From assembly GCA_021769625.1 (NCBI GenBank), contig JAETSN010000026.1, positions 1 to 53,614 of the forward strand: a DNA stretch of 53,614 bases. Reading direction: 5' to 3'. This document shows, in pieces, positions 1 to 53,614 of this stretch; position 1 is the stretch's first letter; each line of letters opens with the position of its first letter. The notes below the pieces were generated by a model. That model was not told the origin of the DNA. It saw only the letters and a list, made by a program, of their open reading frames with translations, and did no database searches. Made by a program: the position numbers and the translations under genes. The stretch is from [Clostridium] symbiosum. Lineage in GTDB: Bacteria > Bacillota > Clostridia > Lachnospirales > Lachnospiraceae.

Positions 1-103
1 CACTGATACTGCGGGACTTTCGAAGAAAGATCATATGGTGGATCTATATGGATAACAGGAACAGATAAGCTGTCAGGTATAAGATCAGACAGTTTTTGAC
101 AGG

Positions 104-131
104 AAAAGAGCCGTCCGGTTTTGGGCGGCTC
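104..131 (-). terminator. Intrinsic terminator after the DUF2786-like gene
   Basis: Read on the minus strand, a GC-rich stem (GAGCCG paired with CGGCTC) is followed by TTTT. It lies just past the stop of the gene ending at 178. Very similar GAGCCG hairpins occur near 8137 and 9133. Confidence 0.7.
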
Positions 132-177
132 GAAGTCTTTGTACGTTCAACAGTGATTACTTTTTCCATAGTCTTGG

Positions 178-879
178 CTATGCTAAAAGCTGCTTTGGAT
201 CAATGACCGTTTCCTGGAGTTTGGTGGACGGATCGAATTTTTTGCCGTCTTCATATCCTTCCAATGCATATTTCTTTTTGCTTCCGCTGCAGTCTATGCT
301 TCCGTAAGCTGTTGCTTTACCCATTGCAGAGATCGCGTCCAGCACAGACTGGGGTGTAACGAGAACAATACCCCAGGTTTGGTCATGCTGTTTTTCCTGT
401 TTTGCGAAAGCGTCAATAAGCCCATTGCAGAACCCATCCCCATAAGCATTGGTGATTTCACGGAGATAGGACGGATGATAAAGCCCCTGATATTTCTTTC
501 TGATCTGCTGGCATCTGCTGTTGATACAGTCGTATGCATACCGGAAGATACGGCAGCAGATTTCAAAATCCTCTTCTAATCCGACAAAACCAATGGTTAC
601 TTTTTTGGCACCTTTCTTGTGGGTGCGGTAAGCACGGCAGCAGTAGTGGGATGCGATGATGGCAGACAGGCGTGTGGCCCAGGTATTCGTCATCTTGGTG
701 CAGGTAATGTCTGTTGTCCGGCGGATGACTTTTTCATCTTTAGAGCGTGAAATCTCTTCAGGACGGAGTTTATATTCAGCCATGAGTTCCCTTGCCTTTA
801 AAAGAGCTGCTTTTGCTTCATGTTCATTCGGACTTTCTGCCAGTGCCAGTAATTTCGCAATTCTATCTTTTATATTCAT
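178..879 (-). CDS. DUF2786-like protein
   Basis: This 233-residue protein opens with MNIKDRIAKLLALAES and a lysine/alanine-rich helix (EAKAALLKARELM). That opening is typical of DUF2786 proteins, which are common on phages and mobile elements and have no established function. The middle part carries clustered cysteines (CC at about residue 80 and again near 108). I chose the ATG at 879 because AGGAGG lies about 8 bases upstream; the frame stays open further upstream but without a ribosome site. The gene follows a hairpin with a U-tract that separates it from the AAA ATPase gene and is followed by a terminator. The family call is from the N-terminus only. Confidence 0.6.
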   Translation of the reverse strand: MNIKDRIAKLLALAESPNEHEAKAALLKARELMAEYKLRPEEISRSKDEKVIRRTTDITCTKMTNTWATRLSAIIASHYCCRAYRTHKKGAKKVTIGFVGLEEDFEICCRIFRYAYDCINSRCQQIRKKYQGLYHPSYLREITNAYGDGFCNGLIDAFAKQEKQHDQTWGIVLVTPQSVLDAISAMGKATAYGSIDCSGSKKKYALEGYEDGKKFDPSTKLQETVIDPKQLLA

Positions 880-934
880 AGATGTTTTCCTCCTGTGATT
901 CGTATAAAGTGTGTTTGCTTTCCGGTATTGGGAA

Positions 935-965
935 TAAAAAAGGAACCATCCATCGGACAGTTCCT
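935..965 (-). terminator. Hairpin with U-tract between the AAA ATPase and DUF2786-like genes
   Basis: Minus-strand stem AGGAACtgTCC with GGAtgGTTCCT and a short loop, followed by six T. It falls between two genes of the same direction, 20 bases after the upstream stop codon. Confidence 0.7.
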
Positions 966-983
966 TCATAAACAGTGGTGTAT

Positions 984-2351
984 TTAATTGAATTTGTAGC
1001 GCTCCAGCATGTAGATCGGAAGTGTTTCGATTTTTCCGTCAATGCCGCCTTTGGTATCTCCCTTCAGATAGAGCAGTTTTTGGGCTTTGCCATGTTCCAG
1101 TGCTTTCAGTGCAGTTGCTGCTGTACCTTTGCCAGACTTAACCTCGATCAGATAGCGGGTAGAAGACTGGATGCTCTGTGCAACGAAGTCGATCTCTCCG
1201 CCCCGGTAGGTGGCAAATGCCGGTGTCTCGAAAATGATTTCCTCCGGAAATTCCTGGCGCTTTAACAGTTCGATATAAACGTAATTTTCATTCAATGTCC
1301 CGGAGCGCGTTGCACTGTCGGCACCGGAGCGGGACAGGTAATAATGCGTGATGCCCAGATCCATAAAAAAGCAGCGGCTTGCCGGTTTAAAATCCAGGAT
1401 ATCCAGTTCCGTGACTTTTCCGCAGTATCCGATGATACCTGACTGGTAGAGCCAGTTAATAGCCCGGTAGCAGGTTACTTTTGAGAGCCTGCTGGAATAA
1501 TTTTTTGTTACCAGCTTCTGCAGTTCCTCGCTGATACTGCCTTCCTCTAATCCTTTTTTCTCACGGAGAAGGATCCGGCAGATGCTTAAAAAGATATTGG
1601 TAAATACACTGACATCTTCAATGTCTGTAAAATACCGCATGGACTCATTCAAAAAGATATGGACGATTTTTACCAGCTCCTTTTGGGCCAGGGATATGTT
1701 CCGGGTGTTCAGATAGGTTTCTACGACCTTTGGATAGCCGCCGATCTGCATGTACACCTCAAAGGCATCCCGAAGTTCATCATATACTCCAGGATCTGTG
1801 TCATCGGCGTGGCCCATAGGAAGCCCAATGTATCTTTGATACAAGGATGCATCAAATGCTTCCAGAAATTCCTGGAAGGAAAGGGTAAAAATACGCATAC
1901 TGGTCACATCTCCGCTGGAAAAACGGAATTCCGGCTCCAGAACACGGCCCGGATAGCTCCCGGTCACGATAAAACGGGACTGGAACTGTCTGGTAAATTC
2001 ACGGATACAGTTAAAAATCTCTGAGGATTCCTGTATTTCATCAATGATGATCACGGTATCAGCATTGTCCTCGAAGGAGGGATCAAACAGGCGGAACGCA
2101 TCCTGCAGCGGCTCTGCTGGCCGGGGCGTTCCGGGCGTCCAGTCCGTTGCTTTTCGGAAACATGCCATGAATTCCTGCCCGGATCTGTCAAAAAGGTTGA
2201 TATAGATTTTGTGCCGGAAGTTCTCATCTGCAAATTTATTGATAATGTATGTCTTGCCAACCTGCCGGGCACCATTGACCTCCAGTGTGCTGTGGGCAGG
2301 CTCATTTTTCCATTCCAGGAGCTGGCTGTAAACTGTCCGTTTCAGATACAT
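984..2351 (-). CDS. AAA-family ATPase with DUF4143 C-terminal domain
   Basis: A 455-residue protein with Walker A GARQVGKT (residues 27-34) and Walker B VIIIDE (D104-E105). The C-terminal part holds a GGEIDFVAQ...YLIEVKSG stretch of the kind seen in PD-(D/E)XK-like DUF4143 domains. Members of this family are widespread standalone ATPases of unknown cellular role, frequent in anaerobes and on mobile DNA. The ATG at 2351 has AAAGGA about 10 bases upstream. An extended -10 promoter lies directly upstream, so it is probably transcribed independently of the upstream cysteine-cluster genes. Whether it serves the element or is cargo cannot be told from sequence. Confidence 0.85.
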   Translation of the reverse strand: MYLKRTVYSQLLEWKNEPAHSTLEVNGARQVGKTYIINKFADENFRHKIYINLFDRSGQEFMACFRKATDWTPGTPRPAEPLQDAFRLFDPSFEDNADTVIIIDEIQESSEIFNCIREFTRQFQSRFIVTGSYPGRVLEPEFRFSSGDVTSMRIFTLSFQEFLEAFDASLYQRYIGLPMGHADDTDPGVYDELRDAFEVYMQIGGYPKVVETYLNTRNISLAQKELVKIVHIFLNESMRYFTDIEDVSVFTNIFLSICRILLREKKGLEEGSISEELQKLVTKNYSSRLSKVTCYRAINWLYQSGIIGYCGKVTELDILDFKPASRCFFMDLGITHYYLSRSGADSATRSGTLNENYVYIELLKRQEFPEEIIFETPAFATYRGGEIDFVAQSIQSSTRYLIEVKSGKGTAATALKALEHGKAQKLLYLKGDTKGGIDGKIETLPIYMLERYKFN

Positions 2352-2381
2352 GCTTAGGATCCTTTCTAAAGTGTATGTTTC

Positions 2382-2390
2382 ATTATAACA
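2382..2390 (-). promoter_or_regulatory. Extended -10 promoter for the AAA/DUF4143 gene
   Basis: Minus-strand TGTTATAAT matches the extended -10 form TGnTATAAT and lies about 30 bases before the start codon. No good -35 is visible, as is usual for this promoter class. Confidence 0.55.
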
Positions 2391-2449
2391 AAGAATCAGG
2401 TATCCATACAGTAGGAAAATACATTTTCCTGCCAGATTCCTTCTGGAGG

Positions 2450-3130
2450 TTACCTCTTTTCCGTTAATGTCTCCAGGGCAGAGAGAAGCCTTTCGGTATT
2501 TCTTTCATATTGCTCCATAAATGGTTTGTTCAGGTCGAAGTCTGAGTATTTATAGCGCAAAAAGAGAACAAGGGCTGCTTTTTTCCGCTCTTTGGGAATC
2601 CGTCTCAAAAGATTTGCGATGGGAACCGTAGACTGGAAATCCAGACTGACAAATGCCCGGTCTTCCTGGGTAAAATACCGCTTCATAAAATCCCTTGCTT
2701 TAAAAGCCTTTCCGTGGAAATGATGGGGCTTTTCCGTACAAAGGTGATAGCGGAAGCCAGGGGCTGTTGGTTCTGCAGACAGCGGGTAAGTCCGGCAGGC
2801 CCGCGGCTTTGCATCGTGTATGGTGCAGCGGTTATCTTTTAAAAAGATACAGGCGTCATCCGGCCCGGTTGTGCCCAGCATGTAAAGAAAATAGCCGCAT
2901 TCGTTGATAGGAACGGGGACCGCATACCGGCACAGGACATCATCCATGCAGGTAACAGGGTGCCCCTGCTGTTTCAGATAGCCTGCCAGGCGGAAAGCAT
3001 CCAGGCTTTCTAAAGGCACGCTTTCTTTTACATGGCGGCAGCAGGCACCGCAGCCGCTGCACTCAAAGGATATCCGGTCGTTCCATTCAAGAGGGTGTAT
3101 ATTTTCCAGTATCAGTTCATTCATAAGCAT
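2450..3130 (-). CDS. YkgJ-family cysteine-cluster protein
   Basis: A 226-residue protein with CxxCxxCC at residues 24-31 (CSGCGACC) and a second conserved block, NRCTIHDAKPRACRTYPL, near residue 105. Both are hallmarks of the YkgJ family, whose cysteines are thought to bind zinc or an iron-sulfur cluster; the biochemical role is not established. The ATG at 3130 has AGGAGG at good spacing. It is one of two YkgJ paralogues here; the other starts at 4351, and a small Zn-ribbon-like protein lies between them. The three sit downstream of DNA ligase in the same direction, separated by terminator-like hairpins. Confidence 0.85.
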   Translation of the reverse strand: MLMNELILENIHPLEWNDRISFECSGCGACCRHVKESVPLESLDAFRLAGYLKQQGHPVTCMDDVLCRYAVPVPINECGYFLYMLGTTGPDDACIFLKDNRCTIHDAKPRACRTYPLSAEPTAPGFRYHLCTEKPHHFHGKAFKARDFMKRYFTQEDRAFVSLDFQSTVPIANLLRRIPKERKKAALVLFLRYKYSDFDLNKPFMEQYERNTERLLSALETLTEKR

Positions 3131-3142
3131 AAAGTCCTCCTT

Positions 3143-3170
3143 AAAAAAGGATGCAGCAGAAACTGCACCC
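3143..3170 (-). terminator. Hairpin with U-tract between small Zn-ribbon and YkgJ genes
   Basis: Minus-strand stem GGGTGCAG paired with CTGCATCC, then six T. The U-tract runs into the AAGGAGG ribosome site of the next gene, so terminator and translation start are adjacent. Confidence 0.65.
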
Positions 3171-3178
3171 TTGTCATT

Positions 3179-3550
3179 TTAGTGTTTTTCATAGAGCAGG
3201 TAGGCAACACCTTTCGGGTGATGTCTGTCAAACCACTGCCACAGCTCTGTCCGTGTCATACCAGCCGGGAAGGAGATATCATGCAGGGTTATGGATTCTG
3301 CAAGATATTCTTCGGCATTTTCCGGCAGCTCCAATGGGATGTCGGTTAACGCCTCCCACATGGCTTCAACTATGTGCAGGCACAGATCGGTGCTGTGGTC
3401 ATAGTCGCAATTTGCATCACATTCCCCACAGAACAGAAGCCTGTGGCCGCAGGCCGGGCACTTTGTGAGAAAGCCCTGTGCTTTAATGTCCCAGGGCATG
3501 TGGATTTCTGTTTCACAGTAGGGGCACCATTCGTAAAGAATCTCTTTCAT
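3179..3550 (-). CDS. Small zinc-ribbon-like protein of unknown function
   Basis: This 123-residue protein has CPYC near residue 9 and CPACG near residue 32, followed by CGECDANC around residues 41-48. The first pairs suggest a zinc ribbon at the N-terminus. The C-terminal half is acidic and leucine-rich (WEALTDIPLELPENAEEYLAE), with a final WFDRHHP motif. I do not recognise a named family. The start at 3550 has an AGAAGG-like site. Its place between two YkgJ-type genes suggests a shared metal-linked context, but that is inference. Confidence 0.6.
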   Translation of the reverse strand: MKEILYEWCPYCETEIHMPWDIKAQGFLTKCPACGHRLLFCGECDANCDYDHSTDLCLHIVEAMWEALTDIPLELPENAEEYLAESITLHDISFPAGMTRTELWQWFDRHHPKGVAYLLYEKH

Positions 3551-3607
3551 TTAAGAACCTTCTTTCCTGTATGATTAAAATGGGCTACAATACGGAAATA
3601 GTCATGC

Positions 3608-4351
3608 TCATACTGCAGCCTCCCCGTTCAGCAGTTTTTCGCCAAGCTCTGCAATCGTCCGGAAAACTTCCAGTATTTTTTCTGTATTTGCCTGGAATTG
3701 TGTCTGGAAATCCTTATTGATATCATAAGCCAGATAAAGGAGAGATAAAGCAGTGTTCCACATCTGGATCATAGTTTCTTCGGAAACTTTTCCTTCAAGC
3801 ATCTTTATGTATTTGGAAAGCAGGATGGTTATCCGGCTCCACTCAGAGAAGAACCAGTCTTCCAGAGGAATATTGAAATCACTGAGCCATTCCTTTACTG
3901 TATGCTGCTTAGAATCATCCCCGCATCCAGGATTGGTAAAGATATATTGGGCTTTGAGCATGCCGTCAGACTGGGAAATATCTCCGCCAAGCTCCAGCTT
4001 AAAAACGCGGCCAATGGGAAATATTGCACACACGACTGGTTTTACATCATGGATGGCGCATTTCCGGTCCTTTAGGAATACACAGCGTTTGACGTTCCCG
4101 CGGGATTTTACCCGTACAATGGGCAGGCGCGAGTCGGGCCCGATATAGGTTTCACAATATTGCTCAAGAACCTCGGCGGGTTTTACCTGGAATTTGCGGG
4201 CAATCCGGAACAGGTCTTTGGCAGTTAATAAAATATCTTCACGGTGGAGGCAGCACTTTCCGCACTGGGTACAGTGGAATTTAAACGGCTCATCCACACC
4301 GATTATCATTTCTTCGTAATGTTTCATAAGTTCTTCTCTGTCGTTCATCAT
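3608..4351 (-). CDS. YkgJ-family cysteine-cluster protein (second copy)
   Basis: A 247-residue protein with CTQCGKCC at residues 27-34 and a second conserved block, RKCAIHDVKPVVCAIFPIG. This is the same two-part cysteine signature as the gene starting at 3130, but with low overall similarity, so the two are old paralogues rather than a recent duplication. Two ATG codons are in tandem at 4351 and 4348, after AAAGGAG; the second has the better spacing. It follows the ligase gene after a strong hairpin. Metal binding is expected from the family; the substrate is unknown. Confidence 0.85.
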   Translation of the reverse strand: MMNDREELMKHYEEMIIGVDEPFKFHCTQCGKCCLHREDILLTAKDLFRIARKFQVKPAEVLEQYCETYIGPDSRLPIVRVKSRGNVKRCVFLKDRKCAIHDVKPVVCAIFPIGRVFKLELGGDISQSDGMLKAQYIFTNPGCGDDSKQHTVKEWLSDFNIPLEDWFFSEWSRITILLSKYIKMLEGKVSEETMIQMWNTALSLLYLAYDINKDFQTQFQANTEKILEVFRTIAELGEKLLNGEAAV

Positions 4352-4371
4352 AATCTCCTTTTTTTATAAAA

Positions 4372-4400
4372 GAAAGGCGCAGCCGTGCGCCGCACCTTTC
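4372..4400 (-). terminator. Terminator between ligA and the YkgJ gene
   Basis: Minus-strand stem GAAAGGTGCG pairs with the CTGCGCCTTTC arm and is followed by TTTTAT. It lies 30 bases after the ligA stop. Confidence 0.7.
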
Positions 4401-4430
4401 CGTTTTTTGGTCAAATCATGCCGTACCGTA

Positions 4431-6434
4431 TTAAGCGATCATATCCAGAAATTCCTGTTCAGTAAGAACCGGGATTCCAAGAGCCTGCGCTTTGGACAGC
4501 TTGCTGCCCGCTTTTTCCCCGCAGATCAGGTAATCTGTCTTTTTCGTCACGGAACTGCCGGGCTTGCCGCCAAGCTCCAGGATCTTTGCATTGATGCCGT
4601 CGCGGGTAAAATGGGTGAGCTTACCGGTTGCGACAACGGTGCGGCCTGTAAATGGGTTTTCTCTTGTTTCTTTCATGATGGTTTCCTCCTTAGATTCAAA
4701 TGTCAGTTCATTCTGCAGTTCTTTCCATAAGCGCAGGTTTTCCTCATCAGAAAACCAGGAATGGATATTGTGGTTCAGTATTTCTCCAAAATCTTCCAGG
4801 GCAGAGAAATCATAGTCGCCGGTGGAAGCAGCTTCAAACGCATCCAGGCTTCCCTGAAAGACATTGCTTAATACACGGCTTTTGGTGCGCCCGATCATAG
4901 GGATATCCATAGAGACCAGATAGCGGACGAAATCCGTATTCCGGCTTCTGTTTATGGCATTCCACAGTCGGTCAAAAGATTTTTCACCAAATCCCTCAAG
5001 CTGGATGATCTGGTCTTTGTACCGGTCTAAATGGTACAGATCCTGGAAGGAGTTCAGATAACCAAGCTCCAGGAAGCGCTCCAGCGTAGCCAGGGAGATG
5101 CCTTCGATGTTCATGGCCTTCTTGCCTACGAAATGCTCATATCTGCGGAGAACCTGGCTGTCACAGGCCGGGTTGCTGCAGTGTACCGTTTCGATGATCC
5201 TTCCGTCACTGGCTTTTTTCCGGTCAATCCATGTTTTGGTATGGCAGCATGGGCAAAGCGGCGGTACGATATCGTGGTACTGTCCCCGGTCAAGATTTTC
5301 TTCGATATGCGGGATGATCATGTTCCGTTTGGAAACAAGGATCCGGCATCCCGGAACCAGTTCCAGGTTTTTGATAAATGTCAGGTTATGAAGCGTTGCT
5401 CTTGAGACTTCACAGCCGTCAATTTCTACCGTATCGAAAATACCGACAGGGGCGATCTCACCGGAACGGGTGGGCGTCCACTCAATGTCACGGAAGATGG
5501 TTTCATACTGTTCATCCTCAAACTTATAGGCGAGCCCGTCTTTATAGTGGTGTCCGGTCCATCCGCAGCTTCTGGAATAGCTCAGGCTGTCGAAAATCGC
5601 TACGATGCCGTCTATCGGGATCCTGCGTCTTTGGGCCTCTGCCTTGAGGCTGCTGATTGCCGTGTTTACCATTTCTTCTGACGGGGCAGGCCCTTCAATC
5701 GTGACATACGGGCAGATGTCAAAACCGAGAGGCTTTAAGAGCGAAAGGCGTATCTGCCGGCTGTCGCTGTATGGAGATTCGTCCATCCCCTCCAGGACAT
5801 TGAACGGGGAGAAATAGACGCAGCGTGCGGCACATTTCTCCGGATCCAGGTTCCTTACAGAGCCTGAAGCAAGGTTCCGGGCATTCCGGTAAGGCTTGCC
5901 GTTACTGTCCAGGAGCGTACCTTTCAGCCGTTCAAAATCATCCGTGTGGATATAGGATTCCCCGGTAATGACGAGCCGTTTCCTGTATGGGATCGTAAGC
6001 GGGACATTACGAAAAGCAGGGATGTTATGCGTAATATCTTCTCCGGTCTCCCCATCCCCTCGGGTGGATGCCTGAATAAGAGTTCCATTTTCATAGACCA
6101 GCTTGGTTGTCAGGCCATCCAGCTTCAGCATCAGCAGTGCGTAATTTCTGGAAAGCAGCGCACATATCTCCGATACCTGTTTTGTTTTATCCAGAGAGAG
6201 CAGCGGAACCGGATGTTTTACTTTGGCAAGGCTGCTGACAGGATAGTAGCCGACGGTCTGGGTGGGGGAAGTGGAAAGAATTATTCCGGTTTCCGCTTCC
6301 AGTCCGGAAAGTTCATCATACAGACGGTCATATTCCTGATCGGTAATCGTGGGTTCATTTAAGTTGTAGTAAGCATGACGGTGCTTATTCAGGTCATGGA
6401 CCAGTTCTTTGATTCTGGAAATTTTATGTTCCAT
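4431..6434 (-). CDS. ligA: NAD-dependent DNA ligase LigA
   Basis: At 667 residues this is full length for LigA, which seals nicks using NAD+. The adenylation lysine is K104 in KLDG. Then follow the nucleotidyltransferase and OB regions, a four-cysteine zinc finger (CPCCH...HCSNPACDS), a helix-hairpin-helix part, and a BRCT domain from about residue 590 (GRTVVATGKLTHFTRDGI). The ATG at 6434 has AGGAGG. Every bacterium has a chromosomal ligA, so a complete copy here is an extra, element-borne one. It may act in processing of transferred single-stranded DNA, or substitute for the host enzyme. Its neighbours are the nonapeptide-repeat gene upstream and cysteine-cluster genes downstream. Confidence 0.95.
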   Translation of the reverse strand: MEHKISRIKELVHDLNKHRHAYYNLNEPTITDQEYDRLYDELSGLEAETGIILSTSPTQTVGYYPVSSLAKVKHPVPLLSLDKTKQVSEICALLSRNYALLMLKLDGLTTKLVYENGTLIQASTRGDGETGEDITHNIPAFRNVPLTIPYRKRLVITGESYIHTDDFERLKGTLLDSNGKPYRNARNLASGSVRNLDPEKCAARCVYFSPFNVLEGMDESPYSDSRQIRLSLLKPLGFDICPYVTIEGPAPSEEMVNTAISSLKAEAQRRRIPIDGIVAIFDSLSYSRSCGWTGHHYKDGLAYKFEDEQYETIFRDIEWTPTRSGEIAPVGIFDTVEIDGCEVSRATLHNLTFIKNLELVPGCRILVSKRNMIIPHIEENLDRGQYHDIVPPLCPCCHTKTWIDRKKASDGRIIETVHCSNPACDSQVLRRYEHFVGKKAMNIEGISLATLERFLELGYLNSFQDLYHLDRYKDQIIQLEGFGEKSFDRLWNAINRSRNTDFVRYLVSMDIPMIGRTKSRVLSNVFQGSLDAFEAASTGDYDFSALEDFGEILNHNIHSWFSDEENLRLWKELQNELTFESKEETIMKETRENPFTGRTVVATGKLTHFTRDGINAKILELGGKPGSSVTKKTDYLICGEKAGSKLSKAQALGIPVLTEQEFLDMIA

Positions 6435-6458
6435 TTGTACCTCCTTCTGCTATGTGTT

Positions 6459-7295
6459 TTACATGAACGGCTGATAAAAACGATCCGGATTCTGGAAATC
6501 GTTCTGGTTTTCCGGGCGGGAAACCGATCCGATTTTTGCATGGCCGTCTATTTGGCCGACCTGGGTACCGGATTCTGCCTGTCCTACCAGTGCATCGTCA
6601 CTCATATAGCTGACAGATGCTTTTCCCCGGATGATTCCCACGATGCTGCTGTCAGCCATCTGGATGACTCTGGCATCCTGGAGCATGCATTCAATCTTTG
6701 CATTCTGGCGCATCCGTTCCACAAGGGAAAAATCAGACATACTCCCGATGGCAGCATGCTGGTTCATTTCCTGGACGGCAGAAAAACCATGCAGTGCCTT
6801 CACCTGTGAAAAATCATACATTTTACGGATCAGGGAGCTGCCGCAAACCTGTTCGGCAGTAGAAGTTCCTTTCATCCTGTCAATGATGGTATCTTCGCAG
6901 AAGATGCATACATCCCGGATGGTTTCCCTGACATGGCAGTTCTTCAGGAAATATGTGCCGTTCGCAAGGGTGTAGATTTCCCTGTGGAAATAGACATGCT
7001 CCTTCCACCAGCGGCAGGCTTCCTTTCTGAAAATCCTGTTGTGTGTCTTTTTCTGATACCAGTGGGGATGGGGTTCCGATCCGGGAGATATATTCCATAA
7101 GGACGGATATTTTTGCGGATCACGCCACCATTTTCCGCCAAGGGGAAACAGTGAAAGATGGACATAATCCCCATCTGCAAGCATCTTTTCCTGCTGGCTG
7201 TCAAGGGGTAACGGTGCATCCTGCTTTACCATGCCGAAATCCGTAAAGATGACGCTTCCATTTTTAAATAGTGTTCCAGTGATATACAGGTTCAT
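6459..7295 (-). CDS. Nonapeptide-repeat protein, probable beta-solenoid, unknown function
   Basis: The 278-residue protein has an N-terminal part (about 1-134) rich in Trp, His and Lys, with no motif I recognise. Residues 135-260 are 14 consecutive nine-residue repeats, for example FSQVKALHG, FSAVQEMNQ, HAAIGSMSD, FSLVERMRQ, NAKIECMLQ, DARVIQMAD. The pattern is x-[ASF]-x-[VIL]-x-x-[MIV]-x-[DGQ], and an 18-residue tail follows. Regular hydrophobic spacing of this kind fits a beta-solenoid with two repeats per coil, but it lacks the Gly/Asp signature of RTX repeats. The start at 7295 has AAAGGAG. It is the first gene after a long attenuated leader, directly ahead of ligA. I cannot assign a function. 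Confidence 0.75.
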   Translation of the reverse strand: MNLYITGTLFKNGSVIFTDFGMVKQDAPLPLDSQQEKMLADGDYVHLSLFPLGGKWWRDPQKYPSLWNISPGSEPHPHWYQKKTHNRIFRKEACRWWKEHVYFHREIYTLANGTYFLKNCHVRETIRDVCIFCEDTIIDRMKGTSTAEQVCGSSLIRKMYDFSQVKALHGFSAVQEMNQHAAIGSMSDFSLVERMRQNAKIECMLQDARVIQMADSSIVGIIRGKASVSYMSDDALVGQAESGTQVGQIDGHAKIGSVSRPENQNDFQNPDRFYQPFM

Positions 7296-7400
7296 TGTTT
7301 CATTCTCCTTTTCTTTTTTTTGTATTATTTTTGTATCCCCGGAAAGACGTCTCCTGGTTCCTCCTTTCCTGTACGGTTGTCTGCATTTTTCTGTCTGCAC

Positions 7401-7435
7401 AAAAAAAGAGAATGGACACGAAAATGTTCATTCTC
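7401..7435 (-). terminator. Second leader terminator upstream of the nonapeptide-repeat gene
   Basis: Minus-strand stem GAGAATG with CATTCTC, followed by seven T. It is the second of two tandem terminators between the promoter near 7573-7601 and the first gene at 7295. Confidence 0.7.
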
Positions 7436-7462
7436 CCACTTGCTGCAGGTATCCTGCAAAAT

Positions 7463-7507
7463 AAAAAAAGCCAGAAGGCTCTGCAGGGCAGAGTTTCCTT
7501 CTGACTA
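7463..7507 (-). terminator. First leader terminator upstream of the nonapeptide-repeat gene
   Basis: A long minus-strand stem (AGTCAGAAGG...CTTCTGGCT with an inner CTCTGC/GCAGAG arm) followed by seven T. It lies about 65 bases after the predicted transcription start, so it would stop most transcripts unless it is relieved. Confidence 0.8.
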
Positions 7508-7512
7508 TCGTA

Positions 7513-7571
7513 CAAACCTAAACTGCGTGTAGCATATCCGTTCCGGATAACACAAAAATGAAATACAAGAT
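7513..7571 (-). ncRNA. Conserved 5' leader RNA core, copy A
   Basis: The leader of the 7295 operon contains ATCTTGTATT, then TTTTTGTGTTATCC, a small hairpin (ATCC-ggaac-GGAT) and ACACGCAGTTTAGGTTTG. The same order and wording recur at 19797-19875 upstream of ssb, followed in both places by tandem terminators. This looks like a cis-acting regulatory RNA, such as an attenuator or antiterminator receiver. The class is not one I recognise. Confidence 0.6.
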
Positions 7572-7572
7572 A

Positions 7573-7601
7573 AGTGTAACACTATATATAGAAAAAGTCA
7601 A
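7573..7601 (-). promoter_or_regulatory. Promoter of the nonapeptide-repeat/ligA operon
   Basis: On the minus strand, TTGACT (7596-7601) and TACACT (7573-7578) are 17 bases apart. Two copies of AACACTATATATAG (7578-7591 and 7609-7622, 31 bases apart) lie in the spacer and just upstream of the -35, and look like operator sites. Confidence 0.7.
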
Positions 7602-7711
7602 ATGATAAAACACTATATATAGTAAAAACAATGGAGGAGAAAGAAAAGGTGTGACAAGCAGGGAAGAAACGCGTATGCTTGATACAGACCATTGAAAAGG
7701 AGGAAACAGGA

Positions 7712-8131
7712 ATGAACATGTGTTATGGTAATAAGGGGGAAACGGAAAAGTATGAGGCATTATTGCTGCTTTTTCAGGAGTCTGTAGAGGCATCTCCTGA
7801 TTACCGGATTGGGATCCTGCCGGGAGTTGGATACATAGCGGTGATTGGAAAAAGCCTGCCGGATGAGGAGGATGGCGAGCGGGCGGCAGTCCATTTGCAT
7901 ATTGACAGGGTAATGCGGACACCGCTTGAGATGGCGGAGGAATTACTGGGAAACTGGAGATGGCAGTGGTATTACAGCCATCCGGGATGTGTGGATGTGG
8001 AAGGGTATGATACGATAATGAGACTGGATCAGGATATGCCGGAAAAGTGCAGGGAGACATATTTTCCGGAACTGAACAATTACCGCAGAAAAGCGGGTGA
8101 GATCGTGGGTGTGGATTGGGAAAACCTGTAA
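7712..8131 (+). CDS. Unrecognised small protein
   Basis: A 139-residue acidic protein on the plus strand, against the direction of its neighbours. The ATG at 7712 follows GGAGG at good spacing. An in-frame ATG at 7679 lacks a ribosome site. The sequence is rich in Trp, Tyr and Glu (ELLGNWRWQWYYSHPG, VGVDWENL) and has no signal peptide or membrane segment. I recognise no family. No plus-strand promoter is obvious; the TATATA repeats of the divergent promoter could serve both directions. Confidence 0.55.
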   Translation: MNMCYGNKGETEKYEALLLLFQESVEASPDYRIGILPGVGYIAVIGKSLPDEEDGERAAVHLHIDRVMRTPLEMAEELLGNWRWQWYYSHPGCVDVEGYDTIMRLDQDMPEKCRETYFPELNNYRRKAGEIVGVDWENL

Positions 8132-8158
8132 AAAAAGAGCCGCTCAGATGGGCGGCTC
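8130..8158 (-). terminator. Terminator for the small gene at 8174-8419
   Basis: Minus-strand stem GAGCCGC/GCGGCTC followed by seven T, 15 bases past the stop of the minus-strand gene. The convergent plus-strand gene ends at the U-tract. Confidence 0.75.
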
Positions 8159-8173
8159 AAAGTATTTTGCGTT

Positions 8174-8419
8174 TCAGACGGAAATCCTTTCTTTCTGCTC
8201 TTCAAAATAACGGTCTGCAATATAACCGGCAGATTCAGCCCACAGGGCATTTTGGGTGTTTTGCAGGGCTTCGTATGTTTTAGATTCATAAAAAGAAACG
8301 GTTGCATCGGGAAAATTCATTCCGGTTGTTTCTTGTATGATATCTATAACATCACGGATTTGGATGCACAGGTTCATGGTTATGTCTTTCCCATTAAAAA
8401 AATATTTTCCGGATATCAT
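8174..8419 (-). CDS. Small hypothetical protein
   Basis: An 81-residue soluble protein (starts MISGKYFFNGKDITMN, ends EEQKERISV) with no recognised domain. The ATG at 8419 has GGAGG. It has its own near-consensus promoter at 8498-8526, a 12-codon upstream reading frame whose stop codon runs into the ribosome site, and its own terminator. It is thus a self-contained single-gene unit between divergent or convergent neighbours. Confidence 0.6.
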   Translation of the reverse strand: MISGKYFFNGKDITMNLCIQIRDVIDIIQETTGMNFPDATVSFYESKTYEALQNTQNALWAESAGYIADRYFEEQKERISV

Positions 8420-8431
8420 GATTTGACCTCC

Positions 8432-8470
8432 TTACGAGTTTCGAATCACCACATCAGATTGGATACTCAT
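8432..8470 (-). CDS. Short upstream reading frame, possible leader peptide
   Basis: ATG at 8470 preceded by AGAGGTAAG at usable spacing encodes 12 residues (MSIQSDVVIRNS). Its TAA merges with the AAGGAGG of the gene starting at 8419, so its translation could affect initiation there. Expression is not shown. Confidence 0.35.
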   Translation of the reverse strand: MSIQSDVVIRNS

Positions 8471-8497
8471 AATTGCTTACCTCTTATTTACAAATCT

Positions 8498-8526
8498 ATT
8501 ATAACAGAAATTATACTTTCGTCCAA
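8498..8526 (-). promoter_or_regulatory. Promoter for the 8174-8419 gene
   Basis: On the minus strand, TTGGAC (8521-8526) and a perfect TATAAT (8498-8503) are 17 bases apart. Confidence 0.75.
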
Positions 8527-8543
8527 TAGGGAAAATACGTGGA

Positions 8544-9104
8544 TCAGCCGACTAATGCAGAAGCATTGCGATAGGCTTCCTCATACGTATTCCATTTCAG
8601 CCTGTCACCATCACGCACCTGCATATCTCCCACGAAGGCATAGTAATGGCTGCCGTAATCATACTTTTGTATGCGGATATCGCTTTTCTTAAAATCCGGA
8701 AAGACGAGGGATTTGCGCCTGCAGAACTGTGTGTATTCCAGCCCATAGGTGCATCCGCCCGCAGGATTGATGTAGACCACTCCATGCTCCCGGATGGTGT
8801 TTAACTGATGCATGCCGGCTTCTATATTGAGCCAGCGGAATCCGTCAAAGATATTGCCATTCCCTTTTTGCGCCTGTATGACAGCAGCCTGAAGGAATTT
8901 AAAGTTCCGGTCATTCATTTTTTGGATCCGCTCTTCCAGAGAGAGGTTTTCCAGAATCTTATCCGGGGAACCTTTATGCAGATACATCTGGAAGGCATCC
9001 TCATAATGGCCATCCTTCATTTTCTCATGGTAGTCCGTCAGTTTTTCCACACTGTCAATTTTAAGCCACCAGCCGCCGTCGGCAAATACAAATAAATATT
9101 CCAT
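8544..9104 (-). CDS. Unrecognised soluble protein
   Basis: A 186-residue protein (starts MEYLFVFADGGWWLKIDS) with alternating charged and aromatic residues and no membrane segment or known motif. The start has AAAGGA at about 8 bases. It is the last gene in the minus-strand run from ssb to here, separated from the previous gene by a hairpin with a U-tract at 9128-9155. Similar unannotated genes are common on clostridial ICEs. No function can be given. Confidence 0.6.
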   Translation of the reverse strand: MEYLFVFADGGWWLKIDSVEKLTDYHEKMKDGHYEDAFQMYLHKGSPDKILENLSLEERIQKMNDRNFKFLQAAVIQAQKGNGNIFDGFRWLNIEAGMHQLNTIREHGVVYINPAGGCTYGLEYTQFCRRKSLVFPDFKKSDIRIQKYDYGSHYYAFVGDMQVRDGDRLKWNTYEEAYRNASALVG

Positions 9105-9127
9105 ATTCTCATCCTTTCGTTTGTTTT

Positions 9128-9155
9128 AAAAAGAGCCGTCCAAAGTGAACGGCCC
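9128..9155 (-). terminator. Intergenic hairpin with U-tract
   Basis: Minus-strand GGGCCGTTC...GGACGGCTC followed by TTTTT, just after the stop of the gene at 9164. Confidence 0.65.
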
Positions 9156-9163
9156 AGGTAATC

Positions 9164-9736
9164 CTATTGTTTCTTTCCGGAATGGACTTCATTGCCATCC
9201 GCATCGTAATCACCGGTTTGCAGAAGCTTTTTGCGGAAAGTATCCAGTTTTTTGCAGAACCGTTTTCCATCTTCTACGGTTGTCAGCATAGTGAGGGCAT
9301 CAATCATACCATCAATATGGCCGGCAATCCGGTAATAGCGTTGGGGGTTATCTTCAGGAGAGATCGCCTGCAGCGTTTCCTCTAAGCGTCCCTGTTTTTC
9401 CCTCAGCCATTCATTCCAGATGTCAAGCTCCAGATCAGTCATGGCTGAATTTCCTCCACTGGCATTGCTTTTCCCGTCTGTAAGAGCAGGATGAAAAGCG
9501 TCAGAAAGAGGAAAATCGACTTCTGTAATCGCCCACTCGCTCCAGTCGCCATGAATAACGGCAGTGGCGCTGAATGTATCCAGGGAAGTGTTTTCTTTTT
9601 CGTCCGTCGTTTGCTCGATACCATCCAGGGCCGTATGGAAGCTTTTCTCCATTTTGCGGTAGATATCTTCATAGGAAAAGGAGATAAGCGGATCGTTTAA
9701 GCCTGCAGAATAACTGGTTAAAATAAAGATCTTCAT
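9164..9736 (-). CDS. Unrecognised acidic protein
   Basis: A 190-residue protein (starts MKIFILTSYSAGLNDP) rich in Asp/Glu, with a predicted helical C-terminal half (LELDIWNEWLREKQGRLEETLQ). The start at 9736 has GGAGG. It lies 14 bases after the gene ending at 9751 and is probably co-transcribed with it. No motif is recognised. Confidence 0.6.
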   Translation of the reverse strand: MKIFILTSYSAGLNDPLISFSYEDIYRKMEKSFHTALDGIEQTTDEKENTSLDTFSATAVIHGDWSEWAITEVDFPLSDAFHPALTDGKSNASGGNSAMTDLELDIWNEWLREKQGRLEETLQAISPEDNPQRYYRIAGHIDGMIDALTMLTTVEDGKRFCKKLDTFRKKLLQTGDYDADGNEVHSGKKQ

Positions 9737-9750
9737 GCGTATTTCCTCCT

Positions 9751-10350
9751 TTAAGCTGCCGCATCATCTGGCTGATACGGATTTTCAAATTCATGGATAT
9801 AAATGTCCGACTCTTCCAGGAGGTCTTTGAGTGCTTCGAAAGATTCCGCTTCGTAGCCGAGAGCCTGGAAACATGCCAGGATATCCTCGGCCAGTGCAAA
9901 GGGATTGTCGTATTCCAGCTTTTCTGTAATGCGTTCTCCGGATGGGGTAACCAGTGCTTCATCCCGTATGCTGACCATGTACCGGTCAGGGAAATACTTC
10001 CCGGAAGTATCGGTATTGTAATAGATCCCTTCTCCGGGTTCAATACTGAGCATCACGAATTCCACACCATAAGTATCCGCTATGGCAGCATAGGCTTCCA
10101 GAAGCGGAGTCCAGGCCGCGTCTGTGCTTAACAGGATATGGCCTTCGTCCCGTTCCATATAGCTCACAGTGCCGCGTAAACCGATACCGGTGGTGCAGAT
10201 CCCTTTATATTCAAAAAGATTCCCGATCCACGCTTTATCTGCATCCGTGCAGATAATCACAGAGGCTTCCAGATCTTCCCAGAGGGATAAAAGCCCCTCC
10301 GGATTGGTGCTGGAAAAGAAGTAAACATCATCGCCACATACATTTGCCAT
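9751..10350 (-). CDS. Unrecognised acidic protein, possibly Api92-like fold
   Basis: A 199-residue protein with an N-terminus (MANVCGDDVYFFSSTNPEGL) that loosely recalls the ferredoxin-like Api92/DUF1281 proteins of phages and plasmids, but the match is weak. It is strongly acidic throughout and ends in YQPDDAAA. Its start overlaps the stop of the upstream gene by one base (TAATG) and has AGGAGG, so the two are translationally coupled. Confidence 0.6.
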   Translation of the reverse strand: MANVCGDDVYFFSSTNPEGLLSLWEDLEASVIICTDADKAWIGNLFEYKGICTTGIGLRGTVSYMERDEGHILLSTDAAWTPLLEAYAAIADTYGVEFVMLSIEPGEGIYYNTDTSGKYFPDRYMVSIRDEALVTPSGERITEKLEYDNPFALAEDILACFQALGYEAESFEALKDLLEESDIYIHEFENPYQPDDAAA

Positions 10351-11132
10351 TATTCGTCCTCCTCCTGTGTTTCTTCCGTTTCATAGCCTGGAATCTCCAT
10401 ATGGTACAGGCAGTCCTGAAGGTCTGGATCTTTTGCAATCGCATCATATACGCGGTTGATTTCTTCAAAAGAAGCATAGTCTTTGTCAAGCTCTGTAATC
10501 TCAACCAGGATGGAAGGATCCGTTGACTTCACACAACTGACGATGCCGTTGTCAATTACGACAGCGACTCTGGGATCCCTTTTTGGGGCATCCTGCATGG
10601 CTGCGGTGATGTCTCCGGGGGTTGCTGCCTCCGAGAGGCTGGCCGGATAAAATCCGGGCATAGATGCAGTCTGTGCAAGGATGGCATCAAGGGTCTCCTG
10701 GCTTGCGGCGAACCGGTCAATTTCAGCGATCAGCACATGGGCCTCCGGTGACTGGCATAAGACGCGGACCACTTCTTTTTCATCCATAAGCAGGATGATC
10801 TTTTCCGGAACAGGATGGCCGGCAGTCTTTTGATACATGCCTTTGGAAATGCCGGATTCTATTTCATCAATTACGGTATCCAGGGTGTCATTGTAAGCGA
10901 TATTGCAGTCCTCTTTTTTCTGGTACATTTCATATGCTGTATCCAGAAGAGCCGAGTCATCAGGCAGTGTTTCGTAATTGAGATTGCAAAGGCCGGTTTC
11001 CTCTGCACGCCGTTCCAGGCAGCGGTTTATGAAGTCCGCTTCCCAGTAAATACGCTGCTGTCTGTAATAGATCCGGTCAATTTCCTGCTGTGACAGGCAG
11101 ACGGTCATAGCCTGATTCATTTGTTCTTTCAT
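10350..11132 (-). CDS. Unrecognised acidic protein
   Basis: A 260-residue acidic protein with a glutamine-rich N-terminus (MKEQMNQAMTVCLSQQEIDR) and a Glu/Asp-rich tail (EETQEEDE). A central segment (HPVPEKIILLMDEKEVVRVL) could form a small alpha/beta unit. The start at 11132 has AAAGGAGG and overlaps the end of the upstream gene by 56 bases. No family is recognised. It belongs to a tightly packed set of at least five genes starting near 11.9 kb. Confidence 0.6.
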   Translation of the reverse strand: MKEQMNQAMTVCLSQQEIDRIYYRQQRIYWEADFINRCLERRAEETGLCNLNYETLPDDSALLDTAYEMYQKKEDCNIAYNDTLDTVIDEIESGISKGMYQKTAGHPVPEKIILLMDEKEVVRVLCQSPEAHVLIAEIDRFAASQETLDAILAQTASMPGFYPASLSEAATPGDITAAMQDAPKRDPRVAVVIDNGIVSCVKSTDPSILVEITELDKDYASFEEINRVYDAIAKDPDLQDCLYHMEIPGYETEETQEEDE

Positions 11133-11679
11133 GGGTATCCTCCTTTATCATGGTCTGTGAGACATTTGGTTTTGGCATGGGGTAGAGCAGGACCTTGCCT
11201 TTAAGGTCCAGTTCCTTTTCTATCCATGCGTCATTTTCGTAGACTTTTCCGGTAATCGAATTGTAGATCACAGGTGTTTTCTCCGGATTTACCGGGTCCG
11301 CCACCAGGCAGTTCTTCATTGCAGTATAAGGAGCAAGTGCATCCTCTATTTTCCTGCGCAGCCCCAGGGCCATTACGTGCAGTTTCTGTACATCATAGGT
11401 ACGGGACATGCAGAGGCTCATCTGCCGGATCAGGCCGGATTCCTCAATGGCCCGGTTGATCACATCCACCTGCTCGTCAATGGAGACATCCGGATTTACC
11501 GGGAGCTGGGTGACAACCACCGATCTGACAAATTCACTGGCGGTTTCATTGATCTGTGCGATCAGGGCCTCATAAGGTTCTTTATAACAGGTCTTTAAGG
11601 TTTCCAGCGGTACGTTTTCCCGGTTCTTTTTTAAGGTGGAGAGCAGCTTTTCCAGGCTGCTCCCCAGTTCATAGGTCAT
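11077..11679 (-). CDS. Unrecognised helical protein
   Basis: A 200-residue, mostly helical protein (MTYELGSSLEKLLSTLKKN). The ATG at 11679 overlaps the upstream stop as TGATG and has GAGGTG 11 bases away; an in-frame ATG at 11688 is too close to that site. The C-terminus overlaps the next gene. No motif is recognised. Confidence 0.6.
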   Translation of the reverse strand: MTYELGSSLEKLLSTLKKNRENVPLETLKTCYKEPYEALIAQINETASEFVRSVVVTQLPVNPDVSIDEQVDVINRAIEESGLIRQMSLCMSRTYDVQKLHVMALGLRRKIEDALAPYTAMKNCLVADPVNPEKTPVIYNSITGKVYENDAWIEKELDLKGKVLLYPMPKPNVSQTMIKEDTHERTNESGYDRLPVTAGN

Positions 11680-11927
11680 CAAGCACACATCACCTCGGTT
11701 GGCTTCGCAATGGTTTCATAGCGAAGATCATAGACAGTATGTAAGGTTTCAAAGACAATGCCGTTTTCCGAGACTTCCAGGATGTATTTGACATTGGAAG
11801 TCATCATGGCATGTCTGGAAGTGTAGATAAAAGCACGTTCCCCTACACGGAGTGGAAGCGCGAGGCTGCCTGTTATGGAAAATATTTTTTTCTGCTTCTG
11901 GGGTATTTCTCCAAATTTCTGAGTCAT
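11679..11927 (-). CDS. Small unrecognised protein
   Basis: An 82-residue protein with a basic N-terminus (MTQKFGEIPQKQKKIF) and beta-rich remainder. The start has GGAG. It is coupled to the following gene by TGATG overlap and lies 46 bases after the sigma-factor-like gene. Confidence 0.55.
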   Translation of the reverse strand: MTQKFGEIPQKQKKIFSITGSLALPLRVGERAFIYTSRHAMMTSNVKYILEVSENGIVFETLHTVYDLRYETIAKPTEVMCA

Positions 11928-11973
11928 AGTGATTACTCTCCTTTTATCTGTAAATCATTCATTGACAAAAACC

Positions 11974-12504
11974 TTAGAGCAGGGCCATGTTGCGGATCCT
12001 GCGCCGCATCCTGCTGAAGCGGCTGCCCACGCCGTAAATGGTAATGCTGCATTTTTCTGCAATCTCACGGTAGGTGTAGCCGTCTGCTTTTAAATGTACG
12101 ACTTCCTTTTCCTTTGGTGTCATGCAGGAGAGCAGTTTTACCAGAAGCTCCTGGTTCCCCAGCGCTTCGTCCATGCAGGTTCTCCGTCCTGGGAGAAACA
12201 TATCAAGGGACATGGTTTCGTCCTCAAACAGGGTAACGGTAGCCGTGCGCTTGTCACGGGTGCGGTAGAAGTATTCCTTTGCCAGACAGTCTTTCATGTT
12301 GCGCCATGCGATCGTGCTGAAGGCATATTCTGCCAGTTCCGGCTTTTCCAGATATTCCTGTACAGCCAGGAGGTAGCCGAAGATGACAACATCATAAAAT
12401 TCGTCTGCATCAAGCAGGTTCCTTCTTAAAAAATTTTCTACAATGTCATGGTGCAGGGCAGCAAACTGCTTCTGCTGGTCATTTAATTCATGGATTTTTC
12501 TCAT
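11974..12504 (-). CDS. Sigma-70-like factor (first of two on the element)
   Basis: A 176-residue protein with a region 2-like helical first half (AVQEYLEKPELAEYAFSTIAWRNMKDCLAKEY) and a clear region 4-like helix-turn-helix at the C-terminus (MTPKEKEVVHLKADGYTYREIAEKCSIT). It should direct RNA polymerase to a specific promoter set or act as a related transcription regulator. I chose the ATG at 12504, with AAGGAAGG about 7 bases away; an ATG at 12510 is too close. It lies 18 bases after the SpoVT-like gene. A second sigma-like gene lies at 25910-26479. Confidence 0.75.
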   Translation of the reverse strand: MRKIHELNDQQKQFAALHHDIVENFLRRNLLDADEFYDVVIFGYLLAVQEYLEKPELAEYAFSTIAWRNMKDCLAKEYFYRTRDKRTATVTLFEDETMSLDMFLPGRRTCMDEALGNQELLVKLLSCMTPKEKEVVHLKADGYTYREIAEKCSITIYGVGSRFSRMRRRIRNMALL

Positions 12505-12522
12505 GTTCATCCTTCCTTCCGT

Positions 12523-13029
12523 TCATTGGTTTATTTCGTGTTCAAGCATGCTGGCGATCAGCCCTGCACATCCAAGCTCCATCTCCGAGAGCGGTTTTTT
12601 GGAAAGCACAGCCAGTGCAGCCGGGCGTTTGCCGTGTACAGGAAACAGTGCAGCCACCGGCTCCCGGTAAGGGGGCATAAAGACAGGCGGCTCTGGTTCC
12701 AGTGTGGCTTTCATGCCGGCAGTTACGTAGGCAGACAGTGTATCCGGGACAGGCGTGCCATCCGGGAGATATATGCCTGCGGCAGCAATCACCTGATGTT
12801 TTGAGTACAGGAAAACGGCATGCCGGATACTGCCATGCAGGATTGCCAGGAAGCTTTTGGCTTTCCGGTAATCTGCGTCTGTGTCATTGCACCGGTGGAG
12901 GTGGATCTCCTGGTCGATTAGTTCTACCTGGAGAGGTTCCCCATCGGCTATTTTTAAAAATCTGCGGATCCTGGCAGGGATCACAATGCGGCCCTGGGTA
13001 TCCATCGTGCAGATATCTGCGTATTTCAT
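12523..13029 (-). CDS. SpoVT-like regulator: AbrB domain plus GAF-like domain
   Basis: A 168-residue protein with an N-terminal swapped-hairpin AbrB/MazE-type DNA-binding domain (TQGRIVIPARIRRFLKI, about residues 10-27). The C-terminal part (PVAALFPVHGKRPAALAVLSKKPLSEME) resembles the GAF-like half of SpoVT. SpoVT is a host sporulation regulator; this copy has a diverged C-terminal half and sits in an ICE operon ahead of a sigma-like gene, so it likely regulates element genes. The ATG at 13029 has AAAGGGG. A strong hairpin precedes it. Confidence 0.75.
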   Translation of the reverse strand: MKYADICTMDTQGRIVIPARIRRFLKIADGEPLQVELIDQEIHLHRCNDTDADYRKAKSFLAILHGSIRHAVFLYSKHQVIAAAGIYLPDGTPVPDTLSAYVTAGMKATLEPEPPVFMPPYREPVAALFPVHGKRPAALAVLSKKPLSEMELGCAGLIASMLEHEINQ

Positions 13030-13051
13030 AAGCGTCCCCTTTCATTCACAA

Positions 13052-13077
13052 GAAAAGAAGCAGCCATTGGCCGCTTC
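13052..13077 (-). terminator. Intergenic hairpin with U-tract before the SpoVT-like gene
   Basis: Minus-strand GAAGCGGC-caat-GGCTGCTTC followed by TTTTCTT, between the genes at 13093 and 13029. Confidence 0.7.
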
Positions 13078-13092
13078 CTTCTTAAACTGGTA

Positions 13093-13821
13093 TTATGCGG
13101 CATAGGGGATTCCCTGTGCCGGATTCTGGTATTGTCCGTTCTGCATCGGATATTGCGTCTGGCTCTGTGCCTGCCACTGCGCCTGCCAGTTTGCGTAAGC
13201 CTGTTTCCCGTTCTGGATGAGGGAAGGGGCCACGCATGCCTCCCAGTTGGTGATGTAGGAATCCGTGCGTTTGAGAAACGTATACAGATCCATATCCGTA
13301 AGCTGGATAAATGCACTTTTTTCCGCAAGGAAGCTTCCGGACTGCATGTAAGATCCGCCCTTCTGGTTCTGTACTTTGATGCCTCTGCCGTTTACGATCT
13401 GGATGCGCCAGGGGCTTTTCATCATACGCCCATTCTGGTCAGTGGTATGGCGGGAAATGGAAAACTGCTGTGCCGTGGAATACCCCTGCCCGTCCGGCTG
13501 GCCGTAGATCTTGCTCTGCGACCATTCGAATTCCTGAAAACCGGCAGTGATCCGTGTTAAGAAGAACTGGATCTGCTCCGGGGAGAGGTTAAACTGGACG
13601 ATCACATTTTTGTCTCCTGTGCCGTTGGAATAATCCTGGATCGTGATCCCGATCAGGGAATGGGCTTTATGCCCGTTTTCCATGTATTCCCCTTTGGCAT
13701 GGAGCTGTGCGTAACTGGTCAGTGCGGTAAACCGCAGCCGGTCATAGGCCGCGATCAGTTTCCGGTCCGTCTGTACCTTGATGATCTGGTCAGAATAGCG
13801 TACCTGTTCATTTTGATTCAT
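13093..13821 (-). CDS. Unrecognised protein with Gln-rich tail
   Basis: A 242-residue protein with a mixed alpha/beta body and a low-complexity C-terminal tail rich in Gln, Asn, Tyr and Ala (from about residue 205). The tail recalls that of the element's SSB protein. The start at 13821 has GAAGGG. It follows the HExxH/VWA gene by 16 bases. The tail may mediate weak multivalent contacts, but that is inference. No family is recognised. Confidence 0.6.
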   Translation of the reverse strand: MNQNEQVRYSDQIIKVQTDRKLIAAYDRLRFTALTSYAQLHAKGEYMENGHKAHSLIGITIQDYSNGTGDKNVIVQFNLSPEQIQFFLTRITAGFQEFEWSQSKIYGQPDGQGYSTAQQFSISRHTTDQNGRMMKSPWRIQIVNGRGIKVQNQKGGSYMQSGSFLAEKSAFIQLTDMDLYTFLKRTDSYITNWEACVAPSLIQNGKQAYANWQAQWQAQSQTQYPMQNGQYQNPAQGIPYAA

Positions 13822-13837
13822 TGTCTGTCCCTTCTTT

Positions 13838-15946
13838 CTATATAAGATGCTGTTTTACCAGGAGCGCCATGTTTTTAGGCAGGTCTTCCAGGTTGGTGAT
13901 ATCCAGGAAGCCGTCCTTGTAAATGCGCCGGATGTTTTCTTTGTCGGAACCGATGGCAGCGGCGAAAATGGTGATCCCCTGCCGGTTATATTCCTTCTTG
14001 ATCCCCCGCAGGTCCGCCTCTGCTTCTGTGCCGTAATACCCGTAATCGGCGGGCTGCCCATCAGAAATGATGATGAGCAGCTTTTTCTTTTCCGGACGTT
14101 TTACCAGGCGTTCCGCTGCAAACCGCAGGGCGGCGCCGTCACGGTTTCCGTCCCGGGCGCTCATGTCCATCAGGCGGTAGCGGTCCGAGGCATCTACAGA
14201 ATCAAAGCTGGCATAGGAATAAAGCTCTACGCCGTATCCGGTAGAATGCCCATAGATCTCAACCGGGATATCCAGGCTTTTGCAGAAATCATACACGACA
14301 ATGGCAGCCTTTCTTGCATGGGTGATGCGGTCAGCACAGGACATGGAGCCGCTTTCATCCACCAGGATCGCAACAGCCAGCCTCGGGCTTTCATCCGGAA
14401 GGCGGTTCCTGATAAAGTAAGTTCCGTCCTCATGGTGGAGTGCATGCATGTCAAGCCGTTTCCCAAACTGCAGGTTCTTCATTTTGCCGCCTTCGCTTTC
14501 TTCTTTCAGAAGTGGGCGGATGGTTGCCTGCAGCCGCCGGGAAGCTTTGATGAGCGGCGGCGCGATCGTCTGGTACTGCTGGATCATATGGTCGGTCACA
14601 CACGGCATCCGGTTGACTGTCACATGGATCCCTGCATGGGCGTTTCCGTAATGGATGTCATCAGCCGCCTTTTGCAGCTCCTCGGCCAGTTCCTGCTGGT
14701 ACTGGGCCTCTGCTTTTTCCGTGGCGACATCATTCAGGATACGGAAGATATCGTCTGCAGCCTTTTCATAGCTGGAACCCAGGTACTGGTGGTTGTAGGT
14801 GATGCCGGGATTATTGCCGTCCAGGATGGAAGTTGTTTTTGCAAGAGCCATCCGGTTCCCCTCTTCCTGTACAACCTCCTGTGCGTGCCGGAAATGATTC
14901 TGCCGGATATCCGCTGCCTGTGGCGGCAGGGGATTTTCCTGCTGTTCTTTTTTCCCTTTTTCTGCCTGCTTCGGGGCTGCCCCGTTTTTACCGGACGGAA
15001 GCGGTGCGCCTCCGTGTATCTGGCTGCCCAGAATGGATTCCAGAAGGTTTTCTGCATCTTTTTCCCCCTGTTTGTTGATCTCTTCCTCCATGTCCTTGAC
15101 CAGCGGCCTGATATACTCCCACAGGAAAACAAGGAGCTGGTTGGTGGTCCGGAAACGGTCCCTCACATCATCGGAATACAGCGCATCGTCTATATAGGGG
15201 ATGCACTCTTCCAGAATATCCAGGTAAGGCCCGGAGTAACCGTAGAGGTTATTGACCGACCCGGTGCGGCAGTACTGAAGGATCAGGTTTGCGGCAATGG
15301 AAAAATCCTGGTATTTCTCATCAATCTGCTGCTGGATGGAAGGCATCTGCTCCGCCATCCGCAGGCTGTTCAATTCAATTCCAAGTTTATAGGTGCCGGG
15401 ATAGTCTTCCGATATACGGGCCTCGATGTAAATATCTTCGAGGATGTTGCTGATATGGGATGCACAACGCTCCAGTGTCATGCAGCCGGCCCTGTCGCCG
15501 GAAGCGACGATATCCATGATCTCCTCCAGGTTCTGGTCATGCTGCGGTGCAGGGGCAGAAGGCGGCTCCGGGTAAAAGGAGCCTTTGGCCATGCTGTTTA
15601 AGTACAGCGCAAGCGCTGTAAAGTCTGTATACAGCAGGTGGCCGGTCTCATGCCCGTTCAGCCCGCTGATGCTCTCAGAGCGCAGGATGCGGGATGGGAA
15701 ACTCTGGGTGATCCGGTTGGCTGCGTTGATATGGATCTTGTAATTGTCCGTATAGGCAACATCCGTATCTTCAGAAGGATCCCATTCCATAAGTACCTGC
15801 AGGCCCTGGCGGTAGCGGCCGGTAGCCGCTTTTGCCATAGAGGTCTGGTATTTCTGGTAGGCAGAGGAGAGGAACAGCTCATCATCCGTAAGGGAGAGTG
15901 ACTGGTCTTTGATCATCTGCTGTAATTTTTTCTGGTTGCTGTTCAA
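13838..15946 (-). CDS. HExxH plus VWA-domain protein (CobT/NorD-like)
   Basis: A 702-residue protein. The N-terminal part has HETGH (residues 99-103) and downstream acidic helices (ILEDIYIEAR), resembling a gluzincin-type zinc peptidase. A Lys/Gln/Pro linker covers about 315-345. The C-terminal VWA domain has a complete MIDAS start, D530-S532-S534 (VDESGSMS). Such VWA proteins work with MoxR-type AAA ATPases (as in CobS-CobT and NorQ-NorD) to remodel a target protein or insert metal. The ATPase partner is two genes upstream. The start is TTG at 15946 with AAAGGAAG at 8 bases. Confidence 0.8.
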   Translation of the reverse strand: MNSNQKKLQQMIKDQSLSLTDDELFLSSAYQKYQTSMAKAATGRYRQGLQVLMEWDPSEDTDVAYTDNYKIHINAANRITQSFPSRILRSESISGLNGHETGHLLYTDFTALALYLNSMAKGSFYPEPPSAPAPQHDQNLEEIMDIVASGDRAGCMTLERCASHISNILEDIYIEARISEDYPGTYKLGIELNSLRMAEQMPSIQQQIDEKYQDFSIAANLILQYCRTGSVNNLYGYSGPYLDILEECIPYIDDALYSDDVRDRFRTTNQLLVFLWEYIRPLVKDMEEEINKQGEKDAENLLESILGSQIHGGAPLPSGKNGAAPKQAEKGKKEQQENPLPPQAADIRQNHFRHAQEVVQEEGNRMALAKTTSILDGNNPGITYNHQYLGSSYEKAADDIFRILNDVATEKAEAQYQQELAEELQKAADDIHYGNAHAGIHVTVNRMPCVTDHMIQQYQTIAPPLIKASRRLQATIRPLLKEESEGGKMKNLQFGKRLDMHALHHEDGTYFIRNRLPDESPRLAVAILVDESGSMSCADRITHARKAAIVVYDFCKSLDIPVEIYGHSTGYGVELYSYASFDSVDASDRYRLMDMSARDGNRDGAALRFAAERLVKRPEKKKLLIIISDGQPADYGYYGTEAEADLRGIKKEYNRQGITIFAAAIGSDKENIRRIYKDGFLDITNLEDLPKNMALLVKQHLI

Positions 15947-15965
15947 ATCTTATTCTTCCTTTCTT

Positions 15966-16208
15966 TTAAAATAATTTTTCTGTCAGAAGCTCTTCCATAG
16001 TGCAGCCGAAATAAGCTGCCATACGGTAAGTAATGTATGTGGGCGGAAGGGTTCTGCCGGATTCGTAATTGATAATTGATTTCCGTGGGATGTGAAGGAT
16101 CCGAGCCAGGGTTTTCTGGGAGAGCTGCCATCTTCTGGATTTCCGCAGGTAACAGAGGTTGGATGCAAAGATCCCACGCATGGCATCTTCTGTCACAGGT
16201 CTGTTTGT
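15966..16208 (-). CDS. XRE-type helix-turn-helix regulator
   Basis: An 80-residue protein with a Cro/C1-type HTH (WQLSQKTLARILHIPRKSIINYESG). I chose the ATG at 16208, which follows the stop of the ATPase gene by 16 bases with AAGGCGGTG as a weak ribosome site. The frame is open further upstream, inside the ATPase gene, but without a ribosome site. Lying between the ATPase and VWA genes, it may regulate that operon. Confidence 0.75.
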   Translation of the reverse strand, partial: TNRPVTEDAMRGIFASNLCYLRKSRRWQLSQKTLARILHIPRKSIINYESGRTLPPTYITYRMAAYFGCTMEELLTEKLF

Positions 16209-16224
16209 CATGGCTGTCACCGCC

Positions 16225-18039
16225 TTATGCCGCAAGGATGGAATCCAGGCAGCCCGTCTCCACTTCCATACGGCTTTCTGCATCCGCGGACACAGAAGAC
16301 AGCACAGTGTAATGTGCCGCTTCCCGGATATCCCCGCATACCATGTAGGACTGTACCCAGGAGACCAGTTCCCGGACGCCACAGCATCCGTCTGTGATCA
16401 GGTTTTCCCTGCAGTATTCCGACACCGCTTTTACGATCTTTGCCATAGTCCGCACGGCCTTTTTGTCGGAACAGCCGGTGATGCCGAGTACGCGCTGTAC
16501 CAGGGTTTCTTCGTCCGGTTCCTCCAGGTCGATCACAAGGTTCATACGGGAGATCACGGACTGGTTCATCTGTCTGCAGCCTGCATAATCATTATTGGTC
16601 GTTACGACGATGGTAGTGTCCGGATGGCGGTTTATCACTTCGCCGTTTGGCAAAAAGACGCTGTTGCACCGGTCCAGGAGGGAGTTAAGCCCTACCAGGA
16701 CGCCGGGGTTTGCAATAACCGTCGGCTCCTGAAGCTCGATGAGATAACCGTAGCGGATCGCTTCTACAAGAGGTGTATCCACATATTTGAATTTCTGGTG
16801 GGAGGACTGGTTTTTATAATGCTCATGCATCTCATCAAAGATGGTGTCGATAAGCTTCTGGTATACCGCGTCCTCTGTGACTGATTCATCGTAGGTTCCT
16901 GTCATCTTCTGGTAAGCTGTCGCCGGATCCATCATGATATCCTGGAATGTGGGGTATTCACTCTGGAGTGCGGATAATTTCCCGTCCACATCTGGCAGGA
17001 TCTGGCCTAACAGGTCAAAAATTTCCGTATTGGCGGAGCAGGTGATGCACCGGTAGGGTAGGTGCAGCCCGGCAGCAATGGCCTTGGCTCCTTCCGTCTT
17101 TCCGGTTCCTGCGGGGCCGCGCAGAAGGAAATTCCGCATGGGTGAAACCGTATCTGTAGTCAGTTTTGCATGCTCACAGATCCGCTTGATCTCCGGTGGT
17201 ATGATGTACCAGGACTCAAGTTTTGGCACAGTCAGTTCTTCCTGCGGGGTAAGCGTCCGGGATTCGGACAGGATGTATTTGTCTACAAAATCTGCCTGGG
17301 CGATAGCGGCGGCTACGGCTTTTACTGCAGCACCGGGCCGGATCACCTGGAAGGTGCCCAGGATCGTCGTGGTGGGTGCATAAGTGCCTTTCTGGACGGC
17401 AAAAGGTGTAACCTTCTGTATGGAGCCGTTATTAGGAGTATCATTTGGGATTCCGCCGGTTGGCAGTTCCTTTGCATACCGGACGCGGCGGTAGATGTTA
17501 TCGCACAGGACAGCGGCTGTTTTTACTGCCTCTTCCATGTCGGTGTAACCGTCGTCCCGGAGTTTTTTCAATGTCTGGTACTGTTCATTAAACTCGTCAT
17601 CTGCCATGACCGTAGGCAGGAGGGCAAAGATCAGTGCAGCACCGCTGTTTTCATCTTCCTTCAGCATATATTTTTCCGGTTCGCTTTCGGCATCTATAGG
17701 GCTTGGATAACTTCCTGCAATGAATTTGCCGTTGACCCGGTTGTAGATGACAACATGCAGGTTCCCGGTCCTGCTGGGATATTCCGCAATGGTAAAATTG
17801 TTGCCCTGGCTTCCGACAGCGCCCAGTTCCTCCGGGGCTTTTGTGCCATCCGGGGATTCCAGTTCCATATAGGACAGGATTGCCCGGAGCGTGGCGGCAT
17901 GCAGGGTAGAGCGTTTACGCGGCTGTGTGCAGTATTTTGAATATACATCTGTCCGTACACAGTCATCGGTGTAATCCTCAAAGGGTTTGGGAAGGGTGCG
18001 TTTAAAGCTCCAGTTTGGTATCATGTTTCCGATCGCCAT
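16225..18039 (-). CDS. MoxR-like AAA+ ATPase
   Basis: A 604-residue protein with Walker A GPAGTGKT (308-315) followed by CSANTEIFDLLGQILPD, as in MoxR/CobS/NorQ ATPases. There is a sensor-like VVTTNND stretch and an arginine-rich patch downstream. The 300 residues before the ATPase core are unusual for MoxR (normally about 300 in total) and have no recognised domain. The start has AAAGGAGG. Together with the HExxH/VWA protein it probably forms an ATP-driven chaperone or remodelling pair. Its target is unknown. Confidence 0.85.
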   Translation of the reverse strand: MAIGNMIPNWSFKRTLPKPFEDYTDDCVRTDVYSKYCTQPRKRSTLHAATLRAILSYMELESPDGTKAPEELGAVGSQGNNFTIAEYPSRTGNLHVVIYNRVNGKFIAGSYPSPIDAESEPEKYMLKEDENSGAALIFALLPTVMADDEFNEQYQTLKKLRDDGYTDMEEAVKTAAVLCDNIYRRVRYAKELPTGGIPNDTPNNGSIQKVTPFAVQKGTYAPTTTILGTFQVIRPGAAVKAVAAAIAQADFVDKYILSESRTLTPQEELTVPKLESWYIIPPEIKRICEHAKLTTDTVSPMRNFLLRGPAGTGKTEGAKAIAAGLHLPYRCITCSANTEIFDLLGQILPDVDGKLSALQSEYPTFQDIMMDPATAYQKMTGTYDESVTEDAVYQKLIDTIFDEMHEHYKNQSSHQKFKYVDTPLVEAIRYGYLIELQEPTVIANPGVLVGLNSLLDRCNSVFLPNGEVINRHPDTTIVVTTNNDYAGCRQMNQSVISRMNLVIDLEEPDEETLVQRVLGITGCSDKKAVRTMAKIVKAVSEYCRENLITDGCCGVRELVSWVQSYMVCGDIREAAHYTVLSSVSADAESRMEVETGCLDSILAA

Positions 18040-18053
18040 AATTGTTTCCTCCT

Positions 18054-18839
18054 TTATGACATCCAGGATAATTCCAGGGTGTCGCTGGTTTCTTTTGCAT
18101 TTAATTCATCATGGATGAAGATGTCCGTAAGGGCATTCCAGTATTTTTTTGGCGGGAAGTGCTCAAAGGCTGCTTTTACCTCCGGGGTATCCCCGTTTAA
18201 GATAAAGATCTCACCGGATTCATTGATGAAAAGCTTTTGGTGTCCCCTGGCCTGCAGGTCCCCGATCACGTTCTGTAAAAGCGGTTTCCCGATCAGCGTA
18301 TACCAGGATTTGGGGTCCACCTGCATGGGCGGTTCCAAAGGAGTATCCTTTTCATGGGGAAACAGTGCTTCCACAGTCATCATGGTAAGGTTCAGGTTCC
18401 CGTAAGCATCCAGGGATACCTCAGCAAAGTTGTAGCTTCCGGTATGGAAGGTACGGATCCGCAGGGTTTTGCCGGACAGGAGCCTGTCTGCACTGGGGCG
18501 CCTGGTAAAGTCCCAGGTGGCTTCCGGATAGGCAGACTTCAGTTTCCCGGTGATCTGAAAGCTGATCTGTCTCCAGAGCAGGGTTTCCAGATCAGAAATT
18601 TCTTCCGGGCTGTCAGCGTTCTGGGCTCTCTTCTTTTGCCGGGAACGCCCAGGGCGCACCAGCCGGGGAAGGAGAGGAACCAGAAGCAGGGCAAAGCTTG
18701 CAGCAATCCCGGTTACCGCAATCCATGTGATGATGGGGCGGTCTGCGTATTGGGGCAGAAGGATCAGTACTGCAAGTAAAACAGCGGCCATAACAGCCAG
18801 AAACATACGGCTTTTACTTTTCTTCTTTTGCTTTCTCAT
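18054..18839 (-). CDS. Membrane-anchored protein of unknown function
   Basis: A 261-residue protein with a basic start (MRKQKKKSKSR), two transmembrane segments (about residues 11-28 and 37-59) and a cytoplasmic domain after a basic Arg/Lys stretch. The ATG at 18839 has AAAGGATG at 7 bases; ATGs at 18848 and 18863 are less well placed. It lies between ssb and the MoxR-like gene in the same operon. No family is recognised. Confidence 0.65.
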   Translation of the reverse strand: MRKQKKKSKSRMFLAVMAAVLLAVLILLPQYADRPIITWIAVTGIAASFALLLVPLLPRLVRPGRSRQKKRAQNADSPEEISDLETLLWRQISFQITGKLKSAYPEATWDFTRRPSADRLLSGKTLRIRTFHTGSYNFAEVSLDAYGNLNLTMMTVEALFPHEKDTPLEPPMQVDPKSWYTLIGKPLLQNVIGDLQARGHQKLFINESGEIFILNGDTPEVKAAFEHFPPKKYWNALTDIFIHDELNAKETSDTLELSWMS

Positions 18840-18869
18840 AAGAGACATCCTTTCTTCAATCATTCTGAT

Positions 18870-18913
18870 AAAAAAGAGGAACTGCAGTGGCCTGCCGGGC
18901 CATGCAATTCCTC
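18870..18913 (-). terminator. Terminator after ssb
   Basis: Minus-strand long stem GAGGAATTGCATGGCC paired with GGCCACTGCAGTTCCTC, followed by six T. It lies 22 bases after the ssb stop, between ssb and the membrane-protein gene. Confidence 0.8.
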
Positions 18914-18935
18914 ATCCTGTGGGGTGATTCTTTAA

Positions 18936-19652
18936 TTAAACGGTAAACGGGAGCTGTCCTGCCATTCCTTCCGGGACGCTGGAAAAGCCTCCGCCAGCAG
19001 GGGCGCCTGGCATGGTGCCGTTATACGTCATCTGGCCAGACTGCTGGAAATTATTCTGCTGGTACATTCCATTTGCCATAGCCGGATTGGGTGCGGGGGC
19101 ACCGTTAAAAGTGCCGGGCTGCATACCGCGGTTTCCCTGTGGTGCCGGAGCATTTGTCATGCCGGCATTGGAAGTTCCGGGAGTATTCATGTATCCGCCG
19201 CCCTGCATCACAGGGGGCTGGCCGTTCCCGGCTCCGGGTGCTGCAGCTCCGTTATTGCCTGCCATCTGTCCGCCGGCAGGAGTTCCATTCGGGGCTGTAT
19301 TGGCTCCGTTCTCAGGCCTGTTGGCAATGCAGAATTCCCAGTCTTTTACAGACACTTCAATGCTTACTCCAGCCTGGCCTGCCCGCTGTCCTTTGTTGTA
19401 AAGAAATGGATGGATATCCACGCTTCCGGTAATGGAAAGGCAGGTTCCTGTCTTTACGCCGGCTTTTATCAGGCGCTCTGCAAGAAACTTGCTGAAATAG
19501 CACTGATAAAAAACGCTTTCATACGGATTATTTTTGTCCTGGCTGCGCTGCGTGGTCGCAATGTCGAGTGAGATATACTCCGCTCCTGAATTCTTTCCCT
19601 GCTGCATGACGGGATCCTTTGTCGGTCTCCCCATAAAGTGAATCATTGCCAT
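18936..19652 (-). CDS. ssb: Single-stranded DNA-binding protein
   Basis: A 238-residue protein with an N-terminal OB fold (MAMIHFMGRPTKDP, then a beta-rich region to about 130). A long Gly/Pro/Asn/Met/Gln-rich tail follows. It ends GMAGQLPFTV, not the usual acidic DDDIPF tip that recruits host partners. ssb genes are typical of conjugative elements, where they coat incoming single strands. The ATG at 19652 has AAAGGAG. It is the first gene after the attenuated leader at 19711-19905. The diverged tip suggests altered partner binding. Confidence 0.85.
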   Translation of the reverse strand: MAMIHFMGRPTKDPVMQQGKNSGAEYISLDIATTQRSQDKNNPYESVFYQCYFSKFLAERLIKAGVKTGTCLSITGSVDIHPFLYNKGQRAGQAGVSIEVSVKDWEFCIANRPENGANTAPNGTPAGGQMAGNNGAAAPGAGNGQPPVMQGGGYMNTPGTSNAGMTNAPAPQGNRGMQPGTFNGAPAPNPAMANGMYQQNNFQQSGQMTYNGTMPGAPAGGGFSSVPEGMAGQLPFTV

Positions 19653-19710
19653 GTTAAATCTCCTTTCTGCCTCTTTGGGCGTTAAAATAATAAAAATAGA
19701 TAAAAGAATA

Positions 19711-19733
19711 GGAAACCTGTAGTCCAGATTCCC
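19711..19733 (-). terminator. Second leader hairpin upstream of ssb
   Basis: Minus-strand GGGAATCTG-gacta-CAGGTTTCC, nine pairs including two G-T wobbles, followed by a T-rich run. It is weaker than the first leader terminator. Confidence 0.5.
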
Positions 19734-19740
19734 CATAAAT

Positions 19741-19790
19741 AAAAAAAGAGCCATTAAGAGGCCGCATAATACGGCTGTCCTAATGACTCT
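19741..19790 (-). terminator. First leader terminator upstream of ssb
   Basis: Minus-strand stem AGAGTCATTAGGACAGCC paired with GGCCTCTTAATGGCTCT, followed by seven T, about 80 bases after the predicted transcription start. Confidence 0.8.
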
Positions 19791-19796
19791 GATTTC

Positions 19797-19875
19797 CAAA
19801 CTTAAACTTGCGTGTGTCCTGGATGAATGGTCCAGACTCCCGTGTCGGGATAACACAAAAACTTCAATACAAGAT
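19797..19875 (-). ncRNA. Conserved 5' leader RNA core, copy B
   Basis: It contains ATCTTGTATT, TTTTTGTGTTATCC, the hairpin TCCCG-aca-CGGGA, an extra hairpin (CTGGA...TCCAG) and ACACGCAAGTTTAAGTTTG. It matches the leader at 7513-7571 in order and wording while the hairpin arms differ in a compensated way, so a shared structure rather than mere sequence copying is likely. Confidence 0.6.
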
Positions 19876-19876
19876 T

Positions 19877-19905
19877 ATAATAGCACAAGATATGGTGTGT
19901 GTCAA
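19877..19905 (-). promoter_or_regulatory. Promoter of the ssb operon
   Basis: On the minus strand, perfect TTGACA (19900-19905) and TATTAT (19877-19882) are 17 bases apart; an overlapping TATAAT starts three bases further on. Confidence 0.75.
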
Positions 19906-19979
19906 ATGAAAATGAACAATATATTGATGTTTGGGCGGTGAAGATATGACAAGTTAGTATATCCATTGCAAGTGAGGAA

Positions 19980-19988
19980 TGGTATAAT
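19980..19988 (+). promoter_or_regulatory. Extended -10 promoter upstream of the YaiI-family gene
   Basis: TGGTATAAT matches TGnTATAAT on the plus strand. The transcript would run through the inverted repeat at 20032-20066 before reaching the start at 20125. Confidence 0.5.
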
Positions 19989-20013
19989 GAATAAATGTGA
20001 ATTTGCATTTTTC

Positions 20014-20100
20014 CAGATTGTATTAAACTAATGCCACAAATATAGAAATATTTTTGATTTGTGGCATACAATTTGGAATTGACCAGATCACTCCCAGCTT
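20014..20100. repeat. Duplicated segment, left copy, with 10-bp inverted repeat
   Basis: About 85 bases repeated with few changes at 21784-21869. Each contains TGCCACAAAT (or TGTCACAAAT) and ATTTGTGGCA as an inverted repeat around a 15-base AT loop (20032-20066 here). Such an arm pair could be a regulator site or an RNA hairpin. Confidence 0.8.
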
Positions 20101-20124
20101 GCGGAAGATAGAAAGGAGGGCAAT

Positions 20125-20568
20125 ATGAGGATATTGGTAGATGCGGATGCCTGTCCGGTAGTGCGCATTGTTGAGAAAACAGCAGAGAGATATGACATCC
20201 CAGTAGTTTTGCTGTGTGATACGAACCATATTCTGCAGTCGGAATATAGTGAAGTGATTACGGTGGGAGCCGGTGCGGATGCAGTGGATTTTAAGCTGGT
20301 GAATATCTGTCAGAAGGGAGATCTTGTGGTCACACAGGATTATGGCGTGGCTGCCATGATTCTTGGAAAAGGGGCATATGGGATTCACCAGAGCGGGAGA
20401 TGGTACACAAATGATAATATCGACCAGATGCTCATGGAACGGCATATGGCAAAAAAGGCCAGAAACGCAAAGAAGAGAAACCATATAAAAGGGCCTGCAA
20501 AGAGGACAGAAGAAGATGATGCCAGATTTAAACAGTCCCTGGAAAAACTGATTCAGAAATTAATGTGA
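20125..20568 (+). CDS. YaiI/YqxD (UPF0178) family protein
   Basis: A 147-residue protein with the family opening MRILVDADACPV and the GADAVDF and VTQDYGVA blocks. YaiI/YqxD proteins are conserved and small, with a nuclease-like (NYN/PIN-related) fold proposed by others; no function is established. It starts at an ATG after AAAGGAGGG. A basic tail (KKARNAKKRNHIKG) follows the core. It is the first gene of a two-gene plus-strand unit. Confidence 0.9.
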   Translation: MRILVDADACPVVRIVEKTAERYDIPVVLLCDTNHILQSEYSEVITVGAGADAVDFKLVNICQKGDLVVTQDYGVAAMILGKGAYGIHQSGRWYTNDNIDQMLMERHMAKKARNAKKRNHIKGPAKRTEEDDARFKQSLEKLIQKLM

Positions 20569-20577
20569 GGTATGCGG

Positions 20578-20949
20578 ATGGAATATATGACAAAGACAGA
20601 GATGGAGCACTGTATGCAGGTAAAGGAGATTTTTCGGGAATTATCGGAGCGCACAGAGGATTTCTGTGTGGTAGATGCATACCCGTTTGGATGTGAAGTA
20701 TTGGAATGGTACAATGCGGACAGGGGTTTTGACCGGATGGTGCATTTCACAGATGCATCGGAACTATTTGATTATCTGCTTGAGACATGGGAGAAGATTT
20801 ATCTTTTTGAAATGCAGAAGCTTTATGGAAATACAGAAATGGATGAAGAGGAGATATTAAAAATTCTTCCGGACGAGCGGAAAAGAGAGATGGAAGGCAT
20901 CCGGATGGATTACATTATGCAGTATGAACAGTGCAGTATAAACTGGTAA
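20578..20949 (+). CDS. Unrecognised small acidic protein
   Basis: A 123-residue acidic protein with central motif EVLEWYNADRGFDRMVHFTDASELFDYLLETWEKI. The ATG at 20578 has GAGGT at 6 bases; an ATG at 20572 is too close. It begins 10 bases after the YaiI-family gene and is probably co-transcribed with it. A broken copy of its 3' two thirds lies at 21898-22108. No family is recognised. Confidence 0.65.
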   Translation: MEYMTKTEMEHCMQVKEIFRELSERTEDFCVVDAYPFGCEVLEWYNADRGFDRMVHFTDASELFDYLLETWEKIYLFEMQKLYGNTEMDEEEILKILPDERKREMEGIRMDYIMQYEQCSINW

Positions 20950-21061
20950 TGAGGCGTGAGATAAAAGATTTCTATTAAAAATCTGGTAATCAATGATTTG
21001 AATACAGGTATTGAACGTTAAAAGGGCTGTCCAGGGTAAAAATATTAAAAACGGTGAAAAA

Positions 21062-21712
21062 CTATGAAAATTCATAAATCAATTCCCATTCGATAAGTTT
21101 TTTCGCTGTCTGGGCAGTAACTGAAGGCAGGGCCTCTGCAAGTTGTTTTCGGGTGAAGCTGTGTTTACACAGATATTGTTTCAGCAGGGCCGTCATTTCC
21201 TGTTGGGGGAGCTCCGCATATTTTTCTGCTGTAGAGACTGCATCCAGAATTTGCAGGAGCAGGGCATTTTCTTTTGTAATCTGCATGGCCGGATGCCTGA
21301 GACGTACATTCTGGCTGCCGACTGTTATAGTACGGCCTTTCGTGGCCTCTTTATCGGTTACGATCTCTATCACTGCAGGCATCTGGGTTGTAAGTCCAAG
21401 CTGGTTGGAAAAATATGCCCCGGAAAAATATCCATAGGTTTCCGTGCCATTTTCAACATATTTGCGGGTAATTACTTTAATTGGATCCAGATAAGGTTTC
21501 TCTAATAAGCGGGAAGCTTTGGGGAGATAATATATCCCGGTATCAAAGCGGATCAGGTCGCCGGATTTTACCATGCGTTTAAAATACTGGCGCAATGCAT
21601 TATCACTCAGACTTTCCAGCTTTATTTCACTGATCAGGATCGGCTCATTGTAGCCGTAGGTCTTTTCTAAATATTCTTTCAGCATATCTGTATCCATTCC
21701 TTTCAACTTCAT
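21062..21712 (-). CDS. DUF6088/AbiEi-like antitoxin-type regulator, lone
   Basis: A protein of up to 216 residues with an N-terminal winged-helix-like segment (LKEYLEKTYGYNEPILISEIKLESLS...YFKRMVKSGDLIRFDTGIYYL) and a body like AbiEi/DUF6088 proteins. Those are antitoxin regulators of type IV abortive-infection pairs. No AbiEii nucleotidyltransferase toxin is next to it. The start is uncertain: the ATG at 21712 has no ribosome site, while ATGs at 21697 and 21685 lie after AAAGGA. The gene sits inside a duplicated segment. Confidence 0.7.
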   Translation of the reverse strand: MKLKGMDTDMLKEYLEKTYGYNEPILISEIKLESLSDNALRQYFKRMVKSGDLIRFDTGIYYLPKASRLLEKPYLDPIKVITRKYVENGTETYGYFSGAYFSNQLGLTTQMPAVIEIVTDKEATKGRTITVGSQNVRLRHPAMQITKENALLLQILDAVSTAEKYAELPQQEMTALLKQYLCKHSFTRKQLAEALPSVTAQTAKKLIEWELIYEFS

Positions 21713-21724
21713 AATAATATATTT

Positions 21725-21760
21725 ATACTATTAGAGTCAATAAATATGTCAAAAATATTA
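21725..21760 (-). promoter_or_regulatory. Probable promoter of the DUF6088-like gene
   Basis: On the minus strand, TTGACA and an AT-rich TAGTAT/TATAAA stretch are 16-19 bases apart, very close to the first possible ATG. This favours one of the internal starts. Confidence 0.4.
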
Positions 21761-21783
21761 TGGGAGTAGTGCTGAAGAAGAAA

Positions 21784-21869
21784 CAGATTGTATTAAACTA
21801 ATGTCACAAATAAAGAAATATTTTTGATTTGTGGCATATAATTTAGCATTGATCAGATAATTCTCAGTT
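21784..21869. repeat. Duplicated segment, right copy
   Basis: Close copy of 20014-20100, including the inverted repeat (21802-21836). It is followed directly by the broken gene copy, with the YaiI-family gene absent. Confidence 0.8.
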
Positions 21870-21897
21870 TAAGATGAAAAGGACTGGAATATGGGAA

Positions 21898-22108
21898 GGA
21901 TTTCTGTGTGGTAGATGCGCATTCGTTTGGATGTGAAGTATTGGAATGGTACAACGCGGACAGGGGATTTGACCGGATAGTGCATTCCACAGATGCATCG
22001 GAACTTTTTGATTATCTGCTTGAAACATAGGAGAAAACTTAGAACAGATGAAAGAGATCCGGATGGATTATATCATGCGTTATGAACAGTGCAGCATAAA
22101 CCGGTAAT
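21898..22108 (+). pseudogene. Broken copy of the 20578-20949 gene
   Basis: About 120 bases match 20658-20785 closely, then a stop (TAG) and a deletion of roughly 80 bases, then the last 60 bases match again to the shared stop. It has no start or ribosome site. With the upstream repeat it shows that a segment was duplicated and one copy decayed. Confidence 0.8.
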
Positions 22109-22144
22109 GATGTAGGGGATAAAAATTGCGGGAGTAATTTGGTC

Positions 22145-22942
22145 TCACTCTCGCAATTTCAAATTTCCATTTTTCAGAATGGTCATTGTGCCGTTGTATA
22201 TCCGGTCAAATATTTCGTAACCGTCCATTTTCATTAACTGCATTTCTTTTGTGTTTTTATGTATCTTGAAGGCAGTCTGGTGGCTGGCCTGGTGGAGCTG
22301 CATCCAGGAGTCGAAGTATTGTTTTGCTTCGTTGCGTTCCAGATGTAACCGCTCTTTCAAAACATAGAAGGATGAGAGAGCACTGATACAGGGAATGCCG
22401 CCTGTACCGGATAGCCCAGCCCTTGCACGCCTGTCATCAGAACAAAACACATAAAGCTGAATATTTTCTATATTTTGCAGTACCTGCTGTAAAACATAGT
22501 TTTTTATTTCCCCCAGGTTATTGTCACATCCAATATCAGCATCGCACTGGGAAAGTTCAGCGGTAAACTCTGTTTCAGGAAGGGATGTCTTTTTTTCAAG
22601 TTCTGCATAGTATTTTCCGTAAAAGCTTCCGTCAAACAGGCTGCAGGCATTATTCAGATAAAAGAGGAACATCGAAATGCTGTTTTTGCCATACAACGGA
22701 TGTAAGAGAGCCAGAAGGTCGGCATCAGAAAACTTTTGTATGCTTCCTTCCGTTATTTTCTGCTGAAGCCAGATGATTGCGGATGCATTGTGACGGCCTA
22801 ATTCTATACAGATCTGTTCATGGCAGACAAACAGATAGCCAGGAAGCTCCATAACTCTGTCTATGAGCCGGTTTTCATCATCTTTTCTCGTTATATGAAG
22901 TTTTGAGATGAAATCAGTATCAAATAATGCACATTTGTTCAT
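22145..22942 (-). CDS. PIN-like domain protein, putative toxin/nuclease of a three-gene module
   Basis: A 265-residue protein with acidic residues at PIN-like spacing: D8 (LFDTD), E47 (ICIELGR), D140/E145 (GCDNNLGEIK) and D169-D170 (FCSDDRRAR). The NLGE and SDDxxAR blocks are typical of PIN nucleases, which cut RNA. It overlaps the upstream metallopeptidase gene as ATGA. With XRE and ImmA/IrrE genes ahead, it looks like the effector of a stress- or phage-triggered module. Activity is inferred. Confidence 0.7.
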   Translation of the reverse strand: MNKCALFDTDFISKLHITRKDDENRLIDRVMELPGYLFVCHEQICIELGRHNASAIIWLQQKITEGSIQKFSDADLLALLHPLYGKNSISMFLFYLNNACSLFDGSFYGKYYAELEKKTSLPETEFTAELSQCDADIGCDNNLGEIKNYVLQQVLQNIENIQLYVFCSDDRRARAGLSGTGGIPCISALSSFYVLKERLHLERNEAKQYFDSWMQLHQASHQTAFKIHKNTKEMQLMKMDGYEIFDRIYNGTMTILKNGNLKLRE

Positions 22943-23772
22943 AGATGCTGTCCTCTATCCGTACCATAGCGGGAACATATTTTATGGAGAGTCTCCAGAT
23001 CGGAGGTGGCCCGCGTATCCGTGAGCAGTTCATATTCCTGGTTCTGGTCGATCAGTTGCTGTAGGCTTCCCGTCTGCAGGATTTCCGGGGTACGTCTCTG
23101 CCATCTTTGTGTATCCGGTGTATAGAGAATACTTTTCTCATAAGTGATTTTTGAAACCGACAAAAAACGCATCAGAGCAGTTTGATCCAGGTATCCATCC
23201 TCGCAAAGCCGCATCAGGATCGCTTTGTACGGAACAGCGAAAATTGCCATCAGACGGAGAATCTCTTCCATGCCAAGATGCTCCCTGTCAATACCATAAA
23301 TCTGCATCTGTTCATGTAGGGCACTGGAGGGGACAAGAAGCAGTCCGGCAAAAGCATTCGCCTCCCGGTCCTCCTGGCTTTTTACATCCTCATCCATAGT
23401 GGCAGCACTTAAAAAAGATCCCTTCCGCAATACACTCCGGTCTTTGTTTTCTATGAAACACCAGATATGATAGAGTTCGTGGGCTGTGGCAAAGATCTGT
23501 TTTGATAATGGAAGCCAGGAATTCACATAGACAAAAATTCTGCCCTTTTGTACACACGTAAGGGCGCAGAGATCATCATCTTTTGTCGGAAAGCGGAGCA
23601 GATCCAGACATTCCCGGTTTTTCCGGGCATAATTGACCAGCACGGAAAAAATATCATCCTGTATGATGTTGTTCCCATTATAGATACTGTTGAACTGGAT
23701 CACAGCGCGTGTTAGTTCTTCGAATTTGGCGTTGTCCTGTATATAAAGGCTGTTTTCTAATACATTTCCCAT
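22939..23772 (-). CDS. ImmA/IrrE-family metallopeptidase
   Basis: A 277-residue protein with HELYH (the HExxH zinc site, about residues 98-102) and the downstream EDREANAFAGLLL helix that provides the third ligand. ImmA cleaves the ICEBs1 repressor ImmR; IrrE-type enzymes cleave HTH repressors under stress. Here the probable substrate is the XRE protein encoded just upstream. I chose the ATG at 23772, overlapping the upstream stop as TAATG; an in-frame GTG at 23787 is also possible. The C-terminal 100 residues show no motif. Confidence 0.85.
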   Translation of the reverse strand: MGNVLENSLYIQDNAKFEELTRAVIQFNSIYNGNNIIQDDIFSVLVNYARKNRECLDLLRFPTKDDDLCALTCVQKGRIFVYVNSWLPLSKQIFATAHELYHIWCFIENKDRSVLRKGSFLSAATMDEDVKSQEDREANAFAGLLLVPSSALHEQMQIYGIDREHLGMEEILRLMAIFAVPYKAILMRLCEDGYLDQTALMRFLSVSKITYEKSILYTPDTQRWQRRTPEILQTGSLQQLIDQNQEYELLTDTRATSDLETLHKICSRYGTDRGQHL

Positions 23773-24149
23773 TAAAAATCCGTCCACTCCTCCCGCATTG
23801 CCATTCCGTTTTCCCTTACCTTATCATGGAAAAGAATGAGTTCGATCAGTGTATCAATATCCCGGATAGACTGCCTGGCCTCTTCTGTTTTTGCCTGCCC
23901 CATAAAAACATGGAACACATCGTTTTCCTCATAATTGTCCGGAACCGTAGTCAGTGCTTCCATATTTGTGCCACAGAACTGGGCAATCTGAAGCAGTTCT
24001 GATGCATTGATAGTACGTGTGCCGTTCAGCATTTTGTTTACAATCTGCCTTGAAACATGTAGATGGTTTGCCAGATCCACCTGTTTTTTGTGGTTTTGTT
24101 CAAGAAATACGTTGATGTTGTTGGCAATAACAAGATTCATGTCTACCAT
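23772..24149 (-). CDS. XRE-family repressor of the ImmA/PIN module
   Basis: A 125-residue protein with a Cro/C1 HTH (KKQVDLANHLHVSRQIVNKMLNG) and an acidic C-terminal extension. The ATG at 24149 has GGAGGTG. A perfect-consensus promoter lies 34-62 bases upstream. It is the first gene of a three-gene operon in which all stops and starts overlap, as expected for a repressor/protease/effector unit. Confidence 0.85.
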   Translation of the reverse strand: MVDMNLVIANNINVFLEQNHKKQVDLANHLHVSRQIVNKMLNGTRTINASELLQIAQFCGTNMEALTTVPDNYEENDVFHVFMGQAKTEEARQSIRDIDTLIELILFHDKVRENGMAMREEWTDF

Positions 24150-24182
24150 AACCAGTCACCTCCTCATTATTTTTCTGTCTCC

Positions 24183-24211
24183 ATTATATGCGTTGAATCA
24201 AGAATTGTCAA
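24183..24211 (-). promoter_or_regulatory. Consensus promoter of the XRE/ImmA/PIN operon
   Basis: On the minus strand, TTGACA (24206-24211) and TATAAT (24183-24188) are exactly 17 bases apart, a perfect match to the housekeeping consensus. A promoter this strong fits an autorepressed gene. Confidence 0.85.
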
Positions 24212-24357
24212 TGATTTGAATACAGATAATAAATATATTATGCGAAATAATGCCATGATGTATTCGATTTAGATACAAAATAGAAAAAATACCACGGAGA
24301 TTATTGGAGTATAGGACTGGAGGAAAACAGATCAAAGATAAATATATCAACTCGACA

Positions 24358-24558
24358 AACAAAAATCGCACCCGCTAAACTGCAAGTGCGATATCTTTGT
24401 TAATATTACGAATCCTACGCAGCTCCAGGACGGAACAACATATGACTCTATTAATATAGCAAAAAAGCAATGTGTTTACCGACACTAAAGACGCACATTG
24501 CTTCTGCTCTCATTTATTTTCTGGTGATAAGTATACACAGAGATTGCCCAGATGTCAA
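24358..24558 (-). ncRNA. Orphan attenuator-like transcript in a gene-free stretch
   Basis: The 24212-24776 stretch has no long gene. On the minus strand it holds TTGACA (24553-24558) and TATACT (24530-24535) 17 bases apart. A hairpin with six T follows (24461-24501), and a second hairpin with TTTTT (24356-24392; ATCGCAC/GTGCGAT). A 20-codon frame (24451-24513) begins about ten bases after the predicted start and overlaps the first hairpin. The layout resembles a translational attenuator of a resistance gene, but no regulated gene follows. Confidence 0.5.
24451..24513 (-). CDS. Candidate 20-residue leader peptide
   Basis: The frame encodes MRAEAMCVFSVGKHIAFLLY, and its last codons lie in the terminator stem. 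No clear ribosome site precedes the first ATG; the internal ATG gives a 15-residue peptide. Translation would change hairpin formation. Confidence 0.35.
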   Translation of the reverse strand: MRAEAMCVFSVGKHIAFLLY

Positions 24559-24694
24559 TTCGTTAACTAAAAGTTTTTGGCGATTGATTGACAAGGATGT
24601 GGGGAAAGAGTAGAATAACATTCATAGAACAAAAATCGTTAGAGGTTTTTACCAGGGCGGTGCGTGCACTAAACTGGATTTGAGCTTATTGAAT

Positions 24695-24741
24695 AAAAAG
24701 GTTCACTAGAAAATATGTTGTGTTTTCTAGTGAGCCTTTTT
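24695..24741. terminator. Bidirectional terminator
   Basis: Near-perfect stem GGTTCACTAGAAAA / TTTTCTAGTGAGCC, with A-run before and T-run after, so it works on either strand. It closes the minus-strand conjugation operon 36 bases past the stop at 24777. Confidence 0.85.
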
Positions 24742-24776
24742 ATCGTTTTACCATGATTAAATTTACATATGGAATA

Positions 24777-25196
24777 CTAATCTGTTTCTGCAAGTTCCTC
24801 AAATCCCAGGAAATCCTGATAGGACTGCATGGAGTCGTCCGTGCCACGGGCATTCCGGAAGTAGACCCGGTAGGTACGCCCCTGCAGGAGTTTTACATTT
24901 TTATCGACGGTAAAGGTATACTCACGTCCATTGGGATCTGAGAGGCGGATCTGCTGTGTCCGTTTCAGCAGGGACATTTCCCTTGCGGTACAGGTTCCGG
25001 TCAGGATCTGGTAGTCTTTGCGGCGGATCAGGCGGTAGAGCAGGACGCAGCGGAGGATGCAGCAGATGCCGATGGCAAGGCTCATGAATAAAAAGAGCAT
25101 ATCTTCCATCTGGAAGGAAAAGGCGCATCCAAATAAAACACAAAAGAAGCCGATTGCCGCCTGGACAATCAGCTTCGAAAATAATGGTTTTGGCAT
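24777..25196 (-). CDS. Small membrane protein
   Basis: A 139-residue protein with two transmembrane segments near the N-terminus (about 8-27 and 33-56), then a basic stretch and a beta-rich soluble domain (EYTFTVDKNVKLLQGRTYRVYF). The start has AAAGGAG. It is the last gene of the long minus-strand conjugation operon before a terminator. Unrecognised; perhaps an accessory envelope protein. Confidence 0.6.
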   Translation of the reverse strand: MPKPLFSKLIVQAAIGFFCVLFGCAFSFQMEDMLFLFMSLAIGICCILRCVLLYRLIRRKDYQILTGTCTAREMSLLKRTQQIRLSDPNGREYTFTVDKNVKLLQGRTYRVYFRNARGTDDSMQSYQDFLGFEELAETD

Positions 25197-25206
25197 AGGT
25201 CTCCTT

Positions 25207-25890
25207 TCAAAAACTTTGAAATGAAATTTGTTTGTTCAGATACAGGTTTCCCACAGCCTGGAGGATGGGGTACTGGGTGTGGCAGATCTGTGCTTCTTCT
25301 GCCAGTGTCTCATAACTGTCATCCGTGCCGTCATACAGCTTCTCCATGACCTCATCATCCTGTGCAGGGATGCTGCCGCGGTCTATGCAGGTTACAAGCT
25401 CTGCCGTGGTGAGGGAAACGGCCTGGGCAAGCTGCAGGACAGTATTTTCAATCGGTGTGTTCTTTTCCTTTTTCAGATACTTCCAGCAGTCGCTGTATTT
25501 TATTTTGCCCTCTGTAAGCAGGCGGATACAGGTAAAAAGCCGGATACGGAAACGGTCATCCACAGGCCGGATATGGAGATTTCCGAGAAGGCCGTAAAGG
25601 GCATCCACACCGGAGATCCCGCAGCCTTTGGCGACCAGCCCGCGCAGGATCAGACGGTTCAGGTAATGGGAGAATCCCATGCCTTCGGGAAGGCTGCTGT
25701 TTTTCAGCCTCGTCTGGTAAAAGCTTTCCAGTTCATGAATCTGAAGGATCTGGAAAGCAAGGCAGCTCCACAAAATCAGCTCATGCCCGGAAAGCCCGTA
25801 TTCCTGACGGTTATTGATCACCATAGGGACGGATTTTCCATTGCAGTTGCGAAAGTTTAAAGAACCGATTGCAGTATAAAGTGTCAGCAT
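25207..25890 (-). CDS. Unrecognised helical protein
   Basis: A 227-residue protein, mostly helical, with cysteine-containing segments and no membrane helix (starts MLTLYTAIGSLNFRNCNG). The start at 25890 has GGAGGGG. It lies 19 bases after the sigma-like gene and 10 before the membrane-protein gene. No family is recognised; perhaps an element-specific regulator. Confidence 0.6.
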   Translation of the reverse strand: MLTLYTAIGSLNFRNCNGKSVPMVINNRQEYGLSGHELILWSCLAFQILQIHELESFYQTRLKNSSLPEGMGFSHYLNRLILRGLVAKGCGISGVDALYGLLGNLHIRPVDDRFRIRLFTCIRLLTEGKIKYSDCWKYLKKEKNTPIENTVLQLAQAVSLTTAELVTCIDRGSIPAQDDEVMEKLYDGTDDSYETLAEEAQICHTQYPILQAVGNLYLNKQISFQSF

Positions 25891-25909
25891 AAAAGCCCCT
25901 CCTTTGTTG

Positions 25910-26479
25910 TTATGCTAAAAGTGCATATAGTTCCGGATCCTGCCGGAGCCGTTTTTTGGCCTTGCTCTGCCATGCCCGGATGTGGTTGGACGGTACGCCA
26001 TAGAGCCTGGCAAGCTCTGTGCTGGTATATCCGTTTTGCTGTAAACGCAGGGAAGTGATCCCTTTTTGGATGATGCCGCTGCTCTGGTTTTCCAGATTGA
26101 TAAGGTAAGCCGTGGACTCCCTGGAAAGCGTCTGCTGCTCCGGGGAGATGCTCCTGGTGTCCGGGCAGGAGAAGTGATCATCCGCCTCATCGCCGGACAG
26201 CATGGCATCCAGGGAGCAGAACAGTGCCTTCTGCTTTTTGCACTCCCGCCAGTAATCATAGATGGCATTGCGGATGGCGGAGCGCGCATAGGGGATAAAA
26301 GGACGTTTCCCATCATAGCCGGCGGCTGCATGGCACAGGGCCAGATAGCCGGTCTGGGCCAGTTCCTCATATTCCTGGTGCGGGAGGCGGGTGTAGGATG
26401 CCGTCAGCGCCCGTACCATTTTCGGCACCAGGTCCAGATGGTCTTCTACAAGCTGGTTTATAACAGAATTGTCATTCAT
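25910..26479 (-). CDS. Sigma-70 family factor (second on the element)
   Basis: A 189-residue protein with a classical region 2 (EEYEELAQTGYLALCHAAAGYDGKRPFIPYARSAIRNAIYDYWRE) and a region 4-like HTH at the end (QNGYTSTELARLYGVPSNHIRAWQSKAKKRLR). It should redirect host RNA polymerase. It overlaps the DUF3268-like gene as ATGA. The ATACGTA repeats upstream of that gene (26920-26980) are candidate recognition sites. Confidence 0.85.
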   Translation of the reverse strand: MNDNSVINQLVEDHLDLVPKMVRALTASYTRLPHQEYEELAQTGYLALCHAAAGYDGKRPFIPYARSAIRNAIYDYWRECKKQKALFCSLDAMLSGDEADDHFSCPDTRSISPEQQTLSRESTAYLINLENQSSGIIQKGITSLRLQQNGYTSTELARLYGVPSNHIRAWQSKAKKRLRQDPELYALLA

Positions 26480-26904
26480 GCCGCCTCCCTTCTGCAGCCT
26501 GCCGGGGAGAACTGCTTCTGGTTATTGTGCAGGACTTTGGATGCTTCCTGTATGAGCTGGTCACACATATAATCGCTGAAATTTCCGATATGCGCATCTT
26601 TGGGGTTCAGGCAGAACTTGTCTGCCATCCAGCGGTAGGCATCCTGCTTGGATAAGATCCCCCTTTTCCAGATCTGGTCGAAGATCCGGTGTGTCTGGAT
26701 CCGTTTCCTGCGCAGGTTCTGGTCTGCCAGGGTGCCTTTTGGCAGTATCGTTCCGGAATGGACACCTACATAGGAATCACATGCCGGATAACGGCTGCAT
26801 ACATAAAGCTGGCCGCCTTTGGATTTCTCATGATGCACATAGGAAGCATCTTTTAAGACTGCAGGGCTTCCGCAATAGGGACAGCGTATTTTTATATTTT
26901 TCAT
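26476..26904 (-). CDS. DUF3268-like zinc-finger protein
   Basis: A 142-residue protein with CPYCGSPAVL at the N-terminus and a CSRYPACDSYVGVHSGT block, the signature of the zinc-finger-containing DUF3268 family, then a helical C-terminal part (ILSKQDAYRWMADKF). It probably binds nucleic acid through its zinc finger. The start at 26904 has GAGGTGA, and two 19-base direct repeats lie just upstream. Confidence 0.75.
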   Translation of the reverse strand: MKNIKIRCPYCGSPAVLKDASYVHHEKSKGGQLYVCSRYPACDSYVGVHSGTILPKGTLADQNLRRKRIQTHRIFDQIWKRGILSKQDAYRWMADKFCLNPKDAHIGNFSDYMCDQLIQEASKVLHNNQKQFSPAGCRREAA

Positions 26905-26919
26905 AAACGTTCACCTCGC

Positions 26920-26980
26920 TTTACGTTTTCTATACGTAATAAATGCTGATATACAATGAGTTTTACGTTTTCTATACGTA
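26920..26980. repeat. Two 19-bp direct repeats with ATACGTA core
   Basis: TTTACGTTTTCTATACGTA occurs at 26920-26938 and 26962-26980, 42 bases apart (four helical turns), directly upstream of the DUF3268-like gene. Related half-sites lie at 53135-53144 and 53183-53201. The rest of 26905-27067 is AT-rich with a small GGTCCC/GGGAC hairpin and no gene. Confidence 0.7.
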
Positions 26981-27067
26981 TATTGTAAGTAAATGCGTGA
27001 TGAATTCCCATAGGGGCAGGGGCAAAACAGGTCCCTTTTGGGGACATTCTGCCACAATCTGCCATAT

Positions 27068-27346
27068 TTATGGCTGGTCCGGATAGAAGACTGCCCGGAT
27101 CAGGGGAAACAGGCCGCTTTCGGCAATGCGCGGATAATTGACTTCGGTGAAAATAAATTTTGCACAGAAATATCTGAGCAGGAATAATACCGCCAGTACC
27201 ACGCAGATGCGGTAAGCCTGGTAAACCCGCCTGCTTTTCTTCTGGAGGGATGTGACCCTGCAGTACAGGATGAAAAGCATCGGGATAAAGATAACGGTTG
27301 TGAAGATCTGGTCGATGGTCTGGATGATCGCTGTCAGGTCTGTCAT
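27068..27346 (-). CDS. Small membrane protein
   Basis: A 92-residue protein with two hydrophobic segments (about residues 12-33 and 43-66). The ATG at 27346 has GGAGG at 9 bases; an upstream in-frame ATG lacks one. It lies in the conjugation operon after the adhesin gene. Small two-helix proteins of this kind occur in many Gram-positive conjugation regions, but no family can be named. Confidence 0.6.
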   Translation of the reverse strand: MTDLTAIIQTIDQIFTTVIFIPMLFILYCRVTSLQKKSRRVYQAYRICVVLAVLFLLRYFCAKFIFTEVNYPRIAESGLFPLIRAVFYPDQP

Positions 27347-27399
27347 GTTCGGATACCTCCTTTTTAGTATCTGTACGGCACGGGAGGCCAAAGAGCAAC

Positions 27400-27765
27400 C
27401 TACCAGTCATAACATTCATCTTCCTGGAACCTTAAAAGCTCCATGCAGGGGCAGCCGCGCGCAGGGATGTGCAGGGCCTTCAGGTACACTCCGTACATGG
27501 AGAGGAATACAGCCAGGTCCATGCGCAGGAGGCATTCCTCTGGCTCCGGGGACCGGGAAAACAGGATATCCGCATCGGATAGCGGAAGGATCAGGGGAGC
27601 TGCCCGCTCATCCGGATGAAATAAAAATCCGGGCTGTCTGCATGTCCCCGGTGCTTCGCATACAGGGCAGTCCACGTAGATGCATTCATGCCAGTTCCCG
27701 TCGCAGGTATCCAGAAACCGCCGGATATGTCTGGCATCTGTGCCGATTCGTTTTGTTTCCATCAT
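27400..27765 (-). CDS. Small cysteine-containing protein
   Basis: A 121-residue protein with CDGNWHECIYVDCPVCEAPGTC around residues 21-42, a possible zinc site, and a second CPC near the C-terminus. It starts at an ATG after AAGGTGAT. It sits between the adhesin gene and the small membrane protein. No family is recognised. Confidence 0.55.
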   Translation of the reverse strand: MMETKRIGTDARHIRRFLDTCDGNWHECIYVDCPVCEAPGTCRQPGFLFHPDERAAPLILPLSDADILFSRSPEPEECLLRMDLAVFLSMYGVYLKALHIPARGCPCMELLRFQEDECYDW

Positions 27766-27774
27766 TCATCACCT

Positions 27775-27808
27775 TAATAAGACAGGCAGCCGCAAAGGGC
27801 CGCCTGCA
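27775..27808 (-). terminator. Terminator after the adhesin gene
   Basis: Minus-strand GCAGGCGGCC-ctttgc-GGCTGCCTG followed by TCTTATT, just past the adhesin stop. Confidence 0.7.
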
Positions 27809-27814
27809 TGGAAA

Positions 27815-30800
27815 TTATTTTTTCGGGTTACTGTTTTTCTTATTTTTGGATCTCAGGACACCGGCTGCGGCACCAAGAAGCAGCGCTGCCGCGGCGAGGC
27901 CGGCATAAAGCAGGATCGGGGTGTCATCGCCGGTCCTTACCGGGGTGGAGACATCCGGGGTATCTTTCTTTGGAGCCTCCAGTGTGATGGTCTGGCCTTT
28001 GTCCTTGATGTCTTCATGGCTGGTGATCTCCGTCTCCTTTTTGCCAGACAGGTCATAAAGCTTCTCGAAAACAACGAGGTCGCCGGAAGAGAGGGAAGTG
28101 GCATCGAATTTGAACGATACTTCGATGGTTCCTTCCGGTTTTTCCGGTTTGAAGGCGGCTTCGGCAGTCACAGCCTTTCCGTTTACTTCAATGGCCTTTC
28201 CGGTTTTCTTGTCCATGAGTGTGCCGACAGCTTTATATTCGGTGCCGGGAACCAGGTTTTTGTAAGTGATGGTGTCAACAACCGTTGTCTCTTTTTCCGC
28301 AAGTACCTTCTGGTCTCCATCCTTTCCGTCTTTGGCGGTGGTCCTGATCTCCGGGAAGAAGATACTCTGGCCCTTGTCTTCAATGTCTGCGTGTACCGCG
28401 ATCTCTTTTTCCTTGTAAGATACGGATTCAAAGGCTACCAGGGTTTTCCCTTTCAGCGCACTGGCGTCAAAGGTGAAGGTAAGCTCCACGCTTCCAGTGG
28501 CTTCTTCTGGCGTAAAGATAATTTCGGAAGTGACCTTTTTCCCGTCAACCTTCAGAGCCTTTTTGGTTTCTTTATCCATCAGGGTTCCGGTGATCCTGTA
28601 TTCCCTGCCTGGAATGAGATGGTAGGTAACCGTATCTTTGATGGTAAGTTCTTTTTTGGTGATACCCGTCTGGCTGCCGGTGTCCGGACAGCCTGCTTTT
28701 GTCCCGATTTCCGGGAAGAGGATCTGCTGGCCTTCATCTTCAAGGTCTGCATGCACGGCGATCTCTTTGCCATTTTGGGTGACAGATTCAAATACAACGA
28801 TGGTCTTTCCTTTTAAGGAAGAAGCATCAAAGGTAAAGGATACCTCCACGGTGCCATTGCTTTCTTTTGGAGTGAACTCTGTTTTGGATGTCACTGGCTT
28901 TCCACCGATCAGGAGTTCCTTTCCGGATTCCTTATCCATGAGCGTACCGGTTGCCGTATAGGAAAGCTCCGGGATGAGCCCTTTATAGGTAATGGTATCT
29001 GTCAGGGTCACTTTTTTGTCCGCCGGTGCCATCTGCTCCCCGGTGTCTGCATTCTTTGCCTGCGTTCCGATCTCCGGGAAGTAGATGCTCTGCCCTTCAT
29101 CTTCAATATCTGCATGGATGGCAACTTCTTTTTCCAGATAGGATACCGTCTCAAAAGCCACAATGGTTTTCCCTTTCAGGGCAGAGGCATCGAAGGTAAA
29201 GGCAAGCTCCACGCTGCCTTCTGCTTTTTCCGGGGTAAAGACCAGTTCAGAGGTAACCGGCTTCCCATTGTCAAGAACCGGCTCTTTTGTCTCCTTATCC
29301 ATTAACGTACCGGAAACTTTGTATTCTTTTCCGGGGATGAGATGGTAGGAGACCGTATCTTTGATGGTAAGCTGCTCTTTTGCCTCACCTATCTGTGTGC
29401 CGGTATCCGCGTATTCCGCTTTTGTCCCGATCTCCGGGAAGAAGATCTGCTGGCCTTCGTCTTCAAGGTCTGCATGGACAGCCACTTCTTTGCCATCCTG
29501 TGTGATGGATTCAAATACCACGGTGGTCTTTCCTTTCAGCGTGGTGGCATCGAAGGTAAAAGTGACTTCTACGGTGCCGCTGTTGGTTTCCGGAGTAAAG
29601 GCTGTCTGTGCGGTGACCGGTTTTTTATCAACCAGGATTGGTTCCCCGGTTTCTTTGTCCATCAGGGTGCCGTTTACGACATATTCCAGATGGGGGATCA
29701 GCCCTTTATAGGAAACGGTATCTGTGAGCGTGACTTTTTCATCGGCATTTGCCATATGTTCCCCGGTATCGGAATCCTTTGCGGATGTCTGGATCTGCGG
29801 GAAGGAAACCTGCTGGTCTGTATCGTCAAGGTCAGCATGGACGGCCAGTTTCAGGTCCTTCTGGTACAGCTCCTCAAATACCACGGTGGTTTTTCCTGAT
29901 AATCCGGATGCATCGAAGGTAAAGCTGACTTCGGTTTTTCCTTCCGCCTTTTTTGCGGTGAAGGTCTTTTCCGCAGTGACTTTTTTGCCGTCAACAAGGA
30001 GCGGCTCTCCGGTTTCTGCATCCATCAGGGTGCCGGTAAGCCTGTATTCCTGCCCTTTCTTTAAGCCGGAATATTCCACAGTATCTACGAGCGTGATCTT
30101 ATCCTTCGCCTGGCTTAAATGGGAGCCGGTGGCTTTGTCAAGGGCGGTGGTGCCGATCTCAATGTAGTCATCCGTAAGGGTCCCCAGGTCAACCGTGACC
30201 GCATCTTTGTATACGGTAACATCAAACTTCAGCAGGTTCATGCCTTCATTGGCGGTGCAGCGCTGCTCTTCAATGGTGTATGTGTCGTAAGGCAGCGCAC
30301 CCTTGCTGTCATCCGGGGCAGAGGTGCCAAACCAGATGCCGTCTTCGCTGGTCTTGCCCTGGTTGGTGTTCTGGGTGTGCTTGTTCCATTTGGAAGCGGT
30401 GCTGGCATAGCCGTTTTTATCCGTTACGATGGTATGGCTTTCTCCTGTAGTGACGGAAGTGATGGAAAATGGTACACTGGCAAGGCGGTTCAGGTTTCCA
30501 TCAGAAACTTTTACAAGCTCTAAGTCTCCACGGATCACCTGGTTGTAAATGGAAGATTCTTTTTCCGTCAGGTCAACGATCTTCCCGTTTTCCGTGATGT
30601 CAAATTCAACGGACTTGGCGCCGTCTTTCAGGTAGCCTTCCGGGGCTTTGATCTCATCAAAACGGTAATGGCCGTAAGGGAGGAGATCCTTTGCAGTAAC
30701 TGCGGTTCCGGAAGCGTCTGTTTTCAGTGTTGCGACCACCTGGCCGTTTTCATAAGCTTTCCCGTCCACCAGGACCGGATTTTTACAAAGGGTTGTGATG

Positions 30801-32947
30801 GTAAATTCTGCGCCTTCAAGGGTTGCGCCGCCCTGGGCTTTGGCTTCCCGGGTTTCCAGGTCCCGCTTCTGGATCTTTACTCCGCCGTGGATCACAGGAT
30901 CATAAATTGAATCGGTCTCCCCGGTCAGGTCAACGACTTTTCCGTTTTCCTTGATGTCAAACTCCAGGGTGCCGGATTCATTCTTTATATATCCCCGGGG
31001 CGCACCGGATTCAGAGATCTGGTAATGTCCGTAAGGAAGGGCGTCCGCTGGGGCAGAGGCGAGGCCGGAAGCATCAGAGCGGATCTTCAGTACCGTCTGG
31101 TTTTTCTCATAAAGGGTGCCGTTTACCATGACAGGCTGTTCGTTTAGGGAAACGATGGAAAATTCGGCATTTTCCAAAGAAGCATTTCCCTGCGGTACAG
31201 TGCCTTTGGTCTCGGCGTCCCTTTTCTGGATCTTAACGCCGCCGCGGATGACGGGATCACTTATGGATTTGGCCTCATCTGTCAGATCCACAATCTTTCC
31301 GTCCTCTTTGATATCAAATTCGACCGGTGCATCCGGGGCAAGGTAGCCTTTCGGGGCTTTTGTTTCCGTAATTTTGTAATGGCCGTAGGGGAGAGCCCTG
31401 CTGTCTGTGGAGGCAAGCCCGGAGGCATCCGTGGACATTGTTAATACGGCCTGGCCTTTGGCATAGGACTTTCCATTGACCGTGACGGGATTCTCATTTA
31501 AGGAAGTAATGGTAAATTCCGTGCCTTCCAGGGAAGAGGCGCCCTGCGGTTTGGGAAGCCCGGTGTCAGCATCCCTTTTCTGGATCTTAACACCGCCATG
31601 AATGACCTGGTCGGAAGCGGAGGCACTGTTTGCACCGCTTAACTGGGCTGCGTCACCGTTTTCCTTAATCTGTGCAGCATACATGCCGGTGATCTTTTCC
31701 GTTTTCCCGGATTCCTGCAGATAGGCGCCTTCCAGGAGATAACCGGTGGGTGCCTGTTTTTCTTTTACCGTGATGGTGCCAAGCGGGAGGACCGTTTTGC
31801 CATCCTGGGTGTAGAAAGCATCCCCGGATACCTTATACGCATCGGACAGGGCAGTGACGTAATGGGTTTTGCCGTCAGAGCCTTTTTCCGCTTTGGTCTG
31901 GGTAACCCAGGTCCGGGTGGGAGAGGAGGGCAGGTTGTCCTTTGTATAGTAACCGTCATAGTAGTGCCATTCAAACTGTGCGCCGGCAAGGGAGGCTGCA
32001 CCCTGCGGGGTGCTTCCGGTTTCGGCATCCAGCTTCTCAAGCGTAAGCATTGGTGCGGCAGCTTTGGGGATATCCGTAACTTTTACGGTGGCGGTTTCCC
32101 CTGCCGTGACTTTTACGGAGTGTACCTTGCTGTCAGGGGAGAACCCTTTGGGCGCTTTTGTTTCTTTTACATAATAAGTCCCTTCATTCAGCTCGATGGT
32201 ATCAGAAACTCCGTTTTTGTCGGTTTTGAAGGAGCCGGCTTTTTTGGTGCAGTCTTTGTCGGAGTAGACCGTGTATTCGGCACCGGAAAGGGAGTAGCAG
32301 TTATTCCCGTCGGTAATGGCAGGATTGGCGCTTTCCTTTTTCAGCTTCCCTTTCCCGGGGTTTTTCTCTGCAAAGAACTGCCCCAGGTTCTGGCCGCTTC
32401 CGATGTAGACATAGCCATAGCATTTATAGTTATTTTTGTTTTCCTTTGCAAAGGCCAGGGCGTTCTTAAAAACTTCGTCCTGCACTTTTTCGGGAACTTC
32501 ATCATATCCGGGACGGACATTGTTGTAACCCCAGTCCAGGTAAACGCTGAGCCTGCGCCATACCAGGCACTGCTTTAAAAGGTAACGCTGCTGTTTGCTC
32601 AGGGAATGTTCTTTGGCATACTGGTTTACATACTCCAGGCATAATGCCACATTGGTGATCTGCTCCTGGGTCATTTCCGTAGCAGCGTCTTTTTTGGTCT
32701 TGTATCCAGGTTCAAAAAGCTGGCCGAGCTGGATGCAGTAGGCAGTTTCCCCGTCTGCGTTCATGATGCTCTCGGAAAAGCTGGAATCTTCGGTACCGTC
32801 ATTTTTGACCTTTACAATCGTTCCCGCTTTTTCCGGGGCGTCCGTATAAACCTGTTCGGCGGCATATACCGGGAGGCTGCCAAATAAGGTACAGACAGCC
32901 AGAAGAAGCGATAAGATGCCGGCCATGAAGGATTTCCTTTTTTTCAT
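27815..32947 (-). CDS. Surface-anchored adhesin with thioester, Cna-B-like and VaFE repeats
   Basis: A 1710-residue secreted protein. It has a signal peptide (about 1-30, cut after PVYAA) and an N-terminal thioester-type domain with C71 (YCIQ) and Q126 in KQCLVW, resembling the TQxA motif. About six SpaA/Cna-B-like units follow (about 215-925), then six VaFE-type repeats of about 118 residues (about 930-1660), and a tail TPVRTGDD, hydrophobic segment and KNKK. Anchoring to the wall by a sortase is expected, although PVRTG is not the usual LPxTG. It follows VirB4 by 41 bases, so it probably holds mating cells together. The start at 32947 has AAAGGA. Confidence 0.9.
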   Translation of the reverse strand: MKKRKSFMAGILSLLLAVCTLFGSLPVYAAEQVYTDAPEKAGTIVKVKNDGTEDSSFSESIMNADGETAYCIQLGQLFEPGYKTKKDAATEMTQEQITNVALCLEYVNQYAKEHSLSKQQRYLLKQCLVWRRLSVYLDWGYNNVRPGYDEVPEKVQDEVFKNALAFAKENKNNYKCYGYVYIGSGQNLGQFFAEKNPGKGKLKKESANPAITDGNNCYSLSGAEYTVYSDKDCTKKAGSFKTDKNGVSDTIELNEGTYYVKETKAPKGFSPDSKVHSVKVTAGETATVKVTDIPKAAAPMLTLEKLDAETGSTPQGAASLAGAQFEWHYYDGYYTKDNLPSSPTRTWVTQTKAEKGSDGKTHYVTALSDAYKVSGDAFYTQDGKTVLPLGTITVKEKQAPTGYLLEGAYLQESGKTEKITGMYAAQIKENGDAAQLSGANSASASDQVIHGGVKIQKRDADTGLPKPQGASSLEGTEFTITSLNENPVTVNGKSYAKGQAVLTMSTDASGLASTDSRALPYGHYKITETKAPKGYLAPDAPVEFDIKEDGKIVDLTDEAKSISDPVIRGGVKIQKRDAETKGTVPQGNASLENAEFSIVSLNEQPVMVNGTLYEKNQTVLKIRSDASGLASAPADALPYGHYQISESGAPRGYIKNESGTLEFDIKENGKVVDLTGETDSIYDPVIHGGVKIQKRDLETREAKAQGGATLEGAEFTITTLCKNPVLVDGKAYENGQVVATLKTDASGTAVTAKDLLPYGHYRFDEIKAPEGYLKDGAKSVEFDITENGKIVDLTEKESSIYNQVIRGDLELVKVSDGNLNRLASVPFSITSVTTGESHTIVTDKNGYASTASKWNKHTQNTNQGKTSEDGIWFGTSAPDDSKGALPYDTYTIEEQRCTANEGMNLLKFDVTVYKDAVTVDLGTLTDDYIEIGTTALDKATGSHLSQAKDKITLVDTVEYSGLKKGQEYRLTGTLMDAETGEPLLVDGKKVTAEKTFTAKKAEGKTEVSFTFDASGLSGKTTVVFEELYQKDLKLAVHADLDDTDQQVSFPQIQTSAKDSDTGEHMANADEKVTLTDTVSYKGLIPHLEYVVNGTLMDKETGEPILVDKKPVTAQTAFTPETNSGTVEVTFTFDATTLKGKTTVVFESITQDGKEVAVHADLEDEGQQIFFPEIGTKAEYADTGTQIGEAKEQLTIKDTVSYHLIPGKEYKVSGTLMDKETKEPVLDNGKPVTSELVFTPEKAEGSVELAFTFDASALKGKTIVAFETVSYLEKEVAIHADIEDEGQSIYFPEIGTQAKNADTGEQMAPADKKVTLTDTITYKGLIPELSYTATGTLMDKESGKELLIGGKPVTSKTEFTPKESNGTVEVSFTFDASSLKGKTIVVFESVTQNGKEIAVHADLEDEGQQILFPEIGTKAGCPDTGSQTGITKKELTIKDTVTYHLIPGREYRITGTLMDKETKKALKVDGKKVTSEIIFTPEEATGSVELTFTFDASALKGKTLVAFESVSYKEKEIAVHADIEDKGQSIFFPEIRTTAKDGKDGDQKVLAEKETTVVDTITYKNLVPGTEYKAVGTLMDKKTGKAIEVNGKAVTAEAAFKPEKPEGTIEVSFKFDATSLSSGDLVVFEKLYDLSGKKETEITSHEDIKDKGQTITLEAPKKDTPDVSTPVRTGDDTPILLYAGLAAAALLLGAAAGVLRSKNKKNSNPKK
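27968..30160 (-). repeat. Six tandem VaFE repeats inside the adhesin gene
   Basis: Units of about 118 codons. Units 2 and 4 resemble each other most, as do 3 and 5, so a two-unit block was duplicated. The repeats are coding and in frame. Confidence 0.8.
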
Positions 32948-32988
32948 AGTGATATCGTGTCCTTTCTATAAGTTGGTAGATGGCAAAG

Positions 32989-35900
32989 CTAACCGGTTTT
33001 CTGTTTCTGGCGCTCGATGATCTCCAGAAGCTCCTGCCGGTCAGTGGTGATCAGTTCCTTTTCCAGCGTGGAAGCTTTGAATTCTACCGTGATATTGTTG
33101 TTATTGGTTGAGATCAGGCCATTCCCCCTCTGGAAATGGGTAATGTTCATGACCTCTGTTTCAGAGAGGTGGAGGATATTCTTCACCCGCTGTGCCTCCT
33201 CATCCTCCATATTCAGGATGATCTTGGTCTTACAGTTGTTGATGATGCCCTTGCCGTATTTGCCGTCATCCAGTGCGAAGAAATCATTTAAGTCCTGGGT
33301 GGCAAAGATGCCTGCACCGGAGTAGGCACGGATGATCTTGGCGATCTCCAGTACGAATTCGGCAGCCAGGCGGTTGCTGGAGGCACCGATGAGCTGCCAG
33401 ACCTCATCCACAAAGATCGCTTTTTCTGCAGTCCTGTTTTCCTTCGCCTTATCCCAGACGTAATCCAGGGCGACGAACATGCCGACCGTTAAAAGGTCAC
33501 TGCTTCCGGTCAGTTCGGAAATATCCAGCACGGTGTATTTGTTCGTCAAATCCACATTGGTCTGCTGGTTAAAGGAAGAAGCAGAGCCGTGCACCAGACG
33601 GTTCAGGATATTGGCCAGGCGTTTGGTGTCCGCACTTTCCATCAGGATATCGTAGACATCTTCCAGGATCGGCATCTTCTTATACTGCTCCGGATGTTCC
33701 GGGTCAGCCAGGGATTCATTTTTGTGGGTGATCCCCTTCCTTGCATATGTTTTGATCAGGGCCTCGTCAAGAAGCTGTTTTTCCTCATGGTCCATGTCCG
33801 GGATCAGGAGGGAGAAAAAGATATGCAGCTTCTGGATCTTGGCGGCAAGGGCGGAGGCATCCATCGTGGGGCCGTCTAAGAGTTCGTTGACGGAATTATC
33901 CACCTTACGGATGTCCATGATGTTGATACAGTTGCGGCTTGCGGGGGAGATCTGGATGAATTCGCCTCCCACATTTTTGCAGGCACGGTAAAATTCGTGG
34001 CCCTTCAGCGGTGCGATGATAAATACCTGGATCCCTTTCCGGCGCATCCGAAGTGCCATCGTCTGCATGGTGAAGGTCTTGCCTGCACCGGAGCAGCCCA
34101 GGATACAGATATTGGAATTCTTGTACTGCCTGGAATCAAAAATGTCTGCGATCACCAGGGAGTTGTTGTGCTTGTTGACACCGAACAGGATCCCGTTGTC
34201 ATCGCAGATGCTGTAGCTGGTAAACGGGTAGCAGCTTGCGGCTCCCGTAGTCAGGACATTGCGCTTGGACAGCTCAAAGAGCTTCTTATCCAGGTTTGCC
34301 AGCGGCAGGGAGGACAGAAACCCCTGCTCCTGGAGAAAATAGCAGGAACGCAGGTCCATGTCCTGGGAGATCAGAAGCTTTTTCATTTCCTGGATGCGCC
34401 ACTGGAGCTCCTCCAGATTGGAGGCCGTGATGGTAATGAGAAGGTTCATATAATAAAAATCCTCATTATTTGCCAGCCCCGCCTTCAGGAAATAGCCGGA
34501 GCGGATGGCGGAGTCCAGGTCATCAAAATCAGCGTTCGTATCAGACGCATCCTTTAATTTGGAACGGTTGATACGGATCTGCTGGCCAAGGCGCTGCTGG
34601 ATCTTGTCTTTTGGCTGTTTGTGCAGGTAAAAATCAATGTCGATCCCTTCCCCCGCGTTGATGAGCAGGGAAAGCCAGCCGGGGGTAACCTTGTTTTTAT
34701 AGCCGTCGGAAGGCACGATCAGGTACGCATGGTAGATCCCGTTGATCAGGACGTAACTGCTGTGTTTGAAATCTACGCTTTGGGGGGCAATGAACTCATT
34801 CATACGGATATGGTCGATCTCTTCCTGACGGTTTTGCGCCATATAGCCTGCAAGCACATCGGCAATGCGTTGGGGAAGGGGCTTGTCTGAACACAGGGAA
34901 CGGTTCAGCAGCGTGTAAAGGACTTCCGCAGTGAATTCGTCCTCATTGTCATGGGAAACCACATCATTCCCGCACTGGTATAAAAAGGTTTTTGCAGTCT
35001 GGGCTGCGGTTTCCAGCGCGGCAAGGATCTCCTTTTCCTCCACCTTCCGGTTTACATTGAAAGGCTCATACTCGAAGATCAGGAAAAAGCGACGGGAAAC
35101 AGCCTCTTTGGAGCTTAATTTCCTCACGAACTGGATGTAATCCTTCTGCAGCTCCCGGCACCGGGGATCCGTTTCACGGGAAAGCTCCAGGGCCGCCTGG
35201 TCCAGATGCTTATTGATATCCGCTTTTTTGGAGATCATCTTGATCTGCAGCTTAACGGGGCTGATCTTCAGATAGGAGATAAAACTGTAGATGATCCCCT
35301 GCTGTTCGCGTGCGCTCCTGAGAAGGAAATTGATGGGTTCAATCTCCAGGATCTTTACGTAGCGGTGGTCTGTGGTGTAGACAACCCCGTTGGCAATCTT
35401 TTCCACAGGGAGGTAATCCTCAAGTGTCATGTCCTTCCGGCGTTTTTTCTTTGCCGGGGCTGCGGCAGGGCCGGGCTGTATTTTACCGGCCTCCTTTCCG
35501 GCATTTTTCCCTGCCTGTTTTGCCTCCTTTCTGGCGTTTGTCTCCGCCTGTTTTGCTTCTTTCCTGGCGGCTTTTTCTGCCCGTGTAGCTTCCCGGCGGG
35601 CCTCCTCTTTTTGGCGGGCGGCCTGTTTTTGTTCCTCCTTCCGTTGCCGTTCCCGCTGTTTCTTTTCCCGTTTTACGGCCTTTAAGGATTCGGCCTGTTC
35701 TTTTTGTGCCAGCTTTTTTTCATAGGCCAGGATGCGGATATCCTCGCGGGCCTGCTTTTTGATGCCGCGTTTGGTGGAAGTGTCATAGATCCTGCGCTCT
35801 TTTTTTTTAACCGGCTGTTTTTCCTCTGGCGGCACCGTCTCCGTTTTTTCCAGGGAAGAGGGGGCTGATGCCCCTTTCCCTGGAGAAGATGGTTCCTTTT

Positions 35901-36282
35901 TCCGTTTGCCCTTTTTGGATTTTGGCTCTTTGGCACGCGGTTTTGGCACCTTCTTTTTTCCTTTTGGCTCCGGTTTGGTATCCAGGCGGTAGAGGATGCG
36001 CCGGTTCTTCAGGAAGCGCAGGGCGTTCATGGAAAAAGCGGTAAGGCTTTCCCCGCCGATCCCGATCAGTGCCACCATAGCAGCCGGAAGTGCGGTCATG
36101 CACAGGATGATGATCCGGACAGTCATGGAGAGGGGCAGGTACAGGACCGGGACAGCGATTGCCACGGCCAGCACGATCCCTTCAATGGCATTGCGGATCT
36201 TAAACATCCCGCCCATGAAAGTCCCGCGTTCGATAAAGTTGCGGGGGATCAGGGCCGTCTGTTGTTCCTCGGAGTAGTTCAT
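32989..36282 (-). CDS. virB4: VirB4-like conjugation ATPase with fused PrgI-like head
   Basis: A 1097-residue protein. Residues 1-100 hold two membrane segments and match a PrgI/TcpE-type membrane protein. Residues 100-290 are a Lys/Glu/Arg/Ala-rich linker, likely coiled coil. The rest is VirB4: Walker A GCSGAGKT (729-736) and Walker B FVDE (D959-E960). VirB4 powers the mating channel at the membrane. In many related elements the PrgI-like protein is a separate gene. The start overlaps the upstream stop as ATGA and has GAGGAGG. The ATPase is intact. Confidence 0.9.
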   Translation of the reverse strand: MNYSEEQQTALIPRNFIERGTFMGGMFKIRNAIEGIVLAVAIAVPVLYLPLSMTVRIIILCMTALPAAMVALIGIGGESLTAFSMNALRFLKNRRILYRLDTKPEPKGKKKVPKPRAKEPKSKKGKRKKEPSSPGKGASAPSSLEKTETVPPEEKQPVKKKERRIYDTSTKRGIKKQAREDIRILAYEKKLAQKEQAESLKAVKREKKQRERQRKEEQKQAARQKEEARREATRAEKAARKEAKQAETNARKEAKQAGKNAGKEAGKIQPGPAAAPAKKKRRKDMTLEDYLPVEKIANGVVYTTDHRYVKILEIEPINFLLRSAREQQGIIYSFISYLKISPVKLQIKMISKKADINKHLDQAALELSRETDPRCRELQKDYIQFVRKLSSKEAVSRRFFLIFEYEPFNVNRKVEEKEILAALETAAQTAKTFLYQCGNDVVSHDNEDEFTAEVLYTLLNRSLCSDKPLPQRIADVLAGYMAQNRQEEIDHIRMNEFIAPQSVDFKHSSYVLINGIYHAYLIVPSDGYKNKVTPGWLSLLINAGEGIDIDFYLHKQPKDKIQQRLGQQIRINRSKLKDASDTNADFDDLDSAIRSGYFLKAGLANNEDFYYMNLLITITASNLEELQWRIQEMKKLLISQDMDLRSCYFLQEQGFLSSLPLANLDKKLFELSKRNVLTTGAASCYPFTSYSICDDNGILFGVNKHNNSLVIADIFDSRQYKNSNICILGCSGAGKTFTMQTMALRMRRKGIQVFIIAPLKGHEFYRACKNVGGEFIQISPASRNCINIMDIRKVDNSVNELLDGPTMDASALAAKIQKLHIFFSLLIPDMDHEEKQLLDEALIKTYARKGITHKNESLADPEHPEQYKKMPILEDVYDILMESADTKRLANILNRLVHGSASSFNQQTNVDLTNKYTVLDISELTGSSDLLTVGMFVALDYVWDKAKENRTAEKAIFVDEVWQLIGASSNRLAAEFVLEIAKIIRAYSGAGIFATQDLNDFFALDDGKYGKGIINNCKTKIILNMEDEEAQRVKNILHLSETEVMNITHFQRGNGLISTNNNNITVEFKASTLEKELITTDRQELLEIIERQKQKTG

Positions 36283-37007
36283 TTTGCAGCCTCCTCTTTG
36301 GCAGGAGTCTCAGGCTGTGCCCCGGTCCCTGCATTGCCTGCTTCTGCTGGTGCTTCGGCAGCGGCAGGTGTTTCTGTCGGTGTTTCGGTAACGGCAGGTG
36401 CTTCTGTCTGTGTTTCAGATGCGGCAGGCGTTTCTTCCGGTTTTGTATCCTTTGTGTCGGCAAATCCGCCCTCCTGCCGCTTTTCCACGTCCTCAGCGGA
36501 AACATCCGGGAGCGTTTCATCTGTCTGGCGTTCATACGTCTTTGTGTCTTCCCCTACCTGCAGCTTTTCTTTCCCAAATAAAAAAGCACCGGTTGGCGAG
36601 CTGTAGGTCACCAGGAGGGTGCTGTCATCGGAAAGGGCAAATTCCAGGAGCGTATCCGTGGAGGAGGGGTAAGTGGTCTTATCTTCAAGGAATGTTACGG
36701 AAGTAATGCCTGTAAGCTTTTTCTTTTCCAGATATACGGGGATCTGTTCTTTGAAATCTTTGATCTGGCCTTTGGGAAAGAAAGCGGTCAGCTTGTCGAA
36801 TTTCAGGAATTCCAGGAATTCCAGTGTTTCTTCCTTAGCTTTTTTATCCGTTTCGGTTTCTGTCAGGTCTGTTTCCGTGGCTGCTTCGGTTTCCTTTGCG
36901 GCTTTCTGTCTGTTTTTGTTGATCCTCCATACGGTGGGGGCGATGATCCCGGCGGCAATAAGGGCCACCATAAGTACGATAGCGATAATCAGGTTTTTTC
37001 TGCTCAT
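36279..37007 (-). CDS. Membrane-anchored extracellular protein of the conjugation operon
   Basis: A 242-residue protein with one N-terminal membrane segment (about 5-27), a soluble domain of about 110 residues, and a Pro/Glu/Thr/Ala-rich low-complexity tail (PAVTETPTETPAAAEAPAEAG) like a wall-spanning stalk. The ATG at 37007 has AAAGGAG at 8 bases; an upstream ATG lacks one. It overlaps the VirB4 gene. No family is recognised; it may help the channel cross the wall. Confidence 0.7.
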   Translation of the reverse strand: MSRKNLIIAIVLMVALIAAGIIAPTVWRINKNRQKAAKETEAATETDLTETETDKKAKEETLEFLEFLKFDKLTAFFPKGQIKDFKEQIPVYLEKKKLTGITSVTFLEDKTTYPSSTDTLLEFALSDDSTLLVTYSSPTGAFLFGKEKLQVGEDTKTYERQTDETLPDVSAEDVEKRQEGGFADTKDTKPEETPAASETQTEAPAVTETPTETPAAAEAPAEAGNAGTGAQPETPAKEEAAK

Positions 37008-37020
37008 AAGATTGTCTCCT

Positions 37021-38814
37021 TTACTTTTTCTCAAAGATCCAGTATGCGTTTGCAGTAGGATGGATCTCCGACATCATATCAAATTCTCGGTTTATGAAAT
37101 TCTTTGAGGAACTGTCGTTCGGGTCATTGACCAGCACCTTCCCTCCGGCAGTGACACCGCGTAGCACAATGAAATGGCCGCCTCTGGTGAAGATGCCTGC
37201 ACTCTGGGAACTGATGACCGGATGGCCCTGTGACAGGGCAGTAAGGACAGCGCCCGGATCGCTGGTCTGTGTGACAGAGCCGCATCCAAAATGGCTGGCG
37301 GCTGCCGCAAAATAGGACCAGTAGGTGCCGACACCCGGCATATAATAGGAATTCCCGCACCAGGATACGGCGTCAACAGGCGTAATGGTATTCCCGGTCA
37401 GGTAGCTTGCAATCATGGCAAAGCTGGTGGGGCCGCATCCGCTGGAAGCGATGGAGCCGCCGCCATAGGGGATATTCCCATAGTCCGTCTGCAGGTAATG
37501 GGGAATCTGCATCCCGTTTGCAGGGTATGTCCCTCCTGTGTTTGTGATGATGTAATACTGCAGCACATGGTCCACATACTCTTTATCCCCGTATATGGAA
37601 TAATGCCAGCCTGGGCGTGCGCACATCATATCAGAGTAAATGACGGCGTTTTCTTTGGTGTAGCCGCCGTCCCGCTCCATAGCCCAGTCGATATAACCGG
37701 AGCCGTAATTATAGCCCTGGAGTGCCAGCTTGATGCGGTCCAGGTCCGTAGGCCCGGTGCATCCGGCTTTGTCCAGTGCATATTTCAGTTCCTGGACGCC
37801 GCATTCAATGCTGTACTCCGGATCAGTGATGCCGTTTGGCACATGGGGGTATCTGGTGTTGAATCCCCCTTCCGCAGCCTGCATGACATCCAGGCAGCGT
37901 CCGCCGGATTCCTGCATCATCACCGCCAGGATCAGGTCCACATACTCACTCATGCCGTACTTTGCAGCGGCACGTTCCACAGCAGGGCGGTAAGCCAGCA
38001 CTTCGTCCGAGACGTTGGCAGTTGCCACGCCGGAAGCGTCTGTGCCGAAGAAGCGCGTCATGTTCTCCGCATAGGCTTCTGCGGTTTTTTTCTGGTCATC
38101 CGTCAGCCTGAAGACGTGGTCGGCAAAATAAGAATCCCCGGCATATCTGATCTCAAAATTATGCCGGGTAAATGTGACGGTTTGCGTCTGCGGCTCTGCC
38201 GGCTCCCCGGCTTCCCCTTCCGCGCCGCCTCCAACGGTCACTTCCATAGAAACAGATTCCGTGGATACATCATAAGAAAACAGCCCGTCCTTGTTTTTTC
38301 GGATGATCCGCTTCAGCTCATTTACATTGATGTCCTCGTAACGGTCCCGGCTGGCACAGAACTGTGCGATCAGCAGGTTGGCATTGACGGAAATATAATA
38401 AGCATAGGGATCCGTGATGGAAACAGTATCGCCTTCCGGGATCCTGGAAGCGGCTGCATTTACATCCGCAAGGATACTGTCATGGTTTTCCCGGAGCACT
38501 TCCACGATTGCCTGGTTTGCGGCCCGGATATTGTCATTGATCTGCATGCTGCTGTTTAAAGAGCCGGTGTTTTCCAGAAGGCTTCCAAAGATCAGGCCCG
38601 GAAGCATCAGGATGAACAGCACCGGGAGCATCAGCAGGATGATAAAGATAATGGCCACCTTTTTTATGGCTCCCCTGTTCTGGATGGCCGCCCCTATGGC
38701 AGCGCCGAGCGGACCGGCGGCTGCGCCTTTTGCCGCACCGGCAAGGGAGGCGGCTGTTTTCATGGATTTTATATGGGTAGCAGCAGTGGTGCCTACGCCG
38801 ACTGCCTCATCCAA
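37021..38814 (-). CDS. Bifunctional wall hydrolase: lysozyme-like plus C39-like peptidase
   Basis: A 597-residue protein of the CD1108 type. One membrane segment lies near residues 52-75. The lysozyme-like domain has catalytic E302 (MMQESGG) and covers about 275-400. The C-terminal cysteine peptidase of C39-like fold has C460 (SSGCGPTS), H547 (GGHFIVL) and D564 (NDPND). It should open peptidoglycan for the mating channel, cutting glycan and probably peptides. The start is TTG at 38814, 21 bases after the upstream stop, with only a weak ribosome site, so translational coupling is likely. Confidence 0.85.
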   Translation of the reverse strand: MDEAVGVGTTAATHIKSMKTAASLAGAAKGAAAGPLGAAIGAAIQNRGAIKKVAIIFIILLMLPVLFILMLPGLIFGSLLENTGSLNSSMQINDNIRAANQAIVEVLRENHDSILADVNAAASRIPEGDTVSITDPYAYYISVNANLLIAQFCASRDRYEDINVNELKRIIRKNKDGLFSYDVSTESVSMEVTVGGGAEGEAGEPAEPQTQTVTFTRHNFEIRYAGDSYFADHVFRLTDDQKKTAEAYAENMTRFFGTDASGVATANVSDEVLAYRPAVERAAAKYGMSEYVDLILAVMMQESGGRCLDVMQAAEGGFNTRYPHVPNGITDPEYSIECGVQELKYALDKAGCTGPTDLDRIKLALQGYNYGSGYIDWAMERDGGYTKENAVIYSDMMCARPGWHYSIYGDKEYVDHVLQYYIITNTGGTYPANGMQIPHYLQTDYGNIPYGGGSIASSGCGPTSFAMIASYLTGNTITPVDAVSWCGNSYYMPGVGTYWSYFAAAASHFGCGSVTQTSDPGAVLTALSQGHPVISSQSAGIFTRGGHFIVLRGVTAGGKVLVNDPNDSSSKNFINREFDMMSEIHPTANAYWIFEKK

Positions 38815-38835
38815 TCCACTCTGGTTTTGTGCCAG

Positions 38836-39807
38836 TTAGATCCGGTCCTTTTTCTGGGGTACTGGCGGGAGCTGCTGGACGATGGTTTCATGGTAGGCAA
38901 CTTTTCCATCGCCGGCATCATACGGTGTTCTGGATACGGCATCCTGTGCATACTGCTTGTACCAGGTGGAGCCGTCCACCGCCTGCACGGTCTCATAGGC
39001 ACCCTGCTGGGGCGCTGCATACTGGTCCGCATGGTACAGGGCAAAATCCCGGCTTCCGGCATCCGTGGTTTCCGTTCCGGTAATGCGCCCGCCGCCGATC
39101 TCCATGTTGGTAAAAGATGGCATGGATGTATTTTCAACCGTATTTTCTACGGAATCATCCACCTTGTTGGATACGGAATTCAGGTTCATATAAGAGATGT
39201 AGGCTTTTTCTGCATCCGGCCCTTTGATGGAGCCGACCTGCCCGTAATTCCCGCGGGCAATGCTGCTGATGACGTTGTTGGCAAAATCGCCTCCTTTGTT
39301 CAGGGAGGAACGGTAAATGGAATTGCCGATACTGGAATGTTCTGTATAGCCGGTGGCAGCATTGACTGCGCTGCGCTCGGCCTGCCTTCCTACAGCACCG
39401 GCGAGCCCGCCGGAGAGGAAGCTGCCGCCAACTGCGGCACTGCCGGGAGAGGCTGCTTTGTGGTAGCCGCCGCTTCCGCTTCCTGGCATGGATCCGCCCC
39501 GGGAATGGACCGCCGCGGTCAGGCTCCTGCCTGCGATCAAAAGCTCGGCCATCATATTCCCGCCGGTATTCCCTACATTGATCCCGAGGCTTGCCATGAA
39601 GCTGTCGATTTTCTGGGACACTTTCAGGAATGCAATGGCGCACAGAAACCAGATAAAGACATTTCCGGTCACGGCTTCCTTCCCCTGGCTTGCAACGGCC
39701 TGTTCTACATCAGCTTCAGTCAGTTCCGCTGCAACGGCGGGAACCGAAAAAAAAAGAACCATACAGGCTGTCAGCGCAGCAAATAAGAATAGTTTTTTAT
39801 GTTTCAT
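38836..39807 (-). CDS. Conjugation membrane protein with signal peptide
   Basis: A 323-residue protein with a signal peptide (MKHKKLFLFAALTACMVLFFSVPAVAA), one further membrane segment (about 50-72) and a long Gly/Ser-rich soluble part. It resembles the VirB6/TrbL-associated proteins of clostridial ICEs but I cannot name a family with certainty. The ATG at 39807 has GGAGG at good spacing; the frame is open upstream but lacks one. It lies between the VirB6-like and wall-hydrolase genes. Confidence 0.7.
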   Translation of the reverse strand: MKHKKLFLFAALTACMVLFFSVPAVAAELTEADVEQAVASQGKEAVTGNVFIWFLCAIAFLKVSQKIDSFMASLGINVGNTGGNMMAELLIAGRSLTAAVHSRGGSMPGSGSGGYHKAASPGSAAVGGSFLSGGLAGAVGRQAERSAVNAATGYTEHSSIGNSIYRSSLNKGGDFANNVISSIARGNYGQVGSIKGPDAEKAYISYMNLNSVSNKVDDSVENTVENTSMPSFTNMEIGGGRITGTETTDAGSRDFALYHADQYAAPQQGAYETVQAVDGSTWYKQYAQDAVSRTPYDAGDGKVAYHETIVQQLPPVPQKKDRI

Positions 39808-39821
39808 GTTGACCTCCTTTC

Positions 39822-40532
39822 TCAGATTGATAACGGGTTGGCGAGGAATGTCCCGACCATAGAGGTAAACAGCCGCAGGCACCAGGCATTCATCAGCAGT
39901 AAAAAGAACTGGCCGCCGAGCATCCGGCACCAGCTCTTAAAGATGTTGTTGGTCGCCTGGGAGGATCCGGTGGCAAAGGCAACCGGGGCGGTATAGACCA
40001 GCACGCCTAAAAGGATGTACCGTTCTGCCGCTTCAAACAGAAGCTTGATATAATTCCAGGCAAGTACCAGCAGCAGGATCAGCGTGGCAATGGACACGGC
40101 CCCGTTTGCACAGACGCCCAGGATCACGGTGATCACAGAATTGAAATCCGCAAATTTCAGGGGCGGCAGGTCTTCTGTCAGGATCCAGCTATACGGCGTA
40201 CCTGCAATATTTAAGAGCAGGTCCACGATGTCTTTGGCATAAAAGGTCAGGAACAGGAAGATAAAGGTGCGCATGGAAAGTTTCAGCGGATCCTCTGCTT
40301 CGATCCCCGCGCCGGCGAAATAGTTTTTAAAAAGCTGCCAGACCCAGTTCATAAGGATGAGTCCGATGGCCAGGGCCAGGAAGATCTGGTACATGCTTTC
40401 CGCTGCGGGAAAGTAACGGAGGAAGGTATTCATGGAACAGCCCAGTGCCCCCAGTACGGAGGTGGTGATCAGGTCCAGGATGTTCATGACCTGTTCTGCG
40501 ATCCATTCCACAATGCCGTCTAAGATCCCCAT
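39822..40532 (-). CDS. VirB6/TrbL-like membrane protein
   Basis: A 236-residue protein with about five membrane segments (for example MYQIFLALAIGLILMNWVW and VSIATLILLLVLAWNYIKLL) and the AERYILLGVLVYTAPVAFATGSS block, which recurs in VirB6-like proteins of CD1112-type elements. VirB6 forms part of the membrane channel. The start has AAAGGAGG, 21 bases after the upstream stop. Confidence 0.8.
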   Translation of the reverse strand: MGILDGIVEWIAEQVMNILDLITTSVLGALGCSMNTFLRYFPAAESMYQIFLALAIGLILMNWVWQLFKNYFAGAGIEAEDPLKLSMRTFIFLFLTFYAKDIVDLLLNIAGTPYSWILTEDLPPLKFADFNSVITVILGVCANGAVSIATLILLLVLAWNYIKLLFEAAERYILLGVLVYTAPVAFATGSSQATNNIFKSWCRMLGGQFFLLLMNAWCLRLFTSMVGTFLANPLSI

Positions 40533-40553
40533 ATATGAACCTCCTTTCCCGGC

Positions 40554-40934
40554 CTATCCATTCCACTGCCCGCCTGCAAAGAACGGTGTGATATAAGCCA
40601 TGATAAACCCGAGCCCGTTTAAGATTGCCCAGGTAATGACGATGCGCTTCAGCCATGCACGGGATTCGTCCACGGTCTTTCCGGATTTGGAAAAGTTCAT
40701 CATCAGAAGGGCAACGGATGCGGTCACAACGGCGGCAATCGTAGAGATCAGCACGATCTGGTTGTAGACATCCTTCATGATCTCACTGGCTTTTTCCCAG
40801 ACATTTGCTGCCATGACCGGCTGTACGTTGCAGGCAATCAGGGTGGCTGCAAGGGCGGCAGTATAGAAATACTTCAAAAAACCGGCATGGCTTTTTTCAC
40901 CCGGCGGCGGGCCTTTTTCTGTATGTTTTCTCAC
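40554..40934 (-). CDS. VirB2/pilin-like small membrane protein
   Basis: A 126-residue protein. It has a basic start, a signal-like hydrophobic segment ending in QPVMAA, then two membrane helices flanking SKSGKTVDESRAWLKR. That is the layout of VirB2/TrbC-like pilins, and the gene position before VirB6 fits. The start is GTG at 40934 with GGAGG at 9 bases. It is the first gene after a leader with three terminator-like hairpins. Confidence 0.65.
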   Translation of the reverse strand: MRKHTEKGPPPGEKSHAGFLKYFYTAALAATLIACNVQPVMAANVWEKASEIMKDVYNQIVLISTIAAVVTASVALLMMNFSKSGKTVDESRAWLKRIVITWAILNGLGFIMAYITPFFAGGQWNG

Positions 40935-40954
40935 GTATAGAAACCTCCTTTGAT

Positions 40955-40985
40955 AAAAGCGGGCAGAGTGTAAGTACCCTGCCCG
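40955..40985 (-). terminator. Third leader hairpin before the pilin-like gene
   Basis: Minus-strand GGGCAG...CTGCCC followed by GCTTTT, about 20 bases before the GTG start. Confidence 0.65.
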
Positions 40986-41025
40986 TCTGCTTATAGTTTT
41001 CTGCCTCAGCCGGTTTCCCGGCAGC

Positions 41026-41053
41026 AAAAAGCAGCCCGGTCAATACAGGCTGC
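41026..41053 (-). terminator. Second leader terminator of the virB operon
   Basis: Minus-strand GCAGCC-loop-GGCTGC followed by TTTTT. Confidence 0.7.
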
Positions 41054-41100
41054 CTGATGCAATGAACCATATGAAGTTGTAAGACGGATTCACCTCCCGC

Positions 41101-41154
41101 AAAGAAAATACGCAGCGGGTTCCGGAAAGAGAGGCAGAATCCGGTACCGCTGCG
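41101..41154 (-). terminator. First leader hairpin of the virB operon
   Basis: A minus-strand long stem, CGCAGCGG with CCGCTGCG plus inner CCGGA/TCCGG, followed by TATTTTCTTT. It begins about 25 bases after the predicted transcription start. Confidence 0.65.
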
Positions 41155-41184
41155 CAGTCCCTGCATATAATTTTGACATTACCC

Positions 41185-41213
41185 ATTTTAGCATGTGCGT
41201 ATTTGCATGTAAA
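41185..41213 (-). promoter_or_regulatory. Promoter of the virB operon
   Basis: On the minus strand, TTTACA (41208-41213) and TAAAAT (41185-41190) are 17 bases apart, with a TGC extended -10. Confidence 0.65.
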
Positions 41214-41316
41214 TCGCAGAACCGTGCCAGTTTGGGACAGAAGAGGGACAAATCCATGCCGGCCTGCCCATTGGAAAAAAGAACCTGAGAAATCAATTCT
41301 GTTAGAGTGGATTCAA

Positions 41317-41365
41317 CACTTTTAGATACTGTATTGGAATGTACCATCCACTTATACTAAAAGTG
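41317..41365. promoter_or_regulatory. Operator-like inverted repeat before the XRE gene
   Basis: CACTTTTAG (41317-41325) and CTAAAAGTG (41357-41365) form a 9-bp inverted repeat; the right arm overlaps a plus-strand -10 (TATACT, 41353-41358). The adjoining sequence GTGGATkCAAC is also repeated. Likely binding sites for the regulator just downstream. Confidence 0.6.
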
Positions 41366-41406
41366 TGGATGCAACGCTGATAGAATTGGAAGGGAGGAAA
41401 AGTACA

Positions 41407-41727
41407 GTGAAAGGGATTGGACACAGGATTCAAAAGTGCAGGGAACACATGGGGCTGAAGCAGGAGGAACTGGCAGAGATGGTGGATCTTAGCTGCAATT
41501 ATCTGGGTGCGATTGAACGGGATGTAAAGACTCCAAGTTTTGAAGCGTTAGTCAGGATCATCAATGCGCTGGGCGTTTCTGCGGATGACATCATGCAGGA
41601 TGTCATAGATGCCGGATCCAGAACAAAAAGCGGTGAGCTGGAAAAAAGACTGAAGGCCCTTCCGGTAAAAGAGCGTAAAAAGATTCTGCGCGTAATGGAA
41701 GTGATGATAGAGGATGCGGAAGGATAA
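41407..41727 (+). CDS. XRE-family regulator
   Basis: A 106-residue protein with a Cro/C1 HTH (LKQEELAEMVDLSCNYLGAIERDVKTPSFEALVRI) and a Lys/Arg-rich helical tail. The start is GTG at 41407 with GGGAGG at 9 bases; an ATG at 41365 lacks one. It diverges from the virB operon, and the inverted repeat between them suggests it controls itself and perhaps conjugation. A terminator follows. Confidence 0.8.
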   Translation: MKGIGHRIQKCREHMGLKQEELAEMVDLSCNYLGAIERDVKTPSFEALVRIINALGVSADDIMQDVIDAGSRTKSGELEKRLKALPVKERKKILRVMEVMIEDAEG

Positions 41728-41742
41728 GGCTGAAAGATAATG

Positions 41743-41770
41743 GTCTGCGGGAAAGCGCAGACGTTTTCTT
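41743..41770 (+). terminator. Terminator after the XRE gene
   Basis: GTCTGCG-ggaaa-CGCAGAC followed by GTTTTCTTT. Confidence 0.8.
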
Positions 41771-41833
41771 TATCTGGAACATGCAGTATATTGCATATAA
41801 TTTGAAATAAATATGCGTTATATGATGAATTTT

Positions 41834-41868
41834 CTGTAAGCGTTTGTTATACTTACCCTGTAAGCGTT
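41834..41868 (+). promoter_or_regulatory. Promoter flanked by direct repeats
   Basis: TATACT (41848-41853) is flanked by two copies of CTGTAAGCGTT (41834-41844 and 41858-41868), 24 bases apart. They could be sites for a regulator. No good -35 is seen. Confidence 0.5.
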
Positions 41869-41903
41869 GGTAAACCAATTCTAACAGAGTTACAGGAGGG
41901 AGT

Positions 41904-42635
41904 ATGAAAAAACGTGTGGCAGCAATTCTGGCAGGCACTGTCTGCCTGGTGATTGGAAGTATAGGAGGCTACTGGCTGCGGGATGCAGGAATTACAGAAA
42001 CAGATGCTTCGGAAACGGAAGTGGAGGAGGGAACGCCGTGGGCATATAAACCGCAGCCAGCGGCAAAAAGCAGGTTAAAAAATTCAGAGGAGTGTTATCT
42101 GTGTGGAAGCAGTGCACAGAGCCTTATGGATCTGTTTCGCGGATATGAGGATCTGGGTGTGATCTTCGTAAATGACTGGTATGTGTTGGATATGCGGATC
42201 CGGAACCATGATGACGATGGAAATCTGACCGGGGCACAGGGGCATATCAATATAACGTCCGGCGGATTAGGAAAAGGGAAACATTCCTATTACTGCAGCC
42301 CTAACTCAGACAGGGGAATCTCTGACCTTACCATTTATGATGGGGAAAATGATGTATTTGATGTAAAAAAGGTGCAGAAGCATTTATGTCAGACCTGCCT
42401 GGATAAAGTGCTGGAGGTGATGGAGGTATATGGCCCGGAGGATGAAACGGCAAAGCCGAGGGATCTGTGTCTGGTGGATTTCCAGACGCTGGAGCTGTAT
42501 TCCCTGCAGGGAGACTATATATCTTACTATGTGAGGGATTACTATGTGCAGATTGATGACAGTAAGGAAGGGGAAGTAAAGATATCGGCAATTTATGCTC
42601 CGATACTGGAAAATGGGCATAAGGCAGAAGAATGA
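41904..42635 (+). CDS. Membrane-anchored protein with cysteine pairs
   Basis: A 243-residue protein with an N-terminal membrane anchor (about 5-24), then an extracellular domain with CYLCG near residue 64 and CQTC near 165, spaced as in a zinc-binding or disulfide-held fold. The start has AGGAGGG. No family is recognised. It is the first gene of the AT-rich cargo stretch and has its own promoter. Confidence 0.65.
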   Translation: MKKRVAAILAGTVCLVIGSIGGYWLRDAGITETDASETEVEEGTPWAYKPQPAAKSRLKNSEECYLCGSSAQSLMDLFRGYEDLGVIFVNDWYVLDMRIRNHDDDGNLTGAQGHINITSGGLGKGKHSYYCSPNSDRGISDLTIYDGENDVFDVKKVQKHLCQTCLDKVLEVMEVYGPEDETAKPRDLCLVDFQTLELYSLQGDYISYYVRDYYVQIDDSKEGEVKISAIYAPILENGHKAEE

Positions 42636-42664
42636 TTGTGGAAGTGGGTGGAATAAGGTATAAT
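42636..42664 (+). promoter_or_regulatory. Promoter of the CPBP-protease gene
   Basis: TTGTGG (42636-42641) and a perfect TATAAT (42659-42664) are 17 bases apart. Confidence 0.6.
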
Positions 42665-42721
42665 TGAGGAGAATTTGTAAAATTGGAATTTGCTAATTTT
42701 TAAGAATTAAGGAGAAACAAA

Positions 42722-43573
42722 ATGAGTACAAAGAAAGCAATTGGCACTTCATTTGCCGCCATATTTATTTTAATAATTACACAGGTTATTGCCCAAGTCA
42801 TTGCAAGTGTGTTTGTTGCAATAAAGATTCCGTATGGAATTTGTAATATTATCGCAGGAGTTATATATGTTGGATTGACATATATTATTCTGAAAATGTT
42901 TATTAGTAATATTATTAAGCTGCCTGTTTCGGATTTTGGAATCCCTAAATTTGAAATTAAAATGAGATGGGTTTTAACAGCCATATTATTACCACTCATT
43001 ATAAAAGGAAGTTATCTTTTGATATTCAGCGGTGAGTATATCTCCTCAAATATGAATGGAAATCAGATATTTAATACTTTAAGTGCCGGGGTTGCGTTTA
43101 CTGGAATAGCGGCTGGATTTGTTGAAGAAATGGTATTCAGAGGAGTTATACTTAATGCATTAAAGAAAAGATGGAATATGAAGGTGGCTGTTATTGTCCC
43201 ATCAATGTTATTTGGTATTGTGCATGTTCTGGGAATGGATTTTTCGATAGGTAGTTGTTTATTAGTCATTATTGCTGGAACTATGGTAGGCGTTATGTTT
43301 TCAATGATTACAATAGAAAGTGGTTCAGTTTGGAATAGTGGAATAGTACATGCTGTCTGGAACATTGTGATTATTGGTGGGGGATTAACTATTGGCGAAA
43401 AAATGGATAAATATTCTGTAATGACATATGTTCTTGATTCCAAATCTTTTGCGATTACGGGTGGTGAATTTGGAATTGAATCATCTGCTATTTCGCTGAT
43501 AGGATACATAATAGTTGCTGGTATAGCATTTATTATGATTAAGTCGGGAAAGAAAAAACGATATAGTAGTTGA
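42722..43573 (+). CDS. CPBP-family intramembrane protease
   Basis: A 283-residue protein with about seven membrane segments and the CPBP (Abi/CaaX-like) motifs EEMVFRG (135-141), FGIVHVLG and GIVHAVWN. CPBP proteases work in the membrane, and in Firmicutes many confer bacteriocin self-immunity. No bacteriocin precursor is seen here. The start follows AAGGAG. The region is visibly more AT-rich than the backbone. Confidence 0.9.
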   Translation: MSTKKAIGTSFAAIFILIITQVIAQVIASVFVAIKIPYGICNIIAGVIYVGLTYIILKMFISNIIKLPVSDFGIPKFEIKMRWVLTAILLPLIIKGSYLLIFSGEYISSNMNGNQIFNTLSAGVAFTGIAAGFVEEMVFRGVILNALKKRWNMKVAVIVPSMLFGIVHVLGMDFSIGSCLLVIIAGTMVGVMFSMITIESGSVWNSGIVHAVWNIVIIGGGLTIGEKMDKYSVMTYVLDSKSFAITGGEFGIESSAISLIGYIIVAGIAFIMIKSGKKKRYSS

Positions 43574-43656
43574 GGATAAAAAACTATAAGGAACTTGTCA
43601 AATACCAGTTTGTATAGTTGGAAAATCAAGATTTATAACAGGAGGGAAAGTTTGCT

Positions 43657-43905
43657 GTGAAAAAGTACCAATGCCCATGTTGTGAATATTATACCTATAA
43701 TGTCCCACCGAATGAGGACTGTGGGTATATTTGTCCGGTTTGTTTTTGGGAAAATGATCCTTTTGTTGCTACTGATAGTGAACCGAGCGACTCCAATCAC
43801 GGAATGACATTGAAAGAGGCGAAAAATAATTATTTGAAATTTGGTGCCTGTGAAAAAGCAATGCTGTGTCATGTTCGCCCGCCAAAAGATAGTGAAAGAG
43901 GGTAA
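43657..43905 (+). CDS. CPCC-family cysteine-rich protein
   Basis: An 82-residue protein with CPCCEYYTY at residues 6-14 and CGYICPVCFWEND; this is the CPCC (PF14206-type) zinc-binding signature. The start is GTG at 43657 with AGGAGGG. Function unknown. It lies between the CPBP protease and ICMT-like genes. Confidence 0.8.
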   Translation: MKKYQCPCCEYYTYNVPPNEDCGYICPVCFWENDPFVATDSEPSDSNHGMTLKEAKNNYLKFGACEKAMLCHVRPPKDSERG

Positions 43906-43943
43906 AGGAGAAAAAACGGTGCTTCTGAAAGATTAGGTGATTT

Positions 43944-44492
43944 ATGAGATATCATGATGGAAAAATAATAATAAATGGATTGCTGTTGATGATTCCATTT
44001 CTGCTGATCAGATTTGGGCTACTGTCTGCTTTAAGCAAAGCTGCAGTTAAACGTGCCGCTTTGTTTGCACCTATGTATGGAAAAGAGATGATAGCATATT
44101 GGATTTATCAGATTTCCAATATTGCAATATTTGTGTATTTATGTTTTCTGAAGGTTTCCATAGATACATCCTGGTTGTTTTATGTGGGTGCAGGAATTTA
44201 TTTGTCAGGGTTGTTGCTGTGTGCGGTTTCTATTAAAGATTTTGCCATGCCCGCCAATAAAGAAATGAATGATAATGGAGTTTATCGTTTTTCACGAAAT
44301 CCAATGTATGTAGCTTATTTCCTGATTTTTGCAGGAACTGCTTTGCTGACAAAATCCTGGATACTATTTGGAATTGTAGTCATTTTTCAGGTTTCTGCAC
44401 ATTGGGTTATTATTGCTGAAGAAAGATGGTGCATCGAACAGTTTGGAGAATCCTATCGGCAATATATGAAAAAAGTCAGGCGGTATATTTAG
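43944..44492 (+). CDS. Isoprenylcysteine methyltransferase (ICMT/PEMT)-like membrane protein
   Basis: A 182-residue protein with four to five membrane segments and the C-terminal family signature GVYRFSRNPMYVAYFL ... AEERWCIEQFGESYRQYMKKV. Such enzymes transfer a methyl group from SAM at the membrane; substrates in bacteria are mostly unknown. The start ATG follows an AGGTGA ribosome site. It shares the AT-rich composition of its neighbours. Confidence 0.85.
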   Translation: MRYHDGKIIINGLLLMIPFLLIRFGLLSALSKAAVKRAALFAPMYGKEMIAYWIYQISNIAIFVYLCFLKVSIDTSWLFYVGAGIYLSGLLLCAVSIKDFAMPANKEMNDNGVYRFSRNPMYVAYFLIFAGTALLTKSWILFGIVVIFQVSAHWVIIAEERWCIEQFGESYRQYMKKVRRYI

Positions 44493-44513
44493 CGCAAATC
44501 ATAGGAGGATGTT

Positions 44514-44837
44514 TTGGAATATTATATCTGTGCAGGTGTTACGTTAATCAGTGCGGTTTTAGGGACTGCTTTTTCTATAGGTGCGGTTGTAAAGGGAAAA
44601 GGAAAGGATAGGGAGAATGCATTATATATGTTTGCCAGGAGCCTTGCTTTAGTTGGAATTGCTCTGATTCCGGTATTTATGGAAGTAAATGAGATATTGA
44701 TCCTTATCACAGGAGCGATGCTGCTGATCCAGGTAATAGATGGGTGTATCGGCATTGCAATAAAAAGCAGGATGCGGACAGTCGGGCCATTTATTATGGC
44801 GGCTGGCCATGCAATCTGCTTATTCATCATTATATAA
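44514..44837 (+). CDS. Small integral membrane protein
   Basis: A 107-residue protein with three to four membrane segments (for example LALVGIALIPVFM). The start is TTG at 44514 with AGGAGG at 5-6 bases. It is probably co-transcribed with the methyltransferase and followed by a terminator. No family is recognised. Confidence 0.65.
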   Translation: MEYYICAGVTLISAVLGTAFSIGAVVKGKGKDRENALYMFARSLALVGIALIPVFMEVNEILILITGAMLLIQVIDGCIGIAIKSRMRTVGPFIMAAGHAICLFIII

Positions 44838-44851
44838 ACGATTATTTAAGG

Positions 44852-44881
44852 CAGCATCTATGGACGGTGCTGTTTTTCTTT
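44852..44881 (+). terminator. Terminator closing the AT-rich cargo
   Basis: CAGCATC-loop-GGTGCTG followed by TTTTTCTT. Confidence 0.8.
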
Positions 44882-44910
44882 TGCATAGAAAGTACCAGCC
44901 CGCAGATACT
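44881..44910 (+). promoter_or_regulatory. Probable promoter of the Ku-ligase operon
   Basis: TTGCAT (44881-44886) and GATACT (44905-44910) are 18 bases apart, 26 bases before the ku start. Confidence 0.45.
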
Positions 44911-44935
44911 AATAGAAAAAAATTGAGGTGAGAAT

Positions 44936-45736
44936 ATGGCAGTTGCGCATAAAGGCAGCATATCAATGGGACTGGTTCTGATTCCAATTGGAATGTATAA
45001 AACCTCTCAGGACAATGACATCCATTTCAATCAGCTTGATAAAGAAAGTAAAGCGAGGATTAAATATAAGAAATACTGCTCCCATTGCGGAAAGGAAGTA
45101 ACCAGTGCTGATATCATAAAGGGATACGAATATGAAAAAGACAAGTATGTGGTAATGACGGACGAGGAACTGGAAAAGATTAAGACAAAGAAGGATAAGA
45201 CCATTCATATCATTCAGTTTGCAAAGATGGCGGAAGTCAACATGATCTACTATGAGAAGGATTACTATGCAGTTCCGGATGCTGGAGCAGAAAAGGCCTA
45301 TGAGCTTCTCCGGCAGTCATTGTTATCACAGAAAAAGGTGGCGATTGCTAAGACAGTGATCGGCACCAATGAAAAGTTGCTGGTACTGTACCCGACAAAA
45401 GATGGAATTATCGTAAAAACCCTGTTCTATCATGATGAAATAGTAGCGATGCCAAAGCCTGTACCGAAAATGAAACTGGATGAGAATGAGCTTGCTATGG
45501 CAAAGATGTTGATTGAGAACATGACAAGACCATTTGTGGCAGAAGAATTCCAGGATGAATATCAGGCAAGGCTCAGGGAAGCGATCATGAAAAAGATTCA
45601 GGGGCAGGAGATTGTCTCTGTGGATACCAGCGGTCCATCCAATGTGATCGACCTGATGGAAGCAATGCAAAAGAGTTTGGAACTATCAAAAGATCCGGAC
45701 AAGAACAGCAGGAAACGGCTGACGGGGACGGCATAA
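44936..45736 (+). CDS. ku: Ku protein (non-homologous end joining)
   Basis: A 266-residue protein, typical for bacterial Ku. It has the ring-forming Ku core (HKGSISMGLVLIPIGMYKTSQDNDIHFNQLD) and a C-terminal helical arm. Ku binds double-strand breaks and recruits a ligase. The ATG has GAGGTGA. It overlaps the ligase gene (TAATG), so the two are one operon. Ku-ligase pairs on ICEs are uncommon. Confidence 0.95.
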   Translation: MAVAHKGSISMGLVLIPIGMYKTSQDNDIHFNQLDKESKARIKYKKYCSHCGKEVTSADIIKGYEYEKDKYVVMTDEELEKIKTKKDKTIHIIQFAKMAEVNMIYYEKDYYAVPDAGAEKAYELLRQSLLSQKKVAIAKTVIGTNEKLLVLYPTKDGIIVKTLFYHDEIVAMPKPVPKMKLDENELAMAKMLIENMTRPFVAEEFQDEYQARLREAIMKKIQGQEIVSVDTSGPSNVIDLMEAMQKSLELSKDPDKNSRKRLTGTA

Positions 45737-46662
45737 TGGATTTATTTGATTTCCGCAGTGCAAGTCCTATGTTGATTGCAAGGCAGACAGATCCTTTTGA
45801 TGATCCGGATTACATCTATGAGCTGAAGATGGACGGATTCCGATGTCTTTCCTATATGGACCAGAACGCTATTGATCTGCGTAACAAACGGAATATGAAG
45901 ATGCTGTCTAAATTTCCGGAACTGAAGGAGATTTTTAAAAATGTAAGGAACCGCTGCATTCTGGATGGGGAAGTGGTGGTACTGGTTAACGGTGTGCCTG
46001 ATTTTTACAGGCTCCAGAAACGTACATTACTGACTGACCGGTTTAAGATTGAACTGGAAGCATCCAGGTATCCGGCATCCTATGTGGCTTTTGACTGTAT
46101 TTATGAGGGGAATAAGGAATTAATATGGGAGCCTCTGCTGGAACGGAAAGCCTGCCTTTCCAGGCTGGTAACAGAAAACCCAAGGATGGCGGTGTCCAGA
46201 TATATTGAGAAACAGGGAGTGGCGCTTTTTGCAGCGGCAGAGGAGAGAGAACTGGAAGGTGTTGTGGCAAAAAGGAAAAACGGAGTCTATTATATGGGGA
46301 AGAGATCCAATGAATGGGTCAAATTCAAACATATGGCTGACGAAGATTATGTTGTGGCGGGATATATCCAGAAAGGTCACCATGTTTTCAGCATGGTCAT
46401 AGGAAAATACCGGGGAGACATGCTGCTGTATAAAGGCCATGTGACTGCCGGGGTGACGAAGGAAACAGTCTCCATGCTTGAGGTTACAGGAAGAAATCCA
46501 TTCCGGATGCTTCCAACCGGAAATGAAGAAGCTGTATGGGTGAAGCCGGATCATGTCTGTGTGGTAGAGTATATGCCGAATACCTTGAATTCATTGAGAC
46601 AGCCGGTATTTAAAGGTTTCCGGGATGATGTTTTTCCAAAGGAAGTACAAATAGAAAGCTGA
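45736..46662 (+). CDS. ATP-dependent DNA ligase (LigD-type ligase domain)
   Basis: A 308-residue protein with the catalytic lysine K31 in ELKMDGFR and the downstream DGEVV, EGVVAKR and WVKFK motifs of ATP-dependent ligases, then an OB-fold part. It lacks the polymerase and nuclease domains of full LigD, as in many Firmicutes. It overlaps the ku stop and is expected to act with it in end joining. Confidence 0.9.
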   Translation: MDLFDFRSASPMLIARQTDPFDDPDYIYELKMDGFRCLSYMDQNAIDLRNKRNMKMLSKFPELKEIFKNVRNRCILDGEVVVLVNGVPDFYRLQKRTLLTDRFKIELEASRYPASYVAFDCIYEGNKELIWEPLLERKACLSRLVTENPRMAVSRYIEKQGVALFAAAEERELEGVVAKRKNGVYYMGKRSNEWVKFKHMADEDYVVAGYIQKGHHVFSMVIGKYRGDMLLYKGHVTAGVTKETVSMLEVTGRNPFRMLPTGNEEAVWVKPDHVCVVEYMPNTLNSLRQPVFKGFRDDVFPKEVQIES

Positions 46663-46684
46663 AATGAAAAAATGGGGGGGGGAC

Positions 46685-46825
46685 TTGATTTCTCTCATCC
46701 CCCGGTGTATAATCAAAGCATGAAAGGTATTCAGATGCAAGATCTGATGCCCTCAGTCAATTTAATTATTTATGTAAGATAATAGCATTCCTGACTTTGG
46801 ACGGTACGGAATGCTATTTCTTATT
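46685..46825 (+). ncRNA. Antisense RNA (antitoxin) of a type I toxin-antitoxin locus
   Basis: The plus-strand promoter TTGATT (46685-46690)/TATAAT (46708-46713), 17-base spacer, is followed by about 100 bases and a terminator (AATAGCATTCC with GGAATGCTATT, 46781-46818, then TCTTATT). The transcript overlaps the 3' end of the minus-strand toxin gene, as in TxpA/RatA. No open frame is needed. Confidence 0.65.
46781..46825. terminator. Shared bidirectional terminator of the toxin and antitoxin transcripts
   Basis: An 11-bp perfect stem flanked by A/T-rich runs on both sides, so it can end both convergent RNAs. Confidence 0.75.
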
Positions 46826-46897
46826 ATGTCTATTATCTAAATAGGTCAGGGCCGCAAAAACTACCAATAGTAAAGTCAGGACTTCCATTGTGTTCAT
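46814..46897 (-). CDS. Holin-like type I toxin, 27 residues
   Basis: A very short peptide with start MNTMEVLTLLLVVFAALTYL and a basic end (HNKK). This matches the small hydrophobic holin-like toxin peptides of Firmicutes (TxpA/BsrG style). The ATG at 46897 has AGAGGGTG about 8 bases upstream. Its own promoter lies at 46974-47002. It is expected to insert in the membrane and is kept silent by the antisense RNA. Confidence 0.75.
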   Translation of the reverse strand: MNTMEVLTLLLVVFAALTYLDNRHNKK

Positions 46898-46973
46898 GGG
46901 CATCACCCTCTTTCTAAATACTAGAGGGCGAGATCGAAATGCATCCGTCTTTCTGATTTAATTATACCCGTTC

Positions 46974-47002
46974 AGTATAGCACAGTGCATTTTATCAGGC
47001 AA
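46974..47002 (-). promoter_or_regulatory. Promoter of the toxin mRNA
   Basis: On the minus strand, TTGCCT (46997-47002) and TATACT (46974-46979) are 17 bases apart, giving a 5' untranslated region of about 70 bases. Confidence 0.6.
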
Positions 47003-47179
47003 TAAGATATGGGTTTAAGATATATCTAATGTTCCACCTTATTATTTGGAAAACTGTGAATCTATGGGGATAAAAGGAGATGACAAAGAGAAAAAGGTGT
47101 AACAAAATATAAGGTGGAAGCAGGTAAAAAGCTTTTATACATGAAACACAGGGATTATACGTGACAATAAAGCCGGTTA
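47003..47179. other. Gene-free stretch with an 11-bp inverted repeat
   Basis: TTCCACCTTAT (47032-47042) and ATAAGGTGGAA (47109-47119) form an inverted repeat about 66 bases apart. I see no gene here; short open frames lack ribosome sites. Confidence 0.4.
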
Positions 47180-47235
47180 TTGTATTTTGTAATGAAGATT
47201 GCTAAAATGAAACAAATCAATAACCCGGAGTTTTA
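47172..47235 (+). promoter_or_regulatory. Promoter inside an inverted repeat, upstream of the GNAT gene
   Basis: TTGTAT (47180-47185) and TAAAAT (47203-47208), 17-base spacer with TGC extended -10, lie between CCGGTTATTG and CAATAACCCGG arms. This may be an operator or an RNA structure. Confidence 0.6.
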
Positions 47236-47247
47236 GGAGGTACAATT

Positions 47248-47631
47248 ATGAACTATAAAGTAGACGATAAAGAGCTTAATGCTTCAATCTTTATTCCCTT
47301 TGTTAATAAAATATGGCAAGGTAATTATAACATAGAAAGAACGCAGAGTGCGCTATCTAAAACGCTGAATATAACCGCCTATGACGACAAAGTGCTGGTA
47401 GGGTGTTTACGTATTCTTTCAGATGGTTATTATTTTGGAACAATTACAGAGTTGCTTGTTCTGCCAGAATATCAAAAACAAGGAGTAGGAAGTAGACTTC
47501 TTCAACTTGCAAAGGATAATACGCCTACTATGTTATACTTTGGTTCACAACCGGGAGTAGAGGGGTTTTACGAAAAGAATGGCTGTCAGAAGGGTCTGCA
47601 ATCTTACACAATAGAAAAGAAAAGACAATAG
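47248..47631 (+). CDS. GNAT-family N-acetyltransferase
   Basis: A 127-residue protein with the GNAT acetyl-CoA site (LVLPEYQKQGVGSRLLQLA) and a C-terminal GFYEKNGCQKG block. It transfers an acetyl group to an unknown substrate, perhaps a drug or a protein. The ATG has AGGAGG. It is a single-gene unit, AT-rich relative to the backbone, ending at the bidirectional terminator 47724-47741. Confidence 0.9.
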   Translation: MNYKVDDKELNASIFIPFVNKIWQGNYNIERTQSALSKTLNITAYDDKVLVGCLRILSDGYYFGTITELLVLPEYQKQGVGSRLLQLAKDNTPTMLYFGSQPGVEGFYEKNGCQKGLQSYTIEKKRQ

Positions 47632-47723
47632 CTAAATTCCCGTTTGGTGAATTGATAGACCTAAAGAATGCTATTTTGGCAATAGCAGTTGATATAGTTA
47701 TTCCAATATATATTTGGTAGGAA

Positions 47724-47741
47724 GGGGCGGAAAACCGCCCC
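47724..47741. terminator. Bidirectional terminator between GNAT and S1-domain genes
   Basis: Perfect stem GGGGCGG-aaaa-CCGCCCC, followed on the plus strand by TAAAGTTTTGTTT. It separates two convergent genes. Confidence 0.7.
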
Positions 47742-47752
47742 TAAAGTTTTGT

Positions 47753-48685
47753 TTAAAGGTTCTGCTTAATAATCCGGGTGATGATCCCCACCGCCACGTT
47801 TCTGTCCTCATCTATATGCGTAACGACAAAGGAGACATGATCTTTTTTCCCGACTGTACGGCTGTCATAACAGGAATGTGCGATAGCGTTGACACCGATG
47901 GAGAGCCGCACAAATACCGTGCCTTTGTGGATGTCTTCAACCGTCCCGGCATATTTGCCCTGCACTTTGCATTTTCTCATGTTTTCGATACTGGTGTTGC
48001 CTTCCACGCTTTTCACATCTGCTTTGACAGAGACGTGATCTGGATCTTCCACCTGGACACTTAAAATGCGGACCAGGATATGCTCTCCCACATGGAAGCG
48101 GTCACGGGCATCCCCCATCCAGTCAAAGGACAGGTCACGGGCCAGAATGGAGGTTTCCACACCAAAAATTTCAGCCCGGACGACTTTTTCCGCAACGGCA
48201 ATGACTCTGGCCTGTACGACACGGTCTTCAAAGATCTTGGGCAAGCCGGAGGAATCTTTGTCCAGATAAAAGATCTGGCGTTTCTTCAGCATGGCATCTT
48301 TCCGGCTGGCAACGATGCTGCGCGTTTTAGACTCTAACCCCTTTACGATAAAGTCGATCTCACAGCCGAGCATATTATTGAGGACTTTATTCTGCCGGAG
48401 GGAAATCTCACCATAGTCGTGATCTGCATCCTGAACCAGATTGATCATCATCTCTGTTACAGGAATGACGATCCGGAAATCCTTGTAATAAACAATGGCG
48501 ATCAGACTGCCGGCTTCCGTCTTTTCAATCCCGCCCAGCATCCCGGTCAGGATCTTGCGTGTGCGGTAAGCATTCTGGATGTCGTGCCAGGCCATCTCCG
48601 CCTTTAACTGGGCAGTTTCTACCGCTATATCGGAATCCAGTGTCAGTATTGGTACGTTTGTGATTTTGATTTGTTCGTTTGCCAT
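47753..48685 (-). CDS. Protein with three S1-type RNA-binding domains
   Basis: A 310-residue protein with S1-like repeats at about residues 42-120 (LTGMLGGIEKTEAG), 155-225 (VVQARVIAVAEKVVRAEIFG) and 240-305 (VQGKYAGTVEDIHKGTVFVRL). S1 domains bind single-stranded RNA. In a conjugation operon just after VirD4, it could act on the element's mRNAs. It might act on the attenuated leaders, but that is speculation. The start has AAAGGAG. Confidence 0.85.
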   Translation of the reverse strand: MANEQIKITNVPILTLDSDIAVETAQLKAEMAWHDIQNAYRTRKILTGMLGGIEKTEAGSLIAIVYYKDFRIVIPVTEMMINLVQDADHDYGEISLRQNKVLNNMLGCEIDFIVKGLESKTRSIVASRKDAMLKKRQIFYLDKDSSGLPKIFEDRVVQARVIAVAEKVVRAEIFGVETSILARDLSFDWMGDARDRFHVGEHILVRILSVQVEDPDHVSVKADVKSVEGNTSIENMRKCKVQGKYAGTVEDIHKGTVFVRLSIGVNAIAHSCYDSRTVGKKDHVSFVVTHIDEDRNVAVGIITRIIKQNL

Positions 48686-48700
48686 AAATGTACTCCTTTC

Positions 48701-50662
48701 TCAAGACATGATTGAATTTTTATCTAAAGGAACCATATCGGAAGAACCACTCCAGCAGTCATCTGGAGGTGCTGCAGGTTCATATTCCGGTTCCTGATAA
48801 ACAGGCTGTGTGACCGGGGCGGCCGGTTCTTTTCTGGGGCGTCCGGAAGAAGCCGGGCGCGGGCGGCGTGGCTTGGGCGGCGGTTTTGGAAGATAATCGT
48901 ATTCATCTGTCCTGCCGTCCTCACGCCATTTGGGAATATGGTCAGAGGCTTTTTTCGGGATGAGCTTCTTTGCATCCGGATGCAGGGTGAAATCATATTT
49001 TTCCACCTTGAGCACTTTCTGGCCTCTGAGGATGATCAGTGCGGTATCCAGTGGGAGCCGGAGAATCTCATCGGGAGTGAGCAGTTTCCTTTTCCCGATG
49101 GACTGGGTTTTCCGGTACTCCGGCGTATAGTCGGATACCCTCCAGGTATTGAGCTGCTTTGCCTCTGAACTGACACCGACGGTGACATCACCGGTGCGGT
49201 CAGAGATAAAGGAAGCGGTAACAGCGTCTGTACAGCCAAGAAAAAGCTGGGTGTCGCAGTTGCCGATAATTTCCTGCCACTGGTTTAAGGGATAGCGGTT
49301 CTGCATCTGGGGAAGGTTCTGGAAGATACAGGAAATACTAAGCCCCCTGGAACGGCACACGGAAATTTTCTTATTCAGCTCCAGAATGGCGCCTGTGTTT
49401 GCCAGTTCGTCCGCCAGGATATGTACAGGCACCGGCAGCCGTCCGTTCTCCCCATTTTTGTCTGCATAACGCACCAGTTTGATAAATACGAAGGTCATAA
49501 ACAGGGAGGACAGGAAATCAAAGGTGCTGTCCTGGTCGGAGGTGATGCAGAAGTAAGCGCATTTTTCTTTCCCGGGAAGTGTCAGGTCAATTTCGTCGTA
49601 GGACGTGATCTGGCGGATCAGCTTATTCTGGAAAACCTGCAGCCTGGCCCCAAGTCCGATGATGACACCGGAACGCACGGTATCACTGGCCTGCTTGTAG
49701 ATGCAGTAGGGCACTTTGGCAGGGTGGCTTACGGGAAGCAGGTCAAAGAGGCTGTTCAGCTCTTTTTCGGAGCTGAGCGTCAGCAGTTTGTAAACCTGCC
49801 CGATATTTTTGGATTCCGGCGGGAAGCCCTGTTCTACATAGAGGACAAGGGCTTTCAGCAGGTTCAGCTCCGCATTGTCCCAGAAATGGTCGCCTTTGGC
49901 GGAGCCGGTATTCTGGATGATGACATCGGAAAATACCTGCGCCATTGTTTCCTGCCCGCCGATCTCCATAAGGCAGTTCCAGGCATCGGAGTTCTCCGGA
50001 TTTACCAGATTGAAACAGCGGACAGTGTAGCCTTCGTTCTCCAGGTAACCTGCCATACTTTCATAAAGCTCGGATTTTGGGTCAGTAATGATCAGGCTCT
50101 CCCCGCGGGCAACGCACTGGAAGATCATATTTCTGGCAAAGGCCCTGGATTTCATGGAGCCGCTGGCACCATACACGGCGATATTCCGGTTCATCCGCGT
50201 TTCATAAGGAAGGCAGACGGCTTTCCCGTTGAGCTTTCCCAGGATGGTGCCTTTGTTTTTCTTTATGTTGTCAGTCAGCTCCAGAACTTTATACATTTCA
50301 TCCGGCGTCATAAAACCGGATGTGCCGTAAGTGCCTTTGGCGGAATAGTTCAGGTTCCGTTCTTTATCAAACACTTCCCCGTTCCGGTCATATCCCATCC
50401 GCATCAGCAGGAAGATGAGCAGGCCGAGAACGAGGAGGCATGAAAAAATTCCATACAGGTTGTACGGGAAAAAGGTGAGCGCCTTCAGGCACATCTGCGG
50501 GTGAGGGGAAGGGGCCTGTGGGTAAGTGCCGTTTCCGGCGAAATTTCCCGCGGCACTCCAGACCTGGTAGTTGCGGATAAACTGTGCCGTATAGCCGCCC
50601 GCATACAGAAGGCACAGGCATATGGGAAGGAGAAAAATCAGCTTCCACCATTTACGGTTCAT
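48701..50662 (-). CDS. virD4: VirD4/TraG-like coupling protein
   Basis: A 653-residue protein of the CD1115 type. Two N-terminal membrane segments (about 8-28 and 68-88) precede the ATPase: Walker A GASGSMKS (165-172) and Walker B LADE (D418-E419). A Pro/Arg-rich tail follows. It links the relaxosome to the channel and pumps DNA. The start has AAAGGGG and overlaps the upstream gene by 11 bases. No relaxase is in the window. Confidence 0.9.
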   Translation of the reverse strand: MNRKWWKLIFLLPICLCLLYAGGYTAQFIRNYQVWSAAGNFAGNGTYPQAPSPHPQMCLKALTFFPYNLYGIFSCLLVLGLLIFLLMRMGYDRNGEVFDKERNLNYSAKGTYGTSGFMTPDEMYKVLELTDNIKKNKGTILGKLNGKAVCLPYETRMNRNIAVYGASGSMKSRAFARNMIFQCVARGESLIITDPKSELYESMAGYLENEGYTVRCFNLVNPENSDAWNCLMEIGGQETMAQVFSDVIIQNTGSAKGDHFWDNAELNLLKALVLYVEQGFPPESKNIGQVYKLLTLSSEKELNSLFDLLPVSHPAKVPYCIYKQASDTVRSGVIIGLGARLQVFQNKLIRQITSYDEIDLTLPGKEKCAYFCITSDQDSTFDFLSSLFMTFVFIKLVRYADKNGENGRLPVPVHILADELANTGAILELNKKISVCRSRGLSISCIFQNLPQMQNRYPLNQWQEIIGNCDTQLFLGCTDAVTASFISDRTGDVTVGVSSEAKQLNTWRVSDYTPEYRKTQSIGKRKLLTPDEILRLPLDTALIILRGQKVLKVEKYDFTLHPDAKKLIPKKASDHIPKWREDGRTDEYDYLPKPPPKPRRPRPASSGRPRKEPAAPVTQPVYQEPEYEPAAPPDDCWSGSSDMVPLDKNSIMS

Positions 50663-51758
50663 GTAAAAACCCCTTTCTGAATTTCATCAGGTCAATACTG
50701 GAAAAACGGATGTCGGCGGATAAGTATTCCTTCAGGACGGGAAGCTGGAAGTCAAAACAGATCAGGTTCCCGCAGGTGCCGTACACATTCAGCCCGGTAT
50801 TGAAACGGTTGATTCGCTGCATGTCAAAATCATAGGCGAGGATGGTGGGGGTGCCGTCCGGGGATACGGCATCATGTTCTATGGGAATATCACCCCTGGG
50901 GCTGCCCTGGTCAGAGAGCAGAAGCTGGTTTAGCTGCGCCATCATTTTGGGGTTATACAGCAGCCGCAGCAGCGTTTCCCCCTGGAAGTCGCTGGTGAGG
51001 AAATGGAAATGCTCAAAGGAGGTATCTAGCATAAAGAGGCTTCGCCTGTAGCCTCCTGTGCTGGTCAGCAGCTTTAATGCCGTTCCCATGTCATCCCCAA
51101 ACATGACGGCCCGGATTTTGGGATGTCCCGGGTAAGGGTATCCCTGCAGGTAATGCTGCAGGAAGGCGTTGAGCCGGACTTCGGTTTTATACTCCCATTT
51201 CAGGACGCCGCCTCCGGTGTTATAGACGGCAAATACACATTGCGGGGCTAAAAGGATTCCCATGCTCCTGGAATTTTTGATCTTGGTTGTTACTTCTCCC
51301 AGTTCCTTTATTTCACGGGAGGAATAAAACAGCGGAAGGCTTCGCAAATCTATGGAAGCGGCTTCGCGTTCTTTTGTGAAGATCCCCGGTTTCTGGTCAG
51401 GATAAAAGGGAATGCCGGAATGAAGCAGTGTCAGGTATGTCTGGGCTTTCTGGTGAAGCCGGAGACGTCTGGAAGGTTCACTGCGGATCCGGCTGGTTTC
51501 CGTATTCCCGGTCAGGTAACACTGAAAACGTTCGGGATAACAGGAGAGCAGCATTTCTTTGGATCGTCCGGTAAGCCGGTATCCCCTGAGCCTGTCCCTG
51601 TAATGGGTGCGGATCAGTTTTTCTGCTTTTAATTCGGTGATCACCTTTTCCGCATAGGATGGGCTGGAAAAGAACCTCTCTGTCTGTCCGGATGGAAACT
51701 CCCCGCATATTCCGATCAATTCCAGAAAACGGGCCTTTTGGGTGTCGGGCTTTATCAA
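50652..51758 (-). CDS. Unrecognised protein with winged-helix-like N-terminus
   Basis: A 368-residue protein. The N-terminal part (FLELIGICGEFPSG...YAEKVITELKAEKLIRTHYRDRLRGYRLTGR) looks like a winged-helix DNA-binding domain; the rest has no recognised fold. The start is TTG at 51758 with GAGGTG at 8 bases; another TTG at 51794 lacks a ribosome site. It overlaps virD4 and may be a relaxosome or replication accessory. Confidence 0.65.
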   Translation of the reverse strand: MIKPDTQKARFLELIGICGEFPSGQTERFFSSPSYAEKVITELKAEKLIRTHYRDRLRGYRLTGRSKEMLLSCYPERFQCYLTGNTETSRIRSEPSRRLRLHQKAQTYLTLLHSGIPFYPDQKPGIFTKEREAASIDLRSLPLFYSSREIKELGEVTTKIKNSRSMGILLAPQCVFAVYNTGGGVLKWEYKTEVRLNAFLQHYLQGYPYPGHPKIRAVMFGDDMGTALKLLTSTGGYRRSLFMLDTSFEHFHFLTSDFQGETLLRLLYNPKMMAQLNQLLLSDQGSPRGDIPIEHDAVSPDGTPTILAYDFDMQRINRFNTGLNVYGTCGNLICFDFQLPVLKEYLSADIRFSSIDLMKFRKGFLHEP

Positions 51759-51831
51759 ATAAGCATCACCTCTGTTCAAAAAATACCTAAGCAAGCCTAT
51801 ACTTGGGTAAAAGGGTTTCTTTTGGAAGCAT

Positions 51832-51857
51832 AAAAAACAGGGAAAACAGGTTCCCTG
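51832..51857 (-). terminator. Terminator after the DUF6100-like gene
   Basis: Minus-strand CAGGGAA-cctgt-TTTCCCTG followed by TTTTTT, between two genes of the same operon direction. Confidence 0.75.
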
Positions 51858-51896
51858 AAGCAGTTTTTACCCATGTCGGAAAACGGGCTGAAAAAA

Positions 51897-52568
51897 TCAT
51901 GAAATTTCCGATATGGTTTCCAGGCGGCCCATACGGCTGTCTACCCATGCCGGAAACACGGATTTCTCCATGATATAGACTACAGTGTAGTCTTTTTCGC
52001 CTAATTCTGTTGTATGGTAGGAATCGCAGAACAGCCCGGTGTCATCCAGGAGGACATAGGCCGCTATCGTATCCAGAATCTGTTTAAATTCCAGGTTATC
52101 GTAATCCCGGATTCTCTGCCGGGAAAGCGCCCGGTCATATACCTGGCTGAAGCAGACAACACAATCCTGATACAGGGACAGGCTGTGGTTTTTTAAGTAT
52201 TCCTGCAATACATAGTTTAACGGCTCATGGAGAAAGGCAGTGTTGGTCCTGAGCTTCCGTCTGGGAAGCAGGCCGGGGAGCGTGACCGCCAGGATGCCGT
52301 TTTCAGAGGAAATGGAAATCCCCTGGGCATCCGCAGCAAGCTTCATGTAGTCATTTTTGCCGGAAAGGTCTGTGATATAGACCAGGTTCCTGAGCTGGCA
52401 TGCAATCCGCTCTGCCCGGAGCGCTGCGTCGGTACTCAGTGCCTCATAATTTTCCCCGTACTTCTGCACGTCTGTTGCTTTTAAGGCAAACAGGATGTTG
52501 TTCAGCTTGAGGATTTCATTTTCTATGCCCTGCAGTCTTTGGTAGATGGTTTTGGTGTTTGGCTTCAT
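51897..52568 (-). CDS. DUF6100-like protein
   Basis: A 223-residue protein with a helical N-terminus (TIYQRLQGIENEILKLNNILFAL) and a beta-rich C-terminus. The overall look matches DUF6100 proteins of clostridial mobile elements, but this is from memory. The start overlaps the upstream stop (ATGA) and has AGAGGTG. It is coupled to the DUF5697-like gene. No function is known. Confidence 0.6.
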   Translation of the reverse strand: MKPNTKTIYQRLQGIENEILKLNNILFALKATDVQKYGENYEALSTDAALRAERIACQLRNLVYITDLSGKNDYMKLAADAQGISISSENGILAVTLPGLLPRRKLRTNTAFLHEPLNYVLQEYLKNHSLSLYQDCVVCFSQVYDRALSRQRIRDYDNLEFKQILDTIAAYVLLDDTGLFCDSYHTTELGEKDYTVVYIMEKSVFPAWVDSRMGRLETISEIS

Positions 52569-53101
52569 GGCACCTCTTTCTTTTTATAGTAGCTGACAGC
52601 TCCATCCGGTTTTACGACACAGTAAGCAAGAACCTCTCCAACGGTAAGCTCCTTTGCCTGGTCTTCGGATTCCAGTACGAGAAGCCGGTTCGTATCCTGT
52701 TCTTTTAGATTCTCAAAGATATGGTTTATCAAAGCTTCCTGTCCTGTACCTACGTAGATGACTTCATACGTCTCATCGTTGGAAAAGAAATGAAGCTTGA
52801 CCGGAAACTCGCCGGCAGTGTGGTAGATGATTGCCTTTTTGAAATCCAGAAGGACCCAGAAAGCAGCAATCATCCCGTAATCAGGGGAAACTGCGGCTTC
52901 CGGGCTGTCGCATAAAAGCCCGGATTCCTTATCGTGGTAGAGCCGGTGCTGTTTTACCAGGCTTGTTATGAGTGATTTTGTAGAATCTTCTTTTTTAGGG
53001 AATAGCTGCAGCACCTGTTCATAGCGCAGGGCATGGTAGGTGGTGATGATCCGCAGCAGCCTGGCGCCTTCCCCTTTGTATATCTGGTCTCGTGTTTTCA
53101 T
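52565..53101 (-). CDS. DUF5697-like protein
   Basis: A 178-residue protein beginning MKTRDQIYKGEGARLLRIIT, with a winged-helix-like first half (YHALRYEQVLQLFPKKEDSTKSLITSLVKQHRLYHD). This matches my memory of DUF5697 proteins, typical of ICEs. It may bind DNA. The start has GGAAGGGAG. It is the first gene after a promoter and leader terminator. Confidence 0.6.
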   Translation of the reverse strand: MKTRDQIYKGEGARLLRIITTYHALRYEQVLQLFPKKEDSTKSLITSLVKQHRLYHDKESGLLCDSPEAAVSPDYGMIAAFWVLLDFKKAIIYHTAGEFPVKLHFFSNDETYEVIYVGTGQEALINHIFENLKEQDTNRLLVLESEDQAKELTVGEVLAYCVVKPDGAVSYYKKKEVP

Positions 53102-53134
53102 GGATGTCTCCCTTCCTATTTTATATAGAAGAAA

Positions 53135-53201
53135 CTATACGTATATCCTTACGTACAATGTACATATACAGCCATGCGTGTGCTGTACGTATAACTGTAA
53201 G
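53135..53201. repeat. ATACGTA-type half-sites upstream of the DUF5697-like gene
   Basis: CTATACGTAT (53135-53144) and CTGTACGTATAACTGTAAG (53183-53201) resemble the repeat near 26962-26989 (CTATACGTATATTGTAAG). Two distant operons may share a regulator. Confidence 0.5.
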
Positions 53202-53234
53202 TATGGCTTGCTGCCAGTTTTGGTTTATGGGTAC

Positions 53235-53260
53235 AAAAAAAGCACCGGTCAGGGTGCTGG
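53235..53260 (-). terminator. Leader terminator of the 53.1-kb operon
   Basis: Minus-strand AGCACC-loop-GGTGCT followed by seven T, about 20-45 bases after the predicted transcription start. Confidence 0.75.
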
Positions 53261-53286
53261 TAAAAAGAAAACTATAAGCAATACCT

Positions 53287-53315
53287 ATTGTAGCATGGGT
53301 AAAATTACGCTTCAA
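53287..53315 (-). promoter_or_regulatory. Promoter of the DUF5697-like/virD4 operon
   Basis: On the minus strand, TTGAAG (53310-53315) and TACAAT (53287-53292) are 17 bases apart. Confidence 0.7.
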
Positions 53316-53359
53316 TCGCAGAAGCGGGCCAATGCTGTGCCAAAACTGCGAAGCTTGCC

Positions 53360-53614
53360 TTATTCCGGGAAAAACTGGTTCAGGATATTGACGGTTTCTT
53401 TTGCCGTATATCCCCAGAGTATCGTACTCAGTGCCTCAATAGCGTCACGACGTTTCCGGTAATAGGTCCGGTAGGAGATATTGCTGATGTGAGGTTCTAG
53501 TTTTTCGATGATTTCATCGGTATTTTTCAGCTCCTGCGGGGACAGAAACGCATAGTAGAGGATCCAGTAATATTGTTCCCCATGCTTATGACTGCTCCTA
53601 AGCAGGTCAACAGA
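53360..53614 (-). CDS. Partial gene, unrecognised (5' end outside the window)
   Basis: An open frame of 84 codons reaching the window edge and ending in TAA at 53360. It encodes a basic, Tyr-rich helical stretch (ISYRTYYRKRRDAIEALSTILWG) that could be an HTH region like those of ArpU or sigma-type phage regulators. The beginning is missing, so no firm call is possible. Confidence 0.55.
   Translation of the reverse strand, partial: SVDLLRSSHKHGEQYYWILYYAFLSPQELKNTDEIIEKLEPHISNISYRTYYRKRRDAIEALSTILWGYTAKETVNILNQFFPE

Follow-up and report, generated by a model that had tools for sequence, protein, structure and literature searches.

A candidate cis-acting antitermination RNA at the head of DNA-handling operons in clostridial conjugative elements

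Two operons of [Clostridium] symbiosum, carried on a 53,614-nt contig stretch (the window), begin with leaders that belong to a family of structured RNAs. From sequence comparison, the leader is read at a probability of roughly 0.55 as a cis-acting antitermination RNA resembling put, EAR and canT, acting on a repressor-gated establishment regulon. As expected of a processive antitermination RNA, a conserved structured RNA lies between promoter and terminator at the operon head. This reading is favoured because the family covaries, with fixed core and terminator spacing and DNA-establishment genes downstream, and because the core shows no competition with the terminator, its overall pairing with the terminator arm being no stronger than in swapped or shuffled controls. 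It is also favoured because internal terminators sit close to the next start codon, the dyads at the promoter are phased and six of seven genomes examined have one NusG. Against it, internal terminators are no commoner than elsewhere and the 3′ strand of the core shows a slight native excess of pairing with the terminator arm.

Two leaders and their RNA family

A sequence-only reading had claimed that leaders in front of the ligA and ssb operons share a conserved block with 17-spaced promoters. This is borne out, with both copies on the minus strand (Table 1). TTTTTGTGTTATCC occurs in both without mismatch and is absent from the rest of the window in a window-wide scan, while ATCTTGTATT and the motif ACACGCA(A)GTTTA(A/G)GTTTG are found in both as described. 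The conserved block extends beyond the core, taking in the promoter and a dyad 5′ of it. Where one small hairpin was reported for each leader, the number differs, with one in leader 1 and two in leader 2 inside a common closing stem. Each leader likewise has the two reported T-tract hairpins, but the second before ssb has an interrupted tract and is outside the conserved unit, because it is absent from leaders L047–L050. Leader L046 has this hairpin and, judged by eye, so does L083.

Table 1. Coordinates of leader and operon features in the window
Feature	Position	Strand	Details
Leader 1 upstream dyad O1, ACTATATATAGTG	7611..7623	-	zero mismatches
Leader 1 promoter TTGACT-17-TACACT	7573..7601	-	dyad O2 (7580-7592) in spacer
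Leader 1 RNA core	7511..7574	-	one hairpin inside closing stem P1; 59.0 bits, R1
Leader 1 first intrinsic terminator	7460..7506	-	predicted; -22.1 kcal/mol, tract at 7469
Leader 1 second intrinsic terminator	7400..7436	-	predicted; -11.7 kcal/mol, tract at 7407
Operon 1 first gene, 278 aa	6459..7295	-	no Pfam or PHROGs match
ligA, NAD-dependent DNA ligase (operon 1)	4431..6434	-	PF01653 4e-47
Internal terminator, operon 1	4374..4398	-	predicted; next start codon 24 nt on
Internal terminator, operon 1	3147..3172	-	predicted; next start codon 18 nt on
Leader 2 upstream dyad O1, TCAATATATTGTT	19915..19927	-	two mismatches
Leader 2 promoter TTGACA-17-TATTAT	19877..19905	-	dyad O2 (19884-19896) in spacer
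Leader 2 RNA core	19795..19878	-	two hairpins inside closing stem P1; 99.8 bits, R1
Leader 2 intrinsic terminator	19740..19790	-	predicted; -24.4 kcal/mol, tract at 19747
Leader 2 second hairpin	19700..19736	-	interrupted T tract; -14.7 kcal/mol, tract at 19708
ssb-like gene, 238 aa (operon 2)	18936..19652	-	PF00436 3.2e-6 (ORF with upstream start); phrog_44 1.9e-5
Internal terminator, operon 2	18874..18913	-	predicted; strong, directly 3′ of ssb
Internal terminator, operon 2	13055..13079	-	predicted; next start codon 27 nt on
Internal terminator, operon 2	9132..9155	-	predicted; next start codon 28 nt on

Both window leaders are among the nine that make up covariance model R1, and their R1 scores are training-set scores. 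With model R2, they are the only matches in the whole host genome (4.08 Mb) at E ≤ 10. The covariance model matches 25 of the 397 genomes of the host's family and few beyond, with at least two copies in 13 of the 25. The further copies anticipated by the sequence-only reading thus exist in 24 genomes besides the host, which excludes chance similarity, and they recur before operons of related conjugative elements. Its suggestion of a functional RNA core also agrees with the conserved structure and the compensatory changes in the stems. A constant frame surrounds one, two or three covarying hairpins, in cores of about 60–105 nt.

A total of 107 distinct leaders were collected. The sequence pattern of one subtype found 114 stretches in genome contigs, 80 of which were used downstream. 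Alignment A4 holds 52 of 57 distinct matches, of lengths 74–84 only; P1 is invariant in it because the search pattern itself fixed P1, and hairpin P2 was omitted from its structure owing to MAFFT misalignment. Three of 40 retrieved matches (L086, L091, L094) have no recognisable core, look like decayed leaders and were excluded from A3 and the upstream counts. By eye, the 5′ flank (CUUGUAAUU) could be paired with the 3′ flank (GUUAAGUUUG), but this pairing was dropped because it fails in some subtypes. In viral contigs (IMG/VR), 36 pattern matches were taken as chance, none having, by eye, a leader-like promoter and 3′ flank.

The leader had not been recognised as a known class, and this stands: the window and ten divergent loci give no Rfam 15 match at the gathering threshold, and further Rfam 15 comparisons gave sub-threshold matches only. 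Among the titles and abstract openings listed in literature searches, none names the leader RNA, and the catalogue of thousands of candidate RNAs from the human microbiome, going by the available portion of PMC8040213, could include it.

Promoters, terminators and downstream genes

A promoter was recognised in 105 of the 107 leaders, and in every one of these the core lies 16–18 nt from the -10 box; because this distance is fixed, the transcript would begin at the first bases of the core. Twin 12-bp dyads lie on either side of the -35 box, O1 upstream and O2 in the spacer. Upstream of the -35 box, the dyad is found with at most two mismatches in 90 of 101 leaders. The two dyads are 30–31 or 41 bp apart and are therefore helically phased. 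A small XRE regulator encoded within the ssb operon (15966–16382) is a candidate for the protein that binds them. An HMM search of the element regions detected it in G191/MT835792, G104 and G703, whose leaders all have one or two hairpins, but in none of G361, G340 and OY725878. ImmR and ImmA (23772–24149 and 22939–23787) were considered for this role and rejected; the sole consensus match in their upstream intergenic stretch (24710–24722) has two mismatches.

Past the core, a terminator tract follows at 45–61 nt in 96 of 98 leaders and the other two have no terminator, a count that excludes nine of the 107 leaders (win1 among them) with no recognised core end. Further terminators are predicted inside the operons. 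The strong terminator directly after ssb has counterparts in G104, G703, G361, G340 and OY725878 and none in G191/MT835792. In some relatives, terminators past ssb have very long stems and might halt even an antiterminated polymerase. Of the leader-controlled gaps, 19 of 24 have their last terminator no more than 45 nt ahead of the following start codon, as do 13 of 44 gaps outside them (p = 0.0014, rank test), with the cut-off set post hoc, after the data were seen, and the distance test made after a null frequency test. These counts follow removal of a duplicated element, the earlier figures being 20/25 versus 13/41. With a terminator this close to its start codon, the next gene would hardly have its own promoter. 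In frequency there is no excess, with terminators in 25 of 70 leader-controlled gaps versus 48 of 143 other co-directional gaps (p = 0.76). The gap tests take gene starts from a simple caller, assume operon extents and use one core for G703, the second, diverged leader of that genome not being scored as a leader.

The genes downstream fall into four groups for 94 of the 107 distinct leaders (32 ssb-type, 34 YqaJ/RecD2, 8 ligA-type and 20 with a 400-aa protein); eight more have other genes and five have no called gene. Relatives of ssb were found in 6 of 150 genomes; one of these is the host, and each of the other five also has the leader. Searches with ssb peptide patterns found none in viral or genome contigs, and tblastn found none among plasmids.

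Comparison with known antitermination systems

Few RNA-based systems of processive antitermination are known, those in the cited papers being put, EAR, conAn and canT, and the comparisons with put and canT are by description. The put RNA of phage HK022 is a structured cis-acting RNA of ~70 nt, with putL just 3′ of its promoter. Its two copies per phage genome, 3′ of two early promoters with terminators beyond, parallel the leader (PMC9378689). It differs in coming from a lambdoid E. coli phage and in having two stem-loops, whereas the leader is clostridial and encloses one to three hairpins in a closing stem. The marks of put are its two-stem fold and a contact with the zinc domain of the polymerase, while polymerase binding by the leader is presumed. 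The leader is proposed to work in like manner to the EAR element of B. subtilis.

The canT RNA belongs to Tn916, a conjugative element of Gram-positive bacteria, and enables polymerase to read past terminators of the element. Its activity was mapped to a fragment of 452 nt, with some shorter fragments also active, unlike the leader of ~60–105 nt, which is often multi-copy (PMC11658703). The conAn system of pLS20 also heads a long conjugative-plasmid operon with internal intrinsic terminators but combines the ConAn1 protein with the conAn2 RNA (PMC8955417). In the same plasmid family, EGeRS1 and EGeRS2 are upstream repeats by which an establishment regulon is defined, as it would be by the leader. 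EGeRS2 has a strong promoter under repressor control, with no leader RNA mentioned in the available text, and EGeRS1 (~420–750 bp, no detectable promoter) has a predicted fold and stops read-through from upstream (PMC8708921). The leader family instead joins promoter and folded RNA within ~200 bp. Across bases 1–50000 of the 65774 of pLS20, R2 gave no credible match (best 16.8 bits, E 0.93, 10% GC), and no kinship to conAn2 or EGeRS1 was found there. Where tested (Rfam 15 and these 50,000 of 65,774 bases), no kin of the leader appeared among known antitermination RNAs.

The LoaP/dfn system likewise places a leader hairpin 5′ of both the leader terminator and those within the operon. This small UNCG hairpin is read by a NusG paralogue (PMC12691694), whereas a single NusG match was found in six of the seven leader-bearing genomes examined (of 27, several of them drafts), G361 having two. 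Recruitment of a NusG paralogue by the leader is therefore unlikely.

Proposed mechanism and competing explanations

In the donor, a putative regulator bound to the two dyads flanking the -35 box would hold the promoter off. Entry into a new cell lacking the regulator would let it fire, producing a transcript that opens with the core, in which closing stem P1 holds one to three hairpins and the conserved flanks are unpaired, a structure backed by covariation. By itself or together with a protein, the nascent core would bind the elongating polymerase and make it resistant to termination, so that it could read through the predicted terminators after the core and between genes. The fold and terminator together would probably admit only polymerase from the leader's own promoter into the DNA-handling operon. 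The ssb, ligA, exonuclease and helicase genes would thus be made only from that promoter and stray upstream transcription would stop. More tentatively, at a little under even odds, the family would form a new clostridial class of cis-acting antitermination RNA. This class would combine a constant frame, one to three exchangeable hairpins and a start at +1, and together with a twin-operator repressor it would turn on several operons for establishment (ssb, ligase, recombinase, anti-CRISPR) at once in a large family of conjugative elements.

Rather unlikely is that the core is a nut-like site for an antiterminator protein encoded by the element. Candidates are a sigma-like protein (one of two), an S1-domain protein beside VirD4 or an unnamed conserved protein. 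Genes for a DUF3268 protein, a sigma-like protein and two unnamed proteins are found repeatedly 5′ of the ssb leader, at ~1 kb or less in G703, G361, G340 and pMM35_02 and farther away in the window, G191 and OY725878. The S1 RNA-binding protein adjoins VirD4 in both the window and pMM35_02. However, nothing links these proteins to the leader RNA, and the lack of a second NusG in six of the seven genomes also counts against this.

It is distinctly improbable that the leader is a conditional attenuator, either riboswitch-like or under protein control, with alternative core folds that permit or block the terminator. Attenuators usually consist of a structured leader followed by a terminator, and the riboswitch type requires mutually exclusive pairing. 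The sequence-only suggestion that the RNA senses something finds no support here, as no such pairing was found: the energy between core and terminator arm is -11.78 kcal/mol for native pairs, -12.39 for swapped and -12.47 for shuffled ones. The 3′ strand of the core alone does pair slightly in excess (native -8.17 versus swapped -7.98, ~2 sd, and shuffled -7.04), but minimum-energy folds of full leaders keep the terminator in 88 of 88 cases (P1 in 73 of 88), and the annotated genes under leaders are DNA enzymes with no common metabolite. By eye, some yqaJ leaders could form an antiterminator in which the P1 3′ strand pairs with the foot of the terminator (UGUGCC), a possibility confined to that subtype.

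It is highly unlikely that the terminated leader is itself a trans-acting small RNA, with operon expression as leakage. Promoter, core and strong terminator would yield a short structured RNA of an estimated ~110–170 nt, but the four recurrent gene groups headed by 94 of 107 leaders speak against this, and the positions of the internal terminators would be left unexplained. Most improbable of all is a role of the repeat as single-stranded DNA in transfer, serving as a promoter or as a priming site like that of plasmid F: the genes resemble establishment genes, for which such promoters are known (available text of PMC8708921), but the promoter fits the ordinary double-strand consensus and the -35 and -10 hexamers are jointly paired (>0.8) in none of 105 single-stranded folds (mean pairing 0.52, 0.43 and, for the region, 0.57).

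As a compact family with ~100 distinct natural variants, frequently multi-copy within a genome and with a well-defined set of regulated genes, the leader would offer a tractable model in gut Clostridia and would help to recognise establishment operons, including anti-defence operons, in unannotated elements. Used as a sequence handle for operon searches, it led to the yqaJ-recD-AcrIIA9-ligA stretch of pMM35_02, in which an annotated anti-CRISPR lies within a leader-linked operon.

Covariation and spread of the leader RNA

The leaders of the ligA operon (leader 1) and the ssb operon (leader 2) both lie on the minus strand, with promoters, shared blocks and hairpins at the positions assigned in the sequence-only reading. 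They are the only copies in the host genome (4.08 Mb, 145 contigs), even at E<=10, and Rfam 15 contains no matching family. The core is closed by stem P1, UGUG(C/U)/(G/A)CACA, forming a junction that holds one inner hairpin in ligA leaders of the window kind and two in ssb leaders of that kind. Another leader subtype has two or three, with three in most cases on visual inspection. Sequence conservation extends to the core flanks, (U)UGUAAUUGAUUU and CGC-UGUUAAGUUUGUA, for which no consistent pairing was seen by eye.

Compensated stems had been claimed from the two leaders, and double-sided changes exceed shuffles in two alignments. A2, comprising 38 distinct rows fitted to the proposed structure, has 90.6% of cells paired and 45 such changes compared to 17.4 in shuffles. 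Sliding the partner by one column leaves 34.5–36.0% paired and by two columns 67.7–73.7%, the latter attributed to the UGUG/CACA repeat of P1. A4, 52 rows aligned by MAFFT with the structure named only after the alignment was seen, is 94.2% paired with 43 double-sided changes compared to 16.4; none of 500 shuffles equalled the native alignment on any measure. Here the slides leave 14.5–23.7% (one column) and 58.5–58.6% (two columns). As P1 was fixed by the search pattern of A4, its covariation rests on A2, where the fifth pair is CG in 19 rows, UG in 5, UA in 3, other in 7 and a gap in 4. Unguided RNAalifold on a nine-row alignment retained just four pairs, all in the first hairpin.

The covariance search proposed alongside that claim found further copies. 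Model R1, built from nine leaders, matches 42 places in 25 of 397 host-family genomes (E<=1e-3), including the host's two, with two to four places in 13 of the 25. Three places (L086 and L094 in genome G262, L091 in genome G028) have a core or promoter beyond recognition and look like decayed copies. Relatives of ssb occur in 6 of 150 family genomes including the host, and the other five all have the same leader. Model R2, built from 35 leaders, matched 3/391 class and 1/299 phylum genomes, the host counted in both, under strict filters, at the cost of weak matches. Searching genome contigs with a three-hairpin-subtype pattern gave 114 stretches. The 80 listed are titled as Lachnospiraceae, Oscillospiraceae, Clostridiaceae, other Clostridia or bacteria without a taxon name, with Hungatella, Enterocloster, Anaerotruncus, Flavonifractor, Eisenbergiella, Acetatifactor and Fournierella among the genera.

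Promoters, dyads, terminators and a proposed model of antitermination

TTGA-N-TA promoters are present in 102 of 103 distinct upstream stretches. The -10 box lies 16–18 nt from the core in all 105 measured leaders, the other two of 107 having no recognised promoter; on this basis the 5' end of the transcript is expected no more than a few bases from the conserved UGUAA. The dyad ACWATATATWGT, a consensus derived from the same leaders it was scored on, occurs upstream of the -35 box with at most two mismatches in 90/101 leaders (4.06 mismatches on average in shuffles) and a second time in the promoter spacer in 78/101 (4.78). Where both are present their centres are 30–31 bp apart in 83 of 86 leaders and 41 bp in three, consistent with a pair of operators on one helix face. 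Eight of the ten dyad matches in the window (<=2 mismatches) are at the two leaders. Near an HTH protein gene adjoining one for an ImmA/IrrE-like metallopeptidase, an arrangement as in ICEBs1, the only dyad is a two-mismatch match.

Of 98 leaders whose core end was recognised, 96 have a predicted intrinsic terminator (-13 to -33 kcal/mol) with its T tract starting 45–61 nt past the core. Block-shuffled tails have one anywhere within 140 nt in half of cases (147/294). Core and terminator are compatible in a single fold, with the terminator stem retained in 88/88 and P1 in 73/88. Taken whole, the core shows no excess complementarity to the terminator arm; its 3' strand alone shows a slight one. 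Terminators are also predicted between genes of the window operons. Their frequency does not distinguish leader operons (25/70 gaps) from other regions (48/143). With a duplicated element removed, the median distance from the last T tract to the next start codon is 27.5 nt in 24 leader-operon gaps versus 106 nt in 44 others (p=0.0014). This leaves little room for a promoter, and a gene so placed could scarcely be expressed unless polymerase read through the terminator; this is the strongest, albeit indirect, argument for antitermination.

The RNA family, its covariation, the promoter-core spacing, the twin dyads, the predicted terminators and the gene content come from sequence analysis itself. 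With a probability of about 0.55, the leader is a cis-acting processive antitermination RNA behind a repressor-controlled promoter. Transcription would start beside the core once repression was lifted, and the RNA would bind polymerase and allow read-through, presumably timed to the recipient. The main rival, a protein-assisted form of antitermination, appears unlikely. The literature places putL just downstream of its promoter, with two put copies per phage (PMC9378689), and describes canT, conAn and EAR in Gram-positive bacteria (PMC11658703, PMC8955417). In Bacillus, the leaders known from establishment operons are EGeRS1/2 (PMC8708921). The logic is common to all of these, but sequence kinship is absent where compared, hence the leader is classed as working like them rather than as a member.

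In six of seven distinct elements (those of the window, OY725878 and genomes G361, G340, G703 and G104, but not that of G191/MT835792) a strong predicted terminator directly follows ssb, separating it from the next gene. This terminator is long-stemmed in OY725878, G361 and G340.

Coordinates of leader, terminator and gene features
Feature	Sequence	Position	Strand	Remark
Leader 1 core	window	7511-7574	minus	ligA operon
Leader 2 core	window	19795-19878	minus	ssb operon
Predicted terminator after ssb	window	18874-18913	minus	listed at 18875; between genes, ssb operon
Predicted terminators	window	13056, 9132, 4375, 3148	minus	between genes of operons
Predicted terminator	window	941		between genes of operons
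Predicted terminator	window	3580		imperfect hairpin, between genes of operons
Strong predicted terminator after ssb	OY725878 (locus L044)	10662		
HTH and ImmA/IrrE-like pair	window	22939-24149		
Two-mismatch dyad match	window	24710		
Sigma-70-like proteins	window	25910-26479; 11974-12510		
S1-domain protein	window	47753-48685		adjoins VirD4-like protein
S1-domain protein	pMM35_02 (piece L259)	6391-7635		adjoins VirD4-like protein
AcrIIA9-family Cas9 inhibitor	pMM35_02 (piece L262)	5917-6765	leader's strand	downstream of leader
Ku and ATP-dependent ligase	window	44936-46662	plus	

Downstream genes and carrier elements

Among 107 distinct leaders, 34 precede a YqaJ nuclease and/or RecD2 helicase and 32 the ssb-type set (ssb, a protein membrane-bound-looking by eye, and an AAA or DUF932 gene). 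Another 20 lead to a 400-aa protein whose family is unknown, and 8 to ligA-type genes; a further 8 have other genes and 5 no gene called within the locus. Some small clusters of downstream genes are probably not genes. Genes of these kinds would help an element to establish itself in a new cell, and PMC8708921 describes establishment regulons with anti-restriction genes.

The contig of the window leaders also carries VirB4-like, VirD4-like and other T4SS genes, and backbone genes are common to the window and the elements of G191, G104, G703, G361, G340 and OY725878. In pMM35_02 of Vescimonas fastidiosa (NZ_AP023417.1, complete record searched) there are two R2 matches (E<=1). The first precedes ssb and comes after genes for VirD4, an S1 protein, a zinc-finger protein and a sigma factor. 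The second heads a minus-strand gene run including a lambda-exonuclease, a RecD-like helicase, ligA and the annotated Cas9 inhibitor. This record is called a plasmid, but prfB, adenylosuccinate synthase, purB and ychF lie beside the element, so it could instead be a chromosome fragment into which the element has integrated. The unannotated record MT835792.1 has a leader with 81% identity to leader 2 (blastn, leader 2 as query). It is labelled Bacteriophage sp., a doubtful label given its ssb, ligA and backbone genes; over the 20165 of 27920 bases examined (locus L043), its tblastn pattern and leader are as in the G191 element.

Two sigma-70-like proteins of the window, best matched by Pfam region 2 in one and region 4 in the other, recur in several related elements, and a sigma-70 and an ECF-type sigma adjoin ssb in pMM35_02. 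Despite this recurrence the leader promoters themselves resemble standard housekeeping promoters. The S1-domain RNA-binding protein is unusual company for a secretion gene such as the VirD4-like coupling protein. The window additionally encodes the end-joining pair Ku and ATP-dependent ligase.
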